Part shown: positions 1 to 64,000 of the stretch, piece after piece
Position numbering within the stretch: position 1 is the first letter of the stretch
How the letters are laid out: each line of letters starts with the position of its first letter
Assembly (NCBI RefSeq): GCF_003330725.1
Contig: NZ_CP030840.1
Location: 682,001-746,000, forward strand
Length of the DNA: 64,000 bases
Origin: Acidisarcina polymorpha
GTDB taxonomy: Bacteria > Acidobacteriota > Terriglobia > Terriglobales > Acidobacteriaceae
Reading direction: 5' to 3'
Notes under the pieces: generated by a model
Seen by the model: only the letters and a program-made list of their open reading frames with translations
Databases searched by the model: none
What the model was told of the DNA's origin: nothing
Translations under genes and position numbers: made by a program

Positions 1-1257
1 CTACAAAATACGAACTCAGAGGCGGTGACCGAGCATCTCGATGCTTCCGATGGTCTGCCCGGTTTCTCGGGAGATAGGCTCCCCGAGCCCTCTCTGATAG
101 AGGGATCAGATGGAAAAATTTGGTTTGCTACCACCAAGGGAATCGCGTTTCTGGATCCAAATTCCATGGCGGCCCAACGAAACAAACTTCCGCCTTCAGT
201 GAAAATCACATCCATCTTGGCCCGCGGGAAGGAATTCCCAACTTGGAAAGATGTTGTTCTTCCCATCCATACGACAGCCTTAGAGGCTGATTTCACTGCC
301 TTGAGTCTTTCTCTGCCTCAGCGAGTGCTATTTCGATACAAACTTGAAAACTACGATAAAAGTTGGCAGGATGCTGGTACACGACGGCAGGCGTTCTATA
401 CGGGTCTGCCGCCTGGCCACTACACCCTCCACGTTATCGCATGCAACAATGACGGACTTTGGAACGACACAGGCACATTCGTTAATCTCACTCTTCTGCC
501 GGCTTTCTACCAAACTACTTGGTTCCTGTGCCTATGCGCGGTCGCAACAATGGTCATCGTTTGGCAAGGATATCGTTATAGGCTCGAGAGAATGGCCGCC
601 GCTATGCGTACGCGATTTGGTGAGCGCCTGGACGAGCGAGCACGCGTTGCACGCGACCTGCACGACACGCTCCTGCAAACCATTAGCGTGAGCAAGTTGG
701 CTACTGACCAAGCGCTCGAGCGGCCCGCGGATATCGCAGGACTGAAAGCCGTCCTCCAGCAACTTTCAGAATTGTTAGGACAAGCGGCGGCCGAAGGCCG
801 AGCCGCTCTCAGCGCACTCCATGTCTCAAACAAAGCCTCCAACAACCTTGCTAACGCGATTCGAACTGCAATTGACGAAAGCCTCATAGACGATCGGATG
901 CAAGCGGAACTCTCTGTAGATGGGTTAGTACGAGACATTCATCCGATTGTGTGCGATGAGGTTTACAGGATTGCCTATGAGGGCATACGCAATGCCTTCA
1001 CGCATTCGGAGGCTACTCTTTTGCGGGTCAACCTGGCTTATGGTCAAGATTTGACCTTAAGAATTTCGGATAACGGGCGAGGTATTGACGCAGACATTCT
1101 TCACGAAGGCAAGGCGGGCCATTATGGCTTGTCTTGCATACGCGACAGAGCAACTCGTATCGGAGCCTCTCTGGACTTCAAGATTTCACGGCCAGGGGGT
1201 ACCGAAATCATCTTGATCGTTCCAGGTAAGGCGATCTTTCTCACCAAAGGAAGTTAA
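1..1257 (+). CDS. Propeller-type sensor histidine kinase, 3' part only
   Basis: The reading frame is open from base 1, so the gene starts upstream and only its last ~418 codons are present. In order they show the end of a beta-propeller/Y_Y_Y sensor region (about residues 60-165, typical '…FRYKLENYDKSWQ…' pattern), one membrane span (about 170-190), a HisKA_3 dimerisation box with the phospho-accepting His in 'ARDLHDTLLQ' near residue 221, and a HATPase_c domain with an N-box around 'NAFTHSEA' and the G-box 'ISDNGRGID'. This is an inner-membrane sensor with a periplasmic propeller that should phosphorylate a NarL/LuxR-type regulator. No regulator gene follows, so it may lie upstream of the window. 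A second, complete kinase of the same architecture lies at 37476-40499. Confidence 0.88.
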   Translation, partial: LQNTNSEAVTEHLDASDGLPGFSGDRLPEPSLIEGSDGKIWFATTKGIAFLDPNSMAAQRNKLPPSVKITSILARGKEFPTWKDVVLPIHTTALEADFTALSLSLPQRVLFRYKLENYDKSWQDAGTRRQAFYTGLPPGHYTLHVIACNNDGLWNDTGTFVNLTLLPAFYQTTWFLCLCAVATMVIVWQGYRYRLERMAAAMRTRFGERLDERARVARDLHDTLLQTISVSKLATDQALERPADIAGLKAVLQQLSELLGQAAAEGRAALSALHVSNKASNNLANAIRTAIDESLIDDRMQAELSVDGLVRDIHPIVCDEVYRIAYEGIRNAFTHSEATLLRVNLAYGQDLTLRISDNGRGIDADILHEGKAGHYGLSCIRDRATRIGASLDFKISRPGGTEIILIVPGKAIFLTKGS

Positions 1258-1304
1258 TGCATCAAGAGTCTGGGCGTCGCACGTATGACAGCTGGCGAAA
1301 CTGC

Positions 1305-1598
1305 TCAAACGTTCTTGCCTTCCAAAATGAAAACTCTGAAGCTAGATGCTGCTTTACGATGCTCCGCTGCCGCCTGATATTCAGAGCTTTCATACCATGT
1401 CTTTGCTTCCCCAACGGAGGGGAATTCAAGAATCACCGCGCCCTCAAATTCTGGCCCTTCTAGGACCTCGAGTGTGCCATAAAACGCCAGCGGTTTCGCC
1501 GGTCGTCCGGCGAGGGTGGGCAACGCGAGCTTGCCGTAGATTTCCATCTCAGCTTCGTTGGACGTTTTCTCACGGATGAATACAACGAAGGCAGGCAT
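1305..1598 (-). CDS. DUF1330 domain protein
   Basis: A 97-residue ferredoxin-like-fold protein of the DUF1330 family. It opens with 'MPAFVVFIREKT' and contains the family's 'FYGTLEVLEG…AVILEFPSVGEAKTWYESSEYQ' pattern (two short pieces of it quoted). The frame is open further upstream, but the ATG at 1598 is chosen because it is preceded by a good AGAAAGG ribosome site and starts exactly where the domain does. DUF1330 proteins are small dimeric alpha+beta-barrel proteins of unknown function. It converges with the kinase gene, whose stop lies about 50 bases away. No operon partner is visible. Confidence 0.8.
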   Translation of the reverse strand: MPAFVVFIREKTSNEAEMEIYGKLALPTLAGRPAKPLAFYGTLEVLEGPEFEGAVILEFPSVGEAKTWYESSEYQAAAEHRKAASSFRVFILEGKNV

Positions 1599-1885
1599 GG
1601 GATCCTTTCTAATGATGCGGCGGTTTGGCGGAAGCGGGATATGCATCGCGCTTCCGCACGGGCGGACGTGACAGTCGTCGCCAGCACAATACTCGTGCAC
1701 CCTCAAGGTATAGCTCTTCGGTTGAGCTAAGAAGCCTAATTGGGCCTAAAGCTTTGTAGCCCTTTTGAGTTCAGTCCAGTGTCACTATTGCCCCGCAGCG
1801 GACTAGGGAAGTTGCAGAAGAATGATCCGGGAGAAACCGAAGGGGTGTCTCCCAGCTCGATTTCGGGGCGGTCGACACACAAAGC

Positions 1886-1907
1886 GGCCCCGGACGAATC
1901 CGGGGCC
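1886..1907 (-). terminator. Hairpin after parB relic
   Basis: A perfect 9-bp stem (GGCCCCGGA / TCCGGGGCC) with a 4-base loop lies just downstream of the stop of the minus-strand parB relic at 1921. The following minus-strand bases (GCTTTGTGTG) are only moderately T-rich, so termination is likely but not certain. The stretch 1599-1885 shows no gene. Confidence 0.5.
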
Positions 1908-2853
1908 AGAATGAAAGGGTCTAAGCTGCTTTCTTTCTCGTAGTCTCTTTCTTTGAGGTAACTTTCGCGGCTGTTGGCTTCGGCTTGTTGGAACAATCGG
2001 TCTTGGCTTTGACGACCTTGGGATTCTTCGGCGCGAACGCTTGCTCGGCCTCAGCGAGGAAGTCCGGTTCGCTCTCGTGAGGGATGCCGACGTGGTCAGA
2101 GAGGACTAGGCGCAATGCGAGGCCGGTTAGCTTCTCGTCTGCGGTGCCGTCCAGTGCGGCCAACACAATTTCATCGTCCGACTGTTGGGAGTTCTCGTCT
2201 CCGTTGGCAAAGTGGTTGGCTATCTCCTCAAGGAAGCTGTAGTCCAGGCGGATGAGCAAGCGAAGGAAGACGCGCAACTGTGCGGGGCTGAACGACGCGG
2301 GAGCCTGTTCGACGATGCGCTCGAGGGTGGCGACTCTTGCCTTGCGCTGTTTGTCGCGGCGGGCTTGCTCGGCCTCGTACTCCTTCTGCTGTCGCTCGAA
2401 CTCGGCTTTGCGCTCCTCCTCTTTGCGTTCCTGTTCAGCCTTGTACTCGGCCATGCGTTGTTCGTGCTCGGCCTCGCGTTGCGCTGCCTCCTCTTCTGTT
2501 TCGACTTCTGGCGCGGGTGACATGATCGGGACGGGATGGGCTGCTGCTTCGGCTGCGGCTTGGGGGTCATGCACTGGACAGTGTTTGTCGGTGCAAACCG
2601 TCAGCTTGCGGCCTAGTTGCTTCCCTTAGACCACGATTGCGGTCTTGGCTGCGGCGCATGGCAGTACCGGCTCGGCGTCGGGGTTGTCGGTCGCGGCCGG
2701 AATCTCGCGAACGTGGCCGCGTTGTACGGCTCCCGGTCGCTGCTCCTTGGGGTTGCGCCAGCCGTTCTCGATCTGGACAATGCCGGGATGGGCCGCGATC
2801 TCCCGGCCAAGGAATGTCTCAACCTTGCTGTGGTAGCAGTTGGAATCGAGGCA

Positions 2854-2919
2854 TTATGTGGAATCAGGGCAACTGGCAAGTATTTTCCGCTGGCTCGCCA
2901 CTGCCGCGCGTCCCGCGTG
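2854..2919 (+). repeat. Terminal inverted repeat, left
   Basis: This 66-bp end begins TTATGTGGAATCAGGGCAAC and ends CGCGTCCCGCGTG. It matches the reverse complement of 6386-6450 with one gap and about four mismatches. The last codons of the TnpB-like gene are read from it. Confidence 0.85.
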
Positions 2920-5349
2920 GATGTGCGGGCACCATCTCTTGCGGGATATGGTCTCCGACAATGGGTCTAACCAAGGTGATCTGCACGAGGCCGGAACCGA
3001 GCTGTCGTTGGGTTGGGCCTGCCGGAGTCGGCACATCGGCGAGCTTCAGTAGAAGACTTTCATAGGCCGCGACACCATCTTCGACGGCTGCTTGTTCAAC
3101 GTCCCCGAGAGGAATCTCCTGAAGCAGACGAAGCAGGTTTTGCTTACCTTCGAGGAGCAGAGCGGCAGTGGAGAGCTTAGGCATGTAGAAGTCACACTTG
3201 GCACAGGCCATACGGTGCGGGCACTGCTCGAAGAAGTCATAGGTGCAGTAGCCGTGTCCAAGGTCGTAGAACTTCCATGGTTCGGACGATGATATCCCGG
3301 CACGGACGGCATCCCGGTCGATCAGCACCTCGATGGCGCGAAGGTTGCGGGCGAAGTAACCTGCGTCGGCGTAGGACTTGGCTATCTTGAGCGGGGTGAT
3401 CTTCGCATAGTGCTGGGTTGCGGAGGGTGATGAGTGACCGAGCCATGCTTGTAGCTCGAAGAGGGTCATAGGCTCTTTTGCGTTGAAGAGCTGCGATGCA
3501 ATCGTGGAGCGTGCGCGGTGCGATGTGATGTTGCCACGCACATCAGCGAGCGGAACGCCGGCCTTGGCGCAGAGGGTCGGAATCAGGCCCTTGTTGATAT
3601 AGGTCACGCCCACTGGCCTCAGTCGGATCAAGAAGAGGAAGTCTACTACATCGCCGGTCTTCCAATCGGACTGCTTGGCACCCTGCGGACGAACCTTCTC
3701 CCATGCGGAGATGGCTTCTCCGACGATGCGATCCACTGGCTTCGTGAAGGCGGTGCCGGTCTTGTTGATGGGAACGTCGAGCAGACAGACTGCATCTGCG
3801 GGCAGCACCTCTCCCGTGCCTGGGACAGTGGCATCGTCTCTCTGCCAGCGGATACAGCCGAGACGCAGGCGAACAATCTCGTTGCTGCGGAGGCCGGCGA
3901 AGAGCCAGGTCAGGGCGAGAGCCCTGCACAACTCAATGGGGTAGCTGGTCGGTCGCTCGCTGCTGCGTACGGAAGGGCCACGCCTCGGGAGATCCTCGGC
4001 TGTCAGGTTCAGTCCGGCCCAGACTAGCTTGGCCCAAACGTCGTCGGCGATGACGCGCGGGTTGGGGCCGATCAAAGCGAGCAAACTCCTCGGCGTGGTG
4101 AGATGCCGCATGGGATCGAACCTGCGCGGTATCAGTTCCCACTCCTGCAGGTCGCGAATGAAGATGCGGAGCGTCGAGATACGGGACGCCCTCGTACTTG
4201 GTGCCAGAATCTTGCCTCTACTCTTCACATGCGCTGGATCGACGCTGCACCAGTCGCCGCCGTGCCACTGGCAGATGATGGATAAAAGCTCTGCGGCAAG
4301 GTCGCGCGTCCAGTCTGCTGGCGACAGGATCGTGGGATGAACCTGACTGAGCCATCGTCCGATGTTGAGCAGGAAGTAGTAGCTCTTGGTCCTGGAACGC
4401 ACGGCATAAGTGGAACGATCAAACCAGACGCGGCAGAGGCGAGCCCACTCAGAGGGCACCCCCTGAGTGAGTGCCGGGGAAGCCTTCTTGTCTACAACAG
4501 GACGCTTAATCTCAAGGGCTTCGGGGACGGTTCCCATGCTCGCCAAGATGCGCGAGAATGCAACGATGGAGTAGGTTCCTGTGCGCTGCGGCTTGCGAGC
4601 GATCACAGCCTGAAGATCGTCCAGCGTGAGTTGGTCGAGGTGAGGAGAACGGATAAACAGGAGTGCCTCAAAGACGGTTCGCGTGACCCGGTTGCTGACT
4701 CCAGGCTTGGTGTAACCCCAGCTCAACAGCAACGCCTGCACTCGTTCAGAGACGATCTTCATATACTCCCGGCCAAACACCTTGCGGGCGAGACAGCTAT
4801 AGACGACGTGGTCGCACTTGAGCCGATGCAGTTCTGAAAACCCACACATCAGGTACGCGATCGCCACGATATGCTGCCGCTCCATGCGCCTTCGTTCAAT
4901 GGAATCGATCCACTCGTCCGCAGTCCATCCCCAGAAAGACCGCTTCCGTTCCGCCATCTCGCGCAGAAAGAAGAGCAGTACATCTTACGGTGGCCGGTCT
5001 TGATGCCGGTATAGTCCAGCGCATCGTTCAAGGGCTGTACCAGTCTGTTGAGCGATGGACCAAAGTCCATCGTTCGCCCGTACCGATAGAAGCGATACGC
5101 CTCTGCATAGCGAGTCAGCATGTCTTCTTCAACAATGGTGAGCGGGCTGGCACGGTCATATCGATCCAGCTCCAGCGGCCATGCCCACGGGCCGTCGCCT
5201 GCCTTCTTCGGTGATGTCTTCTCCGGCCCCCACTGTGCGCGTGGGCCACTCTTGAAGTGCTCGGTACGCTGCTCTGCCGTCAACGTCGAGGCCCAACGCC
5301 CGACGTTGGGCCATGGCTGGCCGTTCTTCCTTATCCTCTTCTGCTTCAC
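2864..5349 (-). pseudogene. Large TnpB-like tyrosine recombinase, frame broken
   Basis: The intact downstream frame (4957-2864, 697 codons) carries a full tyrosine-recombinase catalytic set: Arg in 'LFAGLRSNEIVRL', 'HRARSTIAS' (HxxR), 'WLGHSSPSATQHY' (GH and the nucleophile Tyr). A Cys-rich finger follows ('FEQCPHRMACAKCDFYMP'). An upstream frame starts at 5349, overlapping the stop of the TnpA-like gene by ATGA, and reads sensibly for ~122 codons to 'YTGIKTGHRK'. There the downstream frame takes over with 'DVLLFFLREMAERKRSFWGW'. Adding one base in the AAG at about 4985 would join them into one protein of ~828 residues. The alternative is two proteins, with the large one starting at the ATG at 4957 and the small one running on to 4849. 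Programmed frameshifting is possible but unsupported. Confidence 0.65.
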
Positions 5350-6332
5350 TGGGACACCTCCGCCAGCATCTGGGCGCGACGGGCATGGATATGAGCCATG
5401 CCCGTCGCAAGCTTCCGAGAGAGGTCGCGGCCACTGAGATGTATATAGAGCAGCGTCGTCTGGACGCTGCGATGGCCGGCGAAGGTGGCGATCTCATGAA
5501 TGTCCCAACCGGCGCGCGCAAGATCGGTCAAACAGAGATGTCGCAATGTGTGCGTCGAAAACCCTCCAATGCCAGCCCTGCGTGCAAGCTGGAGTATGAT
5601 CTTCGACCAACTCCATATCGAGATCGGCGCTGCATAGTTGCGCCGGGACTCAGAGAGAAAGAGCGGCCCACGCTTGCGGCCCAGCGTCCTGCGGTGGTCG
5701 AGATACTGATGGAGCAGTTCCCCACTTGAAGACGAGTACGGAAGAACACGCTCACGTCGTCCCTTCGTGGTCTCCGCACGAATCCTGAGCATCCGACGGG
5801 AGGGGTCAATATCGTCGCTCTGCAAGCTACAAAGTTCCTCACGGCGCAGACCAGCGTCATAGGCAAAGGCCAGCATGGTCCTGTTGCGAATCGACTCGTG
5901 GCGAGCTGACGCCAGAATCGAATGCCAGTCCTCCTCGTTCGGAATCCAAGGCAGCTTGTGATGTCGTGCGACCATCGCGCGACCGCTGCCGTTCTGGGCC
6001 GCTGGGTTGGCCGGACGTACTCCTTCTTCCATCAGGTACGCATGGAACAAACGGACTACGGTTAGCTGGAGCTGGATCGTCGCGTTCGACATCCCGGCTG
6101 AGAGACTGGCAACATACAGCCCTATATCGCCGCGTGTCGCAACGACGGAGCAAACGTGGTGCGCTATCAAGAATCCAAGATAGCGTTCCAGTCCCCGCGA
6201 ATATGCGTCGAGGGTGTTGGCCGCCAATCCACGATGAGACTGGAGCGTGAGCCATGAGCAGGCATGAAGGTCGGCGGCCACCAACGGACACCGATCCCAA
6301 CGGATAGGATGAACAGCAAACTCAAATGACAA
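5346..6332 (-). CDS. TnpA-like tyrosine recombinase
   Basis: A site-specific integrase of about 328 residues. An N-terminal SAM-like core-binding domain ('AANTLDAYSRGLERYLGFL') is followed by a catalytic domain with Arg in 'YDAGLRREELCSL', 'HTLRHLCLTDLA' (HxxRH), 'FAGHRSVQTTLLY' (GH and nucleophile Tyr). The frame is open out to 6494 through the inverted repeat and into parB. A TTG start at 6332 is preferred because a strong AGGAGG sits five bases ahead of it and the start then lies inside the element. It overlaps the next recombinase frame by 4 bp (ATGA), indicating translational coupling. Its job would be strand exchange for transposition of the surrounding element. Confidence 0.85.
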   Translation of the reverse strand: MSFEFAVHPIRWDRCPLVAADLHACSWLTLQSHRGLAANTLDAYSRGLERYLGFLIAHHVCSVVATRGDIGLYVASLSAGMSNATIQLQLTVVRLFHAYLMEEGVRPANPAAQNGSGRAMVARHHKLPWIPNEEDWHSILASARHESIRNRTMLAFAYDAGLRREELCSLQSDDIDPSRRMLRIRAETTKGRRERVLPYSSSSGELLHQYLDHRRTLGRKRGPLFLSESRRNYAAPISIWSWSKIILQLARRAGIGGFSTHTLRHLCLTDLARAGWDIHEIATFAGHRSVQTTLLYIHLSGRDLSRKLATGMAHIHARRAQMLAEVSQ

Positions 6333-6385
6333 ATGAACCTCCTGGTGGAGGTCCAAGGAGAACAGACCGAGTGATCCCGTCGCCT

Positions 6386-6450
6386 CACGCGGGACGCGCG
6401 GCAGTGACGAGCCAGCGGAAAATACTTGCGGTTGCCATGATTCCACATAA
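6386..6450 (-). repeat. Terminal inverted repeat, right
   Basis: On the minus strand this 65-bp end begins TTATGTGGAATCATGGCAAC. It pairs with the left end over its whole length, including the core AAGTATTTTCCGCTGGCTCG. The promoter for the recombinase operon would lie here or just inside. Confidence 0.85.
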
Positions 6451-6910
6451 CTTACACTGGTCACCCCGCACGTCGGCAAACAGACTGGTATCAAAACCGC
6501 TGCGCCGTGGGCAGGTGACGCAGGCTCCCGCAGTTGGGTTCAGGGTTGGGTCTTCGCGGTCGAAGGGAGCGTCGGCAAGGTTCAAATAAAAATTGGTCTG
6601 AATCCATGCGCTGAGGTGCTTGGCCGGAAGCAGGTGAGCTTCCTTGTCCTGCCAGTCCTTGCGCCAGCAGTTATCGAACGCATCGGCCTGATGCTCCTGC
6701 GGTAGACGCGCAATCAACGCTGCATGGCTGGCGGTGATGCGCTCTTGCTGGAATGCCTCTGCTACTGCGGGGATAAGCTGTAACAGACTCAGCCTCGCAT
6801 AGATGTGGCTGACACTCTTGCCTGACTTCTCGACCAACGCTGCAACGTCGTAGCCCGGAAGGTCAAGCAAGCTCTGAAAGCCTTGGGCTTCTTCGTAGGG
6901 GTGTACGTCT

Positions 6911-7267
6911 TCACGGTGCGAGTCCTATCCAACCGGCACCCCAGCCGAGCACTCCGGCACCGAATAGCGCGCCAAAGAGGCCTGGTATAGCATCTTGAAA
7001 ACGACCACTCATCATGCGGATTCCCGCGAAAATGAGCCCGCCGAAGCAGATAAAGGCACCTGCGTAAATCGCAAAAGTTTTGAAGGTGCCCATCAAGGTT
7101 TGCGCCCCGGAGAAATCCATCGTTCCCTGGGCATGGGCAACGCCGGCGAATGTAAGGGCGACCAGAGTCGGCCCCATCACGCGCGCGGCACGGAGTAGCG
7201 TCTGTTTTGAGAAGAGTCTTGCCCACCTCTGGATGGGCCGGGAATCGAGCCTGACTTTGATCTGCAT
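6911..7267 (-). CDS. TrbC/VirB2-like conjugal pilin
   Basis: A 118-residue small membrane protein with the VirB2/TrbC plan: a long cleavable signal (about 25-45, ending 'FAGVAHAQG'), then two hydrophobic segments (about 60-78 and 90-110) around a short polar loop 'MSGRFQDAIP'. VirB2 is the major pilin of type IV secretion/conjugation systems. The ATG at 7267 has a GAGGTG ribosome site; the frame is open 14 codons further upstream. No other vir or trb genes are in the window, so the transfer apparatus is not complete here. Its stop codon lies at the point where sequence like parB begins (about 6915), so the last few residues may not be original. It marks this region as the remains of a conjugative plasmid or integrative element. 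Confidence 0.75.
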   Translation of the reverse strand: MQIKVRLDSRPIQRWARLFSKQTLLRAARVMGPTLVALTFAGVAHAQGTMDFSGAQTLMGTFKTFAIYAGAFICFGGLIFAGIRMMSGRFQDAIPGLFGALFGAGVLGWGAGWIGLAP

Positions 7268-7877
7268 TGGCACCTCGATCAACCGTGGATTCGGTTGCGA
7301 TATGGGCAACGTAGAATCACTCGGTTCACCGAGTCCAATAAATGCGAGAGGGTCGCTTATTCATCAGAGGAATAAGCGCTGGTCTTGATGCACCGTTTGG
7401 GCGATTAGTGCGCGTTAGCGGTTCTCGTGTTTATGAACGCCCGGTTTGCGTCGAGCGGTCCAACAACGCACGAGCCGGAAGTTAGTGGGAAATCCACCTC
7501 CGTCTCCAGCCTCTCTCTTGATCGTGGATTTGCGGTTATAGCTGGCTGAGCTTCCGAGAAGCGCGCTTCTTGATGGGAACAGTCCGCTCCTCCTTCGGAG
7601 GACCTGCTCATCCCATTTATTAGGACTAATAAACTACGCATTTTGGATTGCTAGCGCAGCAAAGCTTCATGAACACCTGTAGGCACGATAACTAGACCTT
7701 GCAATTGTGATGGACCGAAAATGTGTTATCTTGAGCGTGTCGAAAATGGTGGACCGGACATGGGTAAGCCCCGGTCGATAACGCAGGGTCTGTTCGACCG
7801 CGATATTCAATCCAGCCAATAGGCCGCGGACCCCGATGAAGGACGAAGTGGTATTCGTCTTCCAATCGGAGGTGAAA
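7268..7877. other. Intergenic stretch with hairpins
   Basis: There is no credible gene in this stretch. It has two clear inverted repeats: ACTCGGT/ACCGAGT at 7319-7334 and CGCTTATTC/GAATAAGCG at 7354-7378. They could be a regulatory site or terminator for DNA entering from either side. Two similar short pieces, ATGGACCG and GTGGACCG, occur at about 7710-7755. The short frame at 7405-7641 has no recognisable features. Confidence 0.4.
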
Positions 7878-8837
7878 ATGAAGGCTGCAGTCGTCTGGGA
7901 AGCTGGAAAATCCCCCGTCTATAGCGATTTTGAGGAGCCCATCCCGCATGAGGGTGAGGTTCGTGTCCATGTCACCGCCTCGGCGCTTACCAACTTCACA
8001 AAGATTCGAGCCACAGGTAAGCACTTCAGCTTTTCAGCTCGTCCCCCCTTTGTCGTTGGCATAGACGGAGTGGGCAAGCTTGAAGATGGCAGACGGGTCT
8101 ATTTTCTCTTTCCGCGAGCCCCCTTCGGCGGGATCGCGGAACGAACCGTCGTGAGTTCCTTGCACTGCATCGATGTTCCTGACAGCGTAGACGACATTAC
8201 CTTGGCTGCTATAGCAGATCCAGGTATGGCGGCGTGGGCTGCACTCGAAACGCGCGCCAAAATGATAGCTGGAGAGACTGTCTTAATCAACGGAGCGACG
8301 GGATCGGCGGGCAGAATGGCCGTCCAGATCGCAAAGTTCCTCGGGGCAAAGAAAGTTGTTGCTACCGGGCGGAACCGAGAAGTCTTGAACAGCTTGCTGG
8401 CCATCGGGGCTGACGAGGTGATTTCGCAAGATCACGACGGCAAATCGTCGGACGATGAATTGAGAGAGCAATTCGCCCAAAGAATTGATGTCGTACTCGA
8501 CTATCTCTGGGGAGCAAGCGCCGTGCAAATACTCGCGGCGGCAACTGCCGCCAAGGGTACGACGCCCATTCGCTTCGTTCAAATTGGAACGACAAGCGCT
8601 CCCGAGATCACACTTCCTGGAGCCGTCCTCAGATCTTCCGCCATCCAGATGATGGGTAGCGGAATTGGAAGTGTTGCACTAGAAGAGATCATTCTGATCC
8701 TTTCCAAGCTGATGCACGCCTCATCCGAGGTTGGCCTTCATGTAGCAACGAGAGAGCTTGAGATAAGCCGCATCGGAGAGGCGTGGTCGGCAGAGAGCGC
8801 AACTCCTCGGATCGTTTTGAGCATGAACGCGCCATAG
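7878..8837 (+). CDS. Zinc-independent quinone oxidoreductase (MDR family)
   Basis: A 319-residue medium-chain dehydrogenase/reductase. The N-terminal GroES-like part begins 'MKAAVVWEAGKSPVYSDF', followed by a Rossmann domain with the NADP-binding 'INGATGSAGRMAVQIAKFLGA' region (starting near residue 135) and '…ATGRNREVLN'. No Cys/His cluster for catalytic or structural zinc is seen, which fits the quinone-oxidoreductase branch. Such enzymes reduce quinones or alpha,beta-unsaturated carbonyls with NADPH. The start at 7878 is chosen for its GGAGG site at 7868-7872; the frame is open back to 7836. It stands alone on the plus strand, just beyond the plasmid relic. Confidence 0.85.
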   Translation: MKAAVVWEAGKSPVYSDFEEPIPHEGEVRVHVTASALTNFTKIRATGKHFSFSARPPFVVGIDGVGKLEDGRRVYFLFPRAPFGGIAERTVVSSLHCIDVPDSVDDITLAAIADPGMAAWAALETRAKMIAGETVLINGATGSAGRMAVQIAKFLGAKKVVATGRNREVLNSLLAIGADEVISQDHDGKSSDDELREQFAQRIDVVLDYLWGASAVQILAAATAAKGTTPIRFVQIGTTSAPEITLPGAVLRSSAIQMMGSGIGSVALEEIILILSKLMHASSEVGLHVATRELEISRIGEAWSAESATPRIVLSMNAP

Positions 8838-9114
8838 CGCGGAAACTGCTGTGGGAGGTTCCGTGAGCCCAACAGAATCAGTCCTTAAAGTCGGCTTGTC
8901 TTTACCGATCCGGGTCTCGATTGGCGATATCAGGCCAATGCGCGTTTCCAGCACTAACTTTCTTCAAATCACGCATTGGCGATTTGGCATAAACCGAGAA
9001 AATGGACTGTAGGCTCCGGATCGCCGACCATGCGGGAGCAACCGACAATAGACACACTTCGGTGTTTGCTTTGTTAGCTGTTTTTCCTAATCAGCGTGGT
9101 GCGGACTTGTTTCA

Positions 9115-10512
9115 TCAGTTGGCCTTCACGTGCGAGCGCGTCTGTAGGCTCACCCAATCGCAAATGATCTTGAGGGCAGTCGGCGACATAGTTTCTTCGA
9201 TGTCGTTGTACTCATTTGGCGAACCAGTTTTGGCGTCCTGCAAGAGGTGATTCATCCCCGACAACTCGATCACAGTGCTGTTGGTATTGTTCTTCAAGGC
9301 TTCGCGAGCGGCAGCAAGATCTTCCCGCGCGGGAACTTGTACATCGAGTGACCCGTTTAGAGCAAGCACTGGAACTTTCAGAGATGCAAGCGTTGGAGCG
9401 GGGTCATAGGCAAGGAAATAACGTTCCCATGGCCGAGCATCATCCTGCGGGAGAGTGTCCGCTTCATTTGGGTCGATCACTTTGGCGGCTACTCCCCTTG
9501 CGACAATGGCCCTGGCACGATCAAGTGCTATTGCATCGGAAGGTGCGGCGACGATGGCGTCATAGAGCTCCTGGTCAAAAACCCTGCGCTTGGCGATATA
9601 GCCATCTGGCGCGCCGTAGGTCTTTGCCGTCGCCGCCGATTGCAGGACGAACAATTTATCGCCACGAATGGCGGGACCGGCAATCATCACGACAAAGGCG
9701 ACACTCCTGTCTCCGACAGCCACAGCAGGCGCGATGATGCCACCTTCGGAGTGTCCGAGCACGCCGACATGATGCGGGTCGATCTCAGGTTGCGTTTTGA
9801 GCCAGGTTGCGGCGGCTTCGGCGTCAGAGGTAAAGTCCACTGTTGTGGCTGCATCGTAATCGCCGGTAGAGCCGCCGACGCCACGCTTATCGTAGCGAAG
9901 AACAGCGATGCCCTTGCGATTGAGAGCGTCGGCGAGAACCAGAAATATTTTGTGTCCCCAAACGTCCTCGTCGCGCGTGTTGTGGCCCGTGCCGGAGATC
10001 AGCACGACCGCCGGAAACGGTCCCTTACCGTTCGGCACACTCAACGTCCCGGCAAGCTGATTATGACCGGCAGGATTGTCAAACCGAATATCTTGCTCGC
10101 GATAGGGACGGGGCTGGGCTGCGATCGCAGCTTCCTGTGGCCGTTTGTGCTGAACGGGCGCAAGGTCCGCTGCCGCAGCACGTTTCAACATCAGCGGATA
10201 TACCTGCTCAAACGTGAGATCACCGCTCCATGCCTGTTGCTTCGCGTCCCAAATGCTGTCGTAGCTGAGGTTGAGCTTGTTGACTGCAAAACGCAGGTGC
10301 TTGCCATCGAACGTCACCTGATCAAATTCTGTTTCATTTCCGCTGGGGTTGGTTAGATGGCCGCTATAGCCAGTCGCAGTTTTTTCAAGGTATACGCGAA
10401 CTGTGAACCCGGTGTTCAGTTGGCCGGTCCAATCGCCGGCTACTTCTTGAGCAAGAGCCGTAGCTGTGATAACCAACATGGATAGGACGACCAGAATGGC
10501 AGGCTTTCGCAT
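9115..10512 (-). CDS. Secreted alpha/beta-hydrolase
   Basis: A 465-residue exported enzyme. A Sec signal peptide (1-21, ending 'ATALAQE') leads a ~110-residue N-terminal beta domain and then an alpha/beta-hydrolase fold. The nucleophile elbow is 'GHSEGG' (about residue 255), the acid is probably the Asp in 'NGSLDVQVP' and the base the His in 'GMNHLLQ'. The oxyanion region 'VVLISGTGHNTRDE' fits the family of periplasmic esterases/peptidase-like hydrolases (DUF-type 'alpha/beta hydrolase family' with an N-terminal lipocalin-like domain). The substrate is unknown. The 8838-9114 gap upstream of its stop shows no gene. It is divergently arranged with the beta-lactamase-like gene at 10683. Confidence 0.82.
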   Translation of the reverse strand: MRKPAILVVLSMLVITATALAQEVAGDWTGQLNTGFTVRVYLEKTATGYSGHLTNPSGNETEFDQVTFDGKHLRFAVNKLNLSYDSIWDAKQQAWSGDLTFEQVYPLMLKRAAAADLAPVQHKRPQEAAIAAQPRPYREQDIRFDNPAGHNQLAGTLSVPNGKGPFPAVVLISGTGHNTRDEDVWGHKIFLVLADALNRKGIAVLRYDKRGVGGSTGDYDAATTVDFTSDAEAAATWLKTQPEIDPHHVGVLGHSEGGIIAPAVAVGDRSVAFVVMIAGPAIRGDKLFVLQSAATAKTYGAPDGYIAKRRVFDQELYDAIVAAPSDAIALDRARAIVARGVAAKVIDPNEADTLPQDDARPWERYFLAYDPAPTLASLKVPVLALNGSLDVQVPAREDLAAAREALKNNTNSTVIELSGMNHLLQDAKTGSPNEYNDIEETMSPTALKIICDWVSLQTRSHVKAN

Positions 10513-10682
10513 GAATTACCCTCGCGGATCAATCGATGTATCGGATCTCAGTCGTCCGTACGAATAATGGTGCTGTGGAGTTCCAACTCATTCTGTCATT
10601 GCAGAATGGAGATATGGTTTGCCGACCGCCATCCTCGATCAGGAGGAACTTCGCCCAATCGGACAACGTACCATGCAAGAAC

Positions 10683-11879
10683 ATGCAAAGATTCTACCGA
10701 CTGCCCGCTTTCGGACTTCTAATAGTCGTGATCGCCAGCGCTTGCGTCGATCCGATTTCCGCGCAAACACACCCGCCGTCCGCGAAGCAGGAACATCCGA
10801 GACCGTGGCTCGACTCGGTGCAGGAATCGGCAATCGATCGGCTCTTTTCTCAGCCACCAAACTCTCCGGGATACGCGGTTGCCCTGATGAAAGATGGCGA
10901 GTTCACTTTAGCTAAGGGGTACGGTCTCGCGAACCTCGATGACAATATTCCCATAACGCCGGAGACGTCCTTTCATCTTGCCTCTGTATCCAAGCAGTTC
11001 ACCGCTGCGGCTGTGGCCCTCCTAATTCTCGACCACAAAATCGCACTCTCCGATCCAGTCTCCAACTACCTGCCAGAGGTCGCGAAGTATGGAAACGGAT
11101 TGCGCATCGAACACCTGGTTTACATGACCAGCGGCCTTCACGAGTACACAGACGAGCCGAGAAAAAATGGGACGCCGTGGACGACCTTTTATTACTTCAC
11201 TCGCGATGAAGCCATCGCTGCGGCGCTACAGCCCGATCAACTTCAATTCACTCCCGGAACACAGTGGGCCTACCGAAACGTCAACTACATGCTTTTGACG
11301 AAGATCGTGGAGGTCGTCAGTCATGAGTCCTTCGCGACATTCATGCACGATCGAGTCTTCGTCCCTCTCGGCATGTCTCATAGCGAGATTAATGACGACA
11401 GCACAGAGGTCATTCCCCATCGAGCAACAGGCTATGCCTTGCGCTCCGATCCGCGCGTTCTCAACGAACTCGCACAGGTGGGGGTGGTCATCAAGCCCGG
11501 TGATGGATGGGCACGGCTGGTCCGCGTCGCTCCACACTTTGGCGGCAGTGGCGTTTTTACGACACTCAATGATCTCTTGCTGTGGGACAGAAATTGGTAT
11601 GCAGGAACCCTGGCTGGACCGCAGTTCAACGAGCTGATGAACAAACGAATGAAGTTCGAGCATGACAAAGACAACGACGCTCTGGGACTGGTGTGGCGCT
11701 CAAGTTATGGTCATCCCTTGCTCGATTATTCGGGTGGGGACACAGACACTTCTACTTACATGGCCCGCTTTCCGGAGCAGCACTTCACGATCATCTGTCT
11801 TTCAAACATGCCGCTTGGAGATGCGGAGGGGAAGGCACACGAGGTACTGGATCTTCTCCATAGTTGGGGCAAACTGTAG
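10683..11879 (+). CDS. Serine hydrolase, class C beta-lactamase fold
   Basis: A 398-residue exported protein of the beta-lactamase/transpeptidase-like family (Pfam Beta-lactamase). The chosen ATG opens a signal peptide 'MQRFYRLPAFGLLIVVIAS' with cleavage near 'ISAQ'. The frame is open back to 10536, but that part does not look like protein. The catalytic motif SxxK is in 'ASVSKQFTAAA' and the YxN motif in 'WAYRNVNYMLL'. Members include esterases, D-peptidases and true class C beta-lactamases. Nothing here shows which, and the gene has no ampR-type regulator beside it, so a general periplasmic esterase or peptidase role is more likely than antibiotic resistance. Confidence 0.82.
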   Translation: MQRFYRLPAFGLLIVVIASACVDPISAQTHPPSAKQEHPRPWLDSVQESAIDRLFSQPPNSPGYAVALMKDGEFTLAKGYGLANLDDNIPITPETSFHLASVSKQFTAAAVALLILDHKIALSDPVSNYLPEVAKYGNGLRIEHLVYMTSGLHEYTDEPRKNGTPWTTFYYFTRDEAIAAALQPDQLQFTPGTQWAYRNVNYMLLTKIVEVVSHESFATFMHDRVFVPLGMSHSEINDDSTEVIPHRATGYALRSDPRVLNELAQVGVVIKPGDGWARLVRVAPHFGGSGVFTTLNDLLLWDRNWYAGTLAGPQFNELMNKRMKFEHDKDNDALGLVWRSSYGHPLLDYSGGDTDTSTYMARFPEQHFTIICLSNMPLGDAEGKAHEVLDLLHSWGKL

Positions 11880-12034
11880 AGATCTTTCTCAAACCGCGAC
11901 GATCCGGAACGCGAGCCTCAGTTGGCGATAACAGGCCGATGCGCTCATCGAGCGTGCCGGTGGTTGCTGGATCACCTCCGCAAAGAGCGTTTGCCCTTAC
12001 TTATGAGCGCTATAGCTGCGTCCTGTCCTCTTTC

Positions 12035-12721
12035 CTACTTCACAGACTTGCAAAGATGTTCTGACTTCCAGGTATCTACCAAGGTGGTCGGCGGCTTCGA
12101 TGCATCATGGAGAATGAGGATCAGTCCGCGTCGAGCCTCTATTCCAACAGCCGTCAGTTCCATGGGCACGCCCTCGGGAACGACAATGTTCGATCCTTTC
12201 CCTCCGATCTGGATTCCGCGCGGAGTCTCCAAACAGGTCTCGCCGCTCTCGGTATAAAAAGCCTCAACTCCTGAATGGAGGTGGGTCTTGCTTACCATCC
12301 CGGGCTGTAGACTTGCCTCCATATATTGCGCGGTATAGCTTCGTTCCTTCACGACGGCGAGAGGTCCTATTTGTGTTACGCGCGTTCCCGAGGTACGAAG
12401 TTCCGGCTTCTCCCCGATTGTGAGGAGCCAGACCTTGCCCAACGATTCGACGACTGTTCCATGCGCTCCTTTCGCCTGCTCTGCAAGCTCCTTTGTCGGG
12501 AACACATCAATCGTCCAGTAGACGGGGCTTTCAGGAACACCGAGAGGCTGAGTCGCAAGAATCCAGCACCCGTTCTCGACCGTCTTCTGGCTCATAGGCT
12601 TACAACTCACGAGCTCGCGTGGCTGTTGAGCGAAGGCTGCACTCCCGATGCAAAGAAGAGAAAGGCAAACGGCAGCCTTATGGATCAGTGGCATGACAGA
12701 GATTTCGCGGATCACAGGCAT
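12035..12721 (-). CDS. Exported cupin-domain protein
   Basis: A 228-residue protein with a signal peptide (hydrophobic 'AAVCLSLLCIGSAAFAQ') and a C-terminal single cupin with metal-ligand pattern 'KTHLHSGVEAFYTESGE' followed by 'VVPEGVPMEL'. The N-terminal ~100 residues have no family I recognise. The ATG at 12721 has a GAGGTG site close by; a second ATG at 12694 would shorten the signal by nine residues. Cupins bind a metal in a beta-barrel and range from dioxygenases to sensors, so no reaction can be assigned. Downstream, 11880-12034 is intergenic; upstream lies the 3' end of the group II intron. Confidence 0.75.
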   Translation of the reverse strand: MPVIREISVMPLIHKAAVCLSLLCIGSAAFAQQPRELVSCKPMSQKTVENGCWILATQPLGVPESPVYWTIDVFPTKELAEQAKGAHGTVVESLGKVWLLTIGEKPELRTSGTRVTQIGPLAVVKERSYTAQYMEASLQPGMVSKTHLHSGVEAFYTESGETCLETPRGIQIGGKGSNIVVPEGVPMELTAVGIEARRGLILILHDASKPPTTLVDTWKSEHLCKSVK

Positions 12722-12872
12722 TCACCTCGGAGGGTTCGAACTACATTCGAAGAATGCCATAGCCGCAGCCCCGGACCAAACATAAATCTCACTCGAATAA
12801 ATTGCACCGCGACTGGTCTACGCATCGACGGTCCGTATAGTCTTCTCGGAAGTGATCCGGTTGTCTCAACGA

Positions 12873-12947
12873 GGTCGCGGTAGGGACGATCATTACTGAT
12901 CGCCCCCCGCACAGATCCGCACGAGCGCTCCTTAGCGCATGCGGCTC
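12873..12947 (-). ncRNA. Group II intron domains V and VI
   Basis: Immediately after the stop codon of the maturase the minus strand reads GAGCCGCATGCGCTAAGGAG…CTCGTGCGG, a 34-base hairpin with the bulge and loop layout of catalytic domain V (about 12914-12947). A second hairpin GGGCGATCAG/…CGTCCC (about 12877-12905) is domain VI, which carries the branch-point A. These form the ribozyme core. Confidence 0.72.
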
Positions 12948-14385
12948 CTATCTCGGATGAGTGGCGGCGAAGCGGTCAAGGGGCCAGGGATGCATCACGC
13001 GAGGTGTAGGAAGCCATTGTGCAGCCAGCTTGAGACGACGGACCCAGGCGTATCGGTGTCTTTGACTACGTCGCTTCAGCGCTTGCCCCCAGTAACGAAG
13101 CACGCGTTCCCGGAACAGCCCGAGGCTATCCAGATTTCCGGGCACAGCGTAGTAGTTGAAGTACCCCTGTACAACTGACCTGAGCCACGCGCCAGTCTGA
13201 GGCACGGGATCATGCATGCGCATCCTGAGTTGCTGCTTGATCTCCTGCAGCTTCTTTTGCATGCGCTTGCCGATCGTCATGCGCCGCACAGCATAAGACC
13301 CGTTCCCGTTCTTCCCGCTGATGTGCGTGAAGCCAAGGAAGTCGAAGGTCTCAGGCTTGCCTTCCCCTCTTCGTTTCCGGTTCTGTTCGGCATACCGCCC
13401 GAACTCGATCCGGCGCGTCTTTTCCGGGTGCAGTTCCAGTCCGAACTTTTCCAGCCGTTCTTCTAAGCTCTTGCGAAAACGGTCTGCGTCCGTATCCCAC
13501 TGGAAGCCAAGGACGATGTCGTCCGCATAGCGGAGGACGATCACCTCGCCTCGCGCACACTTCTTACGCCAGACGTCCACCCAGAGATCGAACACATAGT
13601 GGAGATAGATGTTGGCAAGGAGCGGTGAGATCACCGACCCCTGCGGAGTACCTGTCTCCGTGTCCGACCATTGCCCTTCCTCCATCACCCCAGCCTTGAG
13701 CCATTTCTGGATCAGGCGCAGGATACGTTGGTCGGCAACGCGATGCTCGACGAACTTGATCATCCACGCTTTGTCGAGGTTATCGAAGAAGCCTTGGATG
13801 TCAGCATCAAGTACGTAGTTCACCTTCCTTTTCACGAGTGCGTAGGACAACGCATCCAGCGCCTTATGCTGGCTGCGCCCAGGACGAAAACCATACGAGA
13901 AGCCGAGGAAGTCCTCCTCATAGATGTTGTTGAGGATGGTGACCACTGCGTGCTGGATGATCTTGTCCTCCAGTGCGGCGATCCCGAGCGGACGCTTCCG
14001 TCCGTCGCCTTTCTCGATGTAGACCCTTCTCGATGGAAGCGCCCGATACGAACCGCGATGCACCCGGCTGTGCAGATCGGCAAGCCGATCCTCCAGCCCG
14101 GATTCATACGCCTGCCACGTCATCCCATCCACGCCGGGAGCCGCCTTGCGTTTCAGAGAACCGAAGCTGCTTCTTAGCAGATCGATCGTGACATGTTGGA
14201 GCAGAGCGGTGAACTTCCTCTCCTTGTTTTCCCTTGCAGCTTTCCGCACACCCGCCAGCCCCCTGTGACACGCGTGCCCCGCTCTGTGTCGGGCGCGTGC
14301 TGGACTGATGGATGTTCCCCTTGATCAGCGGCCTTCCCTCCTCACTCTCCGCCATCGACTGCTCGATTTTGTTCGAATGATTCAT
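12948..14385 (-). pseudogene. ltrA: Intron-encoded reverse transcriptase/maturase, frameshifted
   Basis: The main frame (14249-12948, 433 codons) contains RT motifs: 'GVDGMTWQAYESGLEDRL', 'RPLGIAALEDKIIQHAVV', 'YGFRPGRSQHKALDAL', 'GTPQGSVISPLLANIYL' and the active site 'RYADDIVLG' (YADD at ~241-244). A maturase X domain follows, with no endonuclease domain visible. Family members start upstream with '…MNHSNK…AESEEGRPLIKGN…'. That segment is present from 14385 but in another frame. The switch falls at a run of five C (plus strand) at 14259-14263, where one base fewer would restore 'SQG(L)AGVRKAARENKE'. Either the protein is inactivated, or a shorter GTG-started form is made, or the run was misread. 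Confidence 0.78.
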
Positions 14386-14804
14386 CGGTACTATACCGCT
14401 GTCCGACTCCTCGGCGACGTTCATGCGGGCATTACGGCCTAAGCCTTCGCCCGCCGTCCTGCTGCTGGCTGGCAGCAGGCGTCTCCGAGGTCTCCCGGTT
14501 CTCGTGCATGAAGCTTCCAGGCGTGTCTGGGGTCTACGACTACGCAGGACCGGACGGGAACTCGCGATATCGCCCCCGCCCGTGTAGCCTTCCGCCAATG
14601 CAAAAGCGTCAGGGTCCTGATTGCATCTTTTCGAAGCTCAATACCCAGCCCACCTGTACCCCTGTTTACGCTTCGCTGAACACCTCGCGGTGTGCAGCGC
14701 AAAACTCGGGGCCGAGCGGTTCGCTACTCCTTTCTCGTAGGAGGCTTGCATTCCCTGCTTCATGCCGGTTTATCCCGGCGCACTGCATCGGCGATTTGTC
14801 ACAC

Positions 14805-15459
14805 ATTCGAAATAGGCACGGCAGCGTTAGGAAGTTGCACCGACCTCTGCCGTGACAGTTACGCTAACTGGTTGTATCTAAATGATTTCATGGGCGTTGA
14901 TGGCTATCGACAGCACCCTTAGGCATTCAAAAACATTGAGAAAAACGCGAATTTCAAATTTCAGCACCCTCGCCGGCACCCTCGCGATTTTGGACTCTTA
15001 TGCGCCTTGACCTCTGCCTTTGTTCAGCAAAGGTCAGCATCAAGCGCTGATTCCTACAAGTCAACGTTTCCGTTGCTAATCTGCCGCTCGATCAGTGTAT
15101 TGGCGATAATGCACCATTCGATAGCTGTTCCGGTCCCCCAGCGCGTTTGCCGTTACGTATCAAATCGCGCCCCGATCTCTGCAGTGATAGGTCAGCGAGT
15201 AGTCGCAACCCGAACAAACCAATGACGTCGTTGACTACGATTGTCACTGGAAAGCACTGAAGACAGCCCGAAATCCTGCTCTCGAAACCCTCGCCAGAAC
15301 CCTCCGACAGTTGCCTGACTCGGACCATGGAAAGCTCAATGCTGGATTAGAGATACAGGTGCGCCTACCCGAAAAATGCACCACAAAGTATGCATGGAGC
15401 ATTTACTCTTAGTTGACGTAAAAAGCACCGGCCAGTAATCGCCGACTAGAAGCGGAGCT
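14805..15459. other. Long intergenic region
   Basis: These 655 bases lie between the intron and the ParB-fold gene. I see no coding region. There is a modest inverted repeat, CCTTTG/CAAAGG near 15019-15036, and a short repeated motif CACCCTCGCC at about 14966 with degenerate partners near 14979 and 15290. No tRNA could be folded. It may hold the promoter of the 15460 gene. Confidence 0.4.
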
Positions 15460-16467
15460 ATGGCGACAAAAAACCTTAAGATTGACCAACTCGAACTCGA
15501 TCTGTGGAATCCGCGCATTAACAAGGCGGAAGGCCAGTACGAGGTCATGCAGCGCATCATCGAGGACCAGGATATCAAGCTTGCTATCCTCGCCGAGAGC
15601 ATCGCCGAAGACGGCCTGAACCCGATGGATCGCTTGCTGGTGATGAAGTCGGAGCGCAAGGGCAAATTCGTCGTCCTTGAGGGAAACCGCCGCACCCTGG
15701 CTCTGAAAATCCTGCACAGCCCTGCGGTTCTTACCGGTCTCGATGTTCGGCCCGGCCTGCGCAAGCGCTTGGAAAAGGCAGCCGAGAACTTCGATGTAAC
15801 CACAATTGAGCCGATCGACGGCTTCGAAGTCGCCGATCGCACCGAAGCGGCGCCCTGGCTGCTTCTGCGCCATAGCGGCGAAAACGAAGGCAAAGGCATC
15901 GTTGATTGGTCGGGCGTGGCCGGCAAGCGTTTCCGTGGTGCCGATCCGGCCTTACAGGCCCTCGATTTTGTGCGGCAGCATGCGTCGCTGTCCGAGGAAC
16001 AGAAGGAACTGCTCGACGATCGCTTTCCGATCACGACGACGCTGGACCGCCTGTTGTCCACCCCCGCCGTCCGCAAGCAAATCGGGGTCGAAATCAAGGT
16101 GCGGCCCCTGGAAGGGATCACCGAGCGCGATTTTCCTGTCCCTGCCCCCAGGGCAGCTGCGAAGCGTGCGCAGCGGACCGTGCCTCGGAATAACATCGTG
16201 CCGCGGCACTGCCGCCTGACCGTGACGAATTCGAAGACTGAAGAAATCTACAACGAGCTGAAGAAAATGCGGCTCGATACGTTTCCCAACGCGATCGCGG
16301 TTATGCTGCGCGTGTTCATGGAAAATTCTGTCGACCACTACCTGACCAAGGTCGCCAGCCCTCCGATCTCGCTCAAATTCACGGTTGCCGGCCAGGGCGA
16401 CAAGGACAAGTCACTGAAAAGCAAAATCGAAGACGCCTCCAATCCTTCGCGAAGATATCTCTTCTGA
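15460..16467 (+). CDS. ParB-fold nuclease-domain protein (defence-island type)
   Basis: A 335-residue protein with an N-terminal ParB/Srx-like domain: 'LWNPRI' (about 16-21), 'LAESIAEDGLNPMDRLLV' (45-62) and the nucleotide-binding-type motif 'VVLEGNRRTLALKIL' (71-85). The central and C-terminal 200 residues match no family I know. They include a basic stretch 'APRAAAKRAQRTVPRNN' near 230. It lacks the HTH and Cys motifs of the plasmid partition proteins elsewhere in this window, so a segregation role is unlikely. ParB-fold domains also act as nucleases or CTPases in defence and modification systems. The stop is one base before the ATG of the next gene, so the two are almost certainly co-translated. 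The pair converges on two nuclease-type genes. Confidence 0.7.
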   Translation: MATKNLKIDQLELDLWNPRINKAEGQYEVMQRIIEDQDIKLAILAESIAEDGLNPMDRLLVMKSERKGKFVVLEGNRRTLALKILHSPAVLTGLDVRPGLRKRLEKAAENFDVTTIEPIDGFEVADRTEAAPWLLLRHSGENEGKGIVDWSGVAGKRFRGADPALQALDFVRQHASLSEEQKELLDDRFPITTTLDRLLSTPAVRKQIGVEIKVRPLEGITERDFPVPAPRAAAKRAQRTVPRNNIVPRHCRLTVTNSKTEEIYNELKKMRLDTFPNAIAVMLRVFMENSVDHYLTKVASPPISLKFTVAGQGDKDKSLKSKIEDASNPSRRYLF

Positions 16468-16468
16468 G

Positions 16469-16861
16469 ATGAAAATCCTCACGACCGACGAAGACTATCC
16501 GCAGCTCAACGGTTTCGGTACCTTTCTGGGACTATCGGATCGCCTGATGCAGACCGAATCGCCGTTTTTCAGGGCTGCCCACACGACCCGCGTCATTTGG
16601 GCAGGACACCGAGTGATCTACATCTTTACCAACAGCACGGGTGAACTCAGCTTGTACTATGACATCGAATTGCGCGACCCCTTGGAGCAAAAGAGTGCTG
16701 GAGGTGGCAGCTTCGCCACAACGACGTTAATTACTAAGAAAAGAATCTTCATCCCTGTCCCCTCGGAACTTGCGGACGAATTCCGCGTAGAAACGGGATC
16801 GCGAGAGTTTTTCGTACGCTTCGACTTGCTCAGCAATGACCTCAGCTTCCCGGCCACATAA
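16469..16861 (+). CDS. Small partner protein of the ParB-fold gene, unknown
   Basis: A 130-residue protein that I do not recognise. It is predicted soluble and rich in beta strands ('TRVIWAGHRVIYIFTNSTG', 'ITKKRIFIPVPSELADEF'), with no signal peptide, membrane span or obvious catalytic motif. Its start lies two bases after the stop of the 335-aa ParB-fold gene, and it ends 40 bp from the converging AbiJ-like gene. The tight coupling suggests it is a subunit, regulator or inhibitor that works with the ParB-fold protein. Confidence 0.6.
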   Translation: MKILTTDEDYPQLNGFGTFLGLSDRLMQTESPFFRAAHTTRVIWAGHRVIYIFTNSTGELSLYYDIELRDPLEQKSAGGGSFATTTLITKKRIFIPVPSELADEFRVETGSREFFVRFDLLSNDLSFPAT

Positions 16862-16901
16862 GAGTGAGTGCTCTCCGGCTGAACAATAGAACTCATTGCG
16901 G

Positions 16902-18324
16902 TCAAATCACCTCATACTTCTTTAGGAGCTTTTCGAAGAAATTGGAAACTTTGGCTCCGGATTCTGGTCCGATCGTACGCGCCGCCAGATCTGTATCGCT
17001 AAATTCTCCTCCGCCAAAACGGTAGACTTCGTAGCCGAGGAGCCGCAACCTCCGATCTTCGAGACATGTCTTTGCATACAGTTCCGAACTCGCGATAAAT
17101 TGGCCCGACCGGATATCTTCGACTGCGTAATGGTGGCGTCCATCGATCTCAATGACGATGCGGACGCGATTTTCCAACATCAGCAGAAAGTCCATTCTCT
17201 GTCTTGCGAGAAATTCTTCGTCGCCCCGTTCGCGTTTCGTGTAGGGGTCATAGTGCAGGTATACCTGCGGGATCAGTGCAGGCAGCTTGTCACCCAGTCG
17301 CTTGCCAAAGAGCTCATAGTATTTTCGAAAAAGTGCAAATTCTCCCGGCGAACTTGCAGCGTATACAGATCGTGCCAAGCGTTGATAAAGACCCTTACTC
17401 GCTGCTTTTTCGTCTTCGAGTCCCTCTCGAAGCTGCCACCAAGTCACCAAGTCTCGCCACAAGAGCTGACCGGACGGTGGCAGGGGCCGGTCGAAGATCA
17501 AAATCTTGTCTTCGTTCTTGACGATCTTCACATCGTTGTTAATGGCGTCGATGAAGACGAGCTCAGGCTTCCCCAATCGAAGCAAAGATTAGGTTCTTCA
17601 TCGCGCCAGGAACATTGGGTTGCAGTCGAACGATTCCGTAGACCGGATAACCAGACACTGAGTCCACCGCGCACATCTCAAAGCCATCGCGGCGTAACGC
17701 AGCATTGATCTGCTTTGCGGCCTCTTCTTGTTCATCACCGCGGCGAGACATCGGATGGAGAAGCTCAGTCAACAGCTTGAAAAAAGTCGTTTGACTGCAA
17801 ATGAGCGCACCGCACTCGATTAGTAGCTGCTCGTTGTCCCAGTCTGGATTGTCAATATAGTGTTTCGTGATCTCCTGTTCGAGGGTCCTACTCTGCAAGA
17901 GCACATTGAACGCACTGCCTTCAATGGCTTCTTTGCCGAACACAGTCGAAAGCAGCGCAAATAGCCCCTTTTCTCCCGAAAGGTGGCCTACGGCGTTCAG
18001 CGCTTTCACAACGTCCTTGCGTGTGACCTGGCTTACGCGATGTTCTGCATGGGTCGTCATCTCGCTCACAGTGTTCTCAAGAGCAGGAGAAGCGAATTCT
18101 GTGAGAACTTTAACCGCGATCTCGAGAAGAGCGGGCTTATCTCGCTTCAACAAATGTCTCTTTACATACGCGCGCTTACTTCGATACGCGTCGGATGCGT
18201 CGCCTTCCTGCACCCCATCCTGAATGCCAACCGACTGACAGACTGTAGGTACGTTGTGCGCTGACACATTCGCTCCGATCGTGTCGGCTATCTGGTCGCG
18301 AAGTTTATCGAGGGGAATCGTCAT
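16902..18324 (-). pseudogene. AbiJ-like abortive-infection nuclease, frameshifted
   Basis: Two consecutive frames make up one protein. The first (18324-17563, 253 codons) has an AbiJ N-terminal-like helical region ('SKRAYVKRHLLKRDKPALLE') and ends in 'KNLIFASIG'. The second (17585-16902) continues with 'KPELVFIDAINNDVKIVKN', 'FDRPLPPSGQLLWRDLVTWW', and a PD-(D/E)XK-type nuclease core with 'RQRMDFLLML' and 'IVIEIDGRHHYAVED'. Removing one base from the four-base run at 17571-17574 joins them exactly ('SIG-KPELVF') into ~473 residues. Family knowledge: such proteins are phage-triggered suicide nucleases. Seen: the frame is broken. Inferred: the gene is off, reversibly switched by slippage, or misread. 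Confidence 0.68.
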
Positions 18325-18393
18325 TGGTTCGGCAGCGAGGCGACACTATCTGATCTTGAGTTCGAAACGTAGCTCCAGTATCTGCTGTTTCAC

Positions 18394-19332
18394 TCACCAT
18401 TTCCTAGAACGGTGAAACGTTGGATTGGCGCTCTCGAAGTCTTTCAAGACGGCCTCACGAAGTTGCTGCAACTCATCTGCTGCGGAGGGGGACAACTGAT
18501 ACGTCGGACATTCGGGCAGATTGCAACCGCAAGGCCGAATGTCGCCCGACTTCACCATCTCCTCGAACGCGGCACGGAGACGGGCAAGACCCATCTCGAC
18601 CGACTGCAACTTGCGGCTGGTTCCAGGGTCTTTCAGTTCGTGACGCGATGCGATGCGACCGATCACATGTCCGTCTCGGGCCTTCCAAATGCCCGTACCC
18701 AAAGCCTGAATCGTATCTGAGACCGCCTGCTTAAAGTCAGGCAGATTGCTCTCCTGGTGGATTGGGGTATAGAAGGCTGGCCTGTCGAACAGTTTAGCCA
18801 TTGCAGCAAGGATGTCCCCGTCGCTTAGTGTCCTGTCCTCCAAAGCAAACTTCGTGAGTTGATTTTCGGCATCAGGAAAGATTTCGCCGCCGACAAACCG
18901 TTTCACCAAAGGTTCCGTCTGTGCGCGAAGGAGCTCTTCGAACTCCAAACCAGACTAAAGATCGCAATGCTTCACTCCGGCTGCTTGCACATGGGCCTTG
19001 ATTTTGTCACGCATGCCCGCTGAGATCGTTCCACGCTCGACCACGCGAAACCGGTCTGGAATTCCATGAGGCGCGCTTAGGACTTTCGCAAGATCTTCCT
19101 TAATTTTTGCGAATGTCAATTTGTGTCGATTGACGCACTGAATGCAAACGCTCTCGTCGTCTTCTCGGATGCCCCAGATATCACGGCCGAGGTCGCCGCC
19201 AACCTGACCGTACCATTCAAGGGTCTGCCACCGTTCCGCCCGCACATGGTAGGCGAATACCAGCCGCTCGAATTGAAATCCATCGAAATCTTCAAAGTGA
19301 ATCGGGTGCACGTAGCTGGAAGGATTCGGCAT
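18394..19332 (-). pseudogene. Mrr-like restriction endonuclease with in-frame amber stop
   Basis: The N-terminal part (19332-18955) has an Mrr/PD-(D/E)XK nuclease pattern: 'FQFERLVFAYHV', 'YGQVGGDLGRDIWG' (catalytic Asp) and 'VCIQCVNRHKLTFAKIKED' (the Q-x-K-like strand, here with Asn). At 18957-18955 a TAG occurs in the sequence 'GVKHCDL-stop-SGLEFEELLR'. The homologous position in such nucleases is normally Trp (TGG), and the same frame continues without break to 18394. The C-terminal part has a Cys pair motif 'CGCNLPECPTY'. In total ~312 codons. The start at 19332 has an AGGAG upstream. It would be co-transcribed with the AbiJ-like gene 70 bp downstream. Confidence 0.66.
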
Positions 19333-19493
19333 TGCGGAGACTCTCCTCGTACGCAGCGGCGCAGAGGGCGCAATCGTCGCACCGTTCACATTCAACCTCT
19401 ATCGCTGTCGCCTTCAGTTTATCTCTGCGAAGGAGTGAGTCCGCAGTTCCACAAGTTTCTCTCCCACGCTTCCATTCTTGGACAACAGGCTAC

Positions 19494-19513
19494 CGGGAGG
19501 AGGTCTCCTCCCG
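19494..19513. repeat. Perfect 20-bp palindrome
   Basis: CGGGAGGAG, a GT centre, then CTCCTCCCG. It lies 160 bp upstream of the nuclease start. It may be an operator or hairpin; it has no T tract. Confidence 0.5.
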
Positions 19514-19646
19514 CGCTTCAGCCGCTTCGCGTCTTTGCTCCTTCCTCTGGCGGGCCCGTTCCTGCCGGCAACGCCGTCCCTGACAAATCTTGTGCGCTGA
19601 CGCGCACGCATAAGGAAACCAAACCTTGCTGAGGGCTGAGGGTACC

Positions 19647-19686
19647 GGAACATCGTTTACATTTTGAACCGGAGACATGCTTTACA
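19647..19686 (+). repeat. IS481-type end, left copy
   Basis: It contains GTTTACATTTTGAACCGGAG followed by ACATGCTTTACA. It matches the reverse complement of 22621-22658 at all positions of the core except the six-base spacer and one base. Confidence 0.55.
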
Positions 19687-19904
19687 AGCCCCTTGCGGTG
19701 AAAGTGGCTCTGGTTGAGTGTTTGCGGCTGGCTTGGCCGGTCTTAAAGAGAATACCCGTAGTCGTCGAAGCGGTGGGAATGTGGGAATCCCGAAGGGATT
19801 TCCAAGGGCTGTGGGAAGATTCTCTCTTGTAGTGCAAGCATTTTCGGTGGGGATGGAATGGATTTTCAAGGCATGGTGGGTCTTTCCCTCCGATGCCTGT
19901 CTGG

Positions 19905-19930
19905 GCCGAGCGAGGATATCCCCGCTCGGC
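19905..19930. repeat. Hairpin beyond the IS110 gene end
   Basis: GCCGAGCG and CGCTCGGC form an 8-bp perfect stem around AGGATATCCC. Minus-strand transcripts leaving the IS110 transposase gene would pass through it. A second stem (GGAATCCC-GAA-GGGATTTCC) lies at about 19785-19803. The rest of 19396-20031 shows no gene. Confidence 0.4.
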
Positions 19931-20031
19931 TGTTGGTTCATCGTCGGGATGAGCCCACCAAGTTATCCCTCGGCATGGTTGCTTCCCAGCAGAGCCCGCT
20001 TCCGTTTCACTTGATGAGGCGATTGTAGCGT

Positions 20032-21093
20032 TTATATGGTCAGCAGATGCGGGAAGAGCTTGCTTCCGTCGTAGGGAGTTTGGCTGCCGAAGATGCCGTA
20101 GATGGCGTGAAGCAGTTTGCGAGCGACCGCGATCAGTGCCTGCAGTTTGCGTTTGTGCCGCGCAAGCAAGGCTTCATAGAACGCCTTTAGATGTGGGTCC
20201 CAACGCACTGCGGCCAGAGCCGGCATATAAAGCGCCCGGCGCAGGTGGCGACTGCCAGCGCGACTGATGCGCGATGGTTTATGCACCGAAGTGCCAGAGT
20301 CTTGGTGTACCGGATCGAGCCCGCTGCGCGCGACCCATTGACGCACCTTCATGTCTGGGGCCAGCAGGACCAGTTCGCCCAGGATCTGCAACGCGCTGAC
20401 GGCCGCGATGCCCGGAACGCTTGTTAACAGCCTGAAACGCTGGCTCAAGTGGGCATCAGCGGCGATCAACGTCAGGGCCTCACGGCGCAGCTTCACGATG
20501 CGCCGGTCAACTCCGGCCAGCGAACGCTTCAGGTCCGCGATCACACAGCGCGGCGTGGCTAACGATCTTTCGGCGGCGTGCAGGCGATTACCTTCCCGCC
20601 TTTGCTGGACCACCAACGCCTCCAGATGCCGGCTGATGGCGCGCAGAGCGAGGGCGCTTTGACTGGGCTTTTGCCAGGCTGCAAAGGGCATGCGCAGACT
20701 GAACTCTGCCAGCACCTGAGCATCTGCTGAGTCCGTTTTGGACCGGCGAAGTGTCCGCGCAAAGTCGTGAACCCTTTTTGGGTTCAGCACCGCTACCTCC
20801 ACAAACTCGGTCGCATCCAGGGCCAAGGCCAGGTCCATCGAATAAATGCCGGTGGCCTCCAGCGATACCCGCACCGGCGCCTTCATCTTTCCCAGCCAGT
20901 TGAGCAGCGCCTTGTGTCCCGCAACGGTGTTGGCAAACTCGCGTTGCACCCACGGATGGTCCACCTCCATCACTGCAATCGCCAGAGTTTCCGCGCCTAT
21001 ATCAATACCGCAAAACAACTTCTTCACTTGGCGATCTGGGTATTTCTCGGTTGAAACTGCGGGCTTACCAAGAGCAACGATCTGCTTGCTCAT
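20032..21093 (-). CDS. IS110-family transposase
   Basis: A 353-residue recombinase. The N-terminal RuvC-like DEDD domain begins 'FCGIDIGAETLAIAVME' (first Asp near residue 30), with 'SLEATGIYSMDLA' and 'RSKTDSADAQVLAEF' providing further acidic residues. The C-terminal Transposase_20 domain contains the 'LTSVPGIAAVSALQIL' helix-hairpin-helix and the conserved Ser-containing region 'RSGLDPVHQDSGTSVHK'. The length is normal for the family and the frame is intact. IS110 elements move as circles guided by a bridge RNA encoded in their flanks, so non-coding sequence beside this gene (19690-20031 or 21094-21402) may include it. It lies inside a presumed IS481 element. Confidence 0.88.
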   Translation of the reverse strand: MSKQIVALGKPAVSTEKYPDRQVKKLFCGIDIGAETLAIAVMEVDHPWVQREFANTVAGHKALLNWLGKMKAPVRVSLEATGIYSMDLALALDATEFVEVAVLNPKRVHDFARTLRRSKTDSADAQVLAEFSLRMPFAAWQKPSQSALALRAISRHLEALVVQQRREGNRLHAAERSLATPRCVIADLKRSLAGVDRRIVKLRREALTLIAADAHLSQRFRLLTSVPGIAAVSALQILGELVLLAPDMKVRQWVARSGLDPVHQDSGTSVHKPSRISRAGSRHLRRALYMPALAAVRWDPHLKAFYEALLARHKRKLQALIAVARKLLHAIYGIFGSQTPYDGSKLFPHLLTI

Positions 21094-21402
21094 AGACCTC
21101 CTTCGGCACTAGGATGGGCTTCAGCAGCCGTCCCTGTCCGCGTCCACGGGCTTCCTCTTTCTGCTGACCTTGAACATGCAGGCTCCAAAGGCCTCCGATT
21201 CTCCACAGCATAAAAAGAGAGGGACGGCGGCCGATCTTCGCATCAGGCTCAGCAAGGCTGGCCTCGGGTGGGAACGGCCTCTCCGCCGAAACGTAACCTA
21301 TCGTCACGCCTCTGAACGCAACATACAAGGGTGGGAAGCCGGCTCCATGGCTTTCCATGCTTTCCATAGCCTGGCATTTCCACGGCTTGTTGTTCGCGCG
21401 AG
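21094..21402. other. Gap between the two transposase genes
   Basis: These 309 bases have no coding region. They contain the upstream region of the IS110 gene, where promoter and possibly bridge-RNA sequence would be expected in that family, and the 3' flank of the IS481 transposase. No clean inverted repeat was found. Confidence 0.4.
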
Positions 21403-22563
21403 CTAGGCGCGCAGCACTGGACGGAAGCGCATCTCCGAGCTGTTGAACTCGCCGAGTTCCATGTTGTGGAACGTGACGCGATAAAGGTCTTCCTCCATCT
21501 GTTCGAAGCCGAGGTCTTCGTTGCGGAATACTTCGCTGATAAAGACTCGGCCCTTGTGCCAACTTACATCGCCGCTGCAGTTCACACGCCGCGTCTCGAT
21601 GGACTTTGGATAAACAAACGGTACGGCACGACTCGGCAGCATCCGGGTGCTTGGGACGTAGATGCTGCCCGGGGTCTCGTTCGCGAGGGCTTCGTGCGGA
21701 CGTTCATGGTTGAACGTCGCCCGGAAGTTGTCGAACTTCTTCTGCTGCGCGGTGAGCGTCCGCGCTGGCGGGTTGGTTGTATCTTCCTTCAACGTGCGGT
21801 GCATCCGTTCATGGCGGCCGTTCTGCTGCGGCTTGCCCGGCTGAATGCGTTCATGCACAATACCGAGCTTGATCCATGCGAGCGAGAGCCTCGAAAGACC
21901 CAACAGTCCGGTTCCGGCGAACGGCGTTCCGTTGTCAGTGCGGATACGCTCCGGCACGCCAAACTCGCGCATCGCCGCCTCGCATACGGCGCTCACCTGG
22001 GCAAGGTCCATGCGTGTCACCGCCTGACAGCGGATCAGGAACCGGCTGTGAGCATCAGTGATGGTGAACGGATCGCAGCGAAGCCCGTCGCCCGTCATGA
22101 AGTATCCCTTGAAGTCCATGCACCAGAGCTGGTTCGGCGCCGTCACCATCGAGAACGGCTGGGAATAAGGAGTCGTGCGCCGCTTCTTGCGCTTCGGGTT
22201 GGTCAGCCCGGCGCGTCTCAATATCTGGCCCACCGTACTCGCCGCAGGCCACGGCACGTTCGGGTTCATCCGCTCCAGGGGCGCCTTCAGCTTCCGTGCT
22301 CCCCAGGATGGAAATCGCTTCCGCAGAGCGAGGATCTCATTTTCGATCTGAGCCGGTGTCGCATGGGAGCAACCATGAGGCTTGCGCGTCAGATCCAGTA
22401 GGCCTTCCGGCCCAACTTCGTCGTAACGCTTGATCCATTTGTAAGCCGTTGGGCGGGAGATGCCGTACTCGTGACAGAGATCGGTCACGGACATCTCTTC
22501 CTTTTGATAACTCGATAAAAACTGCAGACGCTGATCCACGGTACGTATCTCTTTCCAAGGCAT
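21403..22563 (-). CDS. IS481-family transposase
   Basis: A 386-residue DDE transposase. The N-terminal helix-turn-helix ('VTDLCHEYGISRPTAYKWI') is followed by an rve integrase core with Asp in 'LWCMDFKGYF', Asp in 'RIRTDNGTPFAG' and Glu in 'PQQNGRHERMHRTLKE'. The frame stays open upstream to 22866, but family members begin with '…MPWKEIRTVDQRLQFL', which is the ATG at 22563. The C-terminus is complete ('FRPVLRA'). The frame is intact, so the enzyme may be active. Confidence 0.85.
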   Translation of the reverse strand: MPWKEIRTVDQRLQFLSSYQKEEMSVTDLCHEYGISRPTAYKWIKRYDEVGPEGLLDLTRKPHGCSHATPAQIENEILALRKRFPSWGARKLKAPLERMNPNVPWPAASTVGQILRRAGLTNPKRKKRRTTPYSQPFSMVTAPNQLWCMDFKGYFMTGDGLRCDPFTITDAHSRFLIRCQAVTRMDLAQVSAVCEAAMREFGVPERIRTDNGTPFAGTGLLGLSRLSLAWIKLGIVHERIQPGKPQQNGRHERMHRTLKEDTTNPPARTLTAQQKKFDNFRATFNHERPHEALANETPGSIYVPSTRMLPSRAVPFVYPKSIETRRVNCSGDVSWHKGRVFISEVFRNEDLGFEQMEEDLYRVTFHNMELGEFNSSEMRFRPVLRA

Positions 22564-22620
22564 GAACGCATCATCGTGCGTAAAGGCCAAAGCGACGAAA
22601 CCGCCGATCTCCGACAAGGT

Positions 22621-22658
22621 GTAAACCATGTCTCCGGTCTGATCTGTAAACCAAGTGC
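22621..22658 (-). repeat. IS481-type end, right copy
   Basis: On the minus strand it reads GGTTTACAGATCAGACCGGA followed by GACATGGTTTACAC. It lies ~60 bp upstream of the transposase start, as expected for the promoter-proximal end of the element. Confidence 0.55.
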
Positions 22659-22886
22659 TCAGTACGCTCCGGGCTCTGCCCTGGCGCAGCGCAAGGGGTT
22701 TCCCAACAGTCTTCCGCGCTGCGCTTGTGCAGACCTTCGCTTCGCTCGTCCTCCGCTTTGCTCCGGATGGGAGATACCCCTCCCCTTGCGCTTTGCCGCC
22801 CCGCCTTCGCCAGGAGGCGTTCGGCATGTAGGTACATGCCACGCATGGCATGAAAAGCAAAAGCAACCGTAAAGGAGAGACACACC

Positions 22887-23804
22887 ATGAGCAGCGTAGC
22901 CACCACCCCCACCGTCACCCCGTCCACGCAAAACCCCAAACAGCCGCAGCCACGGCAAACAGCGAAAGAGATGATCGCCGCCAATGTCCAGAGCCTCATC
23001 GAGCAACTGGAGGCCGGACACTCGGACGCACTCACCGCCTACCTGAACGCGATGAGCCGCTTTCATTCGTATTCCTTTGGCAATGTCCTGGAGATCGCGA
23101 GACAGCGCCCGACAGCCACGAAAGTCGCGGGCATGTATGCGTGGAACCAGTTAGGACGCCGCGTGAAGAAGGGCGAGAAGGGCATCCGCATTCTGGCTCC
23201 CATCATCGGCATCAAGCGCAAGCGCGATGAAGAGGCCGAGAAGGACATCACCAAGCAAAATACCCGCGTCCTTGTTGGCTTTCGGAATGCCTATGTCTTC
23301 GATGTGGAGCAGACCGAAGGCGTCGAGCTTCCCGCGATGCGCGAGGTGTACGGAGACGTGGGAGAGAACCACGACCGTCTCGTTTCGTTCATCGAACGTC
23401 AGGGCATCGAGCTTGTCTATACCGAGAACATCGCTCCCGCGCTTGGCATGAGTTACGGGGGACGCATCGCCATCCTGCCGGGACAATCGAAGGCCGAAAC
23501 CTTCGCGACTTTGCTCCATGAGCTGGCGCATGAAATGTTGCACAAGGCCGAGCGGCGAACCACCACAACCAAGGTAGTGCGCGAAACAGAGGCCGAGGCC
23601 ATTGCGTTTGTTGTCGGCAAAGCCGTAGGACTGGAAGCCGGAACCGCGAGTGCCGATTACATCAGTCTCTATCATGGCAACGCCTCGTTGCTGATTGAGT
23701 CGCTGGAGGTCATTCAGCAGACCTCCGCTGTCATCCTTGCCGCATTGGAATCGTCCGCAGCCGCAGAAACGATGCCCGATGCAGAACTGGCGAAGGTGGC
23801 GTAA
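22887..23804 (+). CDS. ardC: ArdC-type antirestriction protein
   Basis: A 305-residue protein with the two ArdC domains: an N-terminal ssDNA-binding domain (about 25-150, with 'YSFGNVLEIARQRP' and 'GEKGIRILAPI') and a C-terminal zinc-metalloprotease-like domain with 'HELAHEMLH' (His211, Glu212, His215). It starts at an ATG with an AAAGGAG site eight bases ahead. ArdC proteins protect incoming plasmid DNA from restriction during conjugation. The stop overlaps the next start (TAATG), so the genes are translationally coupled, and a parB gene follows. This is a typical leading-region cargo of conjugative plasmids and links this part to the parB/virB2 relic at 2-7 kb. Confidence 0.88.
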   Translation: MSSVATTPTVTPSTQNPKQPQPRQTAKEMIAANVQSLIEQLEAGHSDALTAYLNAMSRFHSYSFGNVLEIARQRPTATKVAGMYAWNQLGRRVKKGEKGIRILAPIIGIKRKRDEEAEKDITKQNTRVLVGFRNAYVFDVEQTEGVELPAMREVYGDVGENHDRLVSFIERQGIELVYTENIAPALGMSYGGRIAILPGQSKAETFATLLHELAHEMLHKAERRTTTTKVVRETEAEAIAFVVGKAVGLEAGTASADYISLYHGNASLLIESLEVIQQTSAVILAALESSAAAETMPDAELAKVA

Positions 23805-24217
23805 TGCAAACCATCCTTCAAATCCTCAAGATGGCCGGAGGGTGGCACCCCGGCCTGTATCTCAAGATCGACAACGTCCCGTACATGGAGCTTGTCATCG
23901 AAGCGATGGACGAGTCCGGCCCGATGGGACTCCCCGCTCTGTCCGTCGCGCACTACGGCGAACAGAACGGCGACCTCATGCGCGACCCGGAGATGTGCTT
24001 CGAGCTTGGCATGGCGGCAGGCCCGCACCTGTCCGCATTCTATTTTCGCAACGACTATCTCGGCGTGGAGCAGTGGAGCCGCAACATCGTGCGCGGCAAC
24101 TATGTCCACCTGATCGCTTTGCATGAGCAGCACCAGCAATTCGCAAAGACGTGGGATAACAACCTGCGTTTGCAGAGATTCGCAGACGCTTTCACGGTCA
24201 AGTGCATTCGTGGCTAG
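23804..24217 (+). CDS. DUF6908-type plasmid protein
   Basis: A 137-residue acidic protein overlapping the ardC stop by one base. The pattern 'DNVPYMELVIEAMDESGPMG' and 'LSVAHYGEQNGDLMRDPEM' is that of small plasmid proteins grouped as DUF6908. No catalytic motif, signal or membrane span is present. Its function is unknown. Position between ardC and parB suggests a role in plasmid establishment or maintenance. Confidence 0.68.
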   Translation: MQTILQILKMAGGWHPGLYLKIDNVPYMELVIEAMDESGPMGLPALSVAHYGEQNGDLMRDPEMCFELGMAAGPHLSAFYFRNDYLGVEQWSRNIVRGNYVHLIALHEQHQQFAKTWDNNLRLQRFADAFTVKCIRG

Positions 24218-24300
24218 TCCGCTCCCTTGGAGCGGAACAGCCAGTGTGGGTCCGCTCCGCGACCTTTCACCTTCAACCGCTCGAAAGGAGCACACCATCA

Positions 24301-25885
24301 TGGAAACGCAGATCGTCAATGCCACCGAATACCGCAACGTAACCCTCGCTTTGCTGAGTGAGTCCAAGACCAATCCCCGCCGCACCTTCGAAGAAGTTGC
24401 CTTGAAAGAACTTGCATCGTCCATCCGTACCCAGGGCGTACTCTCGCCCTTGTTGGTTCGTCCTCTCACTGATAATGGCTTCGAGATCATCGCTGGAGCA
24501 CGGCGTTACCGCGCCGCGCAGATGGCCGAAGTCCCGACCGTGCCCGTCCGCATCGTTCATCTCTCCGATGCAGCCGCGTTAGAAGCTCAATTGGTGGAGA
24601 ACCTTGTCAGGTCGGAAATCCACCCGATGGAAGAAGCGCAGGGGTTCCGCGCATTGCTGGACTTAGAAGACCCGAAGTACAGCATCGAGCAAATTGCGGC
24701 GAAGGTGGGAAAATCTCCTGTCTTCGTGGCTTCGAGGTTGAAATTGTCCGACCTTGTACCGGCAGCAGTCGATGCGTTCTATGCCGATGAAATCGGTGTA
24801 GGCCATGCTCTGCTGTTGGCGAAGCTGCCCGCCGACCAGCAGGAAGCCGCGCTCCAAGTCTGTTTCAAAGAGGTCTATAACGGCGGATCGAATCCCGCCC
24901 GTATCCTGCTGCCCGTCCGCAACCTGCAATTCTGGATTGACAGCAATATCCTGTTAGTCCTGAAAGATGCGCCGTTCAACAAGCGGGACGCGCAGCTTAT
25001 CCCGACCGCTGGCAGTTGTGCCGATTGCCCCAAGCGGACAGGCCATAACAAGCTGCTGTTTGGCGATGACCTTGGAAGGCAGGGTGACCGCTGTACCGAT
25101 CCAAATTGCTACGCTGCCAAAGTCTCAGCGCACGTCGCGCAGACCGTCGCCGCGAAACCGGAACTGGTGCAGATCAGCACAGCCTATGGTGGCCAGAAAG
25201 AAGGCAGCCCCGTATTGCCCCGCAACAAGTACACCGCCATTCGGGACGACAAGCCGAAATCGAAAGACGACGCCAAGCGGCCCGAGTTCAAAGTGTGCAA
25301 GTTCACCACCGAGGCCATCATCACCGAAGGTGCGGACGTTGGCACCATCCACAAAGTGTGTGCCAATCCCACTTGCCCCGTCCATCATCCGAAGCAGCCA
25401 ACCAACCGCAGCGATGAGAAGTGGAAGGCCGAGCAGGACAAGCAGCGCAAGGAGCAAGCCATTGCGAACTCGACCGGACTCCGTGTTCTTGCCGCTGTGA
25501 GCGCCACCGTTCCCGTTCGCCTCTTGAAGCGTGACCTGCTCTTCATCCTCGAAAGGCTGGTAAGCGTCATGGACGAGAACCGCGTCGAGATGTTGGCGCG
25601 TCAGCACGGCATCCGCCAGAAGCGCGACGATGGAGGCGTCAGCAAAACGTAACTGCGTTTATTCGCCGTGCGGATGAAGGTACACTCTCCCGGCTGATGG
25701 TGGAAGCAAGCATCCTGCTGGCGTCCTCGCGAGGCAATCCCACAACGGTACTCAAAGAGGCTGCTACCGCCTACAAGGTGGACACTGAAGCCATCGCTGC
25801 AAAGGTGAAGCAGGAGTTCGCAATGAAGGATAAGGCGAAGAAGGCAGCGCAACCAGCGGCCAAGGTCGCGAAGGAAGCTGCTTAG
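24301..25885 (+). pseudogene. parB: Plasmid-type ParB, frameshifted near its C-terminus
   Basis: The main frame (24301-25652, 450 codons) starts at an ATG 10 bases after a GAAAGGAG site. It shows the full ParB plan: 'ESKTNPRRTFEEVALKELAS', 'EIIAGARRYRAAQ' (about 58-70), 'LVENLVRSEIHPMEEAQGF', a KorB-like HTH ('IAAKVGKSPVFVASRLKL'), Cys motifs 'CADCPKRTG' and 'GDRCTDPNC', then 'CPVHHPK' and a charged helix. At 25650 a TAA stops it. One missing base there would continue into 'VTAFIRRADEGTLSRLM' and 'VEASILLASSRGNPTTVLKE', ending in a lysine/alanine-rich tail at 25885. That tail corresponds in position to the lysine-rich tail of the other parB. The truncated form keeps all DNA-binding parts and could still work. 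Confidence 0.82.
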
Positions 25886-25900
25886 TTGCGACAGGCAGAC

Positions 25901-25927
25901 GGGCGGCGAACCCGCCGCCCTTTGCTT
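25901..25927 (+). terminator. Rho-independent terminator of the ardC-parB operon
   Basis: GGGCGGCG, a four-base loop, then CGCCGCCC and TTTGCTT. It starts 16 bases after the TAG that closes the parB tail frame, which supports that tail being part of the gene. Confidence 0.72.
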
Positions 25928-26146
25928 GCGTTGTATACGCCACAAAACGGCGGCAGGGAGACACCTCGGCGGTTTCTCCCTGCACCCACTTCCATCTTCC
26001 TTCCGGCCGCCGGCTGCGCGGCAGAAGACGTTCCCCCTTCTGCACTTTCCCCTTTCGGCTTGCGACGCCGACCCCATATTAGAGAGAGCAACCAACCTAT
26101 TACAGGAGCATTGATGCACCCTGCATATCTATCCAGCTCGATCCCG

Positions 26147-26835
26147 TCACTTGTGAGACAACTCCTCGGTCATCCAAATCTCGAGGTGAGCACGCAGCTC
26201 CCGAAGCGGAACAACTCCCTCCTCGAGTACCGCCTGATTAAAGCGACGCAGATCGAAGCGAGCTCTTAATCTTCTCTGTGCCTCGACTCGAAGAGCCCTG
26301 ATCTCCAATCCGCCAGTATCGTAGGAAGTAAGTTGACCGGGCATTACAGCCGTACGGTCTACGTAATCGTTGGCTACGTCCGCCGAGAAGTGGCCCGAAG
26401 ACACCATGTAGTCCACCGCCTGCTGTCGCGTCCAGTGGAACGCGTGAAGGCCCGGGTCCACGACCATGCCGCGTGCCGGCCACAATCTTCGCATCACCTT
26501 AGCGTCTTCCGAACCGTAGACCTTAGCCTCTTCGGCCATTGCTTCCGCGTAGCGCGCCCACCTTCTGCGTACGCGTCGTTATCGATCAGCTTCGATAAGC
26601 ATGTTGGTGGTTGCAGTTCGCGTGCCAAGCCCTTTTGTAGATAATGCCCAGGCACTCCTTCGTGTACTGTATTGATTTCAGCATCGGACCGCGTCTCACT
26701 ACGCCAATCACCGAGCCTGATCAGAAAAAACCGCAGGTTTGTTGGGATCGGGTTGTCCTTGGAAGCGAGACCCGACACCCGCACTCTCTTCAAAGGGATA
26801 TAACGGCTCGGCAACTCATCACCCGGATGCCACAA
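26147..26835 (-). pseudogene. DUF885-family protein relic
   Basis: Only the C-terminal third of a DUF885 (zinc-peptidase-like) protein remains, in two frames. The upstream one (26835-26494) carries the metal-binding motif 'NTVHEGVPGHYLQKGLA' and '…LIDNDAYAEG'. The downstream one (26539-26147) carries 'MAEEAKVYG', 'HAFHWTRQQAVDYM' and 'MPGQLTSYDTGGLEI', which follow directly in the family. One missing base near 26561 separates 'YAEG' from 'WARYAEAMAEE'. The N-terminal two thirds are absent, so this is a truncated, frame-broken remnant. The flank 25928-26146 holds nothing else recognisable. Confidence 0.7.
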
Positions 26836-27008
26836 CAGGGCATTGTCATTCAGCCGCCGTCAACCTGTTCCGGGGGCGTCCCGAGCCGAAGAGATCTGTG
26901 TAGAACGAAGGAAGGATTTTCGGTTCGCTCAGTCAGGCGAAACATTTGAGCGAAGTTCAAAGGCCTTCAGGGTGCGCGCTAAGGAGCGCGCCAAGGTCAC
27001 AATGTCCT

Positions 27009-27356
27009 TTAGGAACTCCTTGATTGAGCCCACGTCTGTAGCGCCTGGAGCACTGGGCGAAGTGCGAGACCGTCCTTAGTCAATCCGTACTCCACCTTGG
27101 GGGGCACGACAGGATAGACCTTCCGAGAGATCACCCCGTTCTCTTCTAAATCTCGCAATTGCTGAATCAGCATTTTCTGTGAAATTCCCTCAACGGCCCG
27201 GCGAAGATCGGAGAACCTCAGAACGGGCGCCGTGAAGAGGTGGTAGATGATCAGTGTTTTCCAGCGGCCTTCGAGAACTCGAAGAGCATCTTCGAGTTCT
27301 TGGGCGGAGCAGGTATGAGAGAGGAGCACTGGGCCTTTACGTTTTACGGTAACCAT
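27009..27356 (-). CDS. HxlR-family transcription regulator
   Basis: A 115-residue winged-helix protein. It shows the family's 'SHTCSAQELEDALRVLEGRW' opening with the conserved Cys, 'LIIYHLFTAPVLRFSDLRRA', recognition helix 'ISQKMLIQQLRDLEENGVI' and wing 'YPVVPPKVEYGLT'. HxlR proteins are dimeric and often respond to aldehydes, quinones or redox state through that Cys. Start at the ATG at 27356; the frame extends 16 codons further but without conserved sequence. It is divergent from the SnoaL-like gene at 27519, with a palindromic site between them, so it probably controls that gene and itself. Confidence 0.85.
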   Translation of the reverse strand: MVTVKRKGPVLLSHTCSAQELEDALRVLEGRWKTLIIYHLFTAPVLRFSDLRRAVEGISQKMLIQQLRDLEENGVISRKVYPVVPPKVEYGLTKDGLALRPVLQALQTWAQSRSS

Positions 27357-27388
27357 TTGGTTAGTATTACACTTTTTAGTACGTTCTT

Positions 27389-27420
27389 GTATTAGGTATA
27401 CCAATGACCTAACCTAATAC
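27389..27420. promoter_or_regulatory. Probable HxlR operator
   Basis: A perfect 9-bp inverted repeat, GTATTAGGT … ACCTAATAC, with a 14-bp spacer that itself holds a weaker copy (AGGTATACC / GACCTAACC). It lies 33 bp upstream of the HxlR start in the divergent promoter region. Confidence 0.6.
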
Positions 27421-27518
27421 GTAACAGGTGACCCGCTCTGCTGTCGATCTGTCGGCTCGGCGCATTATTCTTTGGAATGGGTCGTTAGCAAAAACCTGAT
27501 TACAGGAAGGAAGCAAGA

Positions 27519-28022
27519 ATGACAAACAACACCTCGAACACAGAATTACTCGTGCGGCAACTTCTGGATCGGCAAGACATTCAAGACACCATCTCGCGGT
27601 ACTCGCAGGGACAGGATAGCCACCAGGGAGCGGACTCCAACATCCTTGAGCAGTGGGACAACACGTTCGCGAAGAACGGAACGGTCGATTACAGCGTTGC
27701 AGGCGGAACCAAGGGCTCGTATCGGGATCTCGCCAAGTGGATGCGGGGAGAGGGCGCTACGTCGGGTAGCATGAGCGGCTTCTCCAACTGGCAACACATG
27801 CTGAGCCTGCCAGTCGTCTCTCTCACTGGCGACACCGCGAAAGCACGGACCGACTTCTTCGCAACCCACCGTGGCAAGAAAGAAAACGAGTTCAACGTTC
27901 ACTACAACGCTGCAGGTGCCTTCCACGACGAACTCGTACGCACGACTGATGGCTGGCGTATCAAATTTCGTCGCCTTGAGGTGTACTTTGGCGATCCGTT
28001 ACAGATCGCAAAAATCGGCTAA
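27519..28022 (+). CDS. SnoaL-like (NTF2-fold) protein
   Basis: A 167-residue protein of the SnoaL_4/NTF2-like group. 'LLDRQDIQDTISRYSQGQD' is the helical start, 'NTFAKNGTVDYSV' the first strand pair, 'WQHMLSLPVVSLTGDTAKARTDFF' the central sheet and 'DGWRIKFRRLEVYFGD' the final strands. A GGAAGGAAG ribosome site precedes the ATG. Members are cyclases, dehydratases or isomerases in polyketide and aromatic metabolism, or have no known activity. It is likely repressed by the divergent HxlR protein. Confidence 0.75.
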   Translation: MTNNTSNTELLVRQLLDRQDIQDTISRYSQGQDSHQGADSNILEQWDNTFAKNGTVDYSVAGGTKGSYRDLAKWMRGEGATSGSMSGFSNWQHMLSLPVVSLTGDTAKARTDFFATHRGKKENEFNVHYNAAGAFHDELVRTTDGWRIKFRRLEVYFGDPLQIAKIG

Positions 28023-28224
28023 GACTAACTGTAAGGGTGCGCTTCGGCCTCTTGGAAGGGCCGAAGCTTTTCTTTAGCCATCGTGTTCGAGCAATGACGG
28101 GCTGCGAATGCGCGTTTCACGTCGCAGACATGCGCCGTTCGTTCAGCGTGTGACGCTTCAACACAATCAATGCACGCTACACGGTCATGTCGTATGGACC
28201 TCGCGTATAGGAGCAATACGGGCC

Positions 28225-28581
28225 ATGGATCAAGATTGTGTATTGTATGCAAGAGGAATTACCCCGGTTCTAGAGCTTCTCAGTGGTAAATGGACGCTGC
28301 AAATACTGTGTGCGTTGCGATTTGGCCCCGTACGCCTGAGCCAGCTCACGCGGCTCACGCCAACGGCTTCCAAGAAAGCATTGCGGGCCGCACTGAGAGC
28401 TCTTGAAGCTTCTGGATTTGTCATTCGCCATGATCTAAGCAAGACGGTTCTCCACGTTGAGTATGATCTCAGCGAAAACGATAGACCGGTCATCAGTGGC
28501 CTGCTGGATCACTTAGCGGTGTGGGGTCATGTACTGGAAAAGCGAGAGTCGGCGCGAATGGCCCCTTTGTCGCCCACCTAA
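28225..28581 (+). CDS. HxlR-family transcription regulator
   Basis: A 118-residue winged-helix protein starting 'MDQDCVLYARGITPVLELLS' with the conserved Cys at position 5, then 'GKWTLQILCALRFGPVRLSQL', recognition helix 'TASKKALRAALRALEASGF' and wing 'KTVLHVEYDL'. The ATG at 28225 has an AGGAG eleven bases upstream; the frame is open back to 28108 without conserved residues. Only about 35% of positions resemble the HxlR at 27009, so this is not a recent duplicate. Its target is unclear; no divergent gene lies directly beside it. Confidence 0.82.
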   Translation: MDQDCVLYARGITPVLELLSGKWTLQILCALRFGPVRLSQLTRLTPTASKKALRAALRALEASGFVIRHDLSKTVLHVEYDLSENDRPVISGLLDHLAVWGHVLEKRESARMAPLSPT

Positions 28582-29029
28582 GAACGCCTATTCAGTATAG
28601 ATGACATGAATACGTGTCTCGTCTTTACTAAGGTTTCTTTTATCGCAGCTGAGCTACGACTCCGGCGATTCGTAAATCAATTTTGCCGTTATCCGTTTTG
28701 TAGTTGTAGTTATGGGCGCGGCAACTTCCATAGGGAAGGCACTCGACCTTCGGCTGCATTCCTGCCAATGGAGGTAGCCCTCGTTCGTAAGGTTAAAGAT
28801 CTCATTCGGAGCAGAAGGCGTTCGCCTGCCACTCTTTAGCTTTGGCAAGAATGTCAGCGGATGTCACTGGCTACACGGCACGATGAAAGACCTCTGATCC
28901 AGAAAACGAAGTGAAAGCGCCATCTCCTTCGAGAGGGCGGCATTGAATCCAATCATCATGGTCAGGTTTATAGAATTTTCAACGGAGTATCGGCATCAGC
29001 TCTTTGAACTCGTGAATTCAGTGCTTCTG
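28582..29029. other. Intergenic, no gene seen
   Basis: These 448 bases between the HxlR gene and the minus-strand reductase contain only short frames without codon bias, ribosome sites or recognisable motifs. No strong hairpin was found. Confidence 0.4.
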
Positions 29030-29896
29030 CTATATGGCTTCAAGAAGAGAAAGCAATAGGCTATTTCGCGGTGTCGGTATGTTGTGCTGTCGTCCGTGGC
29101 GGACTATGGCACCGATGCGAGCGTCCGTCTCCATCGAGCGGCCAGCAAGGCGGTCGGCTAAAAGCGAGTTCACCAAGTCAACGGGGTAGTTGCGGTATTG
29201 CGCGAGCACTTTCTGTGGGAGGTCCTCATCGAGGATTGCTCCTACCGCCCGGCCGACGTCTACGCACTCACGGACTACCTCGAGCGTTGCGTCTCCGATC
29301 GCCACATCCCAGAAGACACCAGCCGGTTTGCCCAAAAGCGCCGAGATCGAGCCGGCAGAGTTGACACAAAGCTTGCGCCATGCGGCAGAGACAAAGTCAG
29401 CAGTCAGGGTTATCTGTGCGGCTGAGCCCTGAAGCAGGGCTGCGAAAGAACGGCCCAGTACATCTGACTGTATGAAAAGCTCAACTGGCCCACGTTGGTG
29501 GACGCTCTCGGGTGCACGGCGCTCGGCTGGGCAATCGATGATGACAGGGACGATCAGCTCCGCTGGTGAATAGGGGGCAAAGCGTTCACGATGCTCCACT
29601 CCATTCTGAATCACTGCAACGGGAACACCTTGTTTGCAGAGATGTTTGACCCACGCCCCGGCACCGCGAGCATCATAAGTCTTGGTGGCCACGATGACCC
29701 AATCCACAGGCTCCACCTGTGACGGGTCGGTATGGTTCGCGTAAGAAATGTTGTTTCTACCTTCAGGAGTCTCGACATTGAGGTATGCGAGAGGCCGACG
29801 CGTGCAGAGTACAAGATCGTGCCGTTCGATGGATTCCAGTAAAGCCGCGATCACAGATCCGATTGCGCCCACTCCCACGATTGCGATCCGCGCCAT
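29030..29896 (-). CDS. Ketopantoate reductase-like (ApbA/PanE) oxidoreductase
   Basis: A 288-residue two-domain NADPH enzyme. The N-terminal Rossmann fold has 'MARIAIVGVGAIGSVIAALL' (GxGxxG), 'VATKTYDARGAGAW' and 'VPVAVIQNGVEHRERFAPY' (the conserved Asn region). The C-terminal helical domain carries the catalytic Lys in 'AAWRKLCVNSAGSISALLG' and the 'GRSMETDARIGAIVRHGRQH' motif. True PanE makes pantoate for coenzyme A. The context (transporter, 3-hydroxyisobutyrate-dehydrogenase-like enzyme) suggests a related 2-oxo-acid reductase in a catabolic set. The start at 29896 is preferred because the glycine loop begins right there. Last gene of a minus-strand series. Confidence 0.82.
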   Translation of the reverse strand: MARIAIVGVGAIGSVIAALLESIERHDLVLCTRRPLAYLNVETPEGRNNISYANHTDPSQVEPVDWVIVATKTYDARGAGAWVKHLCKQGVPVAVIQNGVEHRERFAPYSPAELIVPVIIDCPAERRAPESVHQRGPVELFIQSDVLGRSFAALLQGSAAQITLTADFVSAAWRKLCVNSAGSISALLGKPAGVFWDVAIGDATLEVVRECVDVGRAVGAILDEDLPQKVLAQYRNYPVDLVNSLLADRLAGRSMETDARIGAIVRHGRQHNIPTPRNSLLLSLLEAI

Positions 29897-29996
29897 AGCA
29901 CCATTATGCCAGGAAAAACGCTCGGTTTGATAGGACGCAAGCAAGCATCGACTGAGATTTCTCTCTCCAAATCCGAAGAGGTATTACGTCGCTCCA

Positions 29997-31325
29997 TCAT
30001 CGATTTTGATTGCCTTGATCCTCGAGCCGCTCTGATGAAATGAGGTCATAGTCTCTGGTCTCTCGAATTGAGAGCAGCCCGAAGAAGGTAACCACTGCCG
30101 CGGCGGAAAGATAGTAGCCAACGTACTGGAGCCCGTACGACCTAGCCAACCAAGTGGCAATGTAAGGCGCTAGCGAGGCTCCCACAATACCGGCAACACT
30201 AAAAGCCAGAGAACTTCCGGTATAGCGGATCGAAGTTGGAAACAGTTCAGAGATCACCGTTCCGAGTGGACCCCATGTGAGACCCATCAGCGATAGCCCT
30301 AAACCCATCATCAGAACCGCGCCGGTCGTACCGGCTGTAAACATCGGAGCCATTACTAAACCGAAGATGCCGATTAGCAGAGTGACCCACAACATCACTC
30401 GGCGCCGTCCATGTTCTGCCAACAGAGCTGAAATCGGGATCGTTGCCGCGAAGAACGAGACATCAAACAATTGCATCAGCAGAAACTTGCCTCGGCTATA
30501 GCCAAGCATTGTCGTACCCCAGGACAGAGCAAAGATCGTCATGAGATAGAAGAGAACAAATGTCGCAAGACACACGGTGATTCCGGCGATGAGCGACTTA
30601 GCATGCTGGCGAAACAGTGACAGCATCGGCAACTTAACCTGTCTGTTCTGCTCAAGAGCCTTCTGGAAGACAAATGTTTCTGTGATGGTGAGCCGCACAT
30701 AGAGACCGAGAAACACCAAAACAGCACTTGCCAAGAACGGAAGTCGCCAGCCAAAGCTAAAGAATTGGCGATTGGTAAGGCATCTGGAGAGCAACAGGAA
30801 GACCCCGCCTGAGAGAAGAAATCCTATAGGCGCACCAAGCTGTGGGAACATGCCGTACCACGCACGCTTATTAGGTGGCGCATTTTCAATAGCCAACAGC
30901 ACCGCCCCACCCCACTCTCCACCGAGGCCGAGACCTTGTCCGAAGCGGCATAGAGCCAGAAGTAATGACGCTACAAAACCGATAGTGTGGTAGGTGGGTA
31001 AGGTACCAATGGCGACGGTCGACAGCCCCATTGTGGAAAGCGCGACGACCAGGGTCTTCTTACGGCCAAAGCGATCACCAAAGTGACCGAACATCGCTGA
31101 GCCGAGAGGTCGTGCCAAGAATGCAATCGCGAAAGTGGCAAGCGAGGCCAGCATAGAGGACGCTGGATCGGAAGCCGGAAAGAACAGCTTGGGGAAGACG
31201 AGCACGGATGCCGTTCCATAGATATAGAAATCGAAAAACTCGATCGTGCTGCCGATCAGGCTGGCAAATAGAATCTGGTGCGGAGAATTAGTCAACTTAC
31301 GCGATGAAGCAACAGCATTGAACAT
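29997..31325 (-). CDS. MHS-family MFS transporter
   Basis: A 442-residue major-facilitator protein with 12 predicted membrane spans. The MHS (metabolite:H+ symporter) signatures are 'SLIGSTIEFFDFYIYGTAS' in helix 1 and 'MFGHFGDRFGRKKTLVVA' in loop 2-3. 'CRFGQGLGLGGEWGGAVLL' in helix 4 is also diagnostic. Relatives take up shikimate, alpha-ketoglutarate, proline/betaine or aromatic acids by proton symport at the inner membrane. It lies between two dehydrogenase genes of the same strand and is a likely importer for their substrate. A GTG at 31346 is an alternative start, seven residues longer. Confidence 0.88.
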   Translation of the reverse strand: MFNAVASSRKLTNSPHQILFASLIGSTIEFFDFYIYGTASVLVFPKLFFPASDPASSMLASLATFAIAFLARPLGSAMFGHFGDRFGRKKTLVVALSTMGLSTVAIGTLPTYHTIGFVASLLLALCRFGQGLGLGGEWGGAVLLAIENAPPNKRAWYGMFPQLGAPIGFLLSGGVFLLLSRCLTNRQFFSFGWRLPFLASAVLVFLGLYVRLTITETFVFQKALEQNRQVKLPMLSLFRQHAKSLIAGITVCLATFVLFYLMTIFALSWGTTMLGYSRGKFLLMQLFDVSFFAATIPISALLAEHGRRRVMLWVTLLIGIFGLVMAPMFTAGTTGAVLMMGLGLSLMGLTWGPLGTVISELFPTSIRYTGSSLAFSVAGIVGASLAPYIATWLARSYGLQYVGYYLSAAAVVTFFGLLSIRETRDYDLISSERLEDQGNQNR

Positions 31326-31573
31326 GAGATTCAGATGCAGACACACTCAGCTTGGATGAGCCTTGGCACGTCCCCGGACACAAGAAGCCCAAAGATCGGG
31401 CCCATCACCGAAATTCTGTATCCTTCTCGCATCGCCATGGACTGTCTGGCGAGATAAAGAGTGCCTCACATCTGTGTTTACAAGCCGTTTGCGTAGATCG
31501 CGAGGTACGAAGCCAAAGCCATCATCTGAACGAGTCTGCTGGACCTTCGTTGATGACCCTGTTGACCACCGCT

Positions 31574-32461
31574 CTAGATAGCAACGGGAGGTGGTCGCAA
31601 TGTCTTTGCGCTCATGGCATACCATGCGCTGGCCCAGTCTTCGTCCTTGCGGCCCTCTGCCAGCCCCGCGTCAAAATATTCATTCAGCAGATCGGCTAGT
31701 GGCGTGTCATTGCCCCCGATAACCGCTGCCTGGCGGAATAGACGCACGTCCTTCGCTCCCAGGGAGAAGGTTGCTGCAGGCTGTGGTGGTGCCTTCAGAA
31801 GCAGTTTCGCATACGCCTCGTAGAACGGCGATTGGAACAGTGCAGCATTGATCGTCGAAAGAAAGAGCTCGGGGGCAATCTGGTGCGCGGAGGCGGTGTG
31901 GGCGGCCTCTGAGAGTGAGGCGATGACCGATGCGATCAAGAAATTACCGCCAAGTTTGAATGCGAGCGCCGCTGGAGCTCGCTCGCCGACTATTTGAATG
32001 CCACGGCTGAAAACTTCTAATACAGGGCGCGCCTTTTCGATGCTGTCGGCGTCACCTGCCGGAATGAGGAAGAGCTTGCCTTGTTCTGCAAGGTTCGGTC
32101 CTCCGAACACCGGACATGCAACATACCGCAATGTTCGGCTTTCCGTCTCTTTCAGCATCTGCTCCGAAAAGGCGACGGAGAACGTAGAAAGCGTTATCAG
32201 AACAGCATCCTTGTGCATTGCGTCGAGTGCGCCCTTTTCCAACAACACATCCTCATGCGCCGCATCATCGACGAGCATAGTGAAGACAATGTCAGCCTCG
32301 CGGACGGCCTCTGCTGAATTGGTGGCAGCTATGGCTCCTTGTTCCACCAGTTCTTTGGTTGCTCGTTCGGACCGGTTCCAGACCGTGACCGTGTTCTGTG
32401 TCAACAGGCGAGCCGCGATTGCGGTTCCCATCTTTCCCAAACCAAGAAAGGCTATCTTCAT
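31574..32461 (-). CDS. 3-hydroxyisobutyrate dehydrogenase-like enzyme
   Basis: A 295-residue beta-hydroxyacid dehydrogenase. 'MKIAFLGLGKMGTAIAARLL' is the NAD(P) loop, 'VACPVFGGPNLAEQGKLFLI' the substrate motif and 'ALAFKLGGNFLIASVIASLS' contains the catalytic Lys near residue 170. The usual 'D-A-P-V-S-G-G' substrate loop is 'CPVFGGPNLA' here, which places it with the less well-characterised branch that also includes imine reductases. The reaction would be reversible oxidation of a 3-hydroxy acid to a semialdehyde. It lies 249 bp upstream of the transporter start, on the same strand. Confidence 0.82.
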   Translation of the reverse strand: MKIAFLGLGKMGTAIAARLLTQNTVTVWNRSERATKELVEQGAIAATNSAEAVREADIVFTMLVDDAAHEDVLLEKGALDAMHKDAVLITLSTFSVAFSEQMLKETESRTLRYVACPVFGGPNLAEQGKLFLIPAGDADSIEKARPVLEVFSRGIQIVGERAPAALAFKLGGNFLIASVIASLSEAAHTASAHQIAPELFLSTINAALFQSPFYEAYAKLLLKAPPQPAATFSLGAKDVRLFRQAAVIGGNDTPLADLLNEYFDAGLAEGRKDEDWASAWYAMSAKTLRPPPVAI

Positions 32462-32866
32462 CGATTTTCTCTTTTCTTAGACGATGTAGAACATGATCCC
32501 TGCTTGGTTCTCTAAGCGATCAATATCGACATACCGCAGTTGGCCCTTTCGCGCCTACCTTGGATGGTAGATCACCCTCCTGCTGTGGCATGTGGCCCGT
32601 GTTCATTGCGGCTTGATTACCAAACATACGCTTGCGGGCAGGAGGCCGCGAAATTGCTTTGCCTGCAGCTCGAGCACATTGGCCATTCCTGCCAATGTTG
32701 CAACTTCGGCGTACCCCGTACGGCCGACATTGCTACAAACAACCGCGATCTACGAAGAGAGGAACCGCATGCGGGCCCCGAAATCTTACAGGGTTCATAT
32801 CGCGCGCCGCTCTGCCCTCAAGCCGAAGAGACAGAAAGTCGTGACGAAGCAACACAGATTTAACTC
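32462..32866. other. Intergenic, no gene seen
   Basis: About 400 bases upstream of the dehydrogenase gene. Short frames occur on both strands, none with a ribosome site or conserved pattern. It probably holds the promoter of 32461-31574 and the end signals of the esterase gene. Confidence 0.4.
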
Positions 32867-33862
32867 TTACCGCTCAAGAAAACCCTGGGCGTCCAGCCAG
32901 CGGTGGTACATCTCTGGCCAGTCTTCTTCACCAGGAATTCCTTGCGCAAGACCGGCACCATGTTCACCATGAGGGAAGAGGTGAGCATCCACCGGAACAT
33001 TTTTCTGGCGGAGCGCTGAGACGAACAGAACGCTGTTCTGCGGGCTGATGCGTGCGTCATCCATGCTCTCGAAAAGGAAAACCGGTGGGGTGCGGTCGGT
33101 GACATTTTTTTCGCCTGAAAGGTAAATCTGCAGATGGCGCAGCTCACCGCCATCGAAGTCTCGCAGCAGATTGTTATAGGAACCAGAGGGCGGAACATCC
33201 GCCGGGTCCATCGATATGACCGGGTAGCCCAGGCCAAGCAAGTCAGGGCGGCCTCGCTGCTCGTCGACGGTGTCATGAATTGGAAGATCAAAGTCGCTGG
33301 CCGAGTGAAGCGCAAGGGTACTGGCTAGATGTCCTCCGGCGGAGAAGCCGAAAACTGCGACATGAGAAGGATCGATACCCAATTGGGCAGCTCGGGCTCG
33401 GATAAGCTTTACCGCGCGTTGCCCATCCCACATCGGTGCCGGATACCGATAAGTCCCGTCAGACTGAACTAGACGGTAGTACAGTACGAAGGCCTCCACG
33501 CCTATCGTCTGCGAGAAGTACTCCGCGACAGGAGCCTGCTCTTTCGTGTCGGTCAAGCGGTCATACCCGCCACCACCGATCACAATAATTGCAGCTTTTG
33601 GCTTTTGCGAGCCGGACCACGTACGAAAGACCTTCAGATAGGGAACATCTCTGCAGGGATCGTCGCCCCTAGCGCCGGGGGCCGGACCGTCCCAGAGGCG
33701 AATGTCCCTGGGGTCGTTTGGTTTAAAACAATTTGTGGAACTCACGCTTGCTGGTCGTAGAGGTTTGCTTTCATGCCGGCGGCCTTGCGCGGAGAGACCG
33801 AGAGTGGCTATAAGAAGTGATGCAATTACTGAAATAGGGTGACTATTCCTGGGCATACTCAA
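32867..33862 (-). CDS. Exported acetyl-esterase-like alpha/beta-hydrolase
   Basis: A 331-residue protein with a signal peptide (to about residue 26, 'LLIATLGLSAQG') and an alpha/beta-hydrolase fold of the BD-FAE/acetyl-xylan-esterase type. It shows 'AAIIVIGGGGYDRLTDTKEQ' (oxyanion loop), nucleophile in 'AVFGFSAGGHLASTLAL' (near residue 178), Asp in 'FESMDDARISP' and His in 'FPHGEHGAGLA'. It should remove acetyl or other short acyl groups from sugars or small molecules in the periplasm. It sits in the minus-strand series below the acyltransferase and SDR genes. Confidence 0.82.
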   Translation of the reverse strand: MSMPRNSHPISVIASLLIATLGLSAQGRRHESKPLRPASVSSTNCFKPNDPRDIRLWDGPAPGARGDDPCRDVPYLKVFRTWSGSQKPKAAIIVIGGGGYDRLTDTKEQAPVAEYFSQTIGVEAFVLYYRLVQSDGTYRYPAPMWDGQRAVKLIRARAAQLGIDPSHVAVFGFSAGGHLASTLALHSASDFDLPIHDTVDEQRGRPDLLGLGYPVISMDPADVPPSGSYNNLLRDFDGGELRHLQIYLSGEKNVTDRTPPVFLFESMDDARISPQNSVLFVSALRQKNVPVDAHLFPHGEHGAGLAQGIPGEEDWPEMYHRWLDAQGFLER

Positions 33863-33903
33863 GGCCTCTGTACTTTCTTCAGAAAAGGTAGATTCACGGC
33901 CTT

Positions 33904-34278
33904 CTCAAACGCTCTCCGGATTGACGAACGTGTACAGCGCGGTCAACTTACCGCCTTCCACCACACCGACATCGATCCCTGAAATCTGTTGTGGCTTACC
34001 GGTCGGGCCGTAGCCCATGGGAGATAACCTATGCCATGCTGGGATTTAACAGGCCCAGAAACCGAGAAGGAGAAGCCTGGAAAGGAATCAAAAAGCCTTT
34101 CGACGGCTTGGTCGATCTTTTCCCGGCCTTGATGGGCTCCTTCCGGATCAATAAAGACCGCGTTCTCCGACCACAGCTCGCTCAACAGCTTGCGACGAGT
34201 GATGCCATTCCTCTCGTTGAAAAGCTCCAGTAAGTTCCGGATTAGAAGATCCCCTTCGAAACCATTAGTTGCGGTCAT
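33904..34278 (-). pseudogene. SnoaL-like protein, frameshifted
   Basis: The frame from the ATG at 34278 (AAGGGAGAAGAG ahead of it) gives 'DLLIRNLLELFNERNGITRR', 'LWSENAVFIDPEGAHQGRE' and 'AVERLFDSFPGFSFSVSG', a SnoaL/NTF2-like N-terminal two thirds. After about 34035 this frame reads unnatural sequence. Another frame instead gives 'AWHRLSPMGYGPTGKPQQIS' and 'GIDVGVVEGGKLTALYTFVN', the expected family ending, with its stop at 33904. One base gained or lost near 34035 explains this. It is not translatable as one protein as read. Confidence 0.65.
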
Positions 34279-34434
34279 AATCTCTCTTCTCCCTTGCTTC
34301 CTGTGATGAGCCATACCTGCAACATTGAGAATCACTCCCTTCATGAAATTTAGATCAACCGCGTAGCAACTTCCGTTTGAAATGAGGCTGAGCTTCAGCC
34401 TTTCTGGGTTGGCCGCAGCACTTCAAAACCGCAA

Positions 34435-35703
34435 CTAATGCTCCTGGACGGACGCGGTATTAGACAAGAAAACGTGTGTGAGTTGCTTCTCGAGATTGGG
34501 AAGCAAGTCTGGGAACGGGTTTGGGCTCACCAATACAATCGACATGACGTCCGAAGTTGTCGCAACCATCACCGTTTGAGTATTTGCGTCGCCGCTGTCC
34601 ACGATGGGTGTGACTGCTCTCAGACGGATAGAACCGAACTCCGTGGGGCCAGGAAAGTTGCCGAAGTTGGAGATCATCAGATCGTGTGAGTGAGCACTCG
34701 CAAGCGAGACGGCTTCCGCAACGGAGCGCTCCGCGGCGAGGAAGTCGTGTAGTGGCGTCAGGTTTGCCACAAGACCTTTGACTGTGCGGATTTCTTTGAC
34801 TCCTTCACTACAAGCACGGGCGATATCCCAAAAATCATTCGGTTGCCGTAAGTCAAAGACGAATCGCTTCTGTCCAAAGATGATTCCTTCCGCTTGCTCT
34901 TGGCGAAACAGAGACCGAACATTGACCGGCACAACGCATGTTACATCTTTCTTTCGCCACCGTTCGCTCACAGCACGTCCAATGTCCAAGACAGACGCCA
35001 TCAATATCCCGTTGGCGGTGGTCCCCTGGAGTCGGCCGCATTCCACAATGGCCTTCGTCAACTCCCGTGAAAGCTGAATCCTGGATACTTCGGGCGGAAC
35101 AGACAAACCATGGGATGTATCTTTCTCGGCGGACTTCGAGACTAGGTCTTCGTCGGCGTCACGCCTAGAGATATAGTCTTCGGGAACGGGAATCCCTACA
35201 AGCGCATCGATAGACGGAGCTGGTGCCAGCGGCGAAGGTTCTGATTGCTCCGCAAAAGAAGAAAGCATTTCCCGAATGAGGTTCATCAATCCGATGCCGT
35301 CAAAGAAAGCGTGATGAGCGGAGAGGATAACCACCGCTCTTCTCTTTCCAAGAAGAAGAGTGACCCGCAGGGGGGGGCCGCTTCCATCCTGGAAACTATG
35401 CTCCATATCGTGCCGGCATTCTTCCAAGACATCCGTCTCGTCTGTAAGCGGTAGATGTCGAAGCGGAATTCCCTCATCGAAGGATTTGAAAAAGAACGGC
35501 CGTTCTCTGTGATCCTTGCCAACGCGTAATGAAATGTTGGCATACTTCCTCTGAAGAAAGTGGAGAGCCGTCTCCCACTGCGAGAGGGTGGTCACCCCAT
35601 CGATTTCTATACAGGTGAGAGCCATGCGAGTCGAATGCTGCTCTAGTAGCCATACATACTCCTCCATACATCCGAGCGTTCGGACCGGAACATTGGTTTC
35701 CAT
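34435..35703 (-). CDS. Condensation-domain acyltransferase
   Basis: A 422-residue protein with the chloramphenicol-acetyltransferase/condensation fold. The catalytic 'LSAHHAFFDGIGLMNLIREM' (HHxxxDG, near residue 130) is intact, and the second conserved patch appears as 'PVNVRSLFRQ' and 'ISNFGNFPG'. It resembles stand-alone PapA-type and alcohol O-acyltransferases that move an acyl group from CoA or a carrier protein to a hydroxyl or amine. No adenylation or carrier domain lies nearby, so a CoA donor is more likely. The start at 35703 has a strong AAAGGAGGG. It is transcribed after the SDR at 36505 (52-bp gap). Confidence 0.75.
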   Translation of the reverse strand: METNVPVRTLGCMEEYVWLLEQHSTRMALTCIEIDGVTTLSQWETALHFLQRKYANISLRVGKDHRERPFFFKSFDEGIPLRHLPLTDETDVLEECRHDMEHSFQDGSGPPLRVTLLLGKRRAVVILSAHHAFFDGIGLMNLIREMLSSFAEQSEPSPLAPAPSIDALVGIPVPEDYISRRDADEDLVSKSAEKDTSHGLSVPPEVSRIQLSRELTKAIVECGRLQGTTANGILMASVLDIGRAVSERWRKKDVTCVVPVNVRSLFRQEQAEGIIFGQKRFVFDLRQPNDFWDIARACSEGVKEIRTVKGLVANLTPLHDFLAAERSVAEAVSLASAHSHDLMISNFGNFPGPTEFGSIRLRAVTPIVDSGDANTQTVMVATTSDVMSIVLVSPNPFPDLLPNLEKQLTHVFLSNTASVQEH

Positions 35704-35755
35704 GGCTCCCTCCTTTTTAGGCAAGTTGTTTGGGCCCAATACGTTGGGCTTAGAA

Positions 35756-36505
35756 CTAGACAAGCGAGAAGCCGCCATCCACAACAAGATTCTCAGCATT
35801 GACAAAGCTGCTTTCATCCGAGGCGAGGAATAAGACAGCCTTCGCTATCTCCTCCGGTTCGCCAGTCCTTCCAGACGGTGTCTTCGCGGCTGACGCGGCG
35901 GCATATTCCTTGATCTGGTCGTCGTTCATGCCAATCGCACTATAGCCAGGGGTGATGACAACGCCTGGACTGACCGCATTTACCCGAATCCGTCTAGGCT
36001 TGAGGTCGGCTGCCCAGCCTCGGGCGAAATTGCGCACAGCAGCCTTCGCACCCGAATACATACTGAATGAGTCCATACCTTTGCTTTCAGTGATCGAAGA
36101 GTTGAGGATGATGGACCCGCCGTCCTTCATCAATGGAAGAAGTTTCTGGACCGTGAAGACGACGCCTTTGACGTTGGTGTCAAAAATCTTGTGATAATGT
36201 TCTTCGCTGACATCTGCAATGGGCGCAAAAGTCCCGGAGCCCGCGTTTGCGAAGATGATATCCAACACCACTCCCTTTGCCGTCAGTCCTTCCGCGAGTC
36301 GTGCGAGATCTCCAAGATTGGAGACGTCCCCTTGGATGCCCGTAGCGGCGTGTCCAATTTCCTTAACAGCAGCGTTTAGCGCCTCCTGTCGGCGTCCTGT
36401 GATAAAGACCTGCGCTCCCTCTTGAGCAAAGAGCTTCGCTGTTGCTAAACCAATACCGCTATTGCCGCCCGTAACCACTGCTGTCTTTCCGGTGAGTTTG
36501 CCCAT
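35756..36505 (-). CDS. Short-chain dehydrogenase/reductase
   Basis: A 249-residue classical SDR: 'TAVVTGGNSGIGLATAKLF' (cofactor loop), 'DIIFANAGSG' (NAG), Ser in 'IILNSSITESKG', 'YSGAKAAVRNFARG' (YxxxK) and 'RIRVNAVSPGVVITPGY'. The Arg-Arg after the second beta strand ('ITGRRQEAL') favours NADP. The start at 36505 has an AAAGGAAC site. It heads the minus-strand run to the acyltransferase and is next to an AraC-type regulator gene, a common pattern for an inducible set. Confidence 0.87.
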   Translation of the reverse strand: MGKLTGKTAVVTGGNSGIGLATAKLFAQEGAQVFITGRRQEALNAAVKEIGHAATGIQGDVSNLGDLARLAEGLTAKGVVLDIIFANAGSGTFAPIADVSEEHYHKIFDTNVKGVVFTVQKLLPLMKDGGSIILNSSITESKGMDSFSMYSGAKAAVRNFARGWAADLKPRRIRVNAVSPGVVITPGYSAIGMNDDQIKEYAAASAAKTPSGRTGEPEEIAKAVLFLASDESSFVNAENLVVDGGFSLV

Positions 36506-36671
36506 TGTTTGTTCCTTTCGTAAAACCGAACTCCGCAAAGTGATCTCAATTCCTGTTCTATGTCTTCGCGTTTTGAAGCCGTCTTATTTAGCCTCGTTAT
36601 GGGATGAAGAAGAACATCCATCGACGTGTCCAAAACTCTGGTGTTTGTAACCGGCGCGCTTTTTTATCGAG

Positions 36672-37340
36672 CTAGAAGCCCAACTCGTGATTCGCCGCGA
36701 GGCTTGCGTAGGTGGAAGCGAGTGTCAAACGCTGCCGCTCTCGCCTGTACTCCGTCGGCGTCTTGGTTGTCAACCGGCCAAAGATCCGGGCAAAGTGCTG
36801 CTGCGTCTGAAACCCGCATTCGGCGGCGATGTCGATGACCGGAGCCTCGGACTCGTCCAGGAGTGTCTTCGCCTTGCAAACCCGAAGTCGAAGCAAGTAT
36901 TGGTGCGGCGAAGTGCCGGTGGATGACTTGAACCGCTGAGAGAAGTACGCCGCGCTCAAGCCTGCCTCGCGTGCCAACTCGGCGAGAGTCAGAGTGCTCG
37001 AGAGACGTTCGCTGATCATAGAGAGCACTCGACGAAACTGGGACGGGGATAGGCCGTCATCCGCGGCACTCATGGGTGGAAGACAACTCACGTTCGAGAC
37101 TAGAGAATCCGACTTCACTCCATTAGAGCTGGTAGCGGATTCAGACTCTAATAGACTTATGCGTACGCGTTGTCCGTCCTGCTCGACCCAGGCGAGGCCC
37201 GGGACAAGCTTGAGCGATGCGCTCTCATCAGCCGTTGCGAACTGCATCTGGATTCGCGCAGCATCATGCACCAAGAACGGCTTTCTTGGTGAAATCAATT
37301 CCGATAGGGGAGAAACCCGGCGACGTCTGTGCTCAGTCAT
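36672..37340 (-). CDS. AraC-family transcription regulator
   Basis: A 222-residue protein. The C-terminal ~100 residues are a double helix-turn-helix of the AraC/XylS type: 'LTLAELAREAGLSAAYFSQR', 'FKSSTGTSPHQYLLRLRV', 'VIDIAAECGFQTQQHFARIF' and 'TKTPTEYRRERQRLT'. The N-terminal half is short and has no recognised ligand domain. The start at 37340 has GAGGCAGG upstream; the frame is open 30 codons further. It is transcribed toward the SDR gene, 166 bp away, and probably activates that set. Confidence 0.83.
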   Translation of the reverse strand: MTEHRRRRVSPLSELISPRKPFLVHDAARIQMQFATADESASLKLVPGLAWVEQDGQRVRISLLESESATSSNGVKSDSLVSNVSCLPPMSAADDGLSPSQFRRVLSMISERLSSTLTLAELAREAGLSAAYFSQRFKSSTGTSPHQYLLRLRVCKAKTLLDESEAPVIDIAAECGFQTQQHFARIFGRLTTKTPTEYRRERQRLTLASTYASLAANHELGF

Positions 37341-37475
37341 GCCTGCCTCACTTTTCGGTTCACCGTCCCCATTGGGGCTCGATGGCTTTAGTGACGGTAG
37401 AACAGCAAGCCTGCGTCGGAAACCCCACAAACTTGAGGTTTCACCTCTGGATTTCTATAGGCACCTTCGGGGAAT

Positions 37476-40400
37476 CTAGCCGCCGCGCACAAATCTCTGC
37501 AGGCGCGACCACTTGGACGGCCGCGCATTCTCCATGAGTACGGAATTGGGCACCGTTAAACTGACCTCAGTGCCGATGCCCTGTGAAGAAGTGAAGGCTA
37601 GCTCTGCATTAAGGAAGCGAGCTCGTTCGCGCATCCCAGCAAGACCAAAATGACCGGAACGTCCCTCCTTAAGGGTCTTTGTATCGACACCGTTACCGTC
37701 ATCCGAGATGCGAAGCTGGAAGTCTTCCGCATAAACGATTTGCACTTTCAGGTTTGTTCCCCCCGAATGCAAGCATCCGTTGTTGATTGCTTCGAAGCCG
37801 ATACGGTAAATTTCTTCGCGGACACATACCGACATCGCGATCGGCTCGCCGATAAGCTCGAAACTTGTCTCCATTGTGCCGGAAAGCGCGCAATCGTCGA
37901 CAGCATCTTGCAAGAGAGATTCAATTGTTTGTTGCTCAATCACCGGAGCGCGAAGCGATCGGAGAGCGGCCCGCCCCTCCTCCATCGCATTTCCTAACCA
38001 CGTTGAGAGCATCTGAAGCCGCGGTTTAACCTCGTCCTGTTCGTTCAATTGAGCGAGAGCGGTATCGGCAAGCATCTTACTTCCCTGTATGGTCTGCAGC
38101 AATGTGTCGTGCATGTCCCGTGCGATTCTAGTCCGTTCCGCGAGACGCTCGTCGTAGCGAGCTTGCGCGTCTCGTCGGACCGTGCGAATCCTGAGCCGGT
38201 AAGCCATAACGATCGCAAGCGAGCATGCTGCGATACAGCCGAGGATGAAAGACTTCGTCTGGTACCAGGCCGGAAGGATCGTGAACGAGAGTGTAGCTTC
38301 CTTAGTGCTCCACACTCCATCGGCATTGCTCGCTACAACGCGAAACATGTAGTGGCCTGGCCCTAGATCGGTATAGAAGGCATCTCTCAGCTTGGTGATG
38401 TCTTGCCACTCCTTGTCATGCCCATCTAGGCGATAGCGAAATTGGAGTCGCTCCGGGACGCTCAGCGAAGGTGCTGTGTAACGAAGGTCTACATCCTCTG
38501 TAAGCGGGGCAAGAGCTATTCCTTGCACTGCTTTGTGCTCGACGTGGCGGGCCACGATCGCTTCTATTTGCACCGGCGGTGGAGGAATTTCCGTTCTGGA
38601 ATGCGTCGGATCTACAACCTGTACCTCTGCGCCATTCGCAAACCAGAGATCGCCGTCTGTCGATATCGCTACAAGCGAAGAGAAATCTGCGATATTCGGC
38701 AGAGCGCCATCGAGGACATCGAAAAGACGAGATGTTACAGAATACTTCGGGTCCGCCTTGAACCTCGATAGCTCTGCACTGGCAACAAATACCAGCCCAC
38801 ATGAGGCGTAGGCCCAAAGGTTCTCGTTATGATCGAGGATGATGGAGTGAATGTGAGCGCACGGAAGGCCATTCGTCGTATCGAGGAACCAGGAATCCCG
38901 CTGGTTGAAATACTCAATGCCGCGAGCGGTGGAGGCCCACTTCGATCCATCTCTGGAGAAGGCGAAATTGTTCCGCCTGATGATAGTGTGAGGACTCCAC
39001 GGTTCAATCCGACCTTGGTCGTCGAGAATTAGGGCATTACGGGAGTTTCCCAGATCCAGGAAGAGTCCACCATCCGGATTCGCGGCCATAAAATTAGGGT
39101 CAGAGTGCAGACTCACAGATTCGAGAGATTTTGAGGCGGAATCGAAGCGCAAGAGTCTGTAAGGCCGACCACTCACGAGTACGAAAATATTCTGCTGCGT
39201 ATCCTCCACGATTCCAACCACCACTCCACTGGACCTCTTATGATGGTCGAGGATTCGGGTAAAGCGGCCTTGTGAAAAGACATAGAGATCAGTATCGACC
39301 CCGACCCAAAGCCGTCCGGTGTGATCCTCCATGAGGGAAGTCACGCGCTGGCCTGGAAGGCCGTCCTTTTTTAGGTAATTGGTTACCTGCCCATTCTTCA
39401 GGAAGCTGAGGCTGCCGCGGTTTCCGATCCAAACTCCACCATTCTTCGACGACGCAACGGAATCGACGTAGTCGCCAGCGAGTCCCTCGCTGGTGGAGAA
39501 TGTCCTGACGAAGAGGTTTCGAAAACGGTCCAATCCTCTCTTCGTACCAACCCAGACATCGCCCTCGCGGTCTTCGTAGAGGCTAGACACAGAGTTTCCC
39601 GATAGTCCCTCTGTCTCCCCAAAGTGATCAATCCCGTCCGGTCGGATTCGAAAGATTCCTTGATCGGCTGTACCGACCCAGACCGTACCGTCACGATCAA
39701 TCAGTGTAGCCGTAACACTCCACAAGCTATTAGATGAAGTCGAGGTATAGGCATCACGCCAAATATTGTCGCTAAGGCTTTGTAAGCCAAGACCGGGCCC
39801 CGTTCTTGCGATACCGACGAGAAGGGAGCCATCGGGGCGCGGCGTGAGGGATTCGATCCCAGTGGACGCCTCCGCGGAATCGAGTTCTGGGTGGGGGTAG
39901 GTTCGGAAAGCCCCAGGTCGACCGTGCAGAAGATGCGTTGAGTCTGCGACCCAGATGTCTCCATTCTTGTCGACGGCGAGGGCCTCGGCATACGGTAATG
40001 GGATACCGTCTACTGCCGTGAAACAATGCATTGCCCTTCCGAGGACTTCGCAGAGGGCACCTTCACCTGGAGAAATCCGGGATCTCGTGAACCAGACTGT
40101 GCCTTGGTTATCCAGTCGGATCGCATTAACGTGCGAGTGCGGCCCCTCGATGCGTTCCGACTGACCATGCTTCATGTGGCGGATAGATTGCGAAGTCCCA
40201 ACCCATAGGCTTCCGTCAGGAGAAGCCTCCAGTGTAGTGATCATCCCGTCGCCGGCTGGAAGGAACCGCACACCGTCATATCTGAGCAGCCCGTTATCGG
40301 TTCCAATCCAAAGGTATCCGTCTGCTGTCTGACTCACAGCGTTCACTGCCCCGCTGAAGGCACCGTCGCGGATACGCCAAGCGGTGTGGCCCAATTGAGA

Positions 40401-40499
40401 TACACGCGAGTCCGGTTCAAGGGCGCAACAAGGACCGCTTGCCGTTAGCAGAAGACCAAGCGCGACGAGTTGAACGACACCTCTCATAGATGCGGTCAA
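37476..40499 (-). CDS. Propeller-type sensor histidine kinase
   Basis: A 1007-residue hybrid-free sensor. It has a Sec signal (1-26), then about 14 beta-propeller repeats of the two-component-regulator type ('GYLWIGTDNGLLRYDGVRF', 'GTVWVGTADQGIFRI', 'GDVWVGTKRGLDRFR'). A Y_Y_Y domain follows near 670-735 ('FRYRLDGHDKEWQDI'), a membrane span near 748-768, HisKA_3 with 'RTRIARDMHDTLLQ' (His near 795) and HATPase_c ('INNGCLHSG', 'ISDDGNGVD', 'GHFGLAGMRERA'). The propeller should bind a ligand in the periplasm; in Bacteroidetes such sensors bind glycans. Its start overlaps the stop of the response regulator by four bases, so the two form one signalling operon. It has a 5'-truncated paralogue at the window start. 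Confidence 0.9.
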   Translation of the reverse strand: MTASMRGVVQLVALGLLLTASGPCCALEPDSRVSQLGHTAWRIRDGAFSGAVNAVSQTADGYLWIGTDNGLLRYDGVRFLPAGDGMITTLEASPDGSLWVGTSQSIRHMKHGQSERIEGPHSHVNAIRLDNQGTVWFTRSRISPGEGALCEVLGRAMHCFTAVDGIPLPYAEALAVDKNGDIWVADSTHLLHGRPGAFRTYPHPELDSAEASTGIESLTPRPDGSLLVGIARTGPGLGLQSLSDNIWRDAYTSTSSNSLWSVTATLIDRDGTVWVGTADQGIFRIRPDGIDHFGETEGLSGNSVSSLYEDREGDVWVGTKRGLDRFRNLFVRTFSTSEGLAGDYVDSVASSKNGGVWIGNRGSLSFLKNGQVTNYLKKDGLPGQRVTSLMEDHTGRLWVGVDTDLYVFSQGRFTRILDHHKRSSGVVVGIVEDTQQNIFVLVSGRPYRLLRFDSASKSLESVSLHSDPNFMAANPDGGLFLDLGNSRNALILDDQGRIEPWSPHTIIRRNNFAFSRDGSKWASTARGIEYFNQRDSWFLDTTNGLPCAHIHSIILDHNENLWAYASCGLVFVASAELSRFKADPKYSVTSRLFDVLDGALPNIADFSSLVAISTDGDLWFANGAEVQVVDPTHSRTEIPPPPVQIEAIVARHVEHKAVQGIALAPLTEDVDLRYTAPSLSVPERLQFRYRLDGHDKEWQDITKLRDAFYTDLGPGHYMFRVVASNADGVWSTKEATLSFTILPAWYQTKSFILGCIAACSLAIVMAYRLRIRTVRRDAQARYDERLAERTRIARDMHDTLLQTIQGSKMLADTALAQLNEQDEVKPRLQMLSTWLGNAMEEGRAALRSLRAPVIEQQTIESLLQDAVDDCALSGTMETSFELIGEPIAMSVCVREEIYRIGFEAINNGCLHSGGTNLKVQIVYAEDFQLRISDDGNGVDTKTLKEGRSGHFGLAGMRERARFLNAELAFTSSQGIGTEVSLTVPNSVLMENARPSKWSRLQRFVRGG

Positions 40500-41125
40500 A
40501 TCTCCAATAGACCGCGGCGGAGCGCGATCATGACGGCATGTGTTCGATCATTTGCTTGCAGCTTTTGCGAAAGGTTCTTAATATGAAAATTTACCGTGGC
40601 TTCTGCTATGTTCAAGTCGGACGCGATTTGTTTGTTTCGTCTTCCATCCCGGATAAGTCTCAAAACACTCAGTTCTCGCTCTGTAAGCTTCTCGTCCGCC
40701 ATTCGTTCCGCGACGCGGGTCGCGAATCTGTGTGGAACATGCTTGCTACCCCCATGCACCGACTGGATAATGGCAACGAGATCTTGCATCGGTAGGCTCT
40801 TAAGCACGTAGGCCGAGGCACCTCCGCGCATGGCACGGCGTATATCCGCGTCGTCCTCGGATGTTGTTAGAATGACCACGCGGGCATCTGAATTCATCTT
40901 TCTGATTTCTGCCAGAGCGGCGAACCCGTCGGTTCCAGGCAGACGCAAATCCAGAAGCGTGACATCTGGAGCATGACGGCGATATTGCTCCAGCGCTTCC
41001 AAGGAGTTTGACGCCGTGGCAATAAGTTCCATGTCAGGCCGGAGGCTGAGCACTGCTCGCAAGCCCTCGCGAAAGACCGGATGATCTTCTACGCTGAGGA
41101 TACGAATTGTCGGTACTTTGCTCAT
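40496..41125 (-). CDS. NarL/LuxR-type response regulator
   Basis: A 209-residue regulator. The receiver domain has the acidic pair 'SVEDHPVFREG', phospho-acceptor Asp59 in 'VTLLDLRLPG', and conserved Thr and Lys in 'VVILTTSEDD' and 'AYVLKSLP'. The C-terminal GerE/LuxR HTH is 'LTERELSVLRLIRDGRRNKQ' with 'IAEATVNFHIKNLSQKL'. It is the cognate partner of the kinase that overlaps it by ATGA. The start at 41125 is chosen because the receiver starts there; seven residues more are possible. Confidence 0.9.
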   Translation of the reverse strand: MSKVPTIRILSVEDHPVFREGLRAVLSLRPDMELIATASNSLEALEQYRRHAPDVTLLDLRLPGTDGFAALAEIRKMNSDARVVILTTSEDDADIRRAMRGGASAYVLKSLPMQDLVAIIQSVHGGSKHVPHRFATRVAERMADEKLTERELSVLRLIRDGRRNKQIASDLNIAEATVNFHIKNLSQKLQANDRTHAVMIALRRGLLEI

Positions 41126-41163
41126 TGTGAACAAACCAAGTCGCATAGGTCGCTGTTGTCAGT

Positions 41164-42213
41164 TTATCGCTGCCATTCCTTCGTTGCTGCGTCGATTGCC
41201 CCAGCGGACGCCCGAAGTTCTGCGATCTCCGCGGATGTGGGTTGACTTTGTGAGCTTACCAGCCACCCGTTGAGTCGGACTTCGAGAGGAATACCGCAAA
41301 CTCCGTGAATATCGTGGAACTGGCCGCTCAATTGAACTTGCCCATGCACCCTTCGTCCGTCCGCGACCACCGCGGCGGAAAGGATCTCTAGCGTTGCGTT
41401 GGCCGTGGCATTGGGCGTCGAGTGAATCTGCGATTGTGTGATGAACGGTTCGACCATGATTCTTGTGCTGGGGGCAATCTCTTCCATGAGTTCGTACGCC
41501 TCCGCAAGCTGATGAGTTGAGATGAGTTCCTCAAGCCTTTTGCGTGTCATGGCAGCCTCTTCCTTGATATTGGTACGCTCATACCGCGCCTTGAGTGCAT
41601 CCAGGCGAGAGGTGCTCTCAGGATCGTCGACGGTTAGATGAACGGAGCTCCACATAGGAACCATTGCCTCCCCGTGTTCTCCGAGCACGCTTGCCCGGAC
41701 GAGCGAGCGATGAACGCCAAGTTGCGAGGCGATTGCACGGGCAAAACGAAGCGAATCCTGTTGCGCACCGATGCCAATGACCTTCTCTGGGCCTAAATGG
41801 GCTGCAAAGATCGCGACGGCAAGTTCCACGGGATTGCTGACGACGAGAAAGAGGGGGCAGCCCGCTGACTTACGGAATCGCTCTGCCAGTCTTTCGAAAA
41901 GAGGGAGATTGGCGTGGGCAAGATCGCGGCGAGTTCGTCGATTCTTTGAAATTGTTTGGCCCGCCGCAATCACGACAATGTCAGTGCAAAGATGTTCGAT
42001 CGATGCACAAATTGTGAGGCGGACCGCAGCTTCGTCAAAGGCATCCAGTAGGTCCATACGTGTTGCGTAGAGCCGACCGTTACTTTCAGGGGTACCTCGA
42101 CCAAGAAGGATGATTTCGTCACCTGGATTGAGCACAGAGCTTTTCAGCATGTGCATGAGAAGCGTCGAGCCTACGGCGCCTCCTGCTCCGACAATTGCTA
42201 CCCGCAGTGCCAC
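41164..42213 (-). CDS. Lactate/malate dehydrogenase-family protein
   Basis: A 349-residue protein. The NAD-binding half has 'MALRVAIVGAGGAVGSTLLM', 'DIVVIAAGQTISKNRRTRRD' and 'LVVSNPVELAVAIFAAH'. The catalytic half keeps the proton-relay His in 'ASVLGEHGEAMVPMWSSV'. The substrate-binding Arg context 'QTISKNRRTRRDLA' is unlike textbook malate dehydrogenase and the C-terminus is longer. The protein may therefore act on a different 2-hydroxy acid. It precedes the response regulator by 38 bp on the same strand and may share its operon. Confidence 0.72.
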   Translation of the reverse strand: MALRVAIVGAGGAVGSTLLMHMLKSSVLNPGDEIILLGRGTPESNGRLYATRMDLLDAFDEAAVRLTICASIEHLCTDIVVIAAGQTISKNRRTRRDLAHANLPLFERLAERFRKSAGCPLFLVVSNPVELAVAIFAAHLGPEKVIGIGAQQDSLRFARAIASQLGVHRSLVRASVLGEHGEAMVPMWSSVHLTVDDPESTSRLDALKARYERTNIKEEAAMTRKRLEELISTHQLAEAYELMEEIAPSTRIMVEPFITQSQIHSTPNATANATLEILSAAVVADGRRVHGQVQLSGQFHDIHGVCGIPLEVRLNGWLVSSQSQPTSAEIAELRASAGAIDAATKEWQR

Positions 42214-42354
42214 TCGCTCTTCTCCTTTTGTAGCTTCCAGGACATTTCAATCGCCCTTCACATCAAATATTGACGATCTGTTTGCAGCCAGCACAAAAGC
42301 TCGCCTGCGTGTCTTTTCTCACACTCATTTTGGAGAGTACTGATAGCCGCCGCC

Positions 42355-43266
42355 TTAACCTCCAACATTCAGCTTCCGCACAAGTAGTTCTTCCGATGTG
42401 CGCCATAGCCGTTCCGCCATGACGAGATCGGTAAGATACTTACTGCCTCCAGTAATTTGGCAGTCGGCCCAATACTGTCCTGAGACCCCTTCCACCAGTG
42501 GGCTGGCCGCAAGCAGGCATTGTGTCGCGGCCCCCTGTGACGCGGTTTTGAAAAACAGCTCAGCAATGGAAAGAACAAGAGAAACGGGAAACTGGATGCT
42601 GCGATTGAGATCTGTTCCTCTAACCGCTCCGGGATGAAGGGAGTTCACCACAATTCCACGGGGTGCCAGGCGGCGTGATAGCTCGCCTGCGAATATCGAA
42701 AGAGCAAGCTTTGACTGGCCGTAAAATTTCGACGCACTATAGTCACGGTGGCCATCAAGATCATCAAACCGGATGCCTTCTTTTGGAGCTTGATTCTTGC
42801 TGGCACTGCTACTGACTATCACTACCCTACCCTTCTTATCTGGAAGCTTAGGAAGCAGCTTATTTACTAAGAGAAAGTGTGACAGGTAATTCACGAGGAA
42901 CTGCATCTCGATTCCATCGCGCGTTGTTGCTTGCTTCGATCCCGTGATGCCTGCATTGGCGACGATCACATCAATCTTCTCGAAGCGTTCGGATATAAAG
43001 TCTGCAGCATGTATCACCGATTGGAGGTCCGACTGGTCGCACCCCACGGCCGTTGCTTGAGTGTCCGTCCGCAAGCATGCGTTTTGAGCCTTATTAAGTG
43101 AGCGAGCAATACCGATGACCCGTGCGCCCTTCGCACTCAGAGCGCGCATCGTCTCGAATCCTATGCCGCCACTGCAACCTGTAACCACGACCGTTCTATC
43201 TGAAAGGTCGAGACCGGCCAGCACTTCATCCGCAGTCGATTTGGACCCAAATGGCGTCTTGATCAT
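42355..43266 (-). CDS. Short-chain dehydrogenase/reductase (retinol-dehydrogenase-like)
   Basis: A 303-residue SDR: 'RTVVVTGCSGGIGFETMRAL', 'IDVIVANAGITGSKQATTRD', Ser in 'RVVIVSSSASKNQAP', 'YSASKFYGQSKLALSIF' (YxxxK) and 'RGIVVNSLHPGAVRGTDL'. The insertion after the active site and the overall length fit the extended RDH/WWOX-like group that acts on hydrophobic or polycyclic carbonyls. The ATG at 43266 has a GGAG site. Its 5' leader is the ~199-bp segment that is repeated in inverted orientation at 55325-55520. Confidence 0.85.
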   Translation of the reverse strand: MIKTPFGSKSTADEVLAGLDLSDRTVVVTGCSGGIGFETMRALSAKGARVIGIARSLNKAQNACLRTDTQATAVGCDQSDLQSVIHAADFISERFEKIDVIVANAGITGSKQATTRDGIEMQFLVNYLSHFLLVNKLLPKLPDKKGRVVIVSSSASKNQAPKEGIRFDDLDGHRDYSASKFYGQSKLALSIFAGELSRRLAPRGIVVNSLHPGAVRGTDLNRSIQFPVSLVLSIAELFFKTASQGAATQCLLAASPLVEGVSGQYWADCQITGGSKYLTDLVMAERLWRTSEELLVRKLNVGG

Positions 43267-43465
43267 GAGTTTTCTCCAAAAAACGTCCCGATTTTGGAAG
43301 ATACGGGATCGTCTATTCATTTGATTACCTGCCACTTCGTCCCATGTGCTCAATCCTAAGGTTTTCGAGTCCGATCTTGCTGTGGAGACGTGAGGAGTGC
43401 GGCTCGCGGCTGGACGCCGCCGAGCCCCATCCGTGCACAGACCAATGATCCTGTGTCTATTCCTT
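43267..43465 (-). repeat. Inverted duplicate, left copy (SDR leader)
   Basis: On the minus strand this segment runs AAGGAATAGACACAGGATCA … to CGGGACGTTTTTTGGAGAAA and directly precedes the SDR start. It is almost identical to 55325-55520 on the plus strand; the only clear differences are three missing bases near the SDR ribosome site in the other copy. It likely contains the SDR promoter and 5' leader. A stem GGCTCGGCGGCGTCCAGCCG-like inverted repeat (GCTCGGCGG / CCGCGAGCC) lies within it. Confidence 0.88.
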
Positions 43466-43767
43466 CGCTGAATGCATCGCCATGAGCGCTTATGGGCGTT
43501 GTGACTGTCCATTCCCAAAAATGCGTGCTAGCGTAGCCAACATGACAGGCTTGCGCCGTGCGTCGAAAGGGCACGTCTGTGCAACAGGTTCGGAGACTTG
43601 CTGCACAGCCTGAAGTTTGGGCCTTGGAGAAAACTCATGTGTTTCTTGATATATCGAGGCAACGTCCGTCCATTGCTGATTCGAGTGGCCAGTTCCCGAG
43701 CCGACGCGAGATGATCTTCGGCGCCCTAGCAACAGTCGGAGTTGGTTATATAAAACAGGAGAAATCG

Positions 43768-44082
43768 ATGGCAAACAAACTAACCCTTGTTGTACGATTC
43801 CGCATTCCCGAACCGCAGAAGCAGATGTTTCTGGCCAAGCTCCGCGACGTGTTCACGCATATCGTGAAGGAGGAAAACTTCGTTGAGGCATCTCTCGTAG
43901 AGGACATGCGAGATCCTGAGAGCATCCTGAATTATGAGGTCTGGGATGAAACTCCTGATTCCTTTATGAAGAGCCAAATGACTAGACCTTATCGGGCTGA
44001 CTTCGAACAGATGATTGCTGCCCTGAAAATCGAGCGGACTCCGGCCTGGTATTCAACGATCGAGGACTGGAAGAGGGCTTAG
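43768..44082 (+). CDS. ABM-type (quinol) monooxygenase
   Basis: A 104-residue antibiotic-biosynthesis-monooxygenase-fold protein: 'LTLVVRFRIPEPQKQMFLAK', 'ENFVEASLVEDMRDPESILN' and 'YEVWDETPDSFMKSQMTRPY'. ABM proteins are dimeric cofactor-free oxygenases or quinol monooxygenases (YgiN type). The ATG at 43768 follows an AGGAG by six bases. The frame is open upstream, and the stretch before the start reads 'SRREMIFGALATVGVG', which looks like a Tat signal. A longer exported form starting near 43558 is therefore possible. First gene of a plus-strand series inside the inverted repeats; the next gene begins 15 bp later. Confidence 0.78.
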   Translation: MANKLTLVVRFRIPEPQKQMFLAKLRDVFTHIVKEENFVEASLVEDMRDPESILNYEVWDETPDSFMKSQMTRPYRADFEQMIAALKIERTPAWYSTIEDWKRA

Positions 44083-44097
44083 CGGGAGGGCATCAAG

Positions 44098-44955
44098 GTG
44101 AGCAACGGGACTAGAATCATGTGGAACGGCACCGTCCGGGCTCTTCCATTTCCTGAGCAGCTGAAGGCCGCAAGTATTGCCGGCTGTACTTCCATCGCTA
44201 TCACTCCGTCGGACTACAACAAGTGGCTCGGCGCAAGTACGCCAACTTCGGATCTCAAGTCTATGGCGAGGGATGAAGGTGTGGAGATTACTCATCTCGA
44301 TCCGTTCGTTCGCTGGACAAACGATTGGAAGCCAAACCTGCGCGGCCTGAACTTTCCTATCGACACTGTGGGTTTCGACGCCGACGACTTTTTCCGTATG
44401 GCAAGCGCTCTCCAGGTCAACTCCTTCACTGCGTGGAGTGGGTTCGCTTCTGGGCGCTATTCTCTAGCCGAGATTGAGGACGCATTCGGCCAGCTTTGTG
44501 CACGCGCAGCTCAGGAAGGGCTTCGTTGCGACCTTGAGTTCATCCCTGTTTTCGGTGTTCATTCATTGAAAATGGCATGGGATATCCTACGACATGTCAA
44601 TGCCGAAAACAGCGGCATTGTCTTTGACTTCTGGCACTATATGCGAAGCGGACCCGATGAGGCATTATTGCGCAGCATTCCTGGCGAGAAGATCACAGCG
44701 GTCCAGCTATGCGACGCGACCGCCTACGTTCCTGAAGGGATGTCGCTCGCCTATGACGGTTTGAATAACCGTCTAGCTCCAGGCGATGGAGCATTCCCAA
44801 TTGTCAGCCTCGTCAAGACGCTCCGAGAAATGGGTGCCCTTAACGATGTCGGAGTCGAGGTGTTCTCGCCACGTTTTGATCGCTTGGATGCACAAACAAT
44901 CGGGAATCTCACGCGCGGAGTGTTTGATCGCTTTCTTGCATCAGATTGGTCCTAG
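44098..44955 (+). CDS. Sugar-phosphate isomerase/epimerase-like TIM barrel
   Basis: A 285-residue AP-endonuclease-2-like TIM barrel. Strand ends carry probable metal ligands: Asp/His in 'EITHLDPFVRWTND', Glu in 'RCDLEFIPVFGVHS', Asp in 'SGIVFDFWHYMRSG', and Glu in 'DVGVEVFSPRFD'. Members are isomerases, epimerases or ring-opening enzymes of sugars and inositols, and some act in secondary metabolism. The GTG at 44098 lies 15 bp after the ABM gene with a GGGAGGG ahead; an ATG at 44119 is an alternative. The neighbours do not fix the substrate. Confidence 0.78.
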   Translation: MSNGTRIMWNGTVRALPFPEQLKAASIAGCTSIAITPSDYNKWLGASTPTSDLKSMARDEGVEITHLDPFVRWTNDWKPNLRGLNFPIDTVGFDADDFFRMASALQVNSFTAWSGFASGRYSLAEIEDAFGQLCARAAQEGLRCDLEFIPVFGVHSLKMAWDILRHVNAENSGIVFDFWHYMRSGPDEALLRSIPGEKITAVQLCDATAYVPEGMSLAYDGLNNRLAPGDGAFPIVSLVKTLREMGALNDVGVEVFSPRFDRLDAQTIGNLTRGVFDRFLASDWS

Positions 44956-45006
44956 ATTCCCGATACGGTTTACAGCAGTTTAGTCTCCGTTTGCTCACGC
45001 TACCTG

Positions 45007-45028
45007 ACTCCAGCCTTTGAGCTGGAGT
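45007..45028 (+). terminator. Probable terminator
   Basis: ACTCCAGC and GCTGGAGT form a perfect 8-bp stem with a six-base loop followed by TTGTG. It lies 52 bp after the TIM-barrel gene. The rest of 44956-45250 has no gene and probably holds the promoter of the cupin series. Confidence 0.5.
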
Positions 45029-45250
45029 TTGTGCATGTGCACTTAGGAAACACGTGATGTTGCCGCTGTCTCGAAGCCTTGAGCGAGTGCATCGATCCAA
45101 AGCCGAGCTTCTGGACACATGGGTACGAGTCATACCCAGTACAACAAAAGAGAGCGGGCCAAGGGCCTTAGACGTCCGAATTGCAGAACCCGCGGGCAGC
45201 GTCCAGTTATTTGCGCGGCCCACCCATATGAAAGCGAGTGACGACAAGCT

Positions 45251-45778
45251 ATGAAGGACATTCTCAACCTTATTCCGGCGCAGGAAGGTGTTCGCGAGAT
45301 CAAGCCAAACGAAGGAAAGCCTTTTGATCTGGGCCCAGTACACTTTCGCTGGAAGGTTCGCAGCGAAGATAGCGCACATACCTACACGATGTTCGAGCTG
45401 CATTTGGCGCCGGGCGGCGGAGTCGACCTTCACAGCCACGCCTCTCCCGAGACTTTCTACGTACTCGAAGGCGAAGCGACCTTCTTCCGTATCACAAAGG
45501 GCGTGCAGGAAGCAGTCCTCTGCGGTCCCGGAACGACTATCGTCATCCCGCCCAATGCTCTTCACGCGCTCTTCAACAAGAGCGACAAGGATTGCCGGTT
45601 ACTCGATGTTTCCACAGGTTCTCATCAAGACTTCTTTGATTCGGTGCAGAAAGCCGACCGGGCCGAAAACTTTGCTGCTATGAAGCCGAAAGTCGCAGCA
45701 CATCGCCTGTCCGAGATCGCCCGCGAGAACGAGATGTACCTGGCCGCCTACGACGTGAATACGGAGAGAGAGGTGTAG
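45251..45778 (+). CDS. Cupin-domain protein
   Basis: A 175-residue single cupin. Motif 1 is 'GGVDLHSHASPETFYVLEGE' with His-His-Glu ligands (near 63-72), motif 2 is 'TTIVIPPNALHALFNKS' with the fourth His. A C-terminal helical tail ('NFAAMKPKVAAHRLSEIARE') is unusual for a small cupin. Metal-binding ligands are complete, so an enzymatic role (dioxygenase, isomerase) is possible. It is three bases from the next cupin gene and first of a series of four cupins in 4.6 kb. Confidence 0.8.
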   Translation: MKDILNLIPAQEGVREIKPNEGKPFDLGPVHFRWKVRSEDSAHTYTMFELHLAPGGGVDLHSHASPETFYVLEGEATFFRITKGVQEAVLCGPGTTIVIPPNALHALFNKSDKDCRLLDVSTGSHQDFFDSVQKADRAENFAAMKPKVAAHRLSEIARENEMYLAAYDVNTEREV

Positions 45779-45781
45779 TCC

Positions 45782-46342
45782 ATGACCAAGCCTGAACATA
45801 CGACAACAGCTTTTAACCGCACCGCGACTCTCGATTCAACGGTTGCCTATATGGGAAGCCTGATGACATTTCTTGCGAAAGCGTCGGAAACCGATGGGCG
45901 CTTCGCCCTGATGGAGTATTACACCAAGCCCGGGAACGAACCACCACCACACATTCATGATCGTGAGCACGAGATGTATTTCGTGCTTGATGGCTCAATG
46001 CGCTTTTACTGTGAAGACAAAACGATGGATATCCACGCGGGTGACGTTGTTTTTCTTCCTCAAGGGAAGGCGCATGCCTTCAACTGCACTTCGGCTCAAG
46101 TACGCACATTGATTCTTGTAGCGGCATCGGGCGAAGGTTCCGTAGGGCTTGACAACTACTTTCAGACGATGGGGGAGGCCACGCGAAGCATGTCTCTTCC
46201 GGAGCATGCCACAACGTACGTGGAGGACACTCCTGAGCGAGCCATCAAGGCGTGCCATGACAATGGCATTTATGTGATGTCCAAAGAGGAGACAAGGATC
46301 GCATTACCACAGTATCCGGGCTTCGGCGTGCCTGTTCGCTGA
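45782..46342 (+). CDS. Cupin-domain protein
   Basis: A 186-residue cupin with metal motif 1 'EPPPHIHDREHEMYFVLDGS' (near 55-74) and motif 2 'VVFLPQGKAHAFNCTSAQVR'. The ending 'ALPQYPGFGVPVR' is shared with the cupin at 48781 ('ALPEYPGFGVRVS'), as is 'SLMTFLAKASETDGR' with 'QVITLLAKGSETNGR'. The two are clearly paralogues. Quercetin-dioxygenase-like cupins have this layout. It is translated right after the cupin at 45251, with its ribosome site inside that gene's last codons. Confidence 0.82.
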   Translation: MTKPEHTTTAFNRTATLDSTVAYMGSLMTFLAKASETDGRFALMEYYTKPGNEPPPHIHDREHEMYFVLDGSMRFYCEDKTMDIHAGDVVFLPQGKAHAFNCTSAQVRTLILVAASGEGSVGLDNYFQTMGEATRSMSLPEHATTYVEDTPERAIKACHDNGIYVMSKEETRIALPQYPGFGVPVR

Positions 46343-46371
46343 CATCGAAAACTCAGAATAGGAGGTCAAGT

Positions 46372-46764
46372 ATGACATCAGTTGGTGACGTAACAGAAAT
46401 TGAACGCTTCGAAGATATGCGTTACACGGCAATGCTTCACAAGGATCTCACCACCCTGAACCGGCTTCTGCACGACAACATGATTCATGTTCACTCCACA
46501 GGAAATCAGCACACGAAAGCTGACTATCTCAAAGGACTCGAAGAAGGCCAATTCGTGTACCGGCAGATTGATCGTTCTCACCAGGAGGTCCTATTGCAGG
46601 GGCCAGTAGCCTTGGTTTTCAACCATTTGTTCTTGCGCCTGACTCTAATGGGGAAAGACATCGAACTGCACAACCGAGCTCTCACCGTCTGGGTTCTTGA
46701 GAAGGGATCTTGGCAAATGCTCGCTATGCAGTCGACTCTAGAACCTTCAGCCGCCCAAAAATAG
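46372..46764 (+). CDS. SnoaL/DUF4440-like protein
   Basis: A 130-residue NTF2-fold protein: 'FEDMRYTAMLHKDLTTLNRL' then 'LHDNMIHVHSTGNQHTKADY' and 'FNHLFLRLTLMGKDIELHNR'. DUF4440 members are mostly uncharacterised; relatives include ketosteroid isomerases. The ATG follows an AGGAGG by six bases, 29 bp after the cupin gene, so it is in the same operon. Confidence 0.78.
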   Translation: MTSVGDVTEIERFEDMRYTAMLHKDLTTLNRLLHDNMIHVHSTGNQHTKADYLKGLEEGQFVYRQIDRSHQEVLLQGPVALVFNHLFLRLTLMGKDIELHNRALTVWVLEKGSWQMLAMQSTLEPSAAQK

Positions 46765-46803
46765 CTCTCGACAAGACGAAAGACCAAGAGGAAATCTAGA
46801 CCT

Positions 46804-47853
46804 ATGCCGACCATCCTCGATCCGATACAAATCGGTGAACTTACATTGCCGAACCGAGTACTGATGGCGCCGATGACTCGTCTCCGCGCGACGGTCGACA
46901 ACGTTCCGACGCCGATGATGACGGAGTACTACACGCAGAGAGCTTCCGCAGGGCTCATCATTGCCGAAGCCACGCCGATCTCGCCCGGGGCTCTCGGGTA
47001 CGCGCAGGTGCCTGGCATATGGTCAGGGGCACAAGTTCAAGCCTGGAGGAGCATTACAACTTCGGTGCACTCGCATGACGGCCGGATCTATTTGCAACTA
47101 TGGCATGTCGGCCGTATCTCCGATCCGATTTTTCTGAATGGCGAGCTTCCAGTCGCGCCGTCTGCCATCGCCGCTGCCGGGCACGTCTCGCTTGTTCGAC
47201 CTCAGAAGGCATTCGTCACTCCCCGCGCGCTGGAAACCCATGAGGTGCACGAAGTTATCGAGGAGTTTCGGCTAGCAGCTCAGAATGCGGAGCGTGCCGG
47301 CTTCGATGGCGTAGAGATTCATGGTGCAACCGGTTATCTGCTCGACCAATTTCTTGAATCAGGAACGAATGTCCGCACGGATGAATTCGGCGGTTCAGTT
47401 GAGAATCGTGCCCGCCTGCTGCTCGAAGTAGCTGACGCATGTGTTTCCGTATTTGGCGCCGGGCGCGTTGCGATGCGCATCTCTCCCCGCGCCGATAGAC
47501 ATGATATGTCCGATGCGAGTCCTGCCGAGACCTTTAGTTACGTAGCGCGCGAGGCTGGCAAACGAAACTTAGCTTACCTCCACGCTCGCGAATATAGGGC
47601 GGACGATTCGCTTGGCCCCCGCCTAAAGCAAGAGTTTGGCGGTATCTATGTCGCTAATGAAAGCTTCACCTTCGCGAGTGCGAACGAGAGTTTGGCCAAG
47701 GGGGAGGCCGACGCCGTTTCATTTGGCCGACTCTTCATCGCGAATCCCGAGCTTCCACGGAGTTTCGCGGAAGGTATCGATCTAGACCAACCTGACCCAA
47801 CGACCTTCTATGCTCATGGCCCTGAGGGATATGTTGACAAAGTCGTTCGCTGA
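46804..47853 (+). CDS. Old Yellow Enzyme-type alkene reductase
   Basis: A 349-residue FMN TIM-barrel enzyme. 'LPNRVLMAPMTRLRATVDN' is the FMN loop (Thr of MTR), 'IYLQLWHVGRISDPIFLNGE' has the Gln and the Trp-His of the active site, and 'GVEIHGATGYLLDQFLESGT' with 'TDEFGGSVENRARLLLEV' is the family signature. The H-x-x-N pair is 'HGATG', in which the second residue differs. The conserved Tyr and phosphate-binding ending 'ADAVSFGRLFIANPELPRSF' are present. It reduces activated C=C bonds with NAD(P)H (NemA group). In this series it could act on an enone or quinone intermediate. Confidence 0.88.
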   Translation: MPTILDPIQIGELTLPNRVLMAPMTRLRATVDNVPTPMMTEYYTQRASAGLIIAEATPISPGALGYAQVPGIWSGAQVQAWRSITTSVHSHDGRIYLQLWHVGRISDPIFLNGELPVAPSAIAAAGHVSLVRPQKAFVTPRALETHEVHEVIEEFRLAAQNAERAGFDGVEIHGATGYLLDQFLESGTNVRTDEFGGSVENRARLLLEVADACVSVFGAGRVAMRISPRADRHDMSDASPAETFSYVAREAGKRNLAYLHAREYRADDSLGPRLKQEFGGIYVANESFTFASANESLAKGEADAVSFGRLFIANPELPRSFAEGIDLDQPDPTTFYAHGPEGYVDKVVR

Positions 47854-47967
47854 AGAGCCACTACTGCATGCGTTTCATTGGAATCGAAAGCTCGATGATG
47901 ACGATGAAATGAAGTCGGTGTTGGCATCAAAAAACGCATGTTCTGTCGTAAACCAAAAGGAAAACTT

Positions 47968-48477
47968 GTGAAAATGATGAAGTGTGACATTCGAGCCGAA
48001 CGTGAAAGCGCCATCCAAGGCGGCGCTACATGGACTATTCCCGCTGCGAAGCTTTTGCTGTGGGGATTCATTGCTGTAGCGACAACGAGCCAGGCACAGT
48101 CTCGCAGTAATGAACAGAAGGCCCTATTCCAAAAAGCAACTGCAGTGTGGACGGCCTTCCAAAACAAAGATATGAAAACGATGCAGACCCTCATGTCACC
48201 CAATTTCGTCTTCATCGGGAAAGAGGGGATTCTGTCGGGAGCGGAAGTGGGGGCGCAAAATTGCACGCTTCACTCCTTCGCTTTGAAATCTGATCAAATG
48301 CGCCCTTTAGGGTCGCGTGCCGCTGTCCTGACGTACCGAGCAGAGCAGGATTACGAATGTAACGGCCAAACGGAGTCCAAAGAACTACTCGTGAGCGATA
48401 GCTTCTCCTTCATCGACGGCAAGTGGCTACTCGTTGCTCATGCAGAGGTGGCCCCTGTAGGCCCCGCAATGCCCTAA
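47968..48477 (+). CDS. Exported NTF2-like/DUF4440 protein
   Basis: About 169 residues. A GTG at 47968 with AAAGG seven bases ahead is preferred; an ATG at 47974 is also possible. A hydrophobic stretch 'LLLWGFIAVATTSQAQS' is an N-terminal signal near residues 30-45. The mature part is NTF2-like: 'ATAVWTAFQNKDMKTMQTLM', 'PNFVFIGKEGILSGAEVG' and 'SFSFIDGKWLLVAHAEV'. It is a second, exported member of the small-fold proteins in this cluster. Function unknown. Confidence 0.7.
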   Translation: MKMMKCDIRAERESAIQGGATWTIPAAKLLLWGFIAVATTSQAQSRSNEQKALFQKATAVWTAFQNKDMKTMQTLMSPNFVFIGKEGILSGAEVGAQNCTLHSFALKSDQMRPLGSRAAVLTYRAEQDYECNGQTESKELLVSDSFSFIDGKWLLVAHAEVAPVGPAMP

Positions 48478-48780
48478 TCAATGCCCGCGCCACCTCATCG
48501 AATGAATGGAGGCGAGATCTGCCAGTCTCCACAAACCCTCCGGTGCTTCCATCCCGTGCGACATAGTCGCCGTGCGCGTCTAGCGGCAGTTTTCCGAAGA
48601 GAATGAACCAATTTTCGGACTTTTGGACACACGTCGCTGGCCCGCTCCACCTAAAACAGAATAGGCGCGCCGCAGAAAAGCTTTCAATGTCGAGAGTTTC
48701 TGAATAGCGGCCTGCATACCCTGCTATATGCGATGACTTGGTTAGGGCCACCGACAGCAGCGAAGAGTGAGGCAAATTGA
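48478..48780. other. Intergenic region inside the cupin cluster
   Basis: There are 303 bases without a credible gene. A minus-strand frame across it has no ribosome site. It likely carries a promoter for the second half of the cluster. Confidence 0.35.
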
Positions 48781-49347
48781 ATGACAAGTACTGATAAACA
48801 AGTAACACCGAGCGCTTATTCCCGTGAAGTTAATGTGGCCTCAACAATCAAGTACATGGGGCAAGTGATTACTCTGCTTGCGAAGGGGTCCGAAACCAAC
48901 GGACGGTTAGCCTTTATGGAAGTCAAGGTTCGTCCAGGGCTAGAGCCGCCCGTTCATATCCACGAGCGGGAACACGAGCTCTTTTTCGTGCTTGAAGGTT
49001 CTGTTCGCTTCTACACTCCAGATAAAACCTTCGATGCGCACGCCGGTGGTGTGGGCTTTCTGCCTCAGGGGAAGGCTCACACGTTCGCGTGTCTCACGGA
49101 TGAGGTGCGAGCTCTTATCCTGGTAGGCGCCACCGGACCGGAGACCGTGGGCATGGATGGCTACCTGCTCCAGATGGGCGAAGCGGCACGCGACCTTTCA
49201 GTCCCGGACCCCTCCACTATCGCACCGATTGAGGATCCAACAGAGACGATTCAGGTCGGAGCCTCTTGGGGTATTCGTTTCCTTTCGCCGGAAGACACGA
49301 AGAAAGCCCTACCCGAATATCCGGGTTTCGGCGTACGCGTATCCTAG
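48781..49347 (+). CDS. Cupin-domain protein, paralogue of 45782
   Basis: A 188-residue cupin: motif 1 'EPPVHIHEREHELFFVLEGS', motif 2 'GVGFLPQGKAHTFACLTDEV'. It aligns over its whole length with the cupin at 45782 (shared 'PGFGV' ending and 'LAKGSETNGR' opening). Its ribosome site is weak. The duplication inside one cluster suggests two related substrates or a heteromer. Confidence 0.82.
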   Translation: MTSTDKQVTPSAYSREVNVASTIKYMGQVITLLAKGSETNGRLAFMEVKVRPGLEPPVHIHEREHELFFVLEGSVRFYTPDKTFDAHAGGVGFLPQGKAHTFACLTDEVRALILVGATGPETVGMDGYLLQMGEAARDLSVPDPSTIAPIEDPTETIQVGASWGIRFLSPEDTKKALPEYPGFGVRVS

Positions 49348-49433
49348 TTCGTCCGAGGATTACAGACGGGTCAGATCACTCATAGCGGGCTTCGACCGTC
49401 TGTAGTTTCACTATATAGAAGGAGGTTTTATCC

Positions 49434-49880
49434 ATGGCTCGTAAACCTGAATTCATCCTTGCCGGTGTGCTCATGAAGCAGCAGCTATCGGGTAAAGACA
49501 CGAGCGGCACGTTTTCGCTATTTGAGAACCGGAGCGGTGGACAATCAAAGACCCCGATTCATGTGCATGCAAACGACGACGAGACGCTCTTCATCATGGA
49601 GGGCGAGATGAAAGCCCTGATCGCCGGGGAGGAGCAGACCATCAAGGCGGGAGAGTCGGTCTTTCTGCCTCGAGGCATCCCACATCAGCTTATGAATACA
49701 AGCGGTCTGCCAGCGCATTACATGCTGCTTTGCACGCCAAGCGGTTTTGAAGGTTTTCTTGCAGAGGGTGGCCGTCTAAGGGTTGAAAACGAAGAAGTTG
49801 GTCCACCCTGGCCGGAGGACATCGATAGATTGAAGGCCGCAGCTCCGAAGTTCGGAATTACGTTGCTTTCCGGCTGGTAG
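49434..49880 (+). CDS. Cupin-domain protein
   Basis: A 148-residue cupin with motif 1 'TPIHVHANDDETLFIMEGEM' and motif 2 'SVFLPRGIPHQLMNTSG'. Here the Glu ligand pattern HxH(x)4E is 'HVHANDDE'. A strong AAGGAGG precedes the ATG. The fourth cupin of the cluster, less related to the others. It is 44 bp from the exported hydrolase that follows. Confidence 0.82.
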   Translation: MARKPEFILAGVLMKQQLSGKDTSGTFSLFENRSGGQSKTPIHVHANDDETLFIMEGEMKALIAGEEQTIKAGESVFLPRGIPHQLMNTSGLPAHYMLLCTPSGFEGFLAEGGRLRVENEEVGPPWPEDIDRLKAAAPKFGITLLSGW

Positions 49881-49924
49881 ACGCTTGCTGAACGAAGTCT
49901 CACTAACTCTGCAGGGAGGTTGTG

Positions 49925-51007
49925 ATGAATCGACGTGCGTTTACTTCCCACGGGGTCGGGGCAGCATTAGCCGCTCTGATCCCGTCTTCAGCAAGTGCGC
50001 AGTCAAGACCTGCCCCTAGCCCATCCGATCTAGCCCAGGAACTGCCGAGTGCCCTCCCGGTGCCCGCAGCTTGTGCCGCTTTGCGCGAGCTTCCTGACCC
50101 GCCGTCAGAAGCTGTGTCGCAGAAGCTCTTGCCTGGCTTCAAATCCCATCGTATCCAAACGTCGGGTGCGGAGATCAATGTTCTCACCAAGGGTAGTGGG
50201 CGTCCACTGCTCCTAATCCACGGACCTCCGGAGACCCATCTGACTTGGCACAAGATAGCACCAGCCTTGGCCGAAGAATACACCGTCGTCATTCCGGATC
50301 TTCGAGGCTATGGTGATTCCAGCAAACCAGGGTATAGCCCTGATCACATCAATTACTCGTTCCGCGCCATGGCTCTGGATCAAGTGGAGGTTATGAAGCA
50401 ATTGGGGCATCAGCGCTTCATGGTGGCGGGACATGATCGCGGCGGCCGTGTTGCCCATCGGCTTTGCCTGGACCATTCTGAGGTAGTCGACAAGGTGGCA
50501 GTTCTTGACGTAGCACCGACTCTAACCATGTATCAACAGACGAGCAAGGAATTTGCCACGAAGTACGTATGGTGGTTTTTACAGATTCAGCCTTCGCCTA
50601 TGCCCGAACACTTGATTGGTCTCGATTCCGTCTTCTACCTTCGGGATCATCTTGCGATGCAAGGCAAGACGCCGGGAGCGATCTCTCCCGAGGTCATGGC
50701 GGAATACATCCGCTGCTACTGCTGCGTCGGCACAATACGCGCCGTCTGCGAAGACTATCGTGCTGCCGCCGGCATCGACCTCGAGCATGATCGCGACGAT
50801 GACAGCCGAAACAATTACATTCAAGCTCCTCTGCTTGCCCTCTGGGGCGCCAAGGGAACTGTGGGTCACTTGTGGGATGTTCTTGCCACATGGAGAGCCA
50901 AGAGCAACAACGTAGTGTCTGGGAAACCACTTCCGTGCGGTCATTTGTTGCCGGAAGAAGATGCCGACGGCGTGTTAGCGGAGTTTCGGGCATTCTTCCG
51001 TGCATGA
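49925..51007 (+). CDS. Exported haloacetate-dehalogenase/epoxide-hydrolase-like enzyme
   Basis: A 360-residue alpha/beta-hydrolase with an N-terminal Tat signal ('MNRRAFTSHGVGAALAALI', cleavage near 'ASAQS'). The catalytic core is 'LLLIHGPPETHLTWHKIAP' (oxyanion loop), 'VVIPDLRGYGDSSKP', nucleophile Asp in 'MVAGHDRGGRVAHRL' and His in 'GKPLPCGHLLPEE'. An Asp nucleophile with 'HDRGGR' is the fluoroacetate-dehalogenase pattern, so hydrolytic dehalogenation or epoxide opening is likely. The GGGAGG site sits five bases before the ATG at 49925. Its stop overlaps the start of the DUF2490 relic. Confidence 0.83.
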   Translation: MNRRAFTSHGVGAALAALIPSSASAQSRPAPSPSDLAQELPSALPVPAACAALRELPDPPSEAVSQKLLPGFKSHRIQTSGAEINVLTKGSGRPLLLIHGPPETHLTWHKIAPALAEEYTVVIPDLRGYGDSSKPGYSPDHINYSFRAMALDQVEVMKQLGHQRFMVAGHDRGGRVAHRLCLDHSEVVDKVAVLDVAPTLTMYQQTSKEFATKYVWWFLQIQPSPMPEHLIGLDSVFYLRDHLAMQGKTPGAISPEVMAEYIRCYCCVGTIRAVCEDYRAAAGIDLEHDRDDDSRNNYIQAPLLALWGAKGTVGHLWDVLATWRAKSNNVVSGKPLPCGHLLPEEDADGVLAEFRAFFRA

Positions 51008-51777
51008 GGCGACTCATAAGGTATTTGCTAGCCATCTGCGTAGATTCTTCGGCTGCTCACGCCGCAGCACAGCGGACGGCCTCTCCCAATGGCGGGACAA
51101 GCCCTAGCGCCTGGTTCAGCTACTTCGGAGATCAACCGGTTTCAGACCACTGGGCGGTGCATTTGGAGGGTTCCTATCGCAGGACTCTGGATTTATCCCA
51201 ATTCGAACAGGTTGAATTACGTCCTGGCCTTTCTCTTAGCGAAAGCGACGCGAATTAAAGCTTCCTGGCGTATACATTTATCGATTCCCACACCACGAGC
51301 GGCGGGACCTTCGCTACCGCTCCTGCTGTTGTCCGGCAGATTGAGAACCGACTGTTCGAACAGCACCAAATCACAATGAAGCTCTCGCACCGCAGTGGAT
51401 CGGTTCCTGCGATAGTCCAGCGTTTTCGCTTGGAGCAGCGATGGAAAGAGACAGCGCAAGCTGTGCAGAGATACGGCCCCATCGAATTCAGTGAGCGCGC
51501 GCGTTATCGTCTCACAACAAAGCTACCGCTTAGCAATTCGACAACCTCCACGCATTAGAACGAGGTTTACACCGACGCCAGCGTGAAGAAGACTCACTTC
51601 AATGCTGACGTCACCTATGGCGCTCTAGGTTCGCGACTGAGCGACTATTGGGCAATCGAAGTCGGTTATCAGTTCCGCTACGCGTCTACGCCTGTCGGCG
51701 TGACAGGTCCCGAAGATCACTCCTTGCAGATTTATCTTCTTTCCACCGCCCCGTTCCTCCGCGCTCACAGGAAGTAG
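51004..51777 (+). pseudogene. DUF2490-type outer-membrane protein with two in-frame stops
   Basis: A frame of 257 codons begins at an ATG overlapping the hydrolase stop (ATGA) with a signal-like start ('LIRYLLAICVDSSAAHAAAQ'). It reads 'AWFSYFGDQPVSDHWAVHLE' and 'QFEQVELRPGLSLS', then TAA at 51256, then 'SFLAYTFIDSHTTSGGTFAT', 'RLEQRWKETAQAVQRYGPIE', then TAG at 51556, then 'NEVYTDASVKKTHFNADVTY' and 'IEVGYQFRYASTP' to 51777. All parts stay in one frame and match DUF2490, a beta-barrel family. The stops look like single-base changes (for example TAC to TAA). It is probably dead. Confidence 0.72.
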
Positions 51778-52079
51778 CTTTTCTCGCTCACCGTGGAGCG
51801 GAAACACCTTGACGAAACGTACGGACACGTCCCAGAGGCTTTAGGCACGCGTGAGAAATCGTGCCAAGTTCAAATAGCTGACACAGATTCACTTGCTGGT
51901 CGCAGGAGACACCATTCGTCGTCCAGCTGCTCATAGGAAGAGTTCCACTAGGTGTGCGGACTGAAACGGTGTGAGCGTGAGGTTCACAGGCCACCCGATG
52001 ATCATCGACCTAACGTCCAAAGCAACCCGGTCTCAGGGTTCACGGGCTATTGAAATTACTAACAAAAGAAGGAAACACA
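51778..52079. other. Intergenic, no gene seen
   Basis: About 300 bases. Only short frames, no strong hairpins. It likely holds the promoter of the DUF418 gene. Confidence 0.35.
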
Positions 52080-53456
52080 TTGATTACGAGCCAACTTGCT
52101 CCAGAAATAGAACTGGCCGGGCCAGAGCCAGTGATCGCTCCGGTCACTTTGTCTAATCGCATATCGAGTGTCGACATTCTGCGCGGGTGCGCACTGCTGG
52201 GAATTCTAGTTTTGAATATTCAGGACTTCGGCGATGTATCGATGGCGCATGATGTGCCACTAGGCAGCAGCATCAGCATCTTTTCCGGCAGACATCCGCA
52301 TCTCGACTTCGTTGCCTTACTAATCAGCTGGCTCTTCTTCGAAGGCAAGATGCGAGCTCTGTTCTCAATGCTCTTTGGAGCGGGTGTCATCCTTCTCACA
52401 AGACGCGCGGAGCAGCGGGATAAGGAAGCTGCAGATATTTATACCCGAAGGAACATGTGGCTTATGTTGATCGGGCTTCTCCATGGTTGCCTCATTTGGT
52501 CCGGTGACATTCTCTTTGATTATGGATTCGAAGGGCTACTTTTCCTGTATCCCTTACGCCGATTGAATGCGAAGACGCTCCTATGGTCAGGATCCTTGCT
52601 CTCACTCTTCATTGCGCCTATCGGCATAACAATCTTCATCGGTACCGCTCCTGAATACTTGCTTCATCACCAAGTTGCTCAAGTCATGCATCGACAGCAG
52701 GACGGCAAGCCGCTTGATAGCGCGCAACGCGAAACACTCACACAATGGAGTGCCTTGCTGAAGAGCAAGACTCCGGATCCGATCGCCATCAAAAAGGAAG
52801 TCGAGGAGCATCGAAACCAAACCTATCTAGCCGGAGTGGCAGAGCGTTCTCAGATCGAACTTTGGTCTGAGTTCGCAAGGATTCGACTTGGTTCAGTTTT
52901 GGATTGCGTGCCCGCTATGCTCCTTGGCATGGGATTAATGAAGATCGGCTTTTTCTCGCTCGAACTTGAAACCACGGCGTATATTTGGACTGCGCTAATT
53001 GGGTTCGCAATCTCCTTGCCCCTATACACCGCCGGCATTCTCAGGGTGTATGCCAGCAGGCTGTACTTCTATAACATTGATGCGTGGCTCTTCGGCCCTT
53101 ACTACATTACTCGTGAGGCGGGATCATTGGCAATTGCAGCAACAGTGCTTTTGCTTATCAGGGCGGAATTCTTTAAGCCTGCACAACGTGCACTCGCCGC
53201 AGTGGGCCGAACGGCATTCAGTAATTACCTGCTCACTAGCATTATTTGCCAATTCATCTTTGTTTGGGGACCATATCCGCTCTTTGGCAGGCTCGAATAC
53301 TTTCAGCTCTTCTTCGTGACGTTTTCAGTGTGGGTGTTTAACCTCGTGTTCAGCTCAGTCTGGCTTCGATCTTTTGCTTATGGCCCCTTCGAGTGGCTAT
53401 GGCGCTCGCTGACATATTGGAGGCCTCAGGCGATGAGGCTGCCGCCTGCAAGCTGA
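52080..53456 (+). CDS. DUF418 membrane protein
   Basis: A 458-residue integral membrane protein of the DUF418/YeiB family with about nine hydrophobic spans. It shows the N-terminal 'RISSVDILRGCALLGILVLN' signature and C-terminal DUF418 sequence 'LAAVGRTAFSNYLLTSIICQ' with 'WLRSFAYGPFEWLWRSLTYW'. The family belongs to the acyltransferase-3-like/HGSNAT group and may move acyl groups across the membrane. A TTG start at 52080 has an AAGGAA ahead; the frame is open back to 52050. Confidence 0.82.
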   Translation: MITSQLAPEIELAGPEPVIAPVTLSNRISSVDILRGCALLGILVLNIQDFGDVSMAHDVPLGSSISIFSGRHPHLDFVALLISWLFFEGKMRALFSMLFGAGVILLTRRAEQRDKEAADIYTRRNMWLMLIGLLHGCLIWSGDILFDYGFEGLLFLYPLRRLNAKTLLWSGSLLSLFIAPIGITIFIGTAPEYLLHHQVAQVMHRQQDGKPLDSAQRETLTQWSALLKSKTPDPIAIKKEVEEHRNQTYLAGVAERSQIELWSEFARIRLGSVLDCVPAMLLGMGLMKIGFFSLELETTAYIWTALIGFAISLPLYTAGILRVYASRLYFYNIDAWLFGPYYITREAGSLAIAATVLLLIRAEFFKPAQRALAAVGRTAFSNYLLTSIICQFIFVWGPYPLFGRLEYFQLFFVTFSVWVFNLVFSSVWLRSFAYGPFEWLWRSLTYWRPQAMRLPPAS

Positions 53457-53654
53457 ACGGGTTCGCGTCGTTCACAACGGTGTCACGTGTCCGGCTCACG
53501 CCAACGTTTGGATTCGGCGGAATTATCGGCACAGTTCCAAACTTCCGAGCACACGCCCGATAGAGGATCACGATCAACTTGATGAGTTGACCGCCGCTTA
53601 CCCGCGATGCGGAGATAGGTTCGTACTCATTTTCAAGAAGGAGTATTTGACAAA

Positions 53655-53858
53655 ATGACGCGACAAGAGAGACTCAGTTGTTTTCTCAGGAAGTTCATCG
53701 GATGGGATGAGCTCTGCATTGAGTCAGAACCGTTCGATACAGAGTACGAGGCCGTGGCGTGCAGGAGAGTTTCCGTCATGCTCTTCGGATGCGCCGCTCC
53801 AGATCACTTGCGTTGCTCACAGTTCTTGACCGGGATCATAGGCATCGCTCGCTGCTGA
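53655..53858 (+). CDS. Short unknown frame
   Basis: 67 codons with a good AAGGAG site 10 bases before the ATG. The sequence ('FLRKFIGWDELCIESEPFDT') matches nothing I know, and the C-terminal part is Cys-rich. It may be a real small gene or the decayed start of something in the 53457-53934 gap; nothing else is visible there. Confidence 0.25.
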   Translation: MTRQERLSCFLRKFIGWDELCIESEPFDTEYEAVACRRVSVMLFGCAAPDHLRCSQFLTGIIGIARC

Positions 53859-53934
53859 GCCAGAATGCGTTCAGGCCCGGCACTGCTAGCGCCGTAGACA
53901 ATCCGTTTCCCAATACCTGCATGCGAGGAGTTTT

Positions 53935-55332
53935 ATGTCACATTGTGGAAATCAAAGCAAACGTTCGTTAAGTGAGGGAGGTCTAATCGCCCTATCGTCT
54001 CTCTTGGATCAGCTCAAACTTGCTCCCTACTTTAAAGGCGAAGCGACCATGCGGGGACTTGATCCCATCATTCGCTCCCCGCATAAGCTCGGCGAAGCGT
54101 CGGCTACAGCGCAACTCCTAATTGGCGCCGCGGCGGCGGCAATTTGGGAGACAAGAACGGGTGAGCGAAGCAATCTGTCGATCGACATTGTTGATGCTCT
54201 TCACTTCTTGCACCCTACCCACTACGTGAGTCAAGCCGGACACTCAATCAACGTCGGTGCCGAATTCGTGGAGACAAACGGTATTTTCCAATGCGAAGAT
54301 GGCCAGTACGTGATGATCGAGGCCGGGCCGCCTTATCCGAAACTTCTCAAAGGTTACCTGGACTTCTTTGATTGCGGAAACAACAAGAAGTCCATCGCTC
54401 GAGAGATCGCAAAATGGAATGCTAAAGAATTAGAAGACGCTCTTGCCGCAGCAGGACTACCGTGCTGTCGAGCTTTCAGCCGCGAGAAATGGCTGGAAAC
54501 CGAGCAGGGATCGCTCTTGGATAAGGTGCCGGTCATTGAGATCGAGAAGATTGCTGATAGCGCACCTGTACCATTCCCCGGAACCTTCTCACCGTTAGAC
54601 GGCATCCGAGTCTTGGACTTCACGCATGTGCTCGCAGGCCCTAGAAGTACGCGCTCGCTGGCGGAGTACGGAGCCGAGGTACTGCACGTCAGCGCACCGG
54701 CCTACCCCGATACGCTCGCGCAACATCTTGGTGTCGATGTGGGGAAGCGTTGCACCTACTTGGATCTCAGAAATCCAGATGAACTGGCGACGATGCATCG
54801 ACTAGCGTCTCAAGCGGATGTATTCGCATCAACTTATCGTAATGGCGTGAACCGAAAGTTTCATCTCACACCTGCAGAACTGGCATCACGCAGCGAACGT
54901 GGCATCGTGTGCATGACAGCGAATGCCTATGGGCACCAAGGACCATGGAGCGACCGTCCAGGCTTCGATCAGAATGGTCAGGTGGTCTCCGGATTTGCGG
55001 TGCGGGAAGGGGGTGAGGGACCTCCGAAGTTCTCTCCGGTCTTTTATCTAGCAGACCTGATGACTGGCTACTTCGCCGCCGCAGGAATGATGGCGGCACT
55101 ACTTCGCCGGTCCATTGAGGGTGGCTCGTACGACGTGAAGCTCTCGCTTGCGAGAAGCGCCATGTGGGTAGAAGAGCTCGGCCTCTTGCCTCTGAACGAG
55201 CAAGTCGACGTCCCCAGCGATGATATATATCCGGCCAAGCTCAACACAATCGACACCGTATATGGTCCCCTCTCGTTTCTGGCCGCCCCCCTGCGCTTTT
55301 CTGGACTGGAACTGCCATCGACTAAGGAATAG
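53935..55332 (+). CDS. Family III CoA-transferase (CaiB/BaiF), two-domain, 3' end replaced
   Basis: A 465-residue protein made of the C-terminal part of one CoA-transferase III domain (1-215, 'DGQYVMIEAGPPYPKLLKGY') fused to a second domain (220-465) with 'LDGIRVLDFTHVLAGPRSTR' and 'YLDLRNPDELATMHRL'. It also has the pattern 'CMTANAYGHQGPWSDRPGFD'. The second domain's Asp nucleophile position is around 'DLMTGYFAAAGMMAALLRR', which is well conserved. The first domain lacks its N-terminal Rossmann segment, so the annotated start may be downstream of the original one. The last codons ('LELPSTKE') run into the 55325-55520 repeat, so the original C-terminus is lost. It would move CoA between acids. 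Confidence 0.75.
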   Translation: MSHCGNQSKRSLSEGGLIALSSLLDQLKLAPYFKGEATMRGLDPIIRSPHKLGEASATAQLLIGAAAAAIWETRTGERSNLSIDIVDALHFLHPTHYVSQAGHSINVGAEFVETNGIFQCEDGQYVMIEAGPPYPKLLKGYLDFFDCGNNKKSIAREIAKWNAKELEDALAAAGLPCCRAFSREKWLETEQGSLLDKVPVIEIEKIADSAPVPFPGTFSPLDGIRVLDFTHVLAGPRSTRSLAEYGAEVLHVSAPAYPDTLAQHLGVDVGKRCTYLDLRNPDELATMHRLASQADVFASTYRNGVNRKFHLTPAELASRSERGIVCMTANAYGHQGPWSDRPGFDQNGQVVSGFAVREGGEGPPKFSPVFYLADLMTGYFAAAGMMAALLRRSIEGGSYDVKLSLARSAMWVEELGLLPLNEQVDVPSDDIYPAKLNTIDTVYGPLSFLAAPLRFSGLELPSTKE

Positions 55333-55520
55333 ACACAGGATCATTGGTCTGTGCACGGATGGGGCTCGGCGGCGTCCAGCCGCGAGCCGCACTCCTCACG
55401 TCTCCACAGCAAGATCGGACTCGAAAACCTTAGGATTGAGCACATGGGACGAAGTGGCAGGTAATCAAATGAATAGACGATCCCGTATCTTCCAAAATCG
55501 GGACGTTTTTGGAAAACTCA
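55325..55520 (+). repeat. Inverted duplicate, right copy
   Basis: 196 bp nearly identical to the reverse complement of 43267-43465. It includes AAGGAATAGACACAGGATCA at the start and CGGGACGTTTTTGGAAAACT near the end. Here it interrupts the end of the CoA-transferase gene and is followed by no SDR, so this is the transplanted copy. Confidence 0.88.
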
Positions 55521-55957
55521 AAATCTTAAAAGGAGATGAGCCGGAGCGCTGTTCGCATGAGAGAACCGTAGAGATCTGTTCATGGGCGCCACAAAGAAGT
55601 TGCTGATCGACAGTCTGTGTGCCTTGAACAAGACGGCGTCATCGAGCGAAAAGAGCCGGAGGCGCTGTTCGTCATGTCGAGTATGCAATCGTGGACGTGC
55701 TCAAAACTCCCACGATCAACCCCATCCAGTGCTTGGCAAACTGGTCTCCGCCATTGAGCGGCGTTACCTCTCAATCGAAATGGTCGAGGCTCCGCATGAG
55801 ACGCAGGGAAATGGTCTGTGAAGCCCGGAAGGTCTCGAACATCGACGGCATGCAGAGAAGGAGTCCTCGACTCTCCAACCGAGGGACCTCTCCGTATCTG
55901 AGACCGCTCTTTCAACGGAATGGTGAACAGTCCTACTTTCCCATGGGAGCGTGACTC
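55521..55957. other. Non-coding stretch after the repeat
   Basis: About 437 bases with no credible gene. A short direct duplication is seen: GAGCCGGAGCGCTGTTCG near 55538 and GAGCCGGAGGCGCTGTTCG near 55651. It may be scar sequence from the rearrangement that placed the repeat. Confidence 0.4.
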
Positions 55958-56707
55958 GTGTCCTCAGAATCACTAGGTTTTCGTCCGACGCCAACTTCCA
56001 CCGCAAATGTCGCACGCCGAGATGTGGCTGCTTCCCACCCAGTCTTGTGGCCTCTCCTGGTTGCCGAAGGTCTCTTCGCTTTGGTGGGAGGCTTTATGGA
56101 TGCTTATGCCTTTGTTGGGCATGGCGGTGTCTTTGCGAACGCGCAGACGGGTAACATTGTCATGCTCGCTGCCTATGCGACCATCGGCAACTGGAATCGG
56201 GCGATGCGACATTTCCCTCCTATCGTTACCTTCATTGTGGGCGTCGCTTTCGCCAAGTTTGTGATCTCCCGTAAAAGTAGAAACCAATTCATGCCGAGGC
56301 TCTGCTGCCAGGTCTTAGAACTCTCAGCGCTCGTGACCCTGACAGCTTTCGCTTCCCACTTACCAAACGTTGTCGTCGTGCCATTCATCTCCTGTGTGGC
56401 TGGCCTTCAGGTTGGCACCTTCGACTCCGTGACGGGGTGGAAATTCAATAGTGCGATGATCACGGGGAATATCAAGAGCATGACGACAGGGTTCGTGCGC
56501 TGGTTCCAGGGTGAGGATGTGGACCGAAGCAAGGGACAAGCCTTGGTTTCTGCATGTGCATGTGCCTCCTTCTTCGTAGGAGCGCTTTTCGGAGCCTACT
56601 GCACGAGAAGGTTCAGGACCTACGCCTTAGTACCCTGTGTCCTGATGGTCTTGATGGGATCACTGCTGACTTGGACACAGCACTCCACGATTGGCGACGA
56701 CGCCTAG
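55958..56707 (+). CDS. YoaK/DUF1275 membrane protein
   Basis: A 249-residue protein with six predicted spans. 'LFALVGGFMDAYAFVGHGGV' and 'FANAQTGNIVMLAAYATIGN' form the family signature; 'DSVTGWKFNSAMITGNIKSM' is the internal repeat half. DUF1275 proteins are inner-membrane proteins of unknown transport role. The GTG at 55958 is the likely start. A gap of 156 bp separates it from fumC. Confidence 0.85.
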   Translation: MSSESLGFRPTPTSTANVARRDVAASHPVLWPLLVAEGLFALVGGFMDAYAFVGHGGVFANAQTGNIVMLAAYATIGNWNRAMRHFPPIVTFIVGVAFAKFVISRKSRNQFMPRLCCQVLELSALVTLTAFASHLPNVVVVPFISCVAGLQVGTFDSVTGWKFNSAMITGNIKSMTTGFVRWFQGEDVDRSKGQALVSACACASFFVGALFGAYCTRRFRTYALVPCVLMVLMGSLLTWTQHSTIGDDA

Positions 56708-56863
56708 TCCACCTTTCCGATGGAACGTGCAAGGAGTCGGGCATTTAGACAAGACGACTCCCTGTTGATCATGCAAAGTGAATTATCACACCTTGTCTTC
56801 AGCGCGCTCTGAAGACGTTACTCAGTGGCCTAGAGTGCTAAGAAGGAAGAGGAGTTCAGCGAC

Positions 56864-58336
56864 ATGGCAGACGTTGAAGATACACAGCTTAAAAATGGTA
56901 CCTTCAAGCCCGGAACGCTTTTGGAGGACGGACGCTGGCGGATCGAGTTCGACTCCATGGGGCAGGTGAAGGTTCCGGCGGACCGCCTGTGGGGAGCACA
57001 GACGCAACGCTCCTTAATCCACTTTTCCATCGGAAATGACCACATGCCGGTCGAGGTGTATCACGCCTATGGCTATGTCAAGAAAGCTGCAGCCATTGTG
57101 AACGAGCGACTTGGCAGGCTCCCGAAGGAAAAAGCCGACCTCATCGTCAAGAGCGCTAGCGAAGTAATCGCCGGCAAGCTCGACGAAAACTTCCCGCTCT
57201 TCGTTTGGCAGACCGGCAGCGGCACTCAAAGCAACATGAACGTGAACGAGGTCATTTCCAATCGCTCCATTCAGATGGTGAACGGGACTCTCGGGGCTCA
57301 GGAACCCGTGCACCCAAACGACCATGTGAATATGTCGCAAAGTTCCAACGACACGTTTCCGACAGCCATGCACATCGCGGCGGTTAAGGAGATCAAGGAC
57401 ACACTCCTGCCCAAAGCAACCGCGCTGTTGACGGCTATTGAGAACAAGGCGAATCAATGGCAGCACATCGTAAAGATTGGGCGGACACATTTGGAGGATG
57501 CGACTCCTCTGACGGTGGGGCAGGAATGGTCAGGATACGCTGTCCAAATCCGATACGCTCTCCGTCGCGTCGAAGCTTCGCTGGCGGGACTCTACCAACT
57601 TGCGGCCGGTGGGACCGCTGTGGGCACCGGTATCAATGCGCCGGAACGCTTCGGCGAAGAGATCGCAAAAGAGATTTCAGAATTGACAGGGCATCCGTTC
57701 ATCACCGCGCCCAATAAGTTCGAAGCGCAAGGCTCGCTCGACGGCATCGTAGCCGCCCATGCTGCCCTTCGCGGTCTTGCCGTCTCGCTGATGAAGATAG
57801 CAAATGATATTCGCTGGCTGGCTTCAGGGCCTCGCTGTGGCATTGCGGAGTTGAACCTGCCGGCGAATGAGCCAGGTTCGTCGATCATGCCCGGTAAAGT
57901 AAACCCCACCCAGTGTGAAGCCATCGTGATGATTTGCATTCAGGTCATCGGAGACGATACCGCAGTTGCTTTTGCCGGCTCACAAGGGAACTTCGAGCTG
58001 AACGCAATGCGCCCCATTATCATCAACAACTTTCTGCATTCTGCAAGGATTCTTGCGGACGGATGCGAGAAGTTTCGGATCTTCTCCATCGAGGGAACCG
58101 AAGTGAACGAAAAGAGGGTTGCTGGGTATGTACAGAGCTCGCTCATGCTGGTGACCGCTCTTAGTCCGGTGATCGGATATGACAATGCCTCCAAGATCGC
58201 GCACACGGCCCAAGATGATGGCTCTACCTTGCGAGAGGCCGCAACCAAGACTGGGCTGATCGACGCCAAAAAGTTCGATGAGGTCGTGAATCCCCAAAAC
58301 ATGGTCGGAGACACGACCCTGAATTTTGACTCTTAA
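56864..58336 (+). CDS. fumC: Class II fumarate hydratase
   Basis: A 490-residue fumarase. Signature pieces in order: 'WQTGSGTQSNMNVNEVISNR', 'HPNDHVNMSQSSNDTFPTAM', 'KIGRTHLEDATPLTVGQEWS', and the superfamily motif 'GSSIMPGKVNPTQCEAI' (near 345). Catalytic His/Ser residues are all present. It converts fumarate to L-malate in the cytoplasm. The N-terminus is about 25 residues longer than E. coli FumC. An AGGAAGAGGAG site precedes the ATG at 56864. Followed by a porin (43 bp) and NAD-malic enzyme, it suggests a unit for fumarate use: fumarate to malate to pyruvate. Confidence 0.94.
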   Translation: MADVEDTQLKNGTFKPGTLLEDGRWRIEFDSMGQVKVPADRLWGAQTQRSLIHFSIGNDHMPVEVYHAYGYVKKAAAIVNERLGRLPKEKADLIVKSASEVIAGKLDENFPLFVWQTGSGTQSNMNVNEVISNRSIQMVNGTLGAQEPVHPNDHVNMSQSSNDTFPTAMHIAAVKEIKDTLLPKATALLTAIENKANQWQHIVKIGRTHLEDATPLTVGQEWSGYAVQIRYALRRVEASLAGLYQLAAGGTAVGTGINAPERFGEEIAKEISELTGHPFITAPNKFEAQGSLDGIVAAHAALRGLAVSLMKIANDIRWLASGPRCGIAELNLPANEPGSSIMPGKVNPTQCEAIVMICIQVIGDDTAVAFAGSQGNFELNAMRPIIINNFLHSARILADGCEKFRIFSIEGTEVNEKRVAGYVQSSLMLVTALSPVIGYDNASKIAHTAQDDGSTLREAATKTGLIDAKKFDEVVNPQNMVGDTTLNFDS

Positions 58337-58378
58337 ACGGGGTAACGATAGCAAAACTCACGGAAAGAGCATACCGGG

Positions 58379-59698
58379 TTGAAAACCAACCAAGTAAAGT
58401 CCGCCGAACGCCGCTCGACACTGATCGTCGTCTTCGTCTTGCTCTCTTTTAGCTGTGTGTGTCGCAGCCAGACGCAGAACGACGGCTTGAGTGGAGCAGG
58501 CGCACATGAAGATGCCGGTTCCTCCCACGAACATCTATTCGGAGATTGGCGAGGAAAGCGGACGGAACTGGAGAACAAAGGAGTGAGTTGTGATTTGCAA
58601 TATATTGCGGATCACCTCTGGAACGTACGATCCGCTCAGAAGACACGCCTCGCCGATTGGAACCGTGTGCGAGGCACGGTCAACATCGACCTCGGAACTC
58701 TCGCCGGTGCGCGCGGCCTCTACTTCCACATTACCGGACTCTGGCAGGGCGGAGGCATTCTTGGTGCTTACCTCGATGCGATCGCAAGTCCGAGCGGAAT
58801 GTCGAGCGCCAACACGTTTCGACTTGACTCGTATTGGCTTGAGCAACGGTTTCTCCATGAGTCGCTGGTGGTGCGACTAGGCCAATTCGCTGGACAGGAC
58901 TTCTATGGGGCCCAACATGATGCGACCAGCTTCATTGTCGAGCCGCTCGATTATGCCATGGGCAATCTCAGTGTGAACTACGAGAGCTTTGATCCACCCT
59001 CGACACCTGCTGCTGAAGTTCGTGTAATTCCGCGTGAGCACTTCTATGTGAAGTCAATGGTCTTTGCAGCGGATCGAGTGCCGTATGCGCACAACCCAAC
59101 CGGGTTTGTGCCTCAATTCCGTGGTGCGGCGATGACAGCTTCCGAGATCGGATGGACGCCGGGCCAGTCTGCACGTGATGTTCGGGCTTTCGATACGGTT
59201 CAATCGCGAACCGGCTACTCTGGGCTGTATCAGTTCGGCGGCACGTACAACCCTGGGAAATTTACCTCAACGTCAAGTTCCACGCCTGTAAGCGCGAATT
59301 ACCTGATCTACGGGATGGCGAGCCAGGCTCTTTGGCGGACAGCGGAGCGCTCTAGCACCGGCGTGGACATCACCGCGTCAGTGAACTGGTCCCCAGCAGA
59401 TCGGAGCCGCCGTAATCAGGAGACTACCGCGGGACTCCGCTACAACGAGCTTTTGCCCATCCATTGGCACAACACCTTGAGTTTGGCTTACGTGCGGAGC
59501 GGTGTGAAGTATCTCGGCAATGCTAGCAACATAGCGATTATCCAAAGGCGCGACGCAGAGCATGTCCTCGAACTGAACGTGTTATTCAAGCCCACCGGTT
59601 GGTTGTTGCTCCAGCCGGTGGTGCAGCATTTCTTCAACGTCGGCGGGAAGACGGGGGACGCTACCGTTGTCGGCTTCCGCTCGAAGGTGGAGTTCTGA
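58379..59698 (+). CDS. OprB-family outer-membrane porin
   Basis: A 439-residue protein with a signal peptide (about 1-31, 'LIVVFVLLSFSCVCRSQ') and the OprB-domain pattern 'HLFGDWRGKRTELENKGVSC', 'GLYFHITGLWQGGGILGAYL' and 'YWLEQRFLHESLVVRLGQFA', through to the C-terminal 'VGFRSKVEF' with the terminal Phe of outer-membrane barrels. OprB proteins are carbohydrate-selective porins; here the neighbours suggest organic-acid uptake. The start is a TTG with a GGAAAGAG 10 bases ahead. It is 42 bp after fumC and 55 bp before the malic-enzyme gene, so probably one transcript. Confidence 0.84.
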   Translation: MKTNQVKSAERRSTLIVVFVLLSFSCVCRSQTQNDGLSGAGAHEDAGSSHEHLFGDWRGKRTELENKGVSCDLQYIADHLWNVRSAQKTRLADWNRVRGTVNIDLGTLAGARGLYFHITGLWQGGGILGAYLDAIASPSGMSSANTFRLDSYWLEQRFLHESLVVRLGQFAGQDFYGAQHDATSFIVEPLDYAMGNLSVNYESFDPPSTPAAEVRVIPREHFYVKSMVFAADRVPYAHNPTGFVPQFRGAAMTASEIGWTPGQSARDVRAFDTVQSRTGYSGLYQFGGTYNPGKFTSTSSSTPVSANYLIYGMASQALWRTAERSSTGVDITASVNWSPADRSRRNQETTAGLRYNELLPIHWHNTLSLAYVRSGVKYLGNASNIAIIQRRDAEHVLELNVLFKPTGWLLLQPVVQHFFNVGGKTGDATVVGFRSKVEF

Positions 59699-59753
59699 TG
59701 ATCAGAGCCCCCAGACAATGACAACGTTCTCAACGATTCGTGAGGAGACAGAT

Positions 59754-61376
59754 ATGGAAACGAACCTGACCGGCTTTGCTTTGTTGGAAGATCCCAAACA
59801 TAACCGTGGTACCGCATTCAGTCGAGAAAAGCGGCAGGAGAAGCATCTTATTGGACTCCTCCCACCCGCCGTGGAAACACTTGAGAATCAGGTCAAGCGT
59901 TGCCTCTTCCAGCTCAGCAAGAAGAACAATGATCTAGAGCAATACATCTACCTCGCACAACTGGCAGACGATAATCAAACGCTCTTCTACGCTGTGCTCG
60001 CGACTGATCCGGAACGCTTTTTGAAGATCGTCTACGATCCAACCGTCGGAACCGCTTGCCTCGAGTTTGGTCACATTTACCGCAAGCCGAAAGGAATGTA
60101 TGTCTCCATGGAGCAGAAGGGGAAGCTCAGAGAGGTTTTGAAGAATTGGCCGGTCGAGGATGTGAGGGTGATCTGTGTGTCGACAGGCGGCCGCATCCTC
60201 GGCCTGGGCGACCTGGGAACCAACGGCATGGGCATCCCCATAGGAAAGCTGCAACTGTACACTGCATGCGCTGCAGTGCAGCCGGATGTGCTACTGCCGG
60301 TTCTTCTCGATTGTGGGACCGACAACGAGAAGTTGCTAGGCGACCCGCTATATCTGGGCCTGAAGCAAAAGCGCCCGAGCACGGACGAATTGGACGCATT
60401 CGTGCAAGAGTTCGTCGATGCCGTGCAAGAGCGCTTTCCGAAATGCTGTATCCACTTCGAAGATTGGAAAGGCACGGACGCGATCCGCTTGCTTGCGCGT
60501 TACGTCAACCAGATTAGCTGCTACAACGACGACATCCAAGGTACTGGCAGTGTGACCGTGGCGGGCCTATATAACGCCTTGAAAATCTCCAAGAGCAGTC
60601 TCAAAGACCAGCGCGTGTTGTTCTTGGGAGCCGGCTCCGCGGGGATCGGCATCGCGAACATGATCGCGTCCGCGATGAAGCTGGAGGGACTGAGTGAGAA
60701 GGATGCAAGGGCACGAATCTCGCTCTTCGACGTGAACGGTCTCTTGGAGCCATCCCGGAAGGACCTTTCTCCCGATCAACAACCTTACGCTCACACGGCC
60801 AAACCCGCCAAGGACTTGGTCGCTGCCATCAATGAACTCAAGCCTACGATCCTGATTGGGGTCAGCACCGTCGGTGGCACGTTTACCAAACAGGTGATCG
60901 AAGCTATGTCGAAGCTCAACGACCGTCCTGTGATCTTCGCACTCTCCAACCCCACGGAGCACGCGGAGTGCACAGCTGAAGAGGCGTACAAGTTCTCAAA
61001 GGGCAACGCGATCTTCGCGGCAGGGGTGCAGTTCGATCGTGTCACGATCGACGGCAAAAGTTACGAGCCTAGCCAGGCGAACAACTTCTACATCTTCCCA
61101 GCGGTGGGCATGGCGATTGTCGCCACCGAGGCAAAGCACGTTCCCGATGAGATCTTCATCACTGCCGCCCGGGCGACCGCTGATCAGGTCACCGACGAAC
61201 AACTCGCAAAAGGAATGCTCTTTCCACCGCAGACGGATGTGCAGAAGGCTTCGCATGTCACCGCGGTGAAATCCGCCGAACGCATCTTCGAACTTAACCT
61301 TGCGCGAGTAGAAAAGCCGAAATCGATTGATAAGTTGATCACATCGCTGGAATACAAACCAATCTACGAAGGCTAA
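59754..61376 (+). CDS. maeA: NAD-dependent malic enzyme
   Basis: A 540-residue enzyme. The N-terminal malic domain has 'LEFGHIYRKPKGMYVSMEQK' (Tyr), 'GLGDLGTNGMGIPIGKLQLY' (Lys), and 'IHFEDWKGTDAIRLLARYVN' with 'CYNDDIQGTGSVTVAGLY' (metal Glu/Asp). The NAD domain has 'RVLFLGAGSAGIGIANMIAS' and 'RPVIFALSNPTEHAECTAEE'. The length and the NAD-loop acidic residue ('SLFDVNGLLE') fit the NAD-preferring ScfA/MaeA group. It oxidatively decarboxylates malate to pyruvate. The ATG at 59754 has a GAGGAGA site; the frame is open back to 59667. Function fits the fumarase two genes upstream. Confidence 0.93.
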   Translation: METNLTGFALLEDPKHNRGTAFSREKRQEKHLIGLLPPAVETLENQVKRCLFQLSKKNNDLEQYIYLAQLADDNQTLFYAVLATDPERFLKIVYDPTVGTACLEFGHIYRKPKGMYVSMEQKGKLREVLKNWPVEDVRVICVSTGGRILGLGDLGTNGMGIPIGKLQLYTACAAVQPDVLLPVLLDCGTDNEKLLGDPLYLGLKQKRPSTDELDAFVQEFVDAVQERFPKCCIHFEDWKGTDAIRLLARYVNQISCYNDDIQGTGSVTVAGLYNALKISKSSLKDQRVLFLGAGSAGIGIANMIASAMKLEGLSEKDARARISLFDVNGLLEPSRKDLSPDQQPYAHTAKPAKDLVAAINELKPTILIGVSTVGGTFTKQVIEAMSKLNDRPVIFALSNPTEHAECTAEEAYKFSKGNAIFAAGVQFDRVTIDGKSYEPSQANNFYIFPAVGMAIVATEAKHVPDEIFITAARATADQVTDEQLAKGMLFPPQTDVQKASHVTAVKSAERIFELNLARVEKPKSIDKLITSLEYKPIYEG

Positions 61377-61385
61377 TAGAACAAA

Positions 61386-61404
61386 GGGAGCCGGACCGGC
61401 TCCC
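61386..61404 (+). terminator. Terminator after maeA
   Basis: GGGAGCC and GGCTCCC form a 7-bp stem with a five-base loop, starting nine bases after the maeA stop. The following bases (CCTGG) lack a T tract, so strength is uncertain. Confidence 0.45.
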
Positions 61405-62123
61405 CCTGGAAGGCGAAGTACGGGGGCATGGAGGTGAGCGAGGCCGAAGAGGTCAAGCATCTGCGCGATGAGAACTCCCGCTTGAAGAGGCTGGTTGCCG
61501 ATCTCAGCCTGGACAAGGACATGCTGCAGTCGGTGATCCGAAAAAACTCCCTGGGCTCGTAGAACGAAGGACAGAAGTGAGGCGCTTGCTGGCCGAGTTT
61601 CGGTCCAGCGAGCGCCACGTCTGCGAGCTGATGGCGGTGCCGAGATCGAGTGGCCGGTATCGAAGCCGGAGAGACGACAGGCAGGTTCAAGAACGGCTGC
61701 GCGAACTGGCGCGCGAGCATCCGCGACAACGGGCCCGAACTAACCTCTCGCCACTACCTGGCCTGGGCCATCGAATGGAAGATCGATCTGTTGCACATCC
61801 AGCCGGGCAAGCCGACACAGAACGGAGGCATGGAGAGCTTCAACGGAAAGCTGCGCGATGAGTGCCTGAACACAAGCTGGTTCTGGAACCTGTTCGACGC
61901 CAGGAGGAAGATATCGGCTTGGAGGACGGAATATAACTCGCGCCGCCCGCACAGCTCGCTTGCCTACAGAACGCCGGACGAGTTCGCGCGGCAGTGGCAG
62001 GCTGCTTCTCTTTCAGAAGCAAAGAGTATGGCCGTGGATCAGCCGTATCAAGGCGACCCTGACGAGCTCCGCTTCGCTCCGGCCTTGACACGGCTGCCCC
62101 ACGGCCAAGAGATCTCTACCTAA
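61405..62123 (+). pseudogene. IS3-family (IS407-like) transposase relic
   Basis: The end of OrfA is present at about 61409-61563 ('EVKHLRDENSRLKRLVADLS', 'LDKDMLQSVIRKN'), followed by the start of OrfB at 61577 ('VRRLLAEFRSSERHVCELMA'). That frame breaks at about 61731, where the middle of the catalytic domain is missing. The rest continues in another frame with 'DNGPELTSRHYLAWA', 'HIQPGKPTQNGGMESFNGKL' (the DDE Glu) and 'YNSRRPHSSLAYRTPDEF', to 62123. The first catalytic Asp is deleted and the second Asp follows directly on the junction. It is a dead copy. Confidence 0.78.
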
Positions 62124-62217
62124 GAAAGAAAAGCAGAAAAATTGAGTTATGATTTCATACACCGAACTGGACGAAGAATGGGGTCAGGCCAAGCGCATAA
62201 GGTCGTTGCATCTGAAG

Positions 62218-62253
62218 CAACGCAGCGCGCCGAGATCCCGGCGCACTGCGTTG
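62218..62253 (-). terminator. Terminator of the S53 peptidase gene
   Basis: A 15-bp stem with one mismatch (CAACGCAGCGCGCCG / CGGCGCACTGCGTTG) around AGATCC, 15 bases beyond the stop codon at 62268. On the minus strand it is followed by CTTCAGATGC, without a T run. Confidence 0.55.
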
Positions 62254-62267
62254 GTCCTACAGTCTCA

Positions 62268-64000
62268 CTATTTGTCTAAGGGCGCACCCGCTGTTTTACC
62301 GGTAACACCCTGGATAAACGGCAGGCCGTTCGGCTCGCCGTAGCCAGTCACATTGTCCCAGCCCGGACCGACTGTTAGCGACGTATCCGTACCGAAAGTG
62401 ATCGCATAAGCTGTATCGTCTGCCGGTGCGCTGAACAACGCACTCAGGAACTCAGGTTGTATCGCGGCTGAGTTCGCATTCTCAAACAACCCATCGGCCG
62501 AGTAGTACGTTGCACCCTGCGCGTCATACACGGTGCCGGTAACATCCGAAATTTCGATCGGATTGGTCGCCAAAACATCCGTGATGTCACTCGGTTTAAG
62601 TTTGGCAACCAGCGGCGCGGCAAAACCAAGCGGCTTGCCGTTGTACTGGTCAGCAATCGCCCAGGTTGCTGTGAAAATTGGGCTGGCGAGGCTCGTCCCA
62701 CCATACACTGCAGCGAACTGTCCAAGCGATTCGCCGAAGGGGCTATCGAAGGCTGTGTAAATAATCGGGAAGCCGGTACTCGGATCAGCCAGGGCCGAAA
62801 CGTCAGGTAGCTCGCGACCGCTTCCGGGCAAGTCTTTCTGCCAAGACGGCTTCGCGAAAAAGACGCTCTCGCCGCCCCCTGCGCCGCCGCCAGGGAAGAC
62901 AGTCGAATTCGGAGGGTCGACGGCCCCATAGTCGTTTACATAGGTATAAAGGTTACCCCAGCCCGCCACGACATCAGCCCCGCCATTCGGATTGTTCAGG
63001 ACACTGGTGCCGCCAACTGCCGTTGCGTATGGAGCATCTGCAGGAATGGCCACATCGCCAACCGGGCTTCCTAGACCATTGTCACCACTATCGCCTGTGG
63101 AGAACTGGAACGAGATGCCCACCGCCGCACCGTGCTGAAGTACGGTGTTGAAGGCCTGCGCTTCTGGGGGACCGCCAAGAAATTCTTCATCCACTCCCCA
63201 ACTGCTCGACACAGTGTGGGCAAGCTTGTGGTTGATTATGTAGTTCAGCGCATAGATGAAGTCCTCATCATCCTGCCCGTCTGCGGCAACTTCGATGATC
63301 TTCGCTCCCGGGGCGATTGCGTGGGCCGACTGTATGTCGAGTGCTATCTCGATGTTCCAACCTTCGGTGATTCCTATATTTTCGATAGGAGGCACGCCGT
63401 CCGGATAGATTTCTTCGAAGTTAGCGGACGTCAGCGGTGGGAGTCCAAAGGTCTTCGCAGCAAGATTCGCATCAGACTCAGCCTGTGCATAACCAAAGCC
63501 TTCCACTAATGCTATGGTCTGACCGGTGCCGTCGTATCCCTGCTTGATCATCGACGTCAACCCATAGTGCGCCTGCAGCTGCTTCGGTGTATAAGCAACT
63601 GCTTGTGAATCTTTCTTTGAATATGCTGCGTCGTAGTTCAATCCGTAGTACACACCTATTGGCAGTGCTGATCCCTGTGTGCCGTATACGCTCACCGTGG
63701 GCGCTGTCAGTGCCACGTTCGTGATACTGCTCGCGAGAGTTTGTCCAATCGTCGACGCTGTTACACGCTTGAGAAATAGCGGCTTACCTGTCTTCGGATT
63801 CTTCGCGTACATCAACTGCGGTACCGCCTTGTGCCGGTCAAGACCCGCGACGGTATCCACCAGAGCTCCGGCATCTCCTATCAGTCGCGCGTCCGTCACA
63901 TGCGCCTGGAAGGTTGTGTTCTTGTAAGTAAAAGTGTGCAGTTGGGTCTGGAATGCCTCTTCGATCTTTTCCGCCGCGCCATGCACGCGGATCGAGAGGT
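62268..64000 (-). CDS. S53 (sedolisin/kumamolisin-type) peptidase, 5' part outside the window
   Basis: The frame is open to the right edge, so ~577 C-terminal codons are present. An activation (pro) domain is partly seen ('KIEEAFQTQLHTFTYKN'). The catalytic domain carries Glu and Asp in 'TEGWNIEIALDIQSAHAIAP' (ExxxD), the oxyanion Asp in 'QFSTGDSGDNGLGSPVGD' and the Ser nucleophile in 'AAVYGGTSLASPIFTATWAI' (GTSxxxP). The calcium site is probably in 'DITDVLATNP' and 'GWDNVTGYGEP' near the end. These are acid-active secreted serine-carboxyl peptidases, common in acidobacteria from acid soils. The apparent start at 63986 is an internal GTG and not the real one. Confidence 0.9.
   Translation of the reverse strand, partial: LSIRVHGAAEKIEEAFQTQLHTFTYKNTTFQAHVTDARLIGDAGALVDTVAGLDRHKAVPQLMYAKNPKTGKPLFLKRVTASTIGQTLASSITNVALTAPTVSVYGTQGSALPIGVYYGLNYDAAYSKKDSQAVAYTPKQLQAHYGLTSMIKQGYDGTGQTIALVEGFGYAQAESDANLAAKTFGLPPLTSANFEEIYPDGVPPIENIGITEGWNIEIALDIQSAHAIAPGAKIIEVAADGQDDEDFIYALNYIINHKLAHTVSSSWGVDEEFLGGPPEAQAFNTVLQHGAAVGISFQFSTGDSGDNGLGSPVGDVAIPADAPYATAVGGTSVLNNPNGGADVVAGWGNLYTYVNDYGAVDPPNSTVFPGGGAGGGESVFFAKPSWQKDLPGSGRELPDVSALADPSTGFPIIYTAFDSPFGESLGQFAAVYGGTSLASPIFTATWAIADQYNGKPLGFAAPLVAKLKPSDITDVLATNPIEISDVTGTVYDAQGATYYSADGLFENANSAAIQPEFLSALFSAPADDTAYAITFGTDTSLTVGPGWDNVTGYGEPNGLPFIQGVTGKTAGAPLDK

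Follow-up and report, generated by a model that had tools for sequence, protein, structure and literature searches.

The window, i.e. the whole 64,000-nucleotide stretch of the Acidisarcina polymorpha chromosome that we analysed, contains a divergent gene pair for a short-chain dehydrogenase/reductase (SDR) and an ABM-domain protein and, further to the right, a gene for a family III CoA-transferase. One sequence is present twice, as copy A in the SDR leader and, inverted, as copy B where the CoA-transferase gene ends. The features below were compared with a paralogous cluster in the same chromosome and with two relatives, G373, which belongs to a different genus, and G333.

42355..43266, minus strand: SDR gene, 303 aa (Pfam PF00106, E=5e-35), start codon at 43266
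43266..43465, minus strand: copy A, SDR-gene leader, core 43279-43465, reaching the first base of the SDR start codon
43524..43537, plus strand: motif CGTGCTAGCGTAGC between the SDR and ABM genes, not part of the repeat; unchanged in G373 and G333, 12/14 in the paralog
43639..44082, plus strand: ABM-domain gene, divergent from the SDR gene (Pfam PF03992, E=1e-7)
51689..56151, no strand: segment absent from G373 at this place; the junction shares TA
53935..55332, plus strand: family III CoA-transferase gene (Pfam PF02515, E=2e-49), native up to about 55323, where copy B takes over its 3' end
55324..55520, plus strand: copy B, inverted, in the CoA-transferase gene end, core 55324-55510
55511..55700, plus strand: decayed remnant of an HxlR-type regulator gene whose 5' part gave way to copy B, recognised by its match to G333

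The arms of the repeat, 43279-43465 on the minus strand and 55324-55510 on the plus strand, are identical at 187 of 187 positions and are separated by 11,859 bp. Similarity extends to 43266 and 55520, respectively, with 3 gap positions overall (200 vs 197 nt), as the initial annotation had noted, and the pair was recovered at E = 4e-94 when the window was compared with itself by BLAST. In a genome-wide search the repeat was found at two places, i.e. copies A and B only, and a search of the own genome with 55200-56900 returned that region itself and copy A only. The near-identical inverted repeat reported in the initial annotation at these borders is therefore real, and the SDR leader does have a second, inverted copy at the CoA-transferase gene end. 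The final ~10 nt of copy B are probably native HxlR-gene sequence. A T run is 6 nt long in copy A but 5 nt in both copy B and G373; GS FLX data are prone to homopolymer errors, and the extra T of copy A may be such an error or a later change. The core contains an imperfect 11-nt direct repeat (43311-43321 and 43455-43465). Moreover, the 16-nt sequence TTGGAGAAAACTCATG at the SDR start (43264..43279, minus strand) has an exact inverted twin at the ABM gene start (43624-43639, plus strand); it also occurs in G373, but the stretches compared from G333 and the paralog lack it.

At the left border, the SDR and ABM genes point away from each other at all four loci compared, namely the window, G373, G333 and the paralogous cluster. 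A GTG at 43639 is the putative start of the ABM gene, for which the Pfam query covered 43768-44082. The conserved motif at 43524-43537 is a candidate operator or promoter element of the gene pair. A promoter scan of 43000-44000 returned no sites and an Rfam scan of 43100-43700 no matches at E<=5. In the family, the SDR was found at E<=1e-60 in 1 of 120 genomes, i.e. the own genome, where it has two places. In the intergenic regions of G333 and the paralog, nothing corresponding to the copy A core was detected, whereas the remainder of the region does align, and copy A may therefore itself be an older replacement or insertion.

At the right border, copy B begins within the CoA-transferase frame, and the protein ends there in ...LPSTKE followed by the stop. 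The tails of relatives are longer in the alignment, by 18 columns in G333 (...LPSAFQLEPYGASAPAWLRGVAAI) and by 15 in locus L012 (...LPDAVSLEPYGAGLPEWLECV), which bears out the truncation of this gene by the second leader copy; in L014, the CoA-transferase reads past LPAYHRLVPYGADAPEW in the listed frame. The species-genome collection yielded four CoA-transferase loci from 24 pattern matches, 68-70% identical and titled as Tardiphaga, Rhodospirillales, Pseudomonas and Mycobacterium MAGs, and among these the tails were readable in L012 and L013. At E<=1e-40, 2 of 200 genomes in the family had the CoA-transferase, one being the own genome and the other a match at 37% identity. A pattern search for the lost tail (PYG..P[ED]W) found none in six frames of the 64-kb window.

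G333 contains the cluster in the same order. Its longer CoA-transferase gene is followed by an HxlR frame (PF01638, E=2e-14, profile positions 2-65 of 91), fumarase and malic enzyme, in the order and orientation of the window. G333 likely represents the earlier state, at an identity of only ~75% in this region. The names fumarase and malic enzyme were obtained by reading translations, without a family search, as were propeller histidine kinase, quinone oxidoreductase, IS110-like transposase, relaxase/mobile gene and G333 transposase. Downstream of copy B, 55584-55693 matches G333 8290-8179 (74%, E=1e-10). The homologous blocks flanking copy B are 283 bp apart in the window and 282 bp apart in G333, and hand-picked anchors closer to copy B gave 195 vs 197 bp; because 55511-55583 aligns weakly to G333, with 196 of 2000 shuffles equally good, the right edge of copy B is uncertain and this near-equal length may be chance. 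The right edge reads GGAAAACTCAAAATC, of which AAAACTCA is common to the donor, and its codons K-L-K-I-L fit K-L-K-V-L of the G333 HxlR frame. Thus, the switch point may hold a short shared stretch. At the left edge of copy B, microhomology is not demonstrable from the sequences compared.

G373 carries window positions 32635-51688 at 98.7% identity and in the same orientation, and has the leader once (99%), at the place of copy A. The segment missing from G373 comprises the end of a broken DUF2490 gene, DUF418, the CoA-transferase gene, copy B and part of DUF1275; since copy B lies within it, G373 is silent on whether copy B predates the loss. Among 60 relatives and the own genome, the leader was found in 1 of 61, the own genome only, and among 399 genomes at E<=1e-4 there were two copies in the own genome, one in G373 and none in the other 397. 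Judged from these comparisons, copy A is the older copy, because G373 has the leader once at its place, and because G333 and the paralog, in which the core has no counterpart, keep the divergent and colinear SDR and ABM genes. Copies A and B have no differences in 187 bases, where a divergence like that from G373 (~0.9%) would predict ~1.6, and copy B is therefore probably not much older than the split from G373. This supports the recent duplication proposed initially.

Directly observed are the repeat and its presence as two copies, the truncated gene, the orientation at the four loci compared, the HxlR remnant, and G373 having copy A alone. Copy B is an inverted copy of nearby, otherwise single-copy DNA, a feature expected of an inverted templated insertion. 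It is probably what a templated, inverted replacement left behind, which arose through two inverted template switches or a comparable short patch and was followed by decay. While a strand was being copied through the CoA-transferase end, it would have annealed to the SDR leader on the other strand, 12 kb away; after ~190 nt of the leader had been copied, synthesis would have switched back to the original template within the HxlR gene. The native loss would amount to ~195 bp, i.e. the last ~20 CoA-transferase codons, the gap and the HxlR start, and the remaining HxlR gene would have decayed afterwards. Alternatively, a short single-strand patch could have been inserted instead of two inverted template switches. 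This mechanism, as well as the exact right edge of copy B, is inferred. In this reading, the segment between the copies was not inverted and copy A remains the SDR leader; copy B presumably has no present function.

Two further near-identical gene fragments lie inverted to their twins, at distances of 12.6 and 30 kb, in the 2.0 Mb examined, and both derive from inside longer open frames. Since two more such fragments are present, inverted copying may be a repeated kind of accident in this chromosome. Eight pairs of similar size were found in the 2.0 Mb, four inverted and four direct; because direct pairs occur equally, an excess of inverted over direct copies is not supported. It is doubtful that the formation of local inverted copies, 200-400 bp long, drawn from ordinary single-copy DNA and placed 10-30 kb away from it, is a recurrent and characteristic mutation process of A. 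polymorpha by which gene ends in a variable chromosome region are rewritten.

The initial annotation had suggested that the 12-kb segment could be invertible. Recombination across the 187 identical inverted bases could flip it, by RecA or a recombinase, and 187 identical bp are long enough for homologous recombination; a flip would place other DNA ahead of the SDR leader and ahead of the DUF1275/fumarase side. When flipped in silico, the CoA-transferase end came to lie before the SDR leader and the motif at 43524-43537 moved to the far border, so that a regulatory meaning is possible. However, the genes inside the segment would retain their own upstream DNA, the left border has the same orientation at the four loci compared, as has the right border in G333, and copy B is accounted for without any flip. 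With one orientation and no flipped arrangement at these loci, we regard an invertible segment as quite improbable, though a rare flipped form may exist in culture. Thus, of the initial interpretation, the leader copy, the truncation and the youth of the duplication are supported and the invertible segment is not. An inversion with staggered breaks leaves inverted duplicates at both ends, a general pattern that the two borders fit, but G333 shows both borders in the orientation of the window, and G373 and the paralog show it for the left border, which makes such a past inversion extremely improbable. A 12-kb mobile element with terminal inverted repeats was ruled out, because the block containing the left border is colinear between the window, the paralog and G373.

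The 187-bp core could also be a small non-autonomous mobile element that inserts beside a TTGGA(GA)AAACTCA-like sequence, with a deletion also taking the CoA-transferase end. A similar sequence follows both copies and a third is present at the ABM gene start, and the absent counterpart of the copy A core in G333 and the paralog agrees with insertion. This reading is unlikely: two own copies and one in G373 are fewer than would mark an IS or MITE, no inverted repeat of at least 10 nt was reported within the core, so that the terminal inverted repeats of such elements were not found, no match to the core was found in the plasmid collection (E<=1e-3), nor an exact match to a 23-nt piece of it in viral contigs, and an additional deletion of ~195 bp is required. 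Reverse transcription and insertion of the leader RNA is very improbable. The unit would end at a terminator-like hairpin and T run, and the identical part does end near CGGGACGTTTTT, past a predicted stem with a 13-nt loop; the two terminator-like sites in the scan of 43000-44000 do not include the T run ending the leader, a result that is uninformative on this stem because the scan accepts loops of 3-8 only. Against RNA as the source, the fold energy of the repeat is not unusual (z -1.07) and the other two inverted fragments originate inside reading frames. Finally, the genome was assembled from GS FLX and MinION reads, in which local errors are possible, but the GS FLX reads, at 549 nt on average, are longer than the repeat, the two copies sit in different surroundings, and the sequence on the far side of copy B is homologous to that of G333; an assembly artefact has hardly any probability.

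A templated inverted replacement resembles several known systems. In short-patch double illegitimate recombination in Acinetobacter baylyi, a short intragenomic single strand replaces a stretch of DNA via short end matches. Such a replacement would fit the nearly unchanged spacing here, and its patches are usually much shorter than the ~190 nt copied here; a literature search for the process found no describing paper, and nothing on it in Acidobacteriota, among the matches listed. Likewise, the titles and abstract starts of the matches listed revealed no bacterial case of templated insertion. In yeast and cancer cells, the available parts of two papers describe templated insertions at double-strand breaks, in which a short stretch from elsewhere, sometimes inverted, is found at the repair junction (PMC11724301, PMC8421209); by contrast, these systems are eukaryotic and the yeast templated inverted duplications are mostly ~5-34 bp. 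In starving E. coli, the part of Lin et al. 2011 (PMC3161906) available to us describes long-distance inverted template switching, or MMBIR, with most switches spanning tens of kb. The likeness lies in two inverted switches, inverted copies of nearby DNA and short junction sharing. The E. coli cases arose under lac selection and comprise amplifications with embedded inverted duplications of 5.2-42.6 kb, inversions and deletions, whereas here a ~190-bp inverted copy probably replaces a similar native length in a natural genome. On the comparisons available, the locus is better read as an accident of copying than as a genetic switch, and a near-identical inverted repeat should not be taken for a switch until relatives have been checked. 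It provides a natural example, read via relatives, of a short inverted copy in place of a neighbouring gene end and, if the two other cases share its origin, a countable record of inverted template switching outside the usual bacterial models.

Comparison of the sequence within the window showed that 187 of 187 bases are identical between positions 43279-43465 on the minus strand (copy A) and 55324-55510 on the plus strand (copy B), and that the similarity extends to 43266 and 55520, respectively, with three gap positions, bearing out the near-identical inverted repeat noted in the initial annotation. When the whole genome (7,600,726 bases in five contigs) was searched, the repeat was detected at these two places only. 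GS FLX and MinION reads are named as data for Acidisarcina polymorpha SBC82 in PMC6252331. The features concerned are as follows.

Features at the two copies of the repeat
43279-43465, minus strand: copy A, the leader of the SDR gene, between it and the divergent ABM-domain gene
42355-43266, minus strand: short-chain dehydrogenase/reductase (SDR) gene
53935-55332: family III CoA-transferase gene, with the start of copy B inside its reading frame

The CoA-transferase frame in the window stops in copy B, after LPSTKE, giving a protein of 465 residues; its relatives read on, to 483 residues in the related genome G333 and 490 at locus L012. The SDR protein matched three of 399 genomes (E<=1e-70), i.e. 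its own, G333 and the relative G373. Among 62 genomes of the G333 genus, two matched window 53935-56150, G333 with the CoA-transferase and G373 with the leader only. G333 has the same gene order and orientation as the window (SDR/ABM, hydrolase, DUF2490, CoA-transferase, fumarase, malic enzyme), with a hydrolase that, by reading of the translation, is interrupted by a transposase frame. The DUF2490-like gene is broken in the window (51000-51800); in G333, the corresponding frame is open, with 254 aa (PF10677).

In G333, the CoA-transferase C-terminus reads ...LPSAFQLEPYGASAPAWLRGVAAI and is followed by an HxlR-type frame (PF01638, E=2e-14); because the match covers profile positions 2-65 of 91, this gene may itself be shortened. 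Behind copy B, homology to the G333 HxlR gene returns at 55584-55693 (74%, E=1e-10, frames broken); copy B, therefore, takes the place of the 3' end of the CoA-transferase gene, the gap and the start of HxlR. The homologous blocks are spaced 283 bp in the window (55301 to 55584) and 282 bp in G333 (8572 to 8290); hand-picked anchors closer to copy B gave 195 and 197 bp. Immediately after copy B, the alignment of 55511-55583 to G333 is weak (196/2000 shuffles as good); thus, the right edge of copy B is only approximate, and the equal spacing may be due to chance. The right-end sequence is TTTTTTGGAGAAAACTCATGATC in the donor and TTTTTGGAAAACTCAAAATC in copy B. The codons of the latter, K-L-K-I-L, are in keeping with the HxlR frame, in which G333 has K-L-K-V-L; copying, thus, probably stopped at a short stretch common to donor and target.

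When 375 bases of leader and intergenic sequence were compared with 399 genomes of the class (E<=1e-4), two matched, i.e. its own and G373, which belongs to another genus of the same family and has the leader once. At 32635-51688 (98.7%) and 56152-61404 (98.2%), G373 matches the window with unchanged order and orientation; a further match covers 21327-31642 (93.5%). The ~24 kb shared at 98-99%, together with the 93.5% stretch, probably reflect a recent transfer between genera. Positions 51689-56151 are missing from G373 at this place, with a common TA at the junction; thus, neither this CoA-transferase nor copy B is present there. At 43427, copy B carries the A. polymorpha base, and its five-T run is that of G373. 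The 19-kb block contains 217 mismatches to G373, 53 of which fall, together with 21 of 26 gap positions, in the edge 32635-32999; without this edge, divergence is ~0.9%, so that ~1.6 differences per 187 bases would be expected were the copies as old as the split. The zero differences between copies A and B are consistent with a young copy, short of proving it younger than the G373 split; the recent duplication proposed initially stands to that extent. Of the two, copy A is the older.

A paralogous cluster on the same chromosome (C1:3286000-3320000; loci L009 and L010) runs colinear with positions 35756-49880 of the window, in blocks that are ~65-76% identical, and keeps the divergent SDR/ABM pair. 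It contains two-component, SDR, ABM, TIM barrel, cupin and FMN oxidoreductase genes at roughly 70% identity. The intergenic part outside the repeat is related to that of G333 (score 62 vs 26.0 +/- 4.9 shuffled, 0/400 as good) and of the paralog (40 vs 26.5 +/- 4.7, 7/400). The repeat core showed no relatedness to the intergenic region of G333 (28 vs 26.8, 143/400) or the paralog (27 vs 24.7, 119/400); over the core half, G333 and the paralog do show relatedness to one another (48 vs 26.9, 1/400). These scores suggest that the core of copy A may itself be a newcomer. Moreover, a 16-nt sequence, TTGGAGAAAACTCATG, at the SDR start (43264-43279, minus) recurs, inverted and unchanged, at the ABM start (43624-43639, plus), 344 bp apart. 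These are its only exact matches in the genome; G373 has it as well, and it was not detected in the stretches retrieved from G333 and the paralog. The pair could form the borders of a small invertible promoter region or represent two similar ribosome-binding sites.

In the first 2 Mb of the chromosome (C1:1-2000000), 73 repeat pairs passed E<=1e-12, of which eight have a length of 50-600 bp and an identity of 94% or more. Four are inverted: this repeat and pairs of 208 bp separated by 30 kb, 398 bp separated by 12.6 kb and 67 bp separated by 655 kb. Of the four direct pairs, one is an overlapping tandem; the others measure 302 bp (36 kb between the copies, in what the translation reads as a mobile-element gene), 129 bp (4.9 kb) and 60 bp (36 kb). 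With other limits (length 80-450 bp, identity of 93% or more), the first 1.2 Mb likewise yielded four of each. In a short control, 0.4 Mb of the related genome G383, six pairs passed, one (direct, 53 bp) within the size and identity limits. Inverted pairs are not in excess over direct pairs in these counts (C1:1-2000000; control only 0.4 Mb). The mobile-element pair aside, all three near-identical pairs of 180-400 bp are inverted and within 30 kb of each other. The 208-bp pair (L075/L076, C1:839955-840162, with L077 9866-10072; 98.6% identical) and the 398-bp pair (L081, C1:954761-955158, with L082 7717-8113; 99.7%) are pieces of longer open frames with inverted copies elsewhere; the source frames read in translation as a propeller histidine kinase and a quinone-oxidoreductase-like protein, respectively. 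In the genome, the 398-bp piece occurs twice; the 208-bp piece likewise occurs twice, with a related place at 81%. The second copy of the 398-bp piece lies ~120 bp from a frame that reads as an IS110-like transposase. A 66-bp inverted pair in the window (2854-2919 and 6386-6450; 94% identity) contains TTATGTGGAATCA and could represent the ends of a mobile element.

The 12-kb segment between the arms (43466-55323) had been read as possibly invertible, connecting or disconnecting promoters. Flipping by homologous recombination is possible in principle and, if real, would part the SDR leader from the conserved intergenic motif at 43524-43537; however, none of the loci compared has the flipped form. 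As the paralog is colinear, including the divergent SDR/ABM pair, the left border has the same orientation there, as it has in G373 and G333, and the gene order is that of G333. An invertible segment is, thus, not borne out. The simplest account would be templated replacement through two inverted template switches, in which nascent DNA would depart from the CoA-transferase, ~190 nt of the SDR leader would be copied off the opposite strand, and the strand would come back within HxlR. A short single-strand patch would yield an identical product. Rather than a switch, the repeat most likely represents the trace of a copying accident in which one gene was truncated and another broken. The case deserves to be kept, since the likely earlier state can be seen in relatives and similar scars lie nearby. 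For Escherichia coli under starvation, inverted template switching spanning tens of kb is described in PMC3161906.
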